Positions 1 through 34,915 of a DNA stretch of 34,915 nucleotides are shown piece after piece. The DNA is taken from positions 1 to 34,915 of the forward strand of contig NZ_AUCV01000057.1 of the NCBI RefSeq assembly GCF_000429945.1, given 5' to 3'. This DNA comes from Desulfogranum japonicum DSM 18378. GTDB lineage: Bacteria > Desulfobacterota > Desulfobulbia > Desulfobulbales > Desulfobulbaceae. Below the pieces are notes generated by a model, which was given only the letters and a program-made list of their open reading frames with translations, was not told the DNA's origin and made no database searches. The translations under genes were made by a program, and so were the position numbers. The first letter of the stretch is position 1; each line of letters starts with the position of its first letter.

Positions 1-297
1 AAGATGAAGGAGCGAGCGAAGAATTGCAACGTGCATAGTGCGAGCCTGAAAAGCCAAGATTTTATATAGTCGAAATGAAAATCTTGCACATTATCAGAAA
101 GTTATCAAATACATGCAACCTTAAAAACACACGTCTCAAAATTCCCCTTGTGCCAGAAGGATTATTTTTTATGTCATGTCGTAAGCCCGTAGACGGATCG
201 GCTAGATTGTCATATGCAAAGCACATTGCATGGAAGAGTGAAACTGTAAATGATCGGAAATGACTTATTTTATTAACGCGGGGAGCTTGACTTAAAG

Positions 298-315
298 AAA
301 AATAAATCTGTCCCC
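298..315 (+). repeat. Short dispersed repeat, copy 1
   Basis: The sequence AAAATAAATCTGTCCCC recurs in inverted form at 430-449 and in direct form at 520-539 with one or two changes. Repeats of this form are often seen beside REP-associated IS200-like transposase genes; that link is from general knowledge, since no transposase is visible here. Confidence 0.5.
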
Positions 316-349
316 TTTTTCATTGCCAAGGTGTGAAAACAGATTATAC

Positions 350-366
350 GGTGCGCACGGCGCACC
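350..366. repeat. GC-rich hairpin
   Basis: GGTGCG and CGCACC form a 6-bp inverted repeat around a 5-base loop, followed by CTACC. It lies between repeat copies 1 and 2 in otherwise AT-rich DNA and resembles a small REP-type palindrome. It is not followed by a T tract, so it is not a convincing terminator. Confidence 0.45.
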
Positions 367-429
367 CTACCAAGCTGGTTGCAACAAAGTAGCTTCGGAG
401 GGCAAAATTGCAACGCTTGGAAAGAGACA

Positions 430-449
430 GGGGACTGATTTTATTTTTC
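430..449 (-). repeat. Short dispersed repeat, copy 2 (inverted)
   Basis: GGGGACTGATTTTATTTTTC is the reverse complement of copy 1 apart from a substitution and a one-base insertion, so copies 1 and 2 make an inverted pair about 115 bases apart. Confidence 0.5.
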
Positions 450-519
450 CCTGCAAATATCCCTGAGCGGTTACACCTGCCGACAGTCGCTGCAGAGGCA
501 GAAGCAGGCCGCTGCTCAA

Positions 520-539
520 GAAAAATCAATCTGTCTCCC
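520..539 (+). repeat. Short dispersed repeat, copy 3
   Basis: GAAAAATCAATCTGTCTCCC matches copy 1 in the same orientation with one substitution and one inserted base. It lies about 50 bases beyond the 3' end of the minus-strand gene. Confidence 0.45.
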
Positions 540-592
540 GGGTTATTCGGCCATTATCAGAGGGATGTGCACGACTTTAGGACTTTAGCTGG

Positions 593-2338
593 TTATTTGC
601 TGCCGAGAATATACCCAGCTGTTTCCAGGGTTTGAAGAAATTCATCTTCTTTTCCAGGAATTGCAACCAGGTGTTCTTCTCCCGCTGGCATGCAGAGTTT
701 GCTGAGTTGAGAATTGGTCAGAGCCTGGTTTCTGGCTTCAGAGGAGCATTTGATCAGGGTTACATTGCCTGCATTTACAAAGGCGGTTGAGCGATGTTCA
801 ACTTCAAAAAACAGTTGTTTGAGTTCGTTGTTGCATTCCCCGCCTGATAACGTTGCAAGTGTTTTTCTGATATCTTGCAGGCTTTCTCCGTTGCTTAACG
901 CTTTCAGCAGTGATGAAACAGATAGACGCCATCTGTCAACTTCTGTGCGCTCAGCAATTTTTTCCAGATAGAGTTCCTGGCCGGGAGCAATGGCTGTGGG
1001 ATTTTGGATGACCAGATCTGCGCCTTCAAATGAAAAGATGTCTGCATCAGGTTTTTGCTCTTGGTACTCATCCGCATGGCCCAGGACAAAAGCGCCGAGA
1101 TCATTGATTCGGATATATTCCAGCCCGTCACAATGGCTGAGGTATTCCAGGTCATCTGCACCCCAGCATGACCGGTAATCCTGGCTCCTTGCACCATAGG
1201 GGGCCTGGTATGCCACATCGATTAGTCCGAGGGTGGCGCAGTATTCGAACAGATAGATAAGCGTGTAGCGAAGTTGCAGCAACGGCCAGGTGTCATGGTA
1301 ATCCAGATGCCCGTATTGCTGGTTGAGAAAATAGAGCTTCCAGTCATAGTTGACCATAGCAAAGGAGTATTCATGGCTCGCCTGCTGCAGACGGTTGAAT
1401 TCATCAATGCTGATCCATTTTCCAGGCTGCAGGGTTTGCAAAAGCGCGTTGATCTTTGGGCGCCTTTTAACAGGGGATGTCATGGTGCGTCCCCCGTTGG
1501 ATTTTTGCCCCTTTATGGCTGTGACTTTTGAAAATTCATCAATAATTTTCGTTTTTTCCCATCGTTGCCATGCTTTCTGTATGCCGCTTGGCAGATCTTT
1601 TTGCAGGGCTTTGCGACCAGCAGGGGTGAGCGCTAAGGATGAACCGTCTGGCTTGGCAAGTCCACCACCCTGCAGCAGTAAAGGCCAGGCAAAAGGCTGC
1701 ATCGGGCCAAGATCCTCATCGTCGTACCAATCCGGTTCATAGAGTACACCTGCAATCTTTTTCATTGTAGCAGCTGTGGCTCTACCGGTTTTTGCGCTGA
1801 TCCGAATTTCTTTATCTTCGGTAAGGGTCAGGAGTGTGGCGAGATTTGCCAGGGCTGCTCTGGATGTTTCTCTGACAGTAAAACCCCGGTCGAGCACATA
1901 CTCGTTGTCCGTATAGTTGATGGTATCCTTCGGTGGTTTGGGAACTATACGTCGTAATTTATCGAGCAGGTCAGATGGCATGTGCCCCTGTAAGAGAAAA
2001 AGCTCCAGGAGCTCGGGGCCGCGTCCACGGTACTGTGCAGAGCTTTCGCTATGTTCCCAGGGGGAAGCCTGGTATTTGTTCACAAATATTCGCAACTGAA
2101 AGGTGCCGTTCCAAGTATGTACGGTTTCAGAAACAGCGTGCTGCCCAAGTACGGGAAGTTTATTGAAAATTCCTTGTAGATCGCTATACATCGCCTGCTT
2201 GATGGCCTGGATACGTTCATCTTTTCTTGATGGCACTTTCGGGCAGATAAGAGCTGCCAGCTGTTTCAATGTGTCAGTCCGGTATTCTTTCTCCAACAGG
2301 ACTTCCAAAAACGGGTAATGCACAGTATGTTGAGCCAT
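593..2338 (-). CDS. Helicase-accessory-like protein (XPB/Ssl2 N-terminal-like domain)
   Basis: This 581-residue soluble protein has no signal peptide, membrane segment or obvious catalytic motif. The last ~150 residues, from about 430, read like the PF13625 type domain found next to bacterial helicases: a segment 'ADLVIQNPTAIAPG', then a 'WRLSVSSLLKALSNGES' segment, and a closing 'LQTLETAGYILG'. Residues 150-400 are rich in winged-helix-like segments. The gene is divergent from the SNF2 ATPase with 112 bases between the starts, so they may share a control region. I infer that it is a DNA-binding or regulatory partner of that ATPase. The start is the ATG after an AAGAAG purine run. The family assignment is from recognition of pattern only and the cellular role is unknown. 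Confidence 0.7.
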   Translation of the reverse strand: MAQHTVHYPFLEVLLEKEYRTDTLKQLAALICPKVPSRKDERIQAIKQAMYSDLQGIFNKLPVLGQHAVSETVHTWNGTFQLRIFVNKYQASPWEHSESSAQYRGRGPELLELFLLQGHMPSDLLDKLRRIVPKPPKDTINYTDNEYVLDRGFTVRETSRAALANLATLLTLTEDKEIRISAKTGRATAATMKKIAGVLYEPDWYDDEDLGPMQPFAWPLLLQGGGLAKPDGSSLALTPAGRKALQKDLPSGIQKAWQRWEKTKIIDEFSKVTAIKGQKSNGGRTMTSPVKRRPKINALLQTLQPGKWISIDEFNRLQQASHEYSFAMVNYDWKLYFLNQQYGHLDYHDTWPLLQLRYTLIYLFEYCATLGLIDVAYQAPYGARSQDYRSCWGADDLEYLSHCDGLEYIRINDLGAFVLGHADEYQEQKPDADIFSFEGADLVIQNPTAIAPGQELYLEKIAERTEVDRWRLSVSSLLKALSNGESLQDIRKTLATLSGGECNNELKQLFFEVEHRSTAFVNAGNVTLIKCSSEARNQALTNSQLSKLCMPAGEEHLVAIPGKEDEFLQTLETAGYILGSK

Positions 2339-2450
2339 TTCTTCTTTTGCCTGGTATTGTATTGGGATTTGCCTATCCCCTTAAAGAAGGGAAATAATAT
2401 TTAAAATATACAGTATATAGGTTCTGTTTAACTCAATAAATAATCTGACG
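2339..2450. promoter_or_regulatory. Shared divergent promoter region
   Basis: These 112 bases separate the divergent 581-residue gene and the SNF2 gene. The right half is very AT-rich (around 2393-2445, including TATACAGTATATAGG), as expected for a promoter, but I cannot place one -35/-10 pair with confidence on either strand. Confidence 0.35.
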
Positions 2451-5400
2451 ATGAATCAAACGAGAAATATCGATAAACGCATGGCCCAGTATCACGCTTT
2501 GTCTCGGTTAGCCAAATGCATAGTACAGATAGTAACCGTTAATGTTGATAATTGCAGAATCGGAACAATCCTTGATTGTTTGCATGATATGGACTTTCGT
2601 CAGGACAATGGCAGGAAGCTGAGCGTCCAGAGTACACAGAAAGTACAGAAAGAATTGATCAGTAAGGAGATACTGTTCAAATCAGCCAAGGGGTTACGCT
2701 GTTCGGAGTCCATATGCGGCGAGGTACTGCGGGATATGCTTAAGCAGGGCAGTTATGCGCATATTGCTTCCGTTCTTCAACAGCATATAACTATGCCTGT
2801 TATGAATAAACGATCCAACCCCTTTGAAAATTATCAACAGTTGCTGCGATCTTTTCAAATGGCTTTGTTCACGCATAACTCCATAGAGACAATCAGGATC
2901 ATTGAAGAGGAGTATGCGTATCTTTTTTTCCATGAAGAGTTTCTGCAGAATAACCCGTACCACATTACGCTGAATGCGCCTTTTTCCGAGGAGATGATGG
3001 ATGCAATACATCCGGAAATAAGGCTGCTAGTCGGGCTCCTTATGCTGGAGAGAGTGGCGCGATTACTGGAGCCTGCTACAGATATTCTGATGTATATCAT
3101 GGACAGGTATCATGAAGAGATTCTGGGTAATTCCACTACGCTGCGTTTGATCAGGCATAACTTGCTGTGTGGAGATTCCTTTCTTGCAGATTCCCTTGCC
3201 GAAACCCTTGGGGGAGACCTCGAGGCCGAGCAGCTTAGCCGTATGGCCTGGGCAGCGACTATTCGGGGTGAGCATCAGGAAGCCAACAGGCTGTTTGAGC
3301 GGAGTATACAGTGTATTGCCAAGGCAACCGGAAAGAAAAAAGTTTTTTTACAAAGCGAAGCCGGAATTTTTCATCTCCTTTCTCTGCTTGCAGAGGACAA
3401 GGATAGTGCGAGGGAAAAAGCCCTTGAATATATTAAGATAGCAGAGAAAAATACATATCCTCTTTTCTTTCTCATGCAGGTCATACGGCCTATTTTTGAG
3501 GATCAGCTTGGGTTGGTGCCCAGTAAAAGCCATCCGCTTGCCAATGAATTTACCCGTCATATAGAAAACCCTCTTCTTTTTTTTCTCAGTAACCTCGTCC
3601 TTGCCTGGAGTGATACTGCGGCGGCGAAAAGAAATAGTCGTCTGATAGGTCAGCTCAGGGATAAGGCCTATGAAAACGGCTATATCTGGCTTGCCGCTGA
3701 ATTGTCTGAACTGCTCGCGTTTGTCGGCATCGACAAAGCGGAAAACAAGAGCGTCTCAAGTGAATTGCACTCCCTGGGAGAGACAGTCAGCTGTGTTACC
3801 TTAATGAAAGAGCAACCCAAGTGGGAGAAAACGCTTAAAACCCTGCTGCGCATCGCCGGCCAAGGCACGGAGAAGAATGCCTCAAGGACGGCTGAACAAC
3901 GACTGGTATGGTTGTTTAGTCATAACCCTAAGTATAATTACAGTAACATAACTCCCAGGTTGCAGAATCTAAGTAAAAATGGCACCTGGACCAAAGGCAG
4001 GGTAGTTGGACTGAAAAATTTGTACGATAATCATTCCCAAATGACAGTGCTCACTGAACAGGACCATCGGGTATGTCGGACCATTGAGGAGTCATATACG
4101 CGTTCTGGTTATGGATATAGGTATGGGAAGGCTGATTATAGTTTTGATTATAAGCAGGCTCTTCTCGCTTTGGTGGGGCACCCTTTACTCTTTTTGGAAA
4201 ACTCTCCTGATGTGCATGTGGAGCTTGTTGCCGCTGAACCGGAATTGCAACTGATAGAGCAGGGTGGGAAGATTCAGCTGGCTGTTTCTCCGACTTTTTC
4301 TGGACAGGAAGTTGTGGTGGTCAAGGATACCCCCACGCGTTACAAACTGATTCAATTTAGCCAGAAGCACCAAGATATCATGCAGGTGTTGGGCAAAGGG
4401 CTGACTATTCCCAAATCCGGGGAAAAACTGGCTGGCAAGGTCGCGGATTCCTTGTCTTCAATGATCACGGTGCATTCGGATCTTGCAGCGACTGCAAACA
4501 CTGCATGTAAAACCGTGGAGGCAGACAGCACTCCCCATGCACATATTATTCCCCACCAGGATGGAATATCCCTGGAATTTTTGGTGAAACCGTTTGGAAC
4601 TGAGGGCTCAAGCTTCAGGCCTGGAAAGGGCGGCAAAAATGTGCTGACAGAAATACAGGGTGAAAAGGTGCAGGCTATGCGCGATTTTGCAGAAGAAAAC
4701 AGACTACAGGAAGAGATTCTTCAGTCCTGTCCCACTTTTCAGCATCTGGAAGAAAGAGATAATCAATGGCTGGTGGAAGACCTGGCAGAAACGCTGCAGC
4801 TCTTGCTGGAACTGAAAGAATGCGACCAGCAGGTAATACTGGAGTGGCCCCAGGGAGAAAAATTCAGCATCCGCAAACAGGTATCTTTGGACAACCTGTC
4901 CATGCAGATCAAACAGCAAAGGGACTGGTTTAAAGCCACGGGCACCTTGGAGATAGATGATACCCTGGCTCTGGATTTACAAAAGTTGCTCGACATGCTC
5001 AACCAGGGCACGGGCAGATTTGTTCCCCTGGATGACGGGTCATTTCTGGCTTTAACCGGGCAACTGCGTAAACGGCTGAAAGAGTTACAGGCATTCTCTG
5101 AGAAAAGTGGAAAAGGCATGCGTTTCCCTCAACTTGCAACGCTTGCATTGCAGGATTTTACGGAAGAGGTCGGGCAGCTTGAAACCGATGAAGCCTGGAA
5201 ACAGCATTGCCGTCAACTCAGGGAAGTGGTCAACCCAAACATACCCTCTACCTTTCAGGGTGAACTCCGGGAATACCAGCAGGCAGGGTTTTCATGGCTG
5301 GCCCAACTTTCACACTGGGGGGTGGGAGCCTGCCTGGCCGATGATATGGGACTTGGCAAGACCATCCAGGCACTGGCAGCTATCCTGCTTCGGGCATCCC

Positions 5401-6641
5401 AGGGGCCGACATTGGTAGTTGCTCCGTTATCTGTTACATCCAACTGGCAGGATGAGGCCAGGCGTTTTGCCCCAACCCTGAATGTGATTGTCTTTGGTCC
5501 TGGAGACAGGCAACAGACCATTCAGAATCTGCAGCCATTTGACCTGCTTATCGTCAGTTATGGGCTCTTGCCGCTGGAGTCCGAATTGCTTTGCAGTGTG
5601 CAATGGCAGACCGTGGTGCTCGACGAAGCCCAGGCCATAAAGAATGCTCAGACCAAGCGGTCCAAGGCTGCCATGGGATTGCAGGCTGAATTCAGGATTA
5701 TTACCACAGGTACACCGGTTGAAAATCATCTGAGTGAACTGTGGACCCTGTTTCATTTCCTCAATCCGGGGTTGCTTGGTTCGTTTAAAAAATTCAACGA
5801 GAAATTTGCCATTCCCATTGAACGGGATCAGGATAGAGAGGTCAGGCAGCAACTGCGTAAATTGCTGCATCCCTTTATCCTGCGTCGCTTAAAGAGCGAT
5901 GTCTTGCAGGAGTTACCTGCAAAGACAGAGGTAACCCTCGAGGTTGAAATGAGCGAAGACGAGGCGTTGCTGTATGAAGCCCAACGGTTGCAGGCCCTGG
6001 AGAATATTGATGCTCACAGTGATGAAGGAGCAGGGCAGAAGCACCTGCGCATTCTTGGCGAAATCACCAGATTGCGCCGATTATGTTGCCATCCAAAGCT
6101 GGTGGTACCTGATTGCGGCATTGGAGGTACCAAACTGAAAGTGTTTGGAGATACTGTGCGTGAACTGTTGGCCAATAATCATAAGACATTGGTGTTCAGC
6201 CAGTTTGTGGACCATCTTACTCTTTTGCGCGAGTTTCTGGATGCAGAAAAAATACCCTATCAATATCTGGATGGATCCACTTCCATAAAGAAGAGGAAAC
6301 AACGGATACGTGATTTCCAGAACGGTGAAGGAGATGTCTTTCTTATCAGTTTAAAGGCTGGTGGGGCAGGGTTGAATCTTACGGCAGCTGATTATGTTAT
6401 CCATATGGATCCCTGGTGGAATCCTGCTGTGGAAGACCAGGCATCTGATCGGGCTCACCGTATTGGCCAGGAGCGACCGGTTACAGTCTATCGCCTGGTG
6501 GTCAAAAATTCCATTGAAGAACAGATACTGGATCTTCACAAGGAGAAGCGTGATCTTGCAGAGAGCCTTCTGAAAGGTACGGATGCTGCGGGCAAGGTGT
6601 CTGCTCAGGAGTTGCTTGCCTTATTACAGAAAGATGCCTAA
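2451..6641 (+). CDS. SNF2-family DNA-dependent ATPase
   Basis: This 1396-residue protein ends in a full SNF2 motor. Walker A 'DDMGLGKT' lies near residue 965, the DEAQ box (VLDEAQAIKN) near 1058, and the motif VI region QASDRAHRIGQ near 1330. Such motors translocate on double-stranded DNA and remodel bound proteins. The long N-terminal half (about 1-900) is mostly helical and TPR-like around 220-450, without a nuclease or methylase motif I can see; it probably supplies target recognition. The start has only a weak ribosome site, and a second ATG lies ten codons on at 2481. It is divergent from the helicase-accessory-like gene and overlaps or abuts the phosphoesterase downstream. Similar motors occur in general DNA maintenance and in defence loci; nothing here decides which. 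Confidence 0.92.
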   Translation: MNQTRNIDKRMAQYHALSRLAKCIVQIVTVNVDNCRIGTILDCLHDMDFRQDNGRKLSVQSTQKVQKELISKEILFKSAKGLRCSESICGEVLRDMLKQGSYAHIASVLQQHITMPVMNKRSNPFENYQQLLRSFQMALFTHNSIETIRIIEEEYAYLFFHEEFLQNNPYHITLNAPFSEEMMDAIHPEIRLLVGLLMLERVARLLEPATDILMYIMDRYHEEILGNSTTLRLIRHNLLCGDSFLADSLAETLGGDLEAEQLSRMAWAATIRGEHQEANRLFERSIQCIAKATGKKKVFLQSEAGIFHLLSLLAEDKDSAREKALEYIKIAEKNTYPLFFLMQVIRPIFEDQLGLVPSKSHPLANEFTRHIENPLLFFLSNLVLAWSDTAAAKRNSRLIGQLRDKAYENGYIWLAAELSELLAFVGIDKAENKSVSSELHSLGETVSCVTLMKEQPKWEKTLKTLLRIAGQGTEKNASRTAEQRLVWLFSHNPKYNYSNITPRLQNLSKNGTWTKGRVVGLKNLYDNHSQMTVLTEQDHRVCRTIEESYTRSGYGYRYGKADYSFDYKQALLALVGHPLLFLENSPDVHVELVAAEPELQLIEQGGKIQLAVSPTFSGQEVVVVKDTPTRYKLIQFSQKHQDIMQVLGKGLTIPKSGEKLAGKVADSLSSMITVHSDLAATANTACKTVEADSTPHAHIIPHQDGISLEFLVKPFGTEGSSFRPGKGGKNVLTEIQGEKVQAMRDFAEENRLQEEILQSCPTFQHLEERDNQWLVEDLAETLQLLLELKECDQQVILEWPQGEKFSIRKQVSLDNLSMQIKQQRDWFKATGTLEIDDTLALDLQKLLDMLNQGTGRFVPLDDGSFLALTGQLRKRLKELQAFSEKSGKGMRFPQLATLALQDFTEEVGQLETDEAWKQHCRQLREVVNPNIPSTFQGELREYQQAGFSWLAQLSHWGVGACLADDMGLGKTIQALAAILLRASQGPTLVVAPLSVTSNWQDEARRFAPTLNVIVFGPGDRQQTIQNLQPFDLLIVSYGLLPLESELLCSVQWQTVVLDEAQAIKNAQTKRSKAAMGLQAEFRIITTGTPVENHLSELWTLFHFLNPGLLGSFKKFNEKFAIPIERDQDREVRQQLRKLLHPFILRRLKSDVLQELPAKTEVTLEVEMSEDEALLYEAQRLQALENIDAHSDEGAGQKHLRILGEITRLRRLCCHPKLVVPDCGIGGTKLKVFGDTVRELLANNHKTLVFSQFVDHLTLLREFLDAEKIPYQYLDGSTSIKKRKQRIRDFQNGEGDVFLISLKAGGAGLNLTAADYVIHMDPWWNPAVEDQASDRAHRIGQERPVTVYRLVVKNSIEEQILDLHKEKRDLAESLLKGTDAAGKVSAQELLALLQKDA

Positions 6642-6642
6642 A

Positions 6643-7458
6643 ATGCACATTATTCATATTTCAGATCTCCATTTTGGTCACCCCATGCAGTGTGATCTGG
6701 CGGTGCTCAGCTCTTCCATTCAGGCAATGGCTCCGGACCTTGTTGTTATAAGTGGTGACCTTACCCACCGAGCCCGTACACGCGAATACAGAGAGAGTGC
6801 TCTCTTTCTGGAACAACTGGGAATTTCGTACCTGACAGTTCCCGGTAACCACGATGTCTCCATTCATCATCCTGGAGAACGCCTCTTTCATCCCTGGAAA
6901 AAGTGGCGTACCCATATCGGATCCACAGGAATTGTTCGATACAATGGCGCTGATTTCACTGTTGTAGGTATAAATACTGTTCGAAGATTTGGCTGGTATT
7001 GGGATTGGTCCAGGGGGCGTATCAGCAGTGAGCAGGTCAGGGAGGTTCAGAAATATCTGGCATCTGTGGAGGGGAAAAGCATTACCGTTCTGGTCGCACA
7101 TCATCCCTTCTGGCTGCCTGATGCATATCGGAACAGGGCCCTGATTATGAAAGGAGAGGATGCGTTACCCCGGTTGGCGGCAAGTGGTGTGGACCTGATA
7201 CTGGGTGGCCATGTCCATGTTCCGTTTTGTACGGTCCGCAGCGGCATGATCATTTCCAATGCTGGTGCTCCGTGTGTAAAACGTCTCCCTGAAGGTGTGA
7301 TGAACGGGTTCAGTTCCATTCGTGCGGAACAACGGCAACTGGTGATAACTCACTGGGTATTGCAGGATAAACAGTATATTCCGCAACAGAAGAATCGTTT
7401 CATAAAAAGAGAAGATAGATGGGATCTGCTCGGGGAGACAACTGCAGAGCATCCGTAG
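6643..7458 (+). CDS. Calcineurin-like metallophosphoesterase
   Basis: The product is about 271 residues with all the metal-binding signatures of the calcineurin-like phosphoesterase fold: D-x-H in 'ISDLHFGH' at the N terminus, 'SGDLTHR', 'PGNHD', 'AHHPFW' and 'GGHVHVP' near residue 190. These residues bind two metal ions and hydrolyse phosphomono- or diesters; the substrate cannot be read from sequence. There is no signal peptide, so it is cytoplasmic. I place the start at the ATG at 6643, one base after the SNF2 stop codon; an in-frame ATG at 6634 would overlap that gene by 8 bases. Either way the two are translationally coupled. The lipid kinase gene follows 21 bases downstream, so these three genes probably form one transcript. 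Confidence 0.88.
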   Translation: MHIIHISDLHFGHPMQCDLAVLSSSIQAMAPDLVVISGDLTHRARTREYRESALFLEQLGISYLTVPGNHDVSIHHPGERLFHPWKKWRTHIGSTGIVRYNGADFTVVGINTVRRFGWYWDWSRGRISSEQVREVQKYLASVEGKSITVLVAHHPFWLPDAYRNRALIMKGEDALPRLAASGVDLILGGHVHVPFCTVRSGMIISNAGAPCVKRLPEGVMNGFSSIRAEQRQLVITHWVLQDKQYIPQQKNRFIKREDRWDLLGETTAEHP

Positions 7459-7479
7459 TAATTGGGTAAAGGGGATCTT

Positions 7480-8343
7480 ATGAAATATCCGGTTTTTATC
7501 AATCCCGGTTCTGGTAATGGCTCGACGAATATGGATATCCTGCAGCAGGATAAACGGCTGGATACCCATATCCTTTCTCCTGACAAGATGCATAAGGCAC
7601 TACTTGAGCATAAACGTAAGAAGACTCCCAGGGTGTTGGTATGCGGAGGCGACGGTACCCTTGGCCTTTCTGCTTCAGCACTGCAGGGGAGTACCACCGA
7701 GCTTGCCGTGCTTCCCGGTGGCACGTTGAATCATTTTGCCCAACGTATGGGGGTACCATCCAATCTGGATGATGCTTTGGAACTGGCACTGGCAGGCAAG
7801 GCCTCGGCAATTGATGTTGGAACGGTTAATGGCAGGGTATTTCTTAATACCAGTTCGGTGGGAGCGTATGTGCAATTTGTTCGCACACGTAATCATCTGG
7901 AAAAACGCATGAGCTATTCTCTGGCGAGCCTGGTTGCCGGTATTCGCCGACTGCTTCGCCTTCGTAGTGCCAGGATACAACTGGATAGCACACTATTGAG
8001 ATCACCATTGGTGTTTGTGGGAGTGGGGGAACGTGAGCTGGCGTTTCCATTTCTCGGCGCAGAGCGTCATGATGGAAGAAACGGTTTGCATCTCATCGCC
8101 CTGAAAAGCAAAGGTCGTCTGGAAACCCTAAACATCGCCTTGAATGCCATTTTTCGGGGCATAGATCCGTTGAAGAAAACCAGAGATGTTGAAGCGCGGA
8201 TGGTTGAAAGTGTGTGTTTACAGTATAAACGCAAAAAACGAAGTATTTATGTCGCTTTGGATGGCGAACTCTGTTTTCTGCAGGCTCCCTTACAGTATGA
8301 ATATGTACGGGAAGCATTACTGGTGGTTAGTGCCCGGCCATAA
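7480..8343 (+). CDS. Diacylglycerol-kinase-family lipid kinase
   Basis: This 287-residue cytoplasmic protein has the DAGK catalytic domain: 'VFINPGSGNG' at the N terminus, the nucleotide-binding 'VCGGDGTLGLSASAL' near residue 52, and 'AVLPGGTLNHFAQ' near 80. Family members (YegS, DgkB, bacterial sphingosine-kinase-like enzymes) phosphorylate a lipid hydroxyl at the inner membrane face. The lipid is unknown here. The C-terminal part is the beta-rich lipid-binding subdomain. The start is the ATG at 7480, which has AAAGGGGA five bases before it; an in-frame TTG at 7462 is less likely because the ribosome site would lie inside the gene. It is the last gene of the SNF2-phosphoesterase-kinase series. 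Confidence 0.88.
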   Translation: MKYPVFINPGSGNGSTNMDILQQDKRLDTHILSPDKMHKALLEHKRKKTPRVLVCGGDGTLGLSASALQGSTTELAVLPGGTLNHFAQRMGVPSNLDDALELALAGKASAIDVGTVNGRVFLNTSSVGAYVQFVRTRNHLEKRMSYSLASLVAGIRRLLRLRSARIQLDSTLLRSPLVFVGVGERELAFPFLGAERHDGRNGLHLIALKSKGRLETLNIALNAIFRGIDPLKKTRDVEARMVESVCLQYKRKKRSIYVALDGELCFLQAPLQYEYVREALLVVSARP

Positions 8344-8716
8344 ATGGTCTTTTCGGAGTCTCGTTCCTCGCTTACCAACTCAACTTTGCATGTAACTCAT
8401 CACAGGGTCTGTATCTTCCTGGTTTCACTCACCTCCGCAATGCAACTGACTCCAGGTGCTCATATTTGGACAAGCGTGATTTTTGCAGAAAAGCGCAAAC
8501 TTAAAGAAGTGTATGGCCTGGAAAAAAGCCTGCTTTGTATTTGGGAATAATTGATTTTGTTTCAAGTGTTTGCGCTGACACGGGTCTTTTTTTAAATAAC
8601 GATTGCCAATAAAAAACTTGAAAAAGTTGCGCGTCTTCAATACCATTCAAACTGGCACCACCTTGTGGTGTTTATTTTTTTATGAAGATCAACGCGTTCT
8701 TATCACGATTATTATT
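8344..8716. other. Gene-free stretch after lipid kinase
   Basis: No convincing gene is visible. An open frame from 8344 to 8550 begins directly on the kinase stop codon, has no ribosome site and an unprotein-like composition. The segment 8441-8476 resembles, in inverted orientation, the segment 9027-9063 on the other side of the small ORF. Confidence 0.4.
8441..8476 (+). repeat. Inverted-pair segment, left copy
   Basis: AACTG, four unlike bases, CAGGTGCT, CA.ATTTGG and AAGCG appear here and, reverse complemented, at 9027-9063, with about 26 of 34 positions matching by eye. The pair brackets the small ORF at 8717-8941. Confidence 0.35.
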
Positions 8717-8941
8717 ATGGTACAGGCTTGTTTTATACTGGAAGCAAAGATAGCAAAAAATGAATGGATAGCAATATCAGAGACTTATCCAGAGTTGAAG
8801 ATATCGTCTCTATTTGAAGCCGAAGAGCAGGCCCTTTCTGCCAAGGCACAATTGAAAAGCGCCTTAATGGGGCCATGGAAGGGGACGTATAAAAAGTATC
8901 CAATTAGAGTGCGGAAATTGGATTCCAACAATTGTAACTGA
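8717..8941 (+). CDS. Small hypothetical protein (doubtful)
   Basis: A 74-residue open frame beginning MVQACFILEAKIAKNEWIA and ending in a basic segment. The composition is mildly protein-like, with an amphipathic, charged middle part (residues 25-50). No clear ribosome site precedes the ATG; the same frame extends upstream to 8603 without a better one. I do not recognise a family. It stands alone between the lipid kinase and the convergent cyclase gene, and a weak hairpin followed by T-rich DNA lies at 9104-9119. It may be a real orphan gene or a remnant of an element bounded by the inverted segment pair. Confidence 0.3.
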   Translation: MVQACFILEAKIAKNEWIAISETYPELKISSLFEAEEQALSAKAQLKSALMGPWKGTYKKYPIRVRKLDSNNCN

Positions 8942-9026
8942 TCACAGATACCCCACAAAGTCTCCCGCTGGTCGCTTATCTCTTGCACGATCACGGTTTC
9001 CCGCATAGATAACCTGCCGGAGTCTT

Positions 9027-9063
9027 CGCTTACCCAAATCTGAAGCACCTGCGACCAGTTACA
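9027..9063 (-). repeat. Inverted-pair segment, right copy
   Basis: Read on the minus strand this segment matches 8441-8476, including CAGGTGCT, ATTTGG and AAGCG. The rest of 8940-9100 shows no second long match to the left side, so the pair is only locally similar. Confidence 0.35.
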
Positions 9064-9103
9064 ACTCAGAAATACCTGAAATATCAGTGTTGTTAACACC
9101 GAG

Positions 9104-9130
9104 AACTGCCAGGGCAGTTTATACTTTTCT
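9104..9130 (+). terminator. Weak hairpin, possible terminator
   Basis: AACTGC and GCAGTT form a short inverted repeat (9104-9119) followed on the plus strand by TTTATACTTTTC. It could end plus-strand transcription from the small ORF or separate it from the convergent cyclase gene. The stem is short and the T tract is broken. Confidence 0.3.
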
Positions 9131-9157
9131 TAAGTGATCATATCCGAGCAATACTCG

Positions 9158-11488
9158 CTACTCTCGAACAAATTCATGGGCAACCAGTGGGACGGAGGCA
9201 CTAACCGTGCGATTTCTGCCCCTGTTTTTTGCCTGGTAAAGAGCATCATCGGCAGCTTTGAGCGTATCTTTGGTTGTGCGCCCCTGGGCAAATGAGCTTA
9301 CTCCAAAGCTGGCAGACAATGGTTTGCCATGGCTGAATTTGTTCGTACAGACAAGATATCGAAGTTTCTCAGCCATTTGTTCTGAATCATCTGCTGAACA
9401 GCCAGGGCAGATGATGAGGAACTCCTCTCCCCCCCAGCGCCCTAATATGTCGGTGATGCGGACATTGTTTTGCAGGAGTTCGGCAACTTCAACCAGCACT
9501 TTGTCGCCCATCTGGTGGCCAAAAGTGTCATTAATGAGTTTGAAATAGTCGATGTCGACGATAATCACGCCGCAATCGGCTTTATAACGGTCATAGGTAT
9601 GTTCCTGATTGAGCAGTGCTGCATCAAGCTTGAATCGGTTGTACAGGCCGGTAAGTTTGTCTGTGATGCTCAGTTTTTCAAGCAGGCGATTGTAGCGGCG
9701 AAGCTGCAGGATATGGACAAGAAAGATGCTCAAAATAAACACTACGGCCAAGGCCAATTTCCATATCAATATATAGTTAATGCGTGTTTCTTCTTTAACA
9801 GAGACCCAATTGTTATAAAATGACTGTTTCTGCTCCGGAGTAAGCAGGCCGATTTGTTTTTGAAATATCGAGTGGAGCAGGGGTTCATCGTTTCTGGTTG
9901 CAATGGCCAGGTTAACGGTTTCCTTCAGTCGTGCAGAGATTTTGATTGTTCCTGTAAAGCGTTTTTGTGCGGCATCTGCGATTGGCATGAGGGTGTCTAT
10001 GTAGCCGAAAAGGAGCCCTTTTTCTACTTGTTCCAGTCCATCATTCAGTGAGTCGACATCAACGAAATTTCCATCAGGGTATTTTGTTCGCAATTCCGTG
10101 TTGATGGAATATCCTTTTACCAGCCCTATGGGGCGATCAAGGACAGATTCGATTTCCTCTATGAAAAATTCATCCATCCTTGTGGCGAGCACAACAGGTA
10201 AGATGATGTGTGGGGTGGTGAAATCAAGATATGCGCGCCGATGTTTTGTAGGAGCTGCAAGTGCCAGTGCATCACATTTTCTGTTTTTAATGAAATCAAG
10301 TGATTGTTGCCACGAAATTGTTGGGACAAAGCGCAGTGGTACTGGCAGCTTTTTTCTAAATGCGTTGAAGTAGTCCGCTGAGATACCCACATGCCGATCA
10401 TTGATAATACCCTCAAAAGGCATCCAGTCAGGATCTATACAGTAGGTAATTTCTTTTTTGGTAAAGAGGTAATCCCTTTCTGTTGCGTTCAATTCCTGGG
10501 CTGATTGACTTGCTTCAATGAGTTCTTCAAAAAGAAAGGTGCCCAGCTTCTGCCCCTCCTGTATCATATTGCGATCGGTCAGTTGTTTGTAGGCACGCAT
10601 GGTCAGTTCAATATTAACCGCGCCGATGGGGTAGAAATCTCTGAGAAACAGTTTTTTGGTTATTTCAACTTCAAACTGTAATGCCTCTTTTGATTTTTCA
10701 GGGGCATATTTTTCATGAATTATCTCAATGAGTTCTTCGGGATGGTTCAAGGCGTATTCCCATCCTTTATTGGTGGCCTCGATGAACCTTCTTGTACGTT
10801 CGGGATGCTTAAGAGCTTCTTCTCTTGAGGTGAACAGGTTGACGGCACTCATGAAAAAGCCGTAATCAAAGGGATCGATAATGTTGTATTCAACGCCTCG
10901 TTGATCCAGTTCATAAATCTGGTTAGAGAGAAAGGCGCTCATCACATCAATTTTGCCGTTGATGAAATCTTCTATGCTGAAATTATGTTCAATGATCTGT
11001 GAGTTTTCTCTGTCTATGCCGAAATGATTCAGCATCAGTGCCAGGGAACTGTATTTGAATTCATCCTTTGTTCCCATTATTCGTCTGCCGTACATCTCCC
11101 GTGGTGTTGCAATGTCAGTTGAAGTGACGAATACCAGCGGAGAACGCTGGTAGTAGGTGGCCAGCAGCACGATGGGCTGGATTTTTCCCTGGGTAATAAC
11201 AAGGCTGGAGTTATGGATGCCATAATTGACTTTCTGGCCCAGAACTTTGGCGACCGTATCAACACCTGACTGGTACTCGTAAAGGGTCACATCCAGTCCG
11301 GCATCTTTATAGAGCCCCTTTTCAACAGCCGCGATAAAACCGGCATATTCGAACTGAAACTTCCAGTCAAGTTGAACTGAGACCTTGTCCAGGGAGCGCG
11401 GCTGAGCCTGAATACTTTGAACAAACGGTAGAACGTCTATAAAAAGAGTGAGTGCAATGAGCACGATCGCTTGTTTGAAAAATATCAT
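9158..11488 (-). CDS. Diguanylate cyclase with NMT1-like and SBP3-like sensor domains
   Basis: This 776-residue membrane protein makes cyclic di-GMP in response to a periplasmic signal. A signal sequence or anchor covers residues 1-28. Residues ~35-330 resemble the NMT1/THI5 type of binding protein ('VSVQLDWKFQFEYAGFIAAV'), which binds pyrimidine-, nitrate- or sulfonate-like ligands in relatives. Residues ~350-570 are a family 3 solute-binding domain ('YCIDPDWMPFEG', 'VGISADYFNAF'). One membrane helix lies near 578-600, followed by a GGDEF domain with active-site GGEEF. RITD five residues before GGEEF fits the RxxD inhibitory site, so product inhibition is likely. It is the last gene of the minus-strand series, 258 bases after the glycosidase gene. 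Confidence 0.9.
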   Translation of the reverse strand: MIFFKQAIVLIALTLFIDVLPFVQSIQAQPRSLDKVSVQLDWKFQFEYAGFIAAVEKGLYKDAGLDVTLYEYQSGVDTVAKVLGQKVNYGIHNSSLVITQGKIQPIVLLATYYQRSPLVFVTSTDIATPREMYGRRIMGTKDEFKYSSLALMLNHFGIDRENSQIIEHNFSIEDFINGKIDVMSAFLSNQIYELDQRGVEYNIIDPFDYGFFMSAVNLFTSREEALKHPERTRRFIEATNKGWEYALNHPEELIEIIHEKYAPEKSKEALQFEVEITKKLFLRDFYPIGAVNIELTMRAYKQLTDRNMIQEGQKLGTFLFEELIEASQSAQELNATERDYLFTKKEITYCIDPDWMPFEGIINDRHVGISADYFNAFRKKLPVPLRFVPTISWQQSLDFIKNRKCDALALAAPTKHRRAYLDFTTPHIILPVVLATRMDEFFIEEIESVLDRPIGLVKGYSINTELRTKYPDGNFVDVDSLNDGLEQVEKGLLFGYIDTLMPIADAAQKRFTGTIKISARLKETVNLAIATRNDEPLLHSIFQKQIGLLTPEQKQSFYNNWVSVKEETRINYILIWKLALAVVFILSIFLVHILQLRRYNRLLEKLSITDKLTGLYNRFKLDAALLNQEHTYDRYKADCGVIIVDIDYFKLINDTFGHQMGDKVLVEVAELLQNNVRITDILGRWGGEEFLIICPGCSADDSEQMAEKLRYLVCTNKFSHGKPLSASFGVSSFAQGRTTKDTLKAADDALYQAKNRGRNRTVSASVPLVAHEFVRE

Positions 11489-11746
11489 AGCCGGTAATAT
11501 GAAGAAGGTGTGACGCTATTAACGAATTTGTTGGGTTGAGACGATATTTACCGTAATTACTGAAGGGTATAATACATGGCAAAACGTTTCGGCATAAGCA
11601 TAACCGATATCCCAGATTTTTGGAGGTTTATTCTTTTTAGTAATCCTTTTGCTGGTGTTTTGCCAAATAGAGATGCTCTCTCAGCACTTACGGTAATGAT
11701 GTTATACAAGCAAGGAGCCGCGATCAGCTGCGTGATCAGGTACTAT

Positions 11747-14110
11747 TTATTCACTTGAGAAAAGTGCTGGGAGAATCAGAGGCCAGGGAAAGGTGGAAGA
11801 GGATGCAGTAGTGGATTGCTTGTCCAACGCATACAGGTACCCGTACAGGGCCATCTTTCCCGACATGGTCTGCCTTGGGGTAAATTCATTGTGGGCCCAC
11901 ACCCAGCGTGACGGAAAGTAGGTTTCTCCCCTGGGCCAGATGGACGGAACATCTGCAGGATAACTGTATTTGTACAGGGCCGAAGGCCTGCCCATTACCA
12001 TGGCAGGGGCCCAGTCATTGAGGTTCATGTAGGGAGTATGGCCCGGGTGCACCCCCGATACGCCATCATATCTGCCTGACGTGTACGCATCCGGCACACT
12101 GCGTTTAGTTGACAGCGGCGTTGTTGTGGTGGTCATCTGGATCATGTTCAGCGGATTTCTTCCCAGGCTCCAGGATGCCTCGCTGTCCATGGCCTGGCGG
12201 AAATACTCCTTGTCCGCAGCTGTTGTGCATATGGCATGGGCAATGAGAGTCCGAGTCATGAAATGGGCAGTAGTCCAGTACGAAGGCCTTTGATCTGTTG
12301 CTCTCCTTGAAGGCCTTGTGGTCATCAGATCCGCCTCCTGGGTCTTGGCTTCCTGTATGATCTGGGTACGCATATTTCCCTGCATTTCCTCATAATGAAC
12401 TGTCTGCGGGGTGTTCAGATATGCTGCTGTGGCAAAGAGCTGATTGCGGGTATTGTCCATGAGGGTTGCAGGGGCTGCAGCACAGACACTTTCTGCATAC
12501 ACGATATCCTCATACCGTTGATCCCCTGTGATGGTATACAGGTGTGCTGCGGCCATCATTTTTAAATCCCTGCCCCTGAGCAGGCCATCATCCAGGTTCA
12601 GGCCCTGGTCAAGCATGGGGTCGGCCAGGGAAGAGGCATAGGTAAAGGCCTGGACAGCCGCATCCCGATACTTTTCCATGAGAGTGGTGTTACCGGCCAG
12701 ACGAAATGCGTCAGCAAGCATGGCAGCGTTGGCTGCATTGGCCCAGGCTGCAATAGGGGTGGCACCTGCCTGGTACAGGGCGAATCCGGAAGTTGGATTG
12801 GTCAGGCCATGGGAATATCCTTGGCCATCCCGTAGCCTCAGCCAGAAATCGACCTCATACCTGGCTTCATCCAGGAGGTCGGGGATACCGTTTCCGCTTT
12901 CGGTTATACCGGTGTTATCATCATCCAGGCGGCCATTGGTGAGCAGATAGGGCAGAAGGAGATGGTAGATGTTTGCAACGTGGCGGAGATGCCTGTCCAG
13001 ATCTGCGGCATCGGAGTGTCCTCCCCAGGCATTGGTATTTGTGGGCGAACCATTTTGCAAGTAGGCAGCCCAGTCAGAGGGTTTATCCCATTGATCCCCA
13101 GAGGAAAAAGAATTCCAGTCGTTGTGATAGGGCTGCATGGAGGTCAGGTATACCGTTGTTCCGTCGGCATCTCCTGGAATCAGGAGTGGTGTCCGCGGGG
13201 CAGGAGTTATGCCTTTGGGGTTGCTTTCCCCAAGGCGCATATAGAAATACCCCCGAAGTGAAACCATAAAGGGATCGTGATAGATTTGCTCGCCTATGGT
13301 GAAATCCCGGCTGGAGCCAACACCTTCAACCACCAGTCTGTATGTTCCGGGGGTAGCCAGGCTGGAAAGGTCAATACTCCAGACATCTGAACCGGTCATG
13401 TCTACCCAGCCCGTGTCTGTTCCCTTTTGTTTCCAGAATTGTACTGTTCCCACCTGTTGCATACTGCCGTTGTTCACATTCAGTACAGACACCCCATTGC
13501 CTTCAAAGGACGTGTAATTTCGAGCTGCTCCGTCACCCATCCAGGCATACAGGTCGGCAGCTTTCAATGGTGCGTCTGGGCTGTACCCGACCAGGTTGAT
13601 ATGGATGGCTTCGGAACGGCTCTGGCTGACATCAAAAGTCAGGGGAATGGTACTGCTGTCGATATTGGTGGAAGCGTCAATGGTGAGCGAATAGGTCTGG
13701 TTTTGTTGCAGTGAACTGGGGAGCTGGAGGTAAATCCAGTGATCATAGGTGTATTCGTAGCGAAAATCATTGTCGCTCGTCGACCACTCAAATTCACCAT
13801 GCCCGCTGAGTTTCTTTTTGCGTGAGCAGGAAACAGGGTGCTGCCCTCCGCTGCCATAGGCAGAGTCTGTTGATGAGGTAAGCAGCCATCGAGCTGGTTG
13901 CATCGCCACAGCGGTGTCCAGCTCAGGGGTATAGCGGATAACTTCATCTCCTTGACTGCCTTCGTGATGAATGATTTCTCCATCCGCAACATGAACAACA
14001 AGATAATCTCTATCCTGAATTGTCACCTCCACAAGACTGGCTGCAAAGACTGCTGGCGGCACTGTGCACCAACAGGTGAATACAAAAAGAAACGAAAACA
14101 GAAATTTCAT
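11747..14110 (-). CDS. Secreted family 9 glycoside hydrolase (endoglucanase-like)
   Basis: The product (787 residues from the ATG; a TTG lies one codon upstream) starts with a signal peptide ending near 'AVFA'. Residues ~150-250 fit the immunoglobulin-like domain that precedes many GH9 catalytic modules. The catalytic domain covers ~270-770: 'GHSDAADLDRH' is the counterpart of the GH9 aspartate motif, 'ESGNGIPDLLDEARYEVDFWL' type segment follows, and 'AHNEFTPRQTM' holds the expected catalytic acid glutamate near the end. GH9 enzymes cut beta-1,4-glucans by inversion. No dockerin or cellulose-binding module is evident. The gene starts about 16 bases after the SMC gene stops, an unexpected neighbour. 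Substrate could be cellulose, a self-made exopolysaccharide or another beta-glucan. Confidence 0.87.
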   Translation of the reverse strand: MKFLFSFLFVFTCWCTVPPAVFAASLVEVTIQDRDYLVVHVADGEIIHHEGSQGDEVIRYTPELDTAVAMQPARWLLTSSTDSAYGSGGQHPVSCSRKKKLSGHGEFEWSTSDNDFRYEYTYDHWIYLQLPSSLQQNQTYSLTIDASTNIDSSTIPLTFDVSQSRSEAIHINLVGYSPDAPLKAADLYAWMGDGAARNYTSFEGNGVSVLNVNNGSMQQVGTVQFWKQKGTDTGWVDMTGSDVWSIDLSSLATPGTYRLVVEGVGSSRDFTIGEQIYHDPFMVSLRGYFYMRLGESNPKGITPAPRTPLLIPGDADGTTVYLTSMQPYHNDWNSFSSGDQWDKPSDWAAYLQNGSPTNTNAWGGHSDAADLDRHLRHVANIYHLLLPYLLTNGRLDDDNTGITESGNGIPDLLDEARYEVDFWLRLRDGQGYSHGLTNPTSGFALYQAGATPIAAWANAANAAMLADAFRLAGNTTLMEKYRDAAVQAFTYASSLADPMLDQGLNLDDGLLRGRDLKMMAAAHLYTITGDQRYEDIVYAESVCAAAPATLMDNTRNQLFATAAYLNTPQTVHYEEMQGNMRTQIIQEAKTQEADLMTTRPSRRATDQRPSYWTTAHFMTRTLIAHAICTTAADKEYFRQAMDSEASWSLGRNPLNMIQMTTTTTPLSTKRSVPDAYTSGRYDGVSGVHPGHTPYMNLNDWAPAMVMGRPSALYKYSYPADVPSIWPRGETYFPSRWVWAHNEFTPRQTMSGKMALYGYLYALDKQSTTASSSTFPWPLILPALFSSE

Positions 14111-14125
14111 CAATGCCTACACTGC

Positions 14126-17100
14126 TCAGGCTGCACGCTGCTGTTGTTTTTCCACATTAAATTCCGTGATCTCAAGGCAGTCGTAGACGTTGCCGTCAAT
14201 TTCCACCTGTTTGTCCCCTTTGCGAATGGCCACACGCAGTTCGAACAGATCCAGGGATTCGCGGTCGTTGATTCCTGTGAGATACACGCATTGGAGGCCA
14301 AGGCGACCGGCAACCTTGAGCTGGGCGTCCAGAAAGTCGGAACGGTTGCAGACTCCCAGGGGATTATCTAAAACCAGAAAGGCCGGGATTCTGGCATCGT
14401 AAGGGCTGTAGCGCCTTCTTCTGCGCATGGAAATAAGCAGGGCATAGAGCAGGACAGCAATAGTCAGGGCCTCGCCACCGGAGCCAAGGTCCTTGCCCAC
14501 AGGTTCATATTTACTGCCGCTGTCATCGCATTTAAGCAACCGTATGCCAAAGGTGTGCCTGCCGGAAGCTGCCCCGAGAAGCTGGTACAGCAGCTCTGAT
14601 CCCAGGCAGTTCCCCATGCGGGGATTGACCTCTGGCAGGCGTCCCTGCTGCATGAGTTCATAGAGCCAGTTTTCAATTGACTGGCGAAAAACGTCCTGGT
14701 GTTTGGCGAAATCCAGCCGTGTACCGGCTCGCAGAATAGGTTTGCCACCGTAGATGAATACTTCTTCCGGTAGGACCTCCTGGGCTGCTCCACGGAGTTT
14801 CTGATAATATTCACGACTGTGCTGGAGCAGCATTTCCACCAGGCTGTCCATGAAGCGCTGGGTGATTTCCAGGTCAGTTTCCAGGTTACGTGCAATATCC
14901 TCACACCGTTGAATCAGTTCGCTGGCCTGTACTCCAAGGGACTCCGCATCATGGGTACGCAATTCGTCCACCACTGCAGGCAGGTTGCTGTGGAACAGCT
15001 CACTCTGCAGATCTATCTGGAAGCTGTCAAAAGCGGTTTTCATCCGGCGCTGGGCAGCATCAACGGTTTCCCTGTGTCTGCTTTCCGTTATAACCATCTT
15101 CTCCAGTTCCTGCTGCAGCTGCTCTATGGAAGTAGGTGAAGTTTCGGCGTCAGGCTCTTTGAGCAGGTCCGGCCAGGGATGACGGGGTGAGTTCTCATCC
15201 CATACGGCATCAAAACGTTTATTTTCTGCAAGCACCAGGCGAATATCCTGGTGCCGGGTCAGCAATATATTCTGTTTTTCCTTAAGCGCATTGCAGCGGG
15301 TGGCCAGGCGTTCACATTCATCGGCAAATTTACGTTTTTCCGCGCGTAACCGGTGTAACAGACTGTCAGGATCCTGTTCGGTCAACATTTCACTGGTCAG
15401 GTCAGGCTTCATACCCTTGAATTTTCTGTCTGTCAGGGCAGCTTTTACCCTGGCGAGTTCCTTTTGCTGGTGGCCGATTTCAGATTCCAGGCGGATGTTT
15501 GCCTCTTTGTATGTTTCCAGCTCTTTGGCGAGTTCCTGTTGTCTTTCTTCTCTCTGGCTCTGGCTACGTCCTACCCAGGCTTCGGCTTTTTTATTATCGT
15601 AGAAGCTGCGGCGGCAGAAAGCCTCAAATCGGGATTCACGCTGCGCGATTTTTTCCTCCAGAGCGTCCAGCTCTTTGCGAAGCATATCAATGCCAAGCTC
15701 ATGGGTCATCTGACGAATATCTTCCCGAGCTGATTCATGGAGACGACGCAGGGTATTGAGATCCATGGACAGGGCTGCTTTACGTTCATCCTTTGAGAGT
15801 TTCACATCCTGGGGCCTGAGTACCTCACCGGCGCGTTCATCCAGACCTTTCTGGAGAATTTTCTGTTCACTGATATCTGCTGCAATCCGGTAATCATCCT
15901 CTTTGAGGTCAGCCAGTGTCTCAATGTGATTATTAATGCTCTTTTCAAGGGCCAGGCGGTCAAGCTGTTTCTGTTCTACTTCTTCCTCCCATTGAGCAAG
16001 CCCCGCGTAATTTTTCAGCCATTTTTCCACCTGTCGGAGTAACTGGTTCATGGAAGCCGCTTCGTCAACCACTTGCCTGTACTGTGTTTCCAGGTCGTTT
16101 TTGCGCAGCTTCAGTTTTTCCATGGCCTCTTCCGCCTGCTGGATCGCAATGGTACGCTGTTTTTGGCTGGTCTCCAGTTCAGTCACCGAATCAGCAAGAG
16201 CTGCCACCGATGCACGGTCGGGAAATTTATCCCGATAGGCATGCAGGGCGCGGCTGGCTTTTTCCATTTCCTGTAGTTTATTTTCGGTATCCGCGACGAT
16301 TCTATTCAACTCAGCCAGCTCTTCTTTATGGGTGTCCCTGACAGCGGTCAGGTGACGCTTGGAGTAGATTTCCGGTGAAAGAGGTCTGATAACTGTCTGG
16401 CTGATGGGGCTGATATCCTCTGGTTCGCAAGGGGTAGATATGACCACCGGTCTGTGCAGCCATGGGGGCACGGGAACAGCTTGTAGCTTCTCCATGATAT
16501 GCGTGGAGGATGCCATGATGCCAGTGAATCGGCCGGGATCACTCTCTATAAAAGTGGCGATCTGCTCGGCTGATTCATAATGTTCGGCCAGATAATCCGG
16601 ATAGGATTTAAGTTCCTCTGGAGCAATACCTGCCTGGTGATAATGGGCAAGCAGCTGCATGGTCTGGTCGTCGGCTGCAAGTGTTTCCGTGCGCTCAAGA
16701 GTTTCCAGGAGTTGCTCCAGTTTCATGGCCGCGCGGGTTTTTTCAGAGACCTTGGTACGTGAGCGGGCCATGGCGTCGTCAAAACGAGAGATCAAATCCG
16801 CAGAGGTCAGGTTGATCTCCCTGCTTCCGGCAACGCGTATGATGTGAGAATCTGAAGAAAGGCGGAGGCGCTCTTCAGCCTCAGCTTTCACCCGTTCCCG
16901 GGCCAGGGCCAGCTGCGTTTCCCCTTTGGATCGCTCTTCCTGGGAGGTACGCCAGCGATTGTTTTCCGTCTGCAGATTTTGTTCAAGGGTTCGGATTTCT
17001 CCCTGCACACGGGTAAGACGTTTATCAATACCTGCATGTTCAGCTTGCAGTCGTTCGAGGGTGTGTACAGGTTCTTCACCCTCATCCATGGGCAGGGCGT

Positions 17101-18529
17101 TTCTCATGGCCTCTGCTTCCTGGATCCTTGCCTTTAAACGGGAGATGGTGTTATCCAGGGATTTTTGCTTTTTCAGGGCATCTTCGTGTTTTTTGATACG
17201 TTCCTTTCGCTGTGCCTCGATATCACTGCGTTTTGCAGATAACTCTCTGATATTTTTTTCAATCTGGGAAAGTTCGTCATCCAGTCGTGCGTGGTATTGA
17301 GCTGCCAGACTGTCCATTTTGCGCTGTATGGGAGTAATCTCCTCACCAGCCTGGCTCAGGGCTTCTTTTTTAGTGGTTGCCTGGGCCTGGGTAGCTCGTA
17401 TGTCGGCGATAAAATCGGCAGCACTGATGGCGACATTTTCTCCCTGAACACGTTCTATCTCTTTTTGAGTGTCCCGCAGCTTTTTTTGCTGTTCAGCTAT
17501 TTCCTGGGCCTGGCGGAATTTTTCCACAGACAGGATATTGCTTTGTACGGTTTCTCCGGCGTTACCTGCCTCCAGGTGCTGCGCTTCAGCTTCTTCAAGA
17601 ACTGGAATCAGGGCGCTGCGCTTTTCAGCCACAGCCTGTTCCGCTTCCTGGAGCAGATGCGTTGCCTCACCAAGTTTCAGTTGCCAGGTTTCGATGTTCT
17701 CGTGGGCGCTGCGCCATTCCACGGCTGTGGCGTCAAAGTCGGCAATGCGCTCCTTCAAGTTGCGAACAGTATTGAGCTGGCTGATTTTACGCGGCCGTTC
17801 CTGCATTTTGCGCAGATCCTGTTCAATACGTTGCCGCAGGGTGGTTGCCGCATCCAGATCGGTTACACAGCCCAGGAAGAAACTGAGAAATTCTTCTTCA
17901 GAGCGAAATTTGAAGGCATCCTTGATACCGCCCTCTGTACGGGCAAAATCAACCTGGCGGTCAATGAGCCAGGGGTCCAGTCCAAGCTGCTCCAGTTTAT
18001 CACTCCATTCCTTTTGGCTGGTTGTCTGTTGGATACGGGGCAGCATGTAGTCCCGCACAGCTTTGTATGGTTTTTCCTGCTCCAGCAGCTCATCCCAGGA
18101 AGCACGCAGTTCATCGAACAGGTCTGCTGACTGGGCGATGAAAAAGGTTCGGTCGGTTTTATCGGGCATGGTACGGTGACGGTAGAGAAGCTGCCCGAGA
18201 ACCAGATGATCAACCGGTTCTGCTTCAAACAGGGTAGGCGGGGTGATCGTAGACAGGTCCAGCACGACAAGAGCCGGACGTCCCGGAATCAGATATTGTT
18301 CAAGGGTTTTATCTCCATCAGACTGCAGATATTGGACAAAGCGTTTGCTTTTAGGGCAGAAGACGCTCAGGATAAACGAGAGCAGGGTGGTCTTACAGGT
18401 ACCGTTAACTGCAAAGAGCACCCCATGATCTGTTTGTCCATCCTCCCTGAAAACAGGGACATATCCGTTTCGCAGCAGGTTGCCACCGGCTGTGATATCG
18501 CTTACAAAAATTCTACTGAGTCGATACAT
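14126..18529 (-). CDS. MukB/JetC-like SMC ATPase
   Basis: This 1467-residue protein has the layout of an SMC/MukB subunit: N-terminal nucleotide-binding half, long coiled coils (~270-640 and ~720-1200) around a hinge-like segment near 640-720, and a C-terminal half. The ABC signature GSGGE lies at ~1349 and Walker B 'AFLVLDN' at ~1384-1389. Two features are unusual: the P loop reads AVNGTCKTT (residues 40-48) with cysteine where a glycine is normal, and the residue after the Walker B aspartate is Asn, not Glu. The start at 18529 has GGAGAAG a few bases upstream; a longer frame to 18556 begins with an unlikely arginine run. It overlaps the MukE-like gene by 17 bases. Length matches MukB rather than the shorter typical JetC. 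Role: DNA-loop extrusion, in chromosome organisation or plasmid defence. Confidence 0.82.
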   Translation of the reverse strand: MYRLSRIFVSDITAGGNLLRNGYVPVFREDGQTDHGVLFAVNGTCKTTLLSFILSVFCPKSKRFVQYLQSDGDKTLEQYLIPGRPALVVLDLSTITPPTLFEAEPVDHLVLGQLLYRHRTMPDKTDRTFFIAQSADLFDELRASWDELLEQEKPYKAVRDYMLPRIQQTTSQKEWSDKLEQLGLDPWLIDRQVDFARTEGGIKDAFKFRSEEEFLSFFLGCVTDLDAATTLRQRIEQDLRKMQERPRKISQLNTVRNLKERIADFDATAVEWRSAHENIETWQLKLGEATHLLQEAEQAVAEKRSALIPVLEEAEAQHLEAGNAGETVQSNILSVEKFRQAQEIAEQQKKLRDTQKEIERVQGENVAISAADFIADIRATQAQATTKKEALSQAGEEITPIQRKMDSLAAQYHARLDDELSQIEKNIRELSAKRSDIEAQRKERIKKHEDALKKQKSLDNTISRLKARIQEAEAMRNALPMDEGEEPVHTLERLQAEHAGIDKRLTRVQGEIRTLEQNLQTENNRWRTSQEERSKGETQLALARERVKAEAEERLRLSSDSHIIRVAGSREINLTSADLISRFDDAMARSRTKVSEKTRAAMKLEQLLETLERTETLAADDQTMQLLAHYHQAGIAPEELKSYPDYLAEHYESAEQIATFIESDPGRFTGIMASSTHIMEKLQAVPVPPWLHRPVVISTPCEPEDISPISQTVIRPLSPEIYSKRHLTAVRDTHKEELAELNRIVADTENKLQEMEKASRALHAYRDKFPDRASVAALADSVTELETSQKQRTIAIQQAEEAMEKLKLRKNDLETQYRQVVDEAASMNQLLRQVEKWLKNYAGLAQWEEEVEQKQLDRLALEKSINNHIETLADLKEDDYRIAADISEQKILQKGLDERAGEVLRPQDVKLSKDERKAALSMDLNTLRRLHESAREDIRQMTHELGIDMLRKELDALEEKIAQRESRFEAFCRRSFYDNKKAEAWVGRSQSQREERQQELAKELETYKEANIRLESEIGHQQKELARVKAALTDRKFKGMKPDLTSEMLTEQDPDSLLHRLRAEKRKFADECERLATRCNALKEKQNILLTRHQDIRLVLAENKRFDAVWDENSPRHPWPDLLKEPDAETSPTSIEQLQQELEKMVITESRHRETVDAAQRRMKTAFDSFQIDLQSELFHSNLPAVVDELRTHDAESLGVQASELIQRCEDIARNLETDLEITQRFMDSLVEMLLQHSREYYQKLRGAAQEVLPEEVFIYGGKPILRAGTRLDFAKHQDVFRQSIENWLYELMQQGRLPEVNPRMGNCLGSELLYQLLGAASGRHTFGIRLLKCDDSGSKYEPVGKDLGSGGEALTIAVLLYALLISMRRRRRYSPYDARIPAFLVLDNPLGVCNRSDFLDAQLKVAGRLGLQCVYLTGINDRESLDLFELRVAIRKGDKQVEIDGNVYDCLEITEFNVEKQQQRAA

Positions 18530-19316
18530 TGGACTTCTCCTTCGGCGTCTTACCACGTGCTGTACTTTCTTCCTGCTCAGGTGAGTCTATCAAAAAATCC
18601 CGGAACGCATGGAAGGAATACACAATACCTTCACGCATAGCTGTCTGATAGCCTATTGTGGGCCTGTATTCAATATCTCCTCCAGGTTCTTCAAAGGCCA
18701 GGAGGTATCCTGTTTCAACCATATGCTCCAAAACTCTGGTTACCAGCCCCACCCAACTGTTCCCTGCTCCTGCACGCTGCCGGTCGGGGTTATCTTCCGG
18801 CATCTGTCGAAGGCGGTCTGCTACGGTTTTCAATTGCGGCAGCAGAATATCTTCATCTGGGTCCAGGGCGGCTTCCATGTGAATAAAACGCCGCAAAATA
18901 TCAATGACATCGGCAAGAATAACGGCTCCCAGGTCTTCGACTGGTGTATCCAGGTCTGCCTCAATGGGGAAAAACGCGGTGGCAATTGCGCAGTGAACAG
19001 GTAAAATTTCCGCTGCCTTGATTTCACGACGTGCCAGAAGTTTTCCGTAGTCACCCAGCGTGGCTGCAAAGAAACTGTCTGATTTTCTGGCTGAAAGTCG
19101 CAGGCCTCCCTCTTCCAGGGCCAGAAGCCGCAGGTCCATGGCCCTGAGCCCGGCCTCTACCTGACGACGGAAAGAATCCTGCGCCTGGAGGCGCTGGAGA
19201 AGTTCAGTTATTTCTGTTGTGTATGGGGCCAGTGCCCTCTTGCTGCCGTTACTGTAAATCAGGCTCAGATAGATGAGTCTGCTGACAGCATAGGTGGTTT
19301 CTGTATCTATATGCAT
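18513..19316 (-). CDS. MukE/JetB-like condensin subunit
   Basis: This 267-residue soluble protein lies between a kleisin-like gene and an SMC ATPase, the position of MukE/MksE/JetB. It is predicted to be a tandem winged-helix protein; residues ~185-235 ('VTRVLEHMVETGYLLAFEE' followed by a beta-like segment) read as a winged helix. The last ~25 residues are charged and disordered. MukE-type proteins bridge the kleisin and DNA and regulate the ATPase. I assign it mainly from gene order, size and fold impression; direct similarity is too low to be sure by eye. The stop overlaps the start of the SMC gene by 17 bases, so translation is coupled. Confidence 0.65.
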   Translation of the reverse strand: MHIDTETTYAVSRLIYLSLIYSNGSKRALAPYTTEITELLQRLQAQDSFRRQVEAGLRAMDLRLLALEEGGLRLSARKSDSFFAATLGDYGKLLARREIKAAEILPVHCAIATAFFPIEADLDTPVEDLGAVILADVIDILRRFIHMEAALDPDEDILLPQLKTVADRLRQMPEDNPDRQRAGAGNSWVGLVTRVLEHMVETGYLLAFEEPGGDIEYRPTIGYQTAMREGIVYSFHAFRDFLIDSPEQEESTARGKTPKEKSNVSTQ

Positions 19317-19365
19317 ATCATTTGCTCAAATGACAGATGAGCGTCTGGTTAGTGTTAAATCAAGG

Positions 19366-19395
19366 AACTGCTTACAGGGCGCCCTGTAAGCAGTT
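19366..19395. repeat. Perfect 30-bp palindrome between kleisin and MukE-like genes
   Basis: The 15-base half AACTGCTTACAGGGC is followed directly by its exact reverse complement, with no spacer. It sits 50 bases upstream of the MukE-like start. No T tract follows on the minus strand, so it is not a standard terminator. It could be a dimeric protein site, a cruciform or an mRNA stem that tunes the ratio of the two subunits. Confidence 0.8.
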
Positions 19396-19520
19396 ACAAA
19401 TCAGGGGTGTTAAAAAACTGGGAACAGCAGGGGGCAACCTGCACCAACTCCCAAAAAATATATTGGTGCTGTGGCAACCACATGTTCGACAGGGACAGAG
19501 TTGTTTCCCGTATCATCAAT

Positions 19521-21134
19521 TCACGGAAAATCCGGGCTGGATGATTTCCGGTTGGGAATCTGTGATAGAGCTGATCGGTATTTCAAGGTCAATTCATGGC
19601 CATGGTAGCGCCTGCCGGCTCCGATATCTATTGCTACCCGGGAATTCGGGTCTGGTAGCTGTACCTTGAGGCTGTGTTTTTCTGCAATCCGCCTGTCCAC
19701 AAGACATTGAAAAACCCCCATGGCTGTTGCTGCAGGAAAAAGCTCATCCTCTGAGAACTGGCCAGCCTCGGTGAGAAGATCACTCATCTGAACCTCCCGC
19801 TCCTTGCCGACCCGTTTATAGAGCATTTCAAAAGCATTCTGCATAAGCTCCTCATTTAATTCAGGTACAAAGCGAGACATTGCCTCACCATCAACTTCCA
19901 GGATTTTCTGGTGATGGTCATCTGTGGTTTGCAATCTTTCCAGTGCACGATCACAAGCTTCAATCACCGAAGCAGGATCAAACAGCGCTTTTTTGGCCGG
20001 GGGATCTATCCGGGCAATGAATTCTTTGCCGATCTGGGCGGCCTGCTGTTCCTCCAGTCGCAATATTCGTCCCATGACCTCGTCCATACTGGGAAAAGCA
20101 CCGGTAGGTCGACGCCTGAACAGTTTGTGGCTGAATTGCTGATAATCCTCAGGAAGATCTTGCAGTTCTCCTGCCAGTTTCATCAATTCATGGTTCAGGG
20201 TTTCTAATTTTTCTGCCAGTTTATGCAATTTCAAGCTGTGCTTTTTCGTTTGCGAGTGCAGCATGTTTTCAATAACCAGATTATGCAGTTTGCTGCTTTC
20301 TTTCTGGATGTCCATGGCCTGGTTTACACCCTCTTCAGCCAATTTCTGCACATGCTTGTAGTCAACAGCCTTGATATTGCGTCGTATCAGGCGGCGGACG
20401 GTATGAACCTCCTGAGCTTTTCGGGAACATTGCTTGTTGTTGCCTTCAGCCACACTGATGGCGTCGTCCAGGTTACCTCGTTCCAGCAGAAGTTTGATGC
20501 GCAGGTTACCAATGGCAGCGGCATCAAGGGCACTGGTTTCATGGAGACCGAAGTAGGCTGCATATCCTTCATCCGTCAGTGTGAAAAGCGCTTCTTTGCC
20601 TTCATTGGAATAGACGGTTTTAATGAGCCAGAAACGGCGGCTGAGATACCCTCCGGTGGCACCATCGAAATAGGTGTAGGAAAAGGGCAGGTATCGATTG
20701 GTCCTGTTGGTCAGATGGTCAAAGACCTTATTGATAACCCCCTGCAGCACCTCGTCAGGAAAATCCAGGCTGCAGGCCGTCACCTGGCTGCGGACCAGGG
20801 GCAGGATTTTTTTTAACACCTGTGAACGGGTGGCACCAATTTGGTATTCCGTTAATTCTGAAATGACATCAAGAACAGCAAAAGCCGTCCACATCAAATC
20901 AACAGCTTCCCAGACTTCCGCTTCTTCCCCATTACCCTGGCCAAAACGTCGCGCTTCCAGTTCGTAAATTGGGCGCATGAGTAATCCGGAATGGGTTGCA
21001 CGGCTGACGTCTGACTCAAAGCCCAGATCATCAGGTTCTTGTGATTCTATGGCCTCCTGGTTTGACAGTGCGTCATCTTTTTCTTCCTGGAGGTGGTTTT
21101 GTACGAAATCGATAAGATTGAGATGAATAGACAT
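19521..21134 (-). CDS. MukF/JetA-like kleisin subunit
   Basis: This 537-residue soluble protein is the first gene of the SMC operon. Residues ~70-190 read like the N-terminal winged-helix dimerisation domain of MukF/JetA ('YFDGATGGYLSRRFWLIK' leads into 'ALFTLTDEGYAAYF', a typical wing). A helical bundle with coiled coil spans ~200-340 and a C-terminal winged-helix-like part lies at ~430-520. Kleisins link the two ATPase heads of the SMC dimer. I rely on fold impression, size and position next to MukE- and MukB-like genes. The ribosome site is poor. A 204-base gap with a 30-bp palindrome separates it from the next gene, longer than elsewhere in this operon. Confidence 0.68.
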   Translation of the reverse strand: MSIHLNLIDFVQNHLQEEKDDALSNQEAIESQEPDDLGFESDVSRATHSGLLMRPIYELEARRFGQGNGEEAEVWEAVDLMWTAFAVLDVISELTEYQIGATRSQVLKKILPLVRSQVTACSLDFPDEVLQGVINKVFDHLTNRTNRYLPFSYTYFDGATGGYLSRRFWLIKTVYSNEGKEALFTLTDEGYAAYFGLHETSALDAAAIGNLRIKLLLERGNLDDAISVAEGNNKQCSRKAQEVHTVRRLIRRNIKAVDYKHVQKLAEEGVNQAMDIQKESSKLHNLVIENMLHSQTKKHSLKLHKLAEKLETLNHELMKLAGELQDLPEDYQQFSHKLFRRRPTGAFPSMDEVMGRILRLEEQQAAQIGKEFIARIDPPAKKALFDPASVIEACDRALERLQTTDDHHQKILEVDGEAMSRFVPELNEELMQNAFEMLYKRVGKEREVQMSDLLTEAGQFSEDELFPAATAMGVFQCLVDRRIAEKHSLKVQLPDPNSRVAIDIGAGRRYHGHELTLKYRSALSQIPNRKSSSPDFP

Positions 21135-21790
21135 GGCTAAATGATATTATGGAGCTTTTTATCCCGAAATGTTCATACGCTATGAGTGGTGCCAGCTACC
21201 TGATGATATGGAGTCCCGTTGAGTCTTTTTTATAGAAGAGTTGTCGCTCTGAGCTGTTATGCCCACATGTAACGGGCGCTGCCTTGTGTCTGTCGTTTAG
21301 TTTTATCAGGTGCCTTGTTGTCATGTTACGATACAACTGTGGGAAATTCGGGATGAGTCAAGGCTGCGCACGATACAAAGAACGCGTCTATGGGTCAATA
21401 AGCAAGTGGCGTGTTTTTTGTTCGAATGTATAATTGTTTCAAAACTACAGTGAGATGAATTTGGGGTGGAAAATGAGGGGTACAACGACATGGTAATCGT
21501 TTATATTTTTACCATTAACTGTACGATCTGTCATCTTTATAAAGCGATGGGCAAGGCGTCAGCATCCCAAGTGGTAAAATGTGTACGAGAGGGAGCTGAA
21601 ACGTGATAAAATTATTGGAAATCCGTTACATTCAGTGTTTTTTTATTGCAGACTGATCTCGGTACCACCTTCCGCGACATTGGTTCTTTGGGGATAGAGT
21701 GCATTGAACAGCGTATGCAGTGATTTTCCGCATCTACCAAATCATTTATCTGGTTTTTCCCCTTTGTTCGTCTGGTTTGATATGGTTAAA
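21135..21790. other. Divergent intergenic region
   Basis: About 650 bases without a convincing gene separate the kleisin and MarR genes. It should contain the condensin operon promoter, which I cannot place. A 38-codon frame at 21490-21606 contains a CTICH motif but lacks a good ribosome site. No repeat or RNA structure stands out. Confidence 0.4.
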
Positions 21791-21795
21791 AATTG

Positions 21796-21837
21796 TTGAC
21801 ACAATTATATATTTGCTATAATAGTTGACCGGTCAAC
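21796..21837 (+). promoter_or_regulatory. marR-type promoter with palindromic operator
   Basis: TTGACA (21796-21801) and TATAAT (21817-21822) are both consensus, with a short 15-base spacer, and TGC just before TATAAT makes an extended -10. Directly after it, GTTGACC and GGTCAAC form a perfect 14-bp palindrome (21824-21837) covering the expected transcription start. The regulator encoded next probably binds there and represses itself. Confidence 0.75.
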
Positions 21838-21866
21838 AATCTGTTAATTAATAAACAGGAGATGGT

Positions 21867-22298
21867 ATGGAAGGCATGTCGAGCAATGCTAGATTACTGG
21901 CTACGCTGTGGAGAACAACTACCTGTATATCAAAAAAGATTGATACTAAACTCAGTTTACATGGTATTAATTTTACAGAGTTTTTAGCCATGCTGTATCT
22001 GGCCGGACAAAAAGAAAAGCAAGCAAGACGCATTGATCTAGCAGAATATATTGGAGTCACCGCTTCGGGAATAACTCGAATGCTCGCTCCAATGGAAAAG
22101 ATCGGCTTGGTGCAGAAGGAAAAAAAGGCACGCGATGCAAGGGTTAGCATTGTTAAACTGACTGAAAGTGGAGAAAGAATCCTGGCTGAGGCATTGGTCA
22201 GTATTCACGAAGTCGCAGATAGTATTTTCGCCGGATTTCATCCTGAAGAAAGCGACAACATACAAAGTAAATTGGTAGCTTTACTTCGTACAACTTGA
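21867..22298 (+). CDS. MarR-family transcriptional regulator
   Basis: The 143-residue protein has the MarR winged-helix layout: an N-terminal helix, 'FTEFLAMLYLAG', the helix-turn-helix 'IDLAEYIGVTASGITRMLAPMEKIGLV', then the wing with the family's conserved 'KKARDARVSIVKLTESGERIL', and a C-terminal dimer helix. MarR dimers bind palindromes and leave DNA when a small ligand or oxidant is sensed. AGGAGA lies 4 bases before the ATG. A perfect palindrome overlaps its promoter. The convergent neighbour is a flavoprotein, a frequent target of such regulators, but being convergent it would need a separate operator; I see no copy of the palindrome upstream of it. Confidence 0.9.
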   Translation: MEGMSSNARLLATLWRTTTCISKKIDTKLSLHGINFTEFLAMLYLAGQKEKQARRIDLAEYIGVTASGITRMLAPMEKIGLVQKEKKARDARVSIVKLTESGERILAEALVSIHEVADSIFAGFHPEESDNIQSKLVALLRTT

Positions 22299-22311
22299 TG
22301 TCTGAATCAAT

Positions 22312-22353
22312 GGGTGTCCGGTGGTTACTTCAGGGTACTTCCTCTGGACACTC
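22312..22353. terminator. Hairpin between convergent genes
   Basis: GGGTGTCCGGTGG pairs with CCTCTGGACACTC (12 of 13 positions, counting G-T pairs) around a 16-base loop. It lies between the convergent MarR and flavoprotein genes, where a bidirectional terminator would be expected, but there is no T tract on either side. Confidence 0.35.
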
Positions 22354-22427
22354 ATAGTTCCTGAATACACGCACCGTTCCTCGCAATGTCTTTTTTTACT
22401 TTTGAACTCAAGAAGGATGTGCTTGGA

Positions 22428-23057
22428 CTATTTCAATGAAAGAGCCAGTTTTTGTCCCATTTGATATGCAGAATGCATTGCTTGTTCGTCTTTTTTTACT
22501 TTTGCCTTGTCAAAAATTTTGAATATTGACAATTCACCTACTATCTCATAGCCGAGAGCATCAAGCGGCTTTTTCATCGCTTCCAGAGTAAATCCCATAT
22601 CTTCAGCTGATTCTTGTTCGCAAATTGCAGCGATCACAGCTTTTCTGTTTTGGTTATGCAGTTGACTGGACCAACTTCTTGGGCGGTCATTTTCAAAGGT
22701 ATAAAAACAATAGAGGCGGTCAATAAACGCCTTCATCCAGGAGGTTACATTGTAATTGTGCGTAGGGGATACCAGCACTAACCCTTTTGCAGCATATAAT
22801 TGAGGATATAATGCTGACATTCCGTCAATTAATCCCGTACATATTTTTGTTTTCCTGCATTTTTCACATCCTATGCAACCCTGGAACTGAATATCTGTCA
22901 AATTCCAATACTGAGCAGGAATTTTTTCCTGGTTGACCCCTGACATAATTGTTTGCATCACAATGTCAGAGTTGCCGTTTTTACGTGGGCTCCCACTGAA
23001 TCCAACGACTGTATTTTCCGGTGTTGTATTTTCGAGTGTAATTACTGGTGAGGGCAT
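22428..23057 (-). CDS. Iron-sulfur flavoprotein / NADPH-dependent FMN reductase-like protein
   Basis: This 209-residue cytoplasmic protein has the flavodoxin-like NADPH-dependent FMN reductase fold. 'VVGFSGSPRKNGNSDIVM' is the phosphate-binding loop for FMN, and 'VLVSPTHNYNVTSWMKAFIDRL' is the second flavin-contacting motif. A cluster 'CIGCEKCRKTKIC' gives C-x2-C-x2-C-x5-C, fitting the compact 4Fe-4S motif of the archaeal and clostridial iron-sulfur flavoproteins (Isf), which pass electrons to oxygen or peroxide. It is convergent with the MarR gene. Upstream, towards the riboswitch promoter, lie about 270 bases with no gene. The physiological substrate is unknown. Confidence 0.85.
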   Translation of the reverse strand: MPSPVITLENTTPENTVVGFSGSPRKNGNSDIVMQTIMSGVNQEKIPAQYWNLTDIQFQGCIGCEKCRKTKICTGLIDGMSALYPQLYAAKGLVLVSPTHNYNVTSWMKAFIDRLYCFYTFENDRPRSWSSQLHNQNRKAVIAAICEQESAEDMGFTLEAMKKPLDALGYEIVGELSIFKIFDKAKVKKDEQAMHSAYQMGQKLALSLK

Positions 23058-23330
23058 GTGTCTGTCTCGTTAAAATATCGATTCACTTGAGAGGGGGCAT
23101 CGCTGTGTTGTTGAAAAATTCATCGTATTTGAGAGCTTGCTTCCCTGGTGTCGCCTAATATAATGAATATCTATTGTTCTTTCAATATGCAGAACCTTTA
23201 CTCAGGTCTACTGGTTTCTATACATTTCAGGAAACGCAGACAGGGACTGAAATATAATGCTGTTTATATATGTGACGTGAAACATGTAGAGCTGCACAAT
23301 TCAGCTGGAGGGTAACAGCCCGTAAATGCC

Positions 23331-23359
23331 TTGACAGTGTCGCATGTTTTTAATATATC
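23331..23359 (+). promoter_or_regulatory. Promoter of the cobalamin-riboswitch operon
   Basis: TTGACA at 23331-23336 and TATATC at 23354-23359 are 17 bases apart, which places the transcription start near 23366, immediately upstream of the riboswitch. The 270 bases between this promoter and the divergent flavoprotein gene show nothing else I can name. Confidence 0.6.
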
Positions 23360-23365
23360 AGCCAA

Positions 23366-23526
23366 TGTTTCAGGTGCCTCATATGAGGTGAAAAGGGAAC
23401 CCGGTTTGAGTCCGGGACGGGCCCTCCGCTGTAAATGGTGACGACCGCTGCAAATTTGCCACTGACAACAATGTTGGGAAGGCGCAGCTGCTAGAATGAC
23501 CCATAAGTCAGAAGACCTGCCTGAAG
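23366..23526 (+). promoter_or_regulatory. Cobalamin riboswitch
   Basis: The core is easy to read: GGGAAcccGGTTTGAGTCCGG around 23396-23417, the CCGCTGTAA segment at 23426-23434, and the B12 box with AGTCAGAAGACCTGCCTG at 23506-23523. These are the conserved elements of the AdoCbl/MeCbl riboswitch class. CAGGTG at 23371 can pair with the tail of the B12 box region to close the aptamer. An intrinsic terminator follows 64 bases later, which indicates control of transcription rather than of translation: ligand binding should favour the terminator. Confidence 0.93.
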
Positions 23527-23589
23527 AAATATAGAAAACTGCTTCTGGCTAAAGGCGGGTTTCAAGATGTCCACAGGATAAAAAAGGGA

Positions 23590-23631
23590 AATCCCTGGAT
23601 AGACACGTTGTCTATTCAGGGATTTTTTTTT
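23590..23631 (+). terminator. Riboswitch-controlled intrinsic terminator
   Basis: AATCCCTGGATAGACA pairs with TGTCTATTCAGGGATT across a 3-base loop (16 pairs, one G-T), followed by nine T residues at 23623-23631. It ends 50 bases before the first gene of the operon and is the expected expression platform of the riboswitch. Confidence 0.92.
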
Positions 23632-23683
23632 GGCTGTTGATATCAACCTGCTCAACATGGCTCATACCTTCGATCGTGAGATA

Positions 23684-25687
23684 ATGGGGAAACATATCGT
23701 ATTCTGTTTGCTTTTTTTGTGTTGTCTGCCGGCAGCGAAAAGTTCAGGAGTGGGCCCCAGCCAGGTTCCTCCGAAGGAAACATCGAGTTCTGAAATAATG
23801 GTCCCGCAAATACCAAAACGCGTAGTATGTCTTGTTCCTTCAATTACACAGATACTGGTTGATTTGGGGCAACAAGAAAAGATAGTCGCCCTCTCACGTC
23901 AGGATCTTATAAACCACGCTTCTTTTCGGAAAAAAAGTACAGGCAGCTATTTCAAACCAGATACGGAAGCCATCAGACACAGTGATCCGGATCTGGTGAT
24001 TTGTTCTCCAAAGCATGCGGAGTATCTGAAGACGGAGCTGGACAGTACAATTCCCCTGTTGGTTATTACTGCCCAGTCAATGGATGAGACTTTTGAGCAA
24101 ATTCATCGGCTCGGCAAAATGTTTCAGTGTGAAGAAAAAGCCGGGGAAATTCTTGCACGTATACACAATCAACTCTCCCAGGTGGCTCAGCGGCTTGACC
24201 GCGAACATGATCTCAAGAAAAAACGGGTAGTGCGGGTTATGGCAGGGGATGCCCTTACAGTTCCAGGGGATGACTCTTTCCAAAACGAGATGATACGGGC
24301 AGCCGGAGGTATTACTGCCCAGTGGGGTGAAAACGGATTTGCAGTACCCATGGATCCTGAAATCTGGCAGGAGTTTAATCCCCAGGTCATCTATGGGTGC
24401 AAAGATAACGCTGACAAGGTCCGTCAACTCTTGCAGACAGAGCCCTACCGTAACGTGGAGGCCGTACAAGAGGGCAGAATCCATATGTTTCCCTGTCGAA
24501 TGACCTGCTATGCTTCAAGTATTACGGGAAATTTTGTGCAGTGGCTGGCAGCAGTGCTCTACCCGGATATTTGTGCCGATCCGCAAAAGGCGGTTACTGC
24601 AGATGCAATCCTCCGTCATACGCCGGTTACCTCAGGCCTGGACTATGTGCAGCATGCAGAAGTCATTGAGCACAGGCTGGCTGATTCCACATATAAATCA
24701 CTGGTTCTCACATTCGATACTCCACAGACAGTGCTCTCCACCTTCGAAGGCCTGCGTGAAAATATCAGGGGGTGCGGCAACACCTTTGTCCCCATGGCTG
24801 CCAGCCTTGGTCATATGCGTAACGGAGTGGAGCAGGTGAAGAAAACCCTGGCCAACAACCTGGGGTTTTCCGAACAGAGTTTCACTACCCTGATGACCGG
24901 GGCAAACATGGACAACCTGGCCGTGGTAAGCAGGGAGTATAAGGATCTTAAGGTGACTGCCATGGTAACCGGCGGAGTCAGGGGGAATGCCATGCGGCTC
25001 TCACGTGACACAGGGTATTACGCCTCACATGGCACTATCAATATAATAGTGGCCTCCAACCGGAAACTTTCCACAGCTGCCATGACCCGAGCAATTATTA
25101 CTGTGACCGAGGCCAAGACCGCAGCGCTTACTGACCTGGATATCAGAAGCGCGTATACGCCATGGCCAAACCAGGCCACGGGTACTGGAACCGATAATGT
25201 CCTGGTCGTACAGGGTGAAGGACCCTGGATTGAGTTTGCCGGTGGCCACAGCAAGCTGGCCCAGCTGATGGCCGAAGCCGTGCACGAAGGTGTGACCCAG
25301 GCTTTGGCCAGACAAAACGGCATCCTTGCCGACCGAAATATCGTGCAGCGTCTGTTTGAACGCGGATTGAGCCTTGAAAAATTGGTCCAGCATTTTGAGA
25401 GCGGTATGAATCCTCGCATCCTGGCCGCGAAATTGGAGAAACTTCTCAAGCAAAGCTACTATGCTGCTTTTGTTGAAGCTGCTCTTGCTGCATCTGATGC
25501 CGGTGAAAGGGGCTTGATGCGAGAAAGTGTTTTCTGGGATGAAGTCTGTGAAAATATCGTTGTAAAGCTTTGCGGCACTAAAAGAGCACCAGCTCTCTGT
25601 AATTCCAAGAGCATTCCACCCACCGTGGCCAAAGCCTTTGGCGCGCTTATAACAGGGATTGAATTTTCCGGGGAGTACCAGCCATGA
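23684..25687 (+). CDS. Exported BtuF-CbiZ fusion (corrinoid-binding protein / adenosylcobinamide amidohydrolase)
   Basis: The protein (667 residues) fuses two cobalamin-related domains. After a signal sequence ('KHIVFCLLFLCCLPAA'), residues ~40-310 are a BtuF-type periplasmic binding domain ('RVVCLVPSITQILVDLG', 'DPDLVICSPKH'). Residues ~325-540 match CbiZ, which cuts the amide that holds the nucleotide loop on cobinamide and pseudo-cobalamins: 'TGANMDNLAVVS', 'VTGGVRGNAMRL', 'GTINIIVASN', 'TEAKTAALTDLD' and 'ATGTGTDNVLVVQGEG'. A helical C-terminal extension of ~120 residues is unassigned. I start at the ATG at 23684 because upstream starts (TTG 23630) fall in the terminator T tract. It is the first gene after the riboswitch and overlaps the next by ATGA. 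CbiZ is normally cytoplasmic, so an exported form is notable. Confidence 0.88.
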   Translation: MGKHIVFCLLFLCCLPAAKSSGVGPSQVPPKETSSSEIMVPQIPKRVVCLVPSITQILVDLGQQEKIVALSRQDLINHASFRKKSTGSYFKPDTEAIRHSDPDLVICSPKHAEYLKTELDSTIPLLVITAQSMDETFEQIHRLGKMFQCEEKAGEILARIHNQLSQVAQRLDREHDLKKKRVVRVMAGDALTVPGDDSFQNEMIRAAGGITAQWGENGFAVPMDPEIWQEFNPQVIYGCKDNADKVRQLLQTEPYRNVEAVQEGRIHMFPCRMTCYASSITGNFVQWLAAVLYPDICADPQKAVTADAILRHTPVTSGLDYVQHAEVIEHRLADSTYKSLVLTFDTPQTVLSTFEGLRENIRGCGNTFVPMAASLGHMRNGVEQVKKTLANNLGFSEQSFTTLMTGANMDNLAVVSREYKDLKVTAMVTGGVRGNAMRLSRDTGYYASHGTINIIVASNRKLSTAAMTRAIITVTEAKTAALTDLDIRSAYTPWPNQATGTGTDNVLVVQGEGPWIEFAGGHSKLAQLMAEAVHEGVTQALARQNGILADRNIVQRLFERGLSLEKLVQHFESGMNPRILAAKLEKLLKQSYYAAFVEAALAASDAGERGLMRESVFWDEVCENIVVKLCGTKRAPALCNSKSIPPTVAKAFGALITGIEFSGEYQP

Positions 25688-28600
25688 GATTGCATGCAGC
25701 ATTTTTGTATTTCGTCCTTTTATTTTTTACTCTGCTGGTGTCTGCATATGCTGCTCAGCAGGCCAGTGGTATCACCTTTCTGGGCGGATCGTCCTACTCG
25801 TATAAAATAAGCAAGGCACTGGAAAAGGTTCGGCAGGATCCTGCTGCCTCCCAGGTAGAGCTGACTTATTTTACAGAAGAGGATCTGGCCGCCAATGCCA
25901 TTGATCCGGATATCATCTCCCGCTCCCAGGTCATCATCATTGATGATATGTATAGAAGTCATCGGGAATATGTCCTTAAGCAGGTAGACTTTTCAAAAAC
26001 AAAGGTTTTCGGCCTCTCCACAGTGGCCAACAACCCGGATCGGATCACAGCCGATGACAAGGTCAAGGCCTATGCAAGACCATTGACCCGCAACAACCTG
26101 AGCAATCTGGTTCGTTTTCTGATGCATCGGGAATTGGGCATCAATATCAGCTACAACGCGCCGCAGATTGTGCCAAAAACCGGCATCTTTCACCCTCTAA
26201 GCCCTGAGGTGTTCCAGGATTTTGCTTCCTATCTTGCCTGGTACAAGGAGGCCGGGCTCTATCACAGCAACGGCTCCTGGGTCGGCATTCCGGAGATGTC
26301 AACCTATGTGTACCCTGGTGAGACGGGTACGGTGGTCGCAAATCTTGTGCAGAAACTTGAAACTGCAGGAATGAACGTCCTGCCGGTGTATTCCTATCCA
26401 GCTTCTCTGGCCCTGGAAACGTATTTTTTTGATACAGAGACCTCGAAGTCCAGGGTGGATCTCATTGCCTCCATGGCTTTCAAGTTTTCCCCGTCTGATG
26501 TGGAGAATACCCGGCAGATGTTTGAGCGGCTCAATGTGCCGATTCTCAATCCCTTCAGAGTACATTTTTTGACAATTCCAGAATGGCGGCAGGATCTCCA
26601 GGGTGTTGGTCCCATGGAGGTCAGTTACGCCATGAACAATCCCGAGGTGTTTGGCCTGATCGAACCTTCGGTCATCGGTGGCAAGGTCAAGCAGACAGAT
26701 GAGCTGTCCGGCAAAGACCTGTACACCTATGACACCATTGACGAGAATCTTGACTTTTTCATTACCCGTATCAAAGCCTGGCTCAGGTTGAAGACTCTGG
26801 CAAACAAAGATAAAAAAGTGGTCATCATGTTCTGGAACCACACCCCAGGCAAGCAGAATATCGGTGCGACCTATCTCAATGTCTTTGACAGCCTGGAGAA
26901 GATCCTGGCCCGTCTCAAATCCGAAGGCTACACAATAGACGGGAAACTGCCCAGCCAAAAGGAAATCCAGGAACTGATCCTGTCAACAGGGCGTAATATC
27001 GGCTCCTGGGCTCCCGGAGAGTTGGACAGGCTCCTGGCAAAAGGTCAGGCAATACGGTTACCCATAGACCAATATAAAAAATGGTATTCTGCTCTAGACC
27101 CGGAGTATCGCAGTCTGATTGAAAAGGATTGGGGTGCCCCTGAAGAGGGTAAAGTTATGACCAAAAACGGGGAGATTATTATCCCCTGCGTTACCCTGGG
27201 TAATGTGCTTCTGGTACCCCAACCCTCCAGGGGCTGGCATGATGAACCCACTAAGCTCTATCACTCCACCACCCTCTGGCCCCATCACCAGTACACAGCG
27301 TTTTATCTCTGGCTCACTCAAGGGTTCAAGGCCGATGCCCTGATCTCGTTGGGTACCCACGGTACCCATGAGTGGCTGCCGGGAAAACAGGCCGGTTTGA
27401 GCAGATCCTGCCCTCCTGAGGTGCTGATCCAGCATTTGCCGAACATCTATCCCTACGTAATGGATGATATTGGGGAAGGCGTGCAGGCCAAGCGTCGGGG
27501 CAGAGCTGTGATTATCGACTACCTTATTCCTGCCATGAAAAAGGCTGGGGCGTATGAAGAATACGCAGATCTGACCGAGCTGATCTCCGGGTATAACCAG
27601 AGCGCAGCAATACATCCGGAGCTGGCGGAAAAGAAATTTGAACGGATCAGTTCCATGATTGCGCGTTTGGGGCTGTTGAAAGATCTGAAATTGGATCACC
27701 TGGATGATGCGGCTCTGGAAAAGGTGGAACATTACCTGCTCGAGATCAATGAGGCGACCTTGCCTTACGGACTGCATACTTTTGGAATCTCACCCGAAGG
27801 ACAGGAACTGCAGGATTTTGCCGAGTTGATTGTTGACCGCAATCCTGAGTTGGATATCGAAGAGGTAAAGAAGAAGTTAGCTCTGTGTGACCGGGAAATG
27901 AATCACCTGGTTAAAGGGCTCAGCGGTGGCTATGTGGTTGCAGGAGAAGCCAATGATCCTCTGCGAAACCCTGAAGCCATCCCCACTGGTAACAATTTTT
28001 ACGGGTTTGATCCATCCAAAGTACCGTCACAGGATGCCTGGATACTGGGAAAAGAACAGGCCGAACAGCTCATTGAAAAATATAAAAAAGAGCATGGCTC
28101 CTTTCCTGAAAAGATCGGTCTTGTCTTCTGGTCCATTGAGCTGCAACGCAATGAAGGCACCCAGGTTGCAACTGCCCTGCACCTTCTCGGGATGAAACCT
28201 GTCTGGGATAAGAACGGTAAGGTACAAGGTGTTGAAGCCATTCCCGGTGAGCTTTTGGGCAGACCCAGGATTGATGTGCATATGCAGGTTTCCGGTCTGT
28301 TCCGGGATAATTTTCCAAGTCTGATCCTTCTGTTGGATGAGGCTGTACAACAAGCGTCCCAGCTGCGGGACGTGGAAAATTTCATCTCTCTGCATAATGA
28401 AAAGATAAAATCCTATCTGCTGGAAAAAGGCTACGACGAAGAACAGGCTGATACACTGAAATCCCTCAGGGTCTTTTCCAACGAACCCGGCTCATACGGC
28501 AACACCATCGAGGATCTGGTTCCTGCTTCGGGCACCTGGGAAAACGATGATGAAATTGCCGATGTCTTTATCAACTACGTCTCCTTTGCGTATGGGAAAG

Positions 28601-29571
28601 GGATCTGGGGAAAACCCCTGAAGTCAGCCTACAAGAAAAATCTGGAAGACGTGGATGTGACCATGCATACCAGGTCTTCAAATATCTTCAAGAGCCTGGA
28701 TACGGACGGTGTTTTTTCTGAGCTTGGCGGCCTGGCCCTGGCAGTAAAAAGGGTGAGCGGTTCATACCCTGAGGTGATCCTCTCCAACCAGGCTGATCCT
28801 GATGCTGCCTATGTGGAAGACATTGAAACCGCCATCGGCAGGGAACTCAGGTCGAGGTACCTGAATCCGAAGTGGATCGAGGGGATGAAAAAAGAGCATT
28901 ATGCCGGAGCCAGGGAGATGAATCGTTTTGCAGAGCATCTCTGGGGCTGGCAGGTGGTTACTCCTTTTGCTGTTGATGGTGCCAAGTGGCAGCAGGTGTA
29001 TGAGGTCTATGTGCAGGACAAATACGGTCTCGGTCTCAAGGAATTTTTTGATGAAAATAACCCCTGGGCACAGCAATCCATGGCTGCCCGTATGCTGGAA
29101 GCGGACCGAAAGGAATACTGGAAGGCTCCCGAGGAAGTGAAAAAAGATCTGGCCAGAACCTATGCCCTGAACGTGATCGAAAAAGGCGTAGCCTGCTGCG
29201 AGCATACCTGCAACAACCCCATGCTCCAGAAATTCGTGGCCAACATTGTTTCGCTGTACGGGTTACTCACCCCGAAAGAGCTGGAGCAGTTTAAAATGAC
29301 CATCGCTAAAGCGGTTGGCAGAACCCAGGCAGAGCATGAGGCAGACCACCAGAAGATGCGTCAGGCTCTGGACAAGGCTTCTGAAAAAAACAGGCAGGAA
29401 GAGTCGGTTAAAGCCAAAGAGAATGAACAGAAACTGCAAGGCTATGAGATGGTTGAACAACCGGCAGAGAAAACCGAAGTCACCTCTTCCGGAAGCTCCT
29501 GGATGGTGATGGCTATTGTGGCATTGACTCTTGGTTTACTTGTTTTCGGCTGGAAAAGGAGGAAGATCTGA
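25684..29571 (+). CDS. CobN-like, membrane-anchored periplasmic chelatase subunit
   Basis: This 1295-residue protein has CobN/magnesium-chelatase H family features: 'LGTHGTHEWLPGKQAGLS' near 555, 'YPYVMDDIGEGVQAKRRGRAV' near 590, and the long glycine- and aspartate-rich C-terminal half. CobN inserts cobalt into hydrogenobyrinate with CobS and CobT ATPase partners; neither is here. Residues 1-24 are a signal peptide ending 'SAYA', and 'SWMVMAIVALTLGLLVFGW' near the C terminus, followed by RRK, is a membrane anchor, so the body faces the periplasm. That matches the HmuS-type proteins of haem-uptake loci, for which metal removal has been proposed. A charged coiled region (~1215-1260) precedes the anchor. 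It overlaps both neighbours by one to four bases. Confidence 0.88.
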   Translation: MRLHAAFLYFVLLFFTLLVSAYAAQQASGITFLGGSSYSYKISKALEKVRQDPAASQVELTYFTEEDLAANAIDPDIISRSQVIIIDDMYRSHREYVLKQVDFSKTKVFGLSTVANNPDRITADDKVKAYARPLTRNNLSNLVRFLMHRELGINISYNAPQIVPKTGIFHPLSPEVFQDFASYLAWYKEAGLYHSNGSWVGIPEMSTYVYPGETGTVVANLVQKLETAGMNVLPVYSYPASLALETYFFDTETSKSRVDLIASMAFKFSPSDVENTRQMFERLNVPILNPFRVHFLTIPEWRQDLQGVGPMEVSYAMNNPEVFGLIEPSVIGGKVKQTDELSGKDLYTYDTIDENLDFFITRIKAWLRLKTLANKDKKVVIMFWNHTPGKQNIGATYLNVFDSLEKILARLKSEGYTIDGKLPSQKEIQELILSTGRNIGSWAPGELDRLLAKGQAIRLPIDQYKKWYSALDPEYRSLIEKDWGAPEEGKVMTKNGEIIIPCVTLGNVLLVPQPSRGWHDEPTKLYHSTTLWPHHQYTAFYLWLTQGFKADALISLGTHGTHEWLPGKQAGLSRSCPPEVLIQHLPNIYPYVMDDIGEGVQAKRRGRAVIIDYLIPAMKKAGAYEEYADLTELISGYNQSAAIHPELAEKKFERISSMIARLGLLKDLKLDHLDDAALEKVEHYLLEINEATLPYGLHTFGISPEGQELQDFAELIVDRNPELDIEEVKKKLALCDREMNHLVKGLSGGYVVAGEANDPLRNPEAIPTGNNFYGFDPSKVPSQDAWILGKEQAEQLIEKYKKEHGSFPEKIGLVFWSIELQRNEGTQVATALHLLGMKPVWDKNGKVQGVEAIPGELLGRPRIDVHMQVSGLFRDNFPSLILLLDEAVQQASQLRDVENFISLHNEKIKSYLLEKGYDEEQADTLKSLRVFSNEPGSYGNTIEDLVPASGTWENDDEIADVFINYVSFAYGKGIWGKPLKSAYKKNLEDVDVTMHTRSSNIFKSLDTDGVFSELGGLALAVKRVSGSYPEVILSNQADPDAAYVEDIETAIGRELRSRYLNPKWIEGMKKEHYAGAREMNRFAEHLWGWQVVTPFAVDGAKWQQVYEVYVQDKYGLGLKEFFDENNPWAQQSMAARMLEADRKEYWKAPEEVKKDLARTYALNVIEKGVACCEHTCNNPMLQKFVANIVSLYGLLTPKELEQFKMTIAKAVGRTQAEHEADHQKMRQALDKASEKNRQEESVKAKENEQKLQGYEMVEQPAEKTEVTSSGSSWMVMAIVALTLGLLVFGWKRRKI

Positions 29572-30320
29572 TGGTAGAAAAATTGTGGATAAGTGGGGTG
29601 ATTGTGGCCTTTCTTTCATTTGGGATCAAGGCCGGTCTGGGGATTGGTTCTAAAATGTTCAACCCCGCTGTCACCAGGATGCAGGCTGCGCTCTTTTTTA
29701 TCACATCCCTTGTTACCTACATGGCTCTGTTTGCCGGACTCTATCTGGTGGTAACCCGGTTGAACCTCATTGCCTATCTCGACCGGTTATCCCATTTGCT
29801 CCAATATGGCATGTCTGTGCATATTGCTGTGGCTCTAGGGCTGGGCGTGTGGGGGATTAAACTGCTCCTGAAGCCTGAAAATATCCAACAGTCAGGGTCA
29901 AAAGCAGGGCTTCTGCTGATGCTGCCTTGTCCCGTGTGTGCGGCAGTCATCCTGCTGAACCTTACCCTGGCGCTTTCCCTGTCCAAGATGTCCCCTTTGG
30001 CAACGACCCTGTTTCTGTTTGCCCTGTTCTGGACCATTATTCTTCTTACTCTGCTTGCACTGGCTGCTATTCGTGGCAGGGCCGGTGTGAATAACGGGTT
30101 CCTTGGCGCCTCAATGGTACTTATTGCCATCTATTTCCTGGCCACGGTGCTTATCGCGCCCATTTATCCGAAAATCAAACCTGCTTTTGCCATGGCAGCC
30201 TCCAATAACCCAATCAGCCGGATGGACCCTCATTCCACAGTCATCCTGTGTGTATGCTGCCTGATACTGACTGGCGTTGGTTTTGCTCGGTTTCAATTAC
30301 GTAAAGGAGAAGTTTCTTGA
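29571..30320 (+). CDS. DUF2162-like multi-spanning membrane protein (HmuT-like position)
   Basis: The 249-residue protein has about six or seven hydrophobic helices. A small loop-helix segment near residues 120-128 contains 'LPCPVCAAVI', where the two cysteines of CPVC sit next to a membrane segment, as in metal-moving P-type ATPases and other metal channels. It is the kind of protein that follows CobN-like genes in archaeal and bacterial clusters, with unknown function. I infer a membrane partner, possibly a metal or ligand channel, of the anchored chelatase. Translation is coupled: TGATG joins it to the previous stop, and AGGAGGAAG precedes the ATG. Its own stop overlaps the TTG start of the next gene. 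Confidence 0.75.
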   Translation: MVEKLWISGVIVAFLSFGIKAGLGIGSKMFNPAVTRMQAALFFITSLVTYMALFAGLYLVVTRLNLIAYLDRLSHLLQYGMSVHIAVALGLGVWGIKLLLKPENIQQSGSKAGLLLMLPCPVCAAVILLNLTLALSLSKMSPLATTLFLFALFWTIILLTLLALAAIRGRAGVNNGFLGASMVLIAIYFLATVLIAPIYPKIKPAFAMAASNNPISRMDPHSTVILCVCCLILTGVGFARFQLRKGEVS

Positions 30321-30934
30321 ACCTGTTTGCCGCATTTCAAACCGTACTCTATACCATTTCCACTGCGCTGCTCTATCCGGTGGTAATCTGTCTTCTCTTG
30401 CTTTGTCTCTGGTTGCTCATATACACAGGGGGATTTTTCGCCGAATGGATTAAACGGCGCACCCTGACCGGTGATGTGGAACATGACATGGAGACAATTC
30501 ACCTCAAGAAAGAGCTGCCATCCAGCCTGATACCCGGTCTGCCACTGAATGTGACCTCCTACGCTGCAACATTGTCCCGTCTGGTGCAGGAAAACAGTCT
30601 GTTTTCCCTGGAAAAAATAGAATCTCTGAACCAGAAAAAACAATTGGAGATGTTCAAAGAGGTGGATCGGATCAGGCTTATTGTCCGCATCGGTCCCAGC
30701 CTTGGCCTGATGGGAACGTTGATACCAATGGGTACCGGTCTTGCCGGACTTACCCAGGGGAACATGGCCCAGCTTTCCTCCAGCCTGATTCTGGCGTTTA
30801 CCACCACTGTTGTAGGATTGGCCTTAGGCATTACTGCACATTTTTTCTCTGTAATAAAAGAGCAATGGGCCATGGATGATCTCAGGCAGATCAACCTGAT
30901 AACCGAAGCCATGGTAAAAGGCCACCTTGAATAA
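30317..30934 (+). CDS. MotA/TolQ/ExbB-like proton channel protein
   Basis: This 205-residue protein has one N-terminal membrane helix (~10-40), a cytoplasmic loop, and two C-terminal helices with the family signature 'RIGPSLGLMGTLIPMGTGLAGL' (~123-145) and 'LSSSLILAFTTTVVGLALGITAHFF' (~152-178). ExbB/TolQ/MotA proteins form the proton channel that powers TonB, Tol or the flagellum. The start is TTG, supported by AAGGAG seven bases earlier and by overlap with the previous stop (TTGA). The stop codon lies inside the left arm of the palindromic element that follows, so the last two or three residues may come from that element. Confidence 0.87.
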   Translation: MNLFAAFQTVLYTISTALLYPVVICLLLLCLWLLIYTGGFFAEWIKRRTLTGDVEHDMETIHLKKELPSSLIPGLPLNVTSYAATLSRLVQENSLFSLEKIESLNQKKQLEMFKEVDRIRLIVRIGPSLGLMGTLIPMGTGLAGLTQGNMAQLSSSLILAFTTTVVGLALGITAHFFSVIKEQWAMDDLRQINLITEAMVKGHLE

Positions 30935-31055
30935 TTGCTTTTTCGTCCAATCTCGGCGTTATGCTCAAAAAAATTATCCTCGAAATATCAGCTATATGTC
31001 TGTGGTAATTTTTCTCGCATGCCTTGACCTTGAACGAAAAATCTAATTATTCAAG
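30926..31055. repeat. 130-bp imperfect palindromic element (MITE-like)
   Basis: The ends CTTGAATAATT and AATTATTCAAG are exact inverted repeats. The match continues inward: CTTTTTCGTCCAA faces TTGAACGAAAAAT, and further in AAAAAAATTAT faces GTAATTTTTCTCGC, near a central ATATCAGCTATAT. It fills the only large gap of the operon and includes the stop of the ExbB-like gene. No gene lies inside. As RNA it would form one long hairpin. Confidence 0.7.
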
Positions 31056-31097
31056 ATACCCAAAAGACGATTCCATTGTACAGGAGGAGAAAAGCGT

Positions 31098-31451
31098 ATG
31101 AAATTTATGGCCAGTTCCCAGCCCGCCAGGTTCCGCCGAACTGCAGGGCAGGATCCGATGAACGGGGTCGCGAACCTCTTTGATGTGGCCCTGGTTTTTA
31201 TTGTTGCTCTCTTGCTCTCGCTGATGGCTACTTTCCAGATTCTGGATTTTTTTAACCCGGACAGTGAAATCACCATCATGAAGAAGGTCAAGGACCAGTG
31301 GCAGATCATCACCAAGAAAGGGAAAGAAGTCAAGGTCAAGAAGGTGACAGACAAAACCGTTGGCGGAGATGAAGGATTGAAACTGGGCACGGCATACAAG
31401 CTGAAAGATGGTCGTGTCATATACATCCCAAATGAAGAAACTCCCAAATGA
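31098..31451 (+). CDS. DUF2149 / ExbD-like small membrane protein
   Basis: This 117-residue protein has a short basic N terminus, then 'DPMNGVANLFDVALVFIVALLLSLM' (~19-43): a single membrane helix with an aspartate at its cytoplasmic side, like the proton-carrying aspartate of ExbD/TolR. The periplasmic part (~50-117) is beta-like and lysine-rich. DUF2149 proteins pair with MotA/ExbB-like genes beside CobN-like genes (HmuV in hmu loci). Start: AGGAGGAG ten bases before the ATG; an ATG three codons on is less well placed. The stop overlaps the next start in ATGA. Confidence 0.85.
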   Translation: MKFMASSQPARFRRTAGQDPMNGVANLFDVALVFIVALLLSLMATFQILDFFNPDSEITIMKKVKDQWQIITKKGKEVKVKKVTDKTVGGDEGLKLGTAYKLKDGRVIYIPNEETPK

Positions 31452-33073
31452 GACGGCTCATGAAAACAGTCTTGCGATGCCTCCTGGCCACAGTCTTTCT
31501 TTGTATCACCGTTTCCGCTCTGGCCGGGACAACCTCCGTAAATGGCCAATCCCTTACAATCGCTCTTGTTCATTTCAAGGTTCAGTATAAAGAACCGGCA
31601 CGAAACCTGGAAGAGTTAAAAAAGCTTCATCGTGAGGCAGCTGCCAAAGGTGCAAAGATCATTTTTAACACGGAGCTGGCACTAACCGGCTACTCCTTTA
31701 GCTCTCGTGAAGATATACGGCCTTTCACCCAGACCGTTGACAGTCGCCTTGTTAGAGAGATAGCGGATCTGGCAAAAGAGCTTGCTGTGTATATCGGCAT
31801 CACCTTTCCTGAGCGGGATGTGCAGACCGACAGCTTTTATAACGCAGCAGCTGTTTTTTCACCTCAGGGGAAACTGGTCTGCAATTATCATAAGATCTAC
31901 GGGGAAAAACGTTGGGCCCGCCCCGGCAGCCCATATCAGAACAACCTGTTTCTGACCCCCTGGGGCATGGTCGGGGTGGTCATCTGTGCAGACAGCTATT
32001 TTGACCTGATTCCCAGGACACTTGCCCTGAAAGGGGCAGATCTTATCTGGGTGCCGGCCAATTGGCCGCCAATGGGGCAACTCTCTCCAGTTGATATCTG
32101 GAGTATCCGTGCCATGGAAAACGGCGTGTATCTGGCTGCCTGCAACCGAACAGGCAAGGACAAGACCATGGACTGCAGCAAGGCCGAATCTGCAGTGATT
32201 GCACCTGACGGAACACCTCTGGTCAGTCGATCATCCGAAGAATCCGCTCTGCTCTTTGCAAACATTTCTTTGGATGAAAATGGGCAGATCAGCAAAATGC
32301 AGCGTAAGCAGAAAATGGGGACTCGGAATGTCGCCTTGTATCGGCAATTGTACCTTGATCCATGGACTGAAAACCTGACCATGTATTATCAGCTTCCTGA
32401 TCCGGGAAAAATACTGCTTCATAGTCTTACCTCAGCCCAAAATCCTCTGGATATTGGTGCTATAGAGGCACAGGTGGCAGCGGAATCCTCCCCTTCTCCA
32501 GCTCTCTGGCTTCTTCCCCAAACAGGCGTAGATGTACTCAACAAGGAAAAACTCCAGGCAATTGCCCGGTCATATAACTGCGCCTTTGCACTTTCAGTGA
32601 GATCTGAACAGGGGAATGTATCAGAGCTGTTGATCACAAAAGAAGGCATCCAGAGCTTTACCGACGCAAAGGGTGAACTCCCATACAGGTTGCTTCGATT
32701 CGGACCGGCAGCAGTTGCCATGGTGCCACTTAACGAATTGCGTCACCCTGAGCTTGGAGTTGTCCTGGCCAAATTGGGCTGTGACCTGGTGTTGGTTTCA
32801 GAGCCGGAACTCTCTGCTTTAGATATACGTCTTGCCAAAGTCAGAACCATTGACAATTTCGCGATTGCTGCCAGTGGTTCAAACAGGGCGGTGATAGCAC
32901 AGATGAAAGGTGTTCACGGGGATATACAGGTACAGATGTCGGACAATGGAAGATCTTGTGTTCTTGAATTGGATACCGTGGAAACCCGATCCAAGGAATT
33001 TTATGATCGTGTCGATTTTGATGTCCTGCTTAGGGACGATAAAGGAGAATTGAAGAATGAATACGTGCAGTAG
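31448..33073 (+). CDS. Exported tandem nitrilase-superfamily protein, second domain degenerate
   Basis: The 541-residue product starts with a signal peptide ('LATVFLCITVSALAG'). Residues ~32-290 are a carbon-nitrogen hydrolase with the catalytic triad visible: Glu in 'FNTELALTGYSF', Lys in 'NYHKIYGEKRW', Cys in 'VVICADSYFDL'. Such enzymes hydrolyse amides or nitriles. Residues ~320-535 resemble a second copy in which 'LWLLPQTGVD' has Gln for Glu and 'VAMVPLNELRHPELG' lacks the Cys, so it should be inactive. Exported nitrilases are uncommon apart from the apolipoprotein N-acyltransferase Lnt, which this lacks the membrane helices for. In this operon the likely substrate is an amide side chain or the nucleotide-loop amide of a corrinoid, which is inference. 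It overlaps both neighbours. Confidence 0.85.
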   Translation: MRRLMKTVLRCLLATVFLCITVSALAGTTSVNGQSLTIALVHFKVQYKEPARNLEELKKLHREAAAKGAKIIFNTELALTGYSFSSREDIRPFTQTVDSRLVREIADLAKELAVYIGITFPERDVQTDSFYNAAAVFSPQGKLVCNYHKIYGEKRWARPGSPYQNNLFLTPWGMVGVVICADSYFDLIPRTLALKGADLIWVPANWPPMGQLSPVDIWSIRAMENGVYLAACNRTGKDKTMDCSKAESAVIAPDGTPLVSRSSEESALLFANISLDENGQISKMQRKQKMGTRNVALYRQLYLDPWTENLTMYYQLPDPGKILLHSLTSAQNPLDIGAIEAQVAAESSPSPALWLLPQTGVDVLNKEKLQAIARSYNCAFALSVRSEQGNVSELLITKEGIQSFTDAKGELPYRLLRFGPAAVAMVPLNELRHPELGVVLAKLGCDLVLVSEPELSALDIRLAKVRTIDNFAIAASGSNRAVIAQMKGVHGDIQVQMSDNGRSCVLELDTVETRSKEFYDRVDFDVLLRDDKGELKNEYVQ

Positions 33074-34634
33074 AGTGCTTCACCATACAATCAGGCTGGT
33101 CAGCAAGTCCCTGGCGATATTTTTCAGTGTTCTCCTTTTCTTTTCAGCAACGACCAAAAAAACCTTTGCGGCACATGAGCACAGTCAGCATGATGTACCT
33201 GCCACTACTGAGGAGATGGTTGTTGTTGCTGATAAACTTGATGATTTTGTTCGGAAGAACCCTTCGCAGGTGGAGTGCATGGGGGCTGCGGAAATTGAAT
33301 CACGCAATTTTTTGCAGGTTCAGGAGGTACTCGGAGCCATGCCGGGAGTAGATATCACCTCTGATTCAGGAGGACTTGGTACCCGGATCTCCATCCGTGG
33401 AGGAGGAGGTTCAGGGGCCGTATTGGTTCTCATCGATGGCCGGCCCGCTTCCACCATGCAATATGGCGGAGTGGATCTGAGCAGTATCCCCATTGATATT
33501 GTAGAAAAGATCACTGTTTTCAAGCCGCCTGTACCTGTGTGGTTGGGGCCTGACAGCGCTGCAGGAGCTATCTACATCGAGACCAGGAAAAAGAAACACG
33601 ATACCTATGAGAAGAAAGGTAAAATCAGGGCAACTGGAGGATCCTACGGATTTGGTACCCTGAGTGCAACAGGTCAGCTCGATACCGAATCCAGTCAATA
33701 TCTGGTTTCCGGAGGGGCGTCACACAAAGACGGCACACGAGACAACAGCCAAAAGGACCAGGGGCACCTGAACCTGGGGTATACCTATAAAGAAGATGGC
33801 AGGGAGTTGCAGGTTAACGGAAAGGCATACATCTCGGATCACGGTATCGCCGGCCCCACCTATAACCCAACGCCCGATGCCGAGCAGCGGTATGAAAAGG
33901 CAAGCCTTGATCTGCAATATAAAGGGTTCACAGACGACGCCGATTATACGCTGAAAGGGTGGACAGACGCAAAACGGTTGGATGAAACTTCGCAGAGTGG
34001 AGAAAAATCAAAGCTGGATACAGCCACGGCAGGGCTGGGTTCTGATTTCTATTTCAGCGTTGATGACGACGATAACGAACTGAGAATAGGTGGACAATTT
34101 GAACAAAGCTGGGTGGACCATACATTGTCCGGTGAGCATGATAGAAGCAGTGTTTCCACCCACTCTGAGTATAATATCCGCCAGGAGTTCTCTGTATACA
34201 CCCTGGGTGGCCGTGTCGATTATACCAATGATTTTGATTTCTCGCCCGGCGGCCATCTGGGAATGAGCCATGAATTTTCCGAGACCACGCAGGTCAAGGC
34301 GAATATCGGGTATAGTGAGCACGTTCCCACCTTCAGCCAGCTGTATCAGCCAAGCCATGGAGCCATTGACCAGGTCCGCGGGAATCCCGATCTAGACAAG
34401 GAAAAAATTTTCTCTATGAGCCTTGGCGTTGAACAGGATATTTTTGACCGACACACGCTATCTGTTTCATTGTTCAGAACAGATTCCATGGATCTTATTA
34501 AATATCAGCGGGATGACAATAATATCAGCAGTCCGTTGAATATCGACCAGGCATACAAACAGGGGGTTGAAGCCACTCTCAAATTTGTACTTTCCGATAA
34601 GCATAACGACATAATTATTTATAAAAAACATTGA
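33057..34634 (+). pseudogene. TonB-dependent receptor, truncated by an IS element
   Basis: The reading frame begins with AAGGAG seven or more bases before the ATG and overlaps the nitrilase end by 17 bases. Residues 1-38 are an export signal; a His-rich segment (HEHSQH) follows. The plug domain is at ~50-185 ('EVLGAMPGVDITSDSGGLGTR', 'RISIRGGGGSGAVLVLIDGRP', 'PVWLGPDSAAGAIYIETR'), a BtuB-like outer-membrane receptor. The barrel begins well, but the frame ends after 525 residues with 'DIIIYKKH', in sequence that looks like insertion-element end rather than barrel. Relatives run to 600-700 residues and end in an aromatic residue. The receptor probably brought a corrinoid or other tetrapyrrole across the outer membrane and is likely inactive in this strain. 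Confidence 0.8.
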
Positions 34635-34915
34635 CATTAGCTTTCCAGCTTGTAAATTTGCAATAAAATCAAACTGGAGCAAAATATGCTAGGAGTTAGT
34701 TTATCTAAAGAACAAGAGAATGAGCTTCATTCATTTAGGAAGCAGGCTTCTTCAAAGGACTCAGAAAAAGCACTGATAATTTTACTGAGCAATGATGGCA
34801 AAACAGTACCAGAAATAGCCCAGATCTTAAAACGAAATCCGCATACTATTCGTGACTGGCTTAAAAGATACATGGCAAAAGGGATCAAGGGATTAAACAG
34901 AAACTTTTCTCCAGG
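34605..34915 (+). mobile_element. IS630-family-like element, left part
   Basis: The element begins somewhere in 34600-34630 and runs past the window edge. The TBDR frame loses its sense there and the DNA turns AT-rich (TAATTATTTATAAAAAACATTG). IS630 members insert at TA, and a TA at 34610 fits, but the exact end cannot be set without the right end. Confidence 0.6.
34686..34915 (+). CDS. IS630-like transposase, N-terminal part (runs off the window)
   Basis: An open frame begins MLGVSLSKEQENELHSFRKQ and continues to the last base (76 codons visible). 'GKTVPEIAQILKRNPHTIRDWLKRYMAKGIKGLNR' is the helix-turn-helix with the winged segment that opens IS630-type transposases. GGAG lies six bases before the ATG. 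The catalytic DDE residues would lie beyond the window. Orientation is the same as the receptor gene it interrupts. Confidence 0.8.
   Translation, partial: MLGVSLSKEQENELHSFRKQASSKDSEKALIILLSNDGKTVPEIAQILKRNPHTIRDWLKRYMAKGIKGLNRNFSP

Follow-up and report, generated by a model that had tools for sequence, protein, structure and literature searches.

What does a set of genes resembling a haem-iron system do when it stands behind a cobalamin riboswitch? The question is raised by a contig of Desulfogranum japonicum DSM 18378 (NZ_AUCV01000057.1), which was analysed over its full 34,915 nucleotides and is referred to here as the window. The gene content, its recurrence in related genomes and a comparison with HmuS point to corrinoids, and among the possible fates of the corrinoid a stepwise dismantling is tentatively favoured.

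A seven-gene operon behind a cobalamin riboswitch

The preliminary description of this DNA had placed a riboswitch with a terminator at the head of seven coupled genes, and both parts were borne out (Table 1). The aptamer scored far above the gathering score of its covariance model (118.1 vs 31.5 bits), and the terminator hairpin, at -29.5 kcal/mol (z -6.97), was equalled by none of 200 shuffles. Each gene is backed by a Pfam match (a PF01497 and PF01955 fusion, PF02514, PF09930, PF01618, PF09919, PF00795, and PF07715 Plug), and adjacent genes overlap, except that 163 bases separate the ExbB-like gene from the DUF2149 gene. At low adenosylcobalamin the riboswitch would permit read-through of the terminator, in keeping with a B12-repressed module that would be set for periplasmic corrinoid dismantling.

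Table 1. Features of the operon and its surroundings in the window.
Feature	Position	Strand	Basis
Cobalamin riboswitch aptamer, RF00174	23355..23538	+	118.1 bits, E 2.9e-29
Intrinsic terminator hairpin with T run, likely expression platform	23583..23631	+	Folding
BtuF (PF01497)-CbiZ (PF01955) fusion, exported	23684..25687	+	Start and signal judged by eye
CobN/HmuS-superfamily protein, exported, C-terminally anchored, 1295 aa	25684..29571	+	PF02514, 1065.6 bits
DUF2162 polytopic membrane protein, PCPVC motif	29571..30320	+	PF09930; helical model
MotA/TolQ/ExbB-like proton channel protein	30317..30934	+	PF01618
DUF2149 protein	31098..31451	+	PF09919
Nitrilase-superfamily protein, exported	31448..33073	+	PF00795
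TonB-dependent receptor, BtuB-like, C-terminally truncated	33057..34634	+	TIGR01779 top NCBIfam match
IS630-type transposase fragment, runs off contig	34686..34915	+	NF033545, HTH_23

The frame of the BtuF-CbiZ fusion opens with a TTG at 23630, but the ATG at 23684, directly 5' of a stretch that, by eye, resembles a signal peptide, is the likely start. Its CbiZ domain (24713-25294) scored 166.8 bits against the PF01955 cut-off of 27 and shares 36% identity with the solo CbiZ that the same genome encodes, and the BtuF part meets the broad PF01497 only, missing the NCBIfam BtuF equivalog cut-off (19.1 vs 234 bits). The PF01955 domain is the one found in the CbiZ cobinamide amidohydrolase, whereas the version in the operon is predicted to be exported and is joined to a BtuF-like domain. 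The product of CbiZ is cobyric acid, which is usable intact.

The nitrilase (125.5 bits against the PF00795 cut-off of 23.2) consists of a first domain with E76, K149, and C180, presumably the catalytic Glu-Lys-Cys triad and invariant across 18 rows, followed by a second half. In its model (pLDDT 89.5) the first domain appears amidase-like, the top structural match being a Pyrococcus amidase with glutaramide, and at 13 of 17 other loci the family has corrinoid genes as neighbours. The TonB-dependent receptor named in the preliminary description is BtuB-like, with BtuB as its best NCBIfam and PDB matches, but an IS630-type element at the end of the contig interrupts the gene. Its 525-aa ORF matches the Desulfospira joergensenii receptor (629 aa) over residues 45-507, continues into unrelated sequence and is followed by the transposase fragment (76 aa; NF033545 match of 39 bits, under the cut-off of 100); in this truncated state the TIGR01779 (BtuB) cut-off is missed (104.3 vs 599.7 bits).

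The DUF2149 protein belongs to the same family as that encoded by hmu operons, as seen with the hmu controls. The PCPxC motif of the DUF2162 protein is present in 37 of 38 aligned rows. Placing its fold among the known metal permeases or with CcdA-like proteins was rejected, no Foldseek match being obtained at E 0.001 or better, and the best VIA Z of the model (7.6, to a helical protein) means little. The CPVC motif is only a partial mark against HmuT, since CxxC is missing in two of three HmuT controls and the third carries CYLC. A nickel link via Runella was also dropped, as the NicO/DsbD_2 and HoxN-type matches of its DUF2162-slot protein all stay below threshold and CxxC is missing from it.

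The CobN-like protein compared with HmuS

The CobN-like protein has hydrophobic segments at its N- and C-terminus, and its closest solved structure is HmuS (9d26). It misses the NCBIfam equivalog cut-offs for CobN (912.2 vs 1619, 808.3 vs 1248, and 656.9 vs 822.05 bits). CobN itself is a cobalt inserter, and this insertion needs an ATPase partner; no CobS/CobT or ChlI/ChlD partner is present among the seven genes of the operon, whose CobN-like protein is exported and anchored. To our knowledge, an activity has yet to be demonstrated for any B12-type CobN-like protein.

Two of the three haem ligands of HmuS are missing, His254 (HGR motif) being Phe and His1209 (LSLDHxxEFMGG) being Gly in the window protein. 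Both positions are non-His in 65 of the 67 periplasmic-type rows, one of these having a gap at His1209; the His254 position is His in L067 and L068 only, and the His1209 position is Asp in 60 rows. The head ligand Met79 is present in the window protein and in 58 of 67 rows, and the superfamily His538 (GTHG) in all 67. Methionine counts for the methionine-rich insertion did not set the groups apart, the densest stretch of 100 residues holding 6 Met in the window protein and 8, 9, and 25 in the controls. The Aureibacter HmuS control carries Arg at the Met79 position.

HmuS has been reported as a haem dechelatase (PMC12583661). The operon resembles the HmuS/HmuTUV system of Bacteroidota in combining a TonB receptor, an exported and anchored CobN-superfamily protein and ExbB-like and DUF2149 proteins, with a small membrane protein at the place of DUF2162 and with Met79 and His538 shared, and differs from it in the B12 riboswitch, the BtuF-CbiZ fusion, the nitrilase, and the CPVC motif; HmuY was not found among the Pfam matches of the operon.

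Recurrence in Desulfobacterota and link to ring synthesis

The set of genes recurs in Desulfobacterota. The frequency with which a cobalamin riboswitch precedes it, a check suggested at the outset, came to 23 of 40 DUF2149 loci on the operon strand, a count that leaves out L119 and L132, where a same-strand riboswitch lies upstream and the ORF caller picked antisense frames (25 of 40 with them); the opposite strand gave none in 40, and riboswitch matches were found at none of three annotated hmu loci. A CbiK-like gene is part of the operon in 8 of the 40 loci.

CbiC, of corrin ring synthesis, was detected in 37 of 42 DUF2149 genomes and in 162 of 353 others, kinship being ignored in this comparison, but the difference from CbiZ-bearing genomes lacking DUF2149 (38 of 52) is not significant (p 0.12). 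Among the 35 high-quality DUF2149 genomes, CbiC is present in 32 and CbiD in one more (G086), and the remaining two (G043 and G136) have DUF2149 fragments only. Three genomes of high completeness (G054, G242, and G341; loci L106, L119, and L125) make the corrin ring and combine the riboswitch with BtuF-CbiZ, CobN-like, ExbB-like, and DUF2149 genes, and a search covering the FecCD (BtuC) family found no such permease in them. DUF2162 was not detected in L119, and neither CbiM nor NicO in G054.

The absence of BtuCD, claimed earlier, applies within the window but not to the genome, where BtuF-like and BtuC-like genes, accompanied by an ABC ATPase gene (identified by eye), form BtuFCD-like sets on two contigs, C18 and C56; C18 also carries BchD/BchI-type chelatase subunits. 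Independence from normal B12 import is supported in part, by the three genomes in which no FecCD-family permease was detected, whereas D. japonicum itself has two candidate importers. Elsewhere in the genome, one riboswitch-containing region encodes a cytosolic CobN, CbiZ, a nitrilase paralogue, and BtuF/BtuC-like proteins, and because this cytosolic counterpart repeats the same combination, the two sets look like parts of one pathway. CobT adjoins a ThiC/BzaF-like gene (66.7% identical to T. lovleyi BzaF) under a riboswitch, and further BtuR and CbiZ genes are present.

Possible fates of the corrinoid

The reading that we tentatively favour is a periplasmic, stepwise dismantling of corrinoids ending in cobalt release, in which the catalytic steps and the direction of metal movement are what we infer. 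A B12-type outer-membrane receptor would let cobamides in, the exported BtuF domain would hold them and CbiZ would cut off the nucleotide loop; the nitrilase would probably take off at least one of the primary amides on the side chains. The corrin would be bound by the anchored CobN-like protein, which would free the cobalt, with a proton channel of ExbB-like and DUF2149 proteins as the drive where cytosolic chelatases use an AAA+ motor, and the DUF2162 protein may hand cobalt inward for de novo corrinoid synthesis. This is favoured by the riboswitch with its terminator, the above-cut-off CbiZ on an exported binding domain, and a reported dechelatase as nearest solved structure. The absence of His254 and His1209 from nearly all periplasmic-type rows, the same-strand riboswitches, the overall CbiC excess and the three ring-making genomes without a detected FecCD permease point the same way, as do the shared riboswitch region of CobN, CbiZ, and the nitrilase paralogue and the corrinoid neighbours of the nitrilase family. 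Against it stand the usefulness of intact cobyric acid, the non-significant narrower CbiC comparison, the retained Met79, a DUF2162 protein lacking a recognisable fold and undetected in L119, the broken receptor, and the BtuFCD-like sets of the genome. Cobalt corrins, moreover, are described as resisting cobalt removal without destruction of the ring (PMC6771967), and even for relatives the dechelatase role is disputed, since protoporphyrin was still released from haem by a B. fragilis double mutant in btuS1 and btuS2 (PMC6460266).

A close rival, to which we give a somewhat lower probability, is ring salvage, in which the periplasmic BtuF-CbiZ turns foreign cobamides into cobyric acid, the CobN-like, ExbB-like, DUF2149, and DUF2162 proteins relay or translocate the intact cobalt corrin or pass it to BtuFCD, and the native lower ligand is rebuilt with the metal in place. 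It agrees with established CbiZ chemistry, with the ABC transporter genes adjoining the fusion in 8 of 20 loci without DUF2149, and with the CobT, BtuR, and CbiZ genes elsewhere in the genome. However, ring auxotrophs would gain most from it, yet nearly all high-quality DUF2149 genomes carry CbiC; the three genomes with fusion and CobN-like gene have no detected FecCD permease, and a protein of a dechelatase superfamily is left unexplained.

Metal insertion or correction, by which the CobN-like protein would, in the periplasm and with proton force standing in for ATP, load cobalt into scavenged corrins that are cobalt-free or mis-metallated, appears unlikely. The established role of CobN and the CbiK-like genes in some operons would suit it, as would the cobalt-free corrinoids of some purple sulfur bacteria (PMC6771967), but HmuS, the closest relative of known function, reportedly works in the removing direction, the ATPase partner required by CobN is missing from the operon, and free cobalt would be needed in the periplasm. 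An HmuS-like system for haem iron, by chance behind a B12 riboswitch, is strongly disfavoured and very improbable, for although the gene families and Met79 are shared and the B. fragilis double mutant grew poorly on haem iron, the two histidines are missing, the operon's Pfam matches include no HmuY-like gene, the three annotated hmu loci gave no riboswitch match, CPVC contrasts with most HmuT controls, and the defect of the btuS1 single mutant was not significant (PMC6460266). The corrinoid assignment of the preliminary description is upheld by the riboswitch, CbiZ, the BtuB-like receptor, the missing ligands, and B12 riboswitches across the phylum; the relatives did not show the pattern that would have spoken against it, with riboswitch or CbiZ lacking and haem receptors always present.

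Returning to dismantling, a broader and more doubtful extension is that of a proton-powered cobalt harvester, using corrinoids as cobalt ore from which loop, amides and finally the metal are taken outside the cytoplasm, with periplasmic CobN/DUF2162/ExbB/DUF2149 sets forming a general device for taking metal from tetrapyrroles, in one version for the iron of haem, one for the cobalt of corrinoids, and possibly one for nickel (the Runella hyp cluster). We know of no earlier case of an enzyme taking cobalt out of a corrin. If it occurs, an enzyme would achieve what chemistry reportedly cannot without destroying the corrin, a chemically startling result, and in sulfidic habitats poor in cobalt the metal could be drawn from corrinoids; even under ring salvage, the operon would represent a B12-regulated remodelling route outside the cytoplasm.

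For some of the many CobN-like proteins that lack an assignment, the operon supplies a context that bears on function. Already known are HmuS, BtuS, and a brief 2023 mention of cobalamin riboswitches before Hmu-like operons. BtuS was described as the third type among CobN-like proteins, with a proposed role in salvaging metalloporphyrins (Rodionov 2003, via PMC6460266), with two B. fragilis members predicted to be exported; unlike it, the CobN-like protein of the operon is tied to corrinoid-specific enzymes. The short 2023 note placed an Hmu-like operon of B. fragilis NCTC 9343 behind a cobalamin riboswitch and suggested cobalamin metabolism (PMC10100974); CbiZ, the nitrilase, the spread in Desulfobacterota, and the residue differences go unmentioned in its accessible portion, and the module speaks against its view of the HmuV-type (DUF2149) protein as diagnostic of haem transport. 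On plasmid pSZ77 of Geobacter (Trichlorobacter) lovleyi, a cobN-exbB-exbD-tonB cluster was reported with its exact biochemical role called unknown (PMC3403914). Unlike the operon, this cluster is without annotated CbiZ or nitrilase in a 21.8-kb stretch (L135); it shows the order TBDR-DUF2162-ExbB-DUF2149-CobN beside bzaF/cobT, with two riboswitch matches upstream of the receptor.

Organization of the operon and the proposed pathway

The window is the entire contig C50 (34,915 bases) of the Desulfogranum japonicum genome (5.8 Mb, 124 contigs). Its cobalamin riboswitch is followed by a T-run hairpin (-29.5 kcal/mol, z -6.97 by folding), and downstream are seven genes, all on the same strand as the riboswitch, encoding a BtuF-CbiZ fusion (PF01497+PF01955), a CobN-like protein (PF02514), DUF2162 (PF09930), an ExbB-like protein (PF01618), DUF2149 (PF09919), an exported nitrilase (PF00795), and a TonB-dependent receptor (PF07715). 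Four of the products (fusion, CobN-like protein, nitrilase, and receptor) show by eye a signal-peptide-like N-terminus; the C-terminus of the CobN-like protein is a hydrophobic helix with a basic tail. The receptor aligned, at 64.6% identity, to residues 45-507 of the 629-aa Desulfospira joergensenii receptor, with unrelated sequence after this point, where an insertion cuts the gene at the contig end. Being cut off beside this IS630-type fragment, the operon's own receptor is probably non-functional in this strain; further TonB receptors are encoded on contigs C18 and C14.

Coordinates of features in the window and in the other fetched loci
Stretch	Positions	Feature	Score
Window	9158-11488	Protein with NMT1/THI5-like and SBP_bac_3 binding domains joined to a GGDEF domain	
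Window	14126-18556	1476-aa ORF, no Pfam match at E 0.001	
Window	23355-23538	Cobalamin riboswitch	118.1 bits
Window	25684-29571	CobN-like protein with conserved Met79 column	
Window	34600-34915	IS630-type insertion truncating the receptor gene	
L021 (D. japonicum)	2245-5135	CobT and ThiC/BzaF-like gene	
L021 and L022 (D. japonicum)	10189-20000 and 1-18254	Riboswitch-bearing corrinoid region	
L022 (D. japonicum)	15682-16722	Radical SAM/SPASM-like protein	
L031 (Desulfospira)	19104-23819	Second DUF2162-ExbB-DUF2149-CobN set	
L067 (Acidobacteriota)	2828-7831	CobN-like protein with HmuS His254 and His1209	
L068 (Acidobacteriota)	9992-14083	CobN-like protein with HmuS His254 and His1209	
L136 (Runella slithyformis plasmid)	4563-12597	CobN-like, ExbB, DUF2149, weakly NicO-like protein	

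CobN, CbiZ, and nitrilase occur twice in this genome, as a cytosolic set with BchD/BchI-type ATPase subunits and as an exported set with an ExbB-like channel; we take the two to be a single pathway driven by either of two power sources. The loop would be processed first, followed by the amides, the metal, and metal transfer, in an order that we infer. Metal removal is the boldest step of this proposal, since cobalt corrins resist it unless the ring is destroyed (PMC6771967). The dechelatase role of the relatives is also disputed, as B. fragilis doubly mutated in btuS1 and btuS2 still released protoporphyrin from haem (PMC6460266). Other work describes HmuS (PMC12583661), a third type of CobN named BtuS (Rodionov 2003, as cited in PMC6460266), the pSZ77 cobN-exbB-exbD-tonB cluster (PMC3403914), a cobalamin riboswitch preceding an Hmu-like operon of B. 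fragilis (PMC10100974), and, for delta-proteobacteria, B12 elements together with cbtX, a candidate cobalt carrier (PMC545781). No published description of an operon of the window's type was recognized in the literature searched, whose coverage excludes most subscription journals.

Comparison of the CobN-like protein with HmuS

The nearest solved structure to the CobN-like protein was the reported haem dechelatase HmuS (9d26, 496 bits), followed by CobN (9uk9, 440 bits). Comparison with three Bacteroidota HmuS controls showed that the haem ligands His254 and His1209 are replaced by Phe and Gly, respectively. We extended the comparison to 67 periplasmic-type rows, counting the window protein itself, all of 1000 aa or more and with the window's CobN as best match. 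Here each of the two positions is His in only two rows, from the same two Acidobacteriota loci, outside Bacteroidota; the His1209 column otherwise holds Asp in 60, Gly in four, and a gap in one, and His538 is kept in all 67. In 54/67 of these rows, hydrophobic segments exceeded the threshold at the N- and C-terminus alike; in the 20 cytosolic-type rows, no segment did so at either terminus. A rapid 77-row tree, which carried warnings of long branches, placed HmuS and the Acidobacteriota rows in a group (SH-aLRT 99) separate from that of the window. Judged by these residues and groupings, the protein is not a typical HmuS. Against the corrinoid reading, the window protein and 58/67 rows retain the third ligand, Met79 (Arg in the Aureibacter control), despite the loss of its haem partner His254, so a tetrapyrrole metal may still be bound at the head site. 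The DUF2162 proteins carry PCPxC in 37 of 38 aligned rows, whereas two of the three HmuT controls lack a CxxC and the Aureibacter HmuT has CYLC.

Distribution of the operon, the fusion, and the nitrilase

Searching named genomes with the CobN-like protein yielded 64 loci, the best relative being that of D. joergensenii (76%), with identical gene order from fusion to receptor, nitrilase included. The second Desulfospira set lies immediately behind the first operon, and paired CobN-like genes are also close together in L033, L036, and L038. DUF2149 was matched in 48 of 395 genomes of the phylum, above the cut-off in 42; 40 regions were fetched from 37 of the other 41 (leaving out G012, G043, G072, and G136). 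A covariance model built from the 13 D. japonicum riboswitches, the window's included, detected riboswitches in the fetched regions and agreed with Rfam at all 13 places in seven loci checked. By script, a same-strand riboswitch lay within the operon or at most 800 bases upstream in 23/40 loci, and an opposite-strand one in none; L105, L122, and L124 were among those counted without. Where the operon starts within 900 bases of either end of its fetched stretch (18 loci), six have a riboswitch, compared with 17 of the remaining 22. Close relatives from named genomes carry it in 14/31 cases, with 24/31 operons starting at edges, and three annotated hmu loci (L137, L138, L140) gave no riboswitch match. 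The gene set is not fixed, as script counts over the 40 stretches were uneven: ExbB 39, CobN-like 35, DUF2162 34, receptor 26, fused BtuF-CbiZ 15, CbiK-like 8, and nitrilase 0.

CbiZ was found in 81/395 genomes (90 ORFs, 53 of at least 600 aa). A long CbiZ ORF without above-cut-off DUF2149 occurs in 28 genomes; loci were fetched from 20 of them, and all 20 ORFs contain both domains; ABC transporter genes adjoin the fusion on the same strand in 8/20, so the fusion also accompanies BtuFCD-like sets. The nitrilase occurs in 18/395 genomes (E 1e-40), with E76, K149, and C180 invariant in 18 aligned rows and an N-terminal hydrophobic extension in four (window, L031, L160, L070). Its predicted structure resembles that of an amidase in complex with the primary amide glutaramide, which would be compatible with hydrolysis of corrin side-chain amides, short of showing it. 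Tables of the 17 nitrilase loci outside D. japonicum, read by eye, gave CobN in 10, CbiZ in 7, and a radical SAM protein in 8, with at least one of CobN, CbiZ, BtuC/BtuD, BtuR, and BchD/BchI in 13. A riboswitch was matched in 6/17; L162, L164, and L175 had no corrinoid-gene neighbour, and L163 had the radical SAM protein only. In D. japonicum, the radical SAM/SPASM-like protein is encoded next to the corrinoid nitrilase; its homologues are the radical SAM proteins counted in those 8 loci.

Corrinoid genes across the genome and the possible product of the module

Thirteen cobalamin riboswitches exceeded the cut-off in the D. japonicum genome, and each of the three CobN-like proteins found is encoded in a riboswitch-containing region. 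The C18 CobN, with a riboswitch about 11 kb upstream, lacks signal and anchor and exceeds the TIGR02257 cut-off (964 bits). Its region encodes BchD-/BchI-like subunits, a solo CbiZ, BtuR, a radical SAM protein, and a nitrilase 39% identical to the exported one over near full length, together with a DUF3450/ExbB set, BtuF-/BtuC-like genes, an ATPase judged by eye, and receptors. In locus coordinates, this large region, its Ton-like complex included, is the L021/L022 entry above. C14 combines a riboswitch with CobN-like and CbiK-like proteins. The preliminary description had reported no BtuCD, which holds locally; genome-wide it does not, given the BtuF-/BtuC-like genes (on C56 under NCBIfam cut-offs) and by-eye ATPases on C18 and C56. 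The strain probably makes the corrin ring by the anaerobic route, as suggested by cobB and cbiD above their cut-offs, and CbiC, on C56. A late chelatase (cytosolic CobN with BchD/BchI-like subunits) occurs here in a genome carrying anaerobic, early-cobalt pathway genes. CobT and the ThiC/BzaF-like gene lie behind a different riboswitch; the latter protein is 66.7% identical to annotated T. lovleyi BzaF, yet above the NCBIfam ThiC cut-off.

Taken as a marker of ring synthesis, CbiC was present in 37/42 DUF2149 genomes versus 162/353 others (odds ratio 8.7, p 1e-7, uncorrected for phylogeny), versus 38/52 with CbiZ and no DUF2149 (p 0.12), and versus 15/28 with a long CbiZ ORF (at least 600 aa) and no DUF2149 (p 0.002). 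The five exceptions are G043 and G136 (short DUF2149 fragments), G086 (which has CbiD), and G148 and G338 (81% and 78% complete). FecCD-family permeases went undetected in three genomes of 98-100% completeness (G054, G242, and G341), each with the riboswitch, BtuF-CbiZ, CobN-like, ExbB-like, and DUF2149 genes, CbiC, and CbiD; weak matches only were seen in G197 and G012. At the loci of these three genomes, DUF2162 was present in L106 and L125 and sought without detection in L119. With FecCD-family permeases as the importers looked for, these observations weigh against an ABC-imported corrin as the product and make cobalt the natural candidate, short of proof. CbiM is present in G242 and G341, and neither CbiM nor NicO was found in G054. 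On the Runella plasmid the CobN-like, ExbB, DUF2149, and weakly NicO-like genes lie within a hydrogenase hyp cluster, which suggests a possible nickel version of the module.
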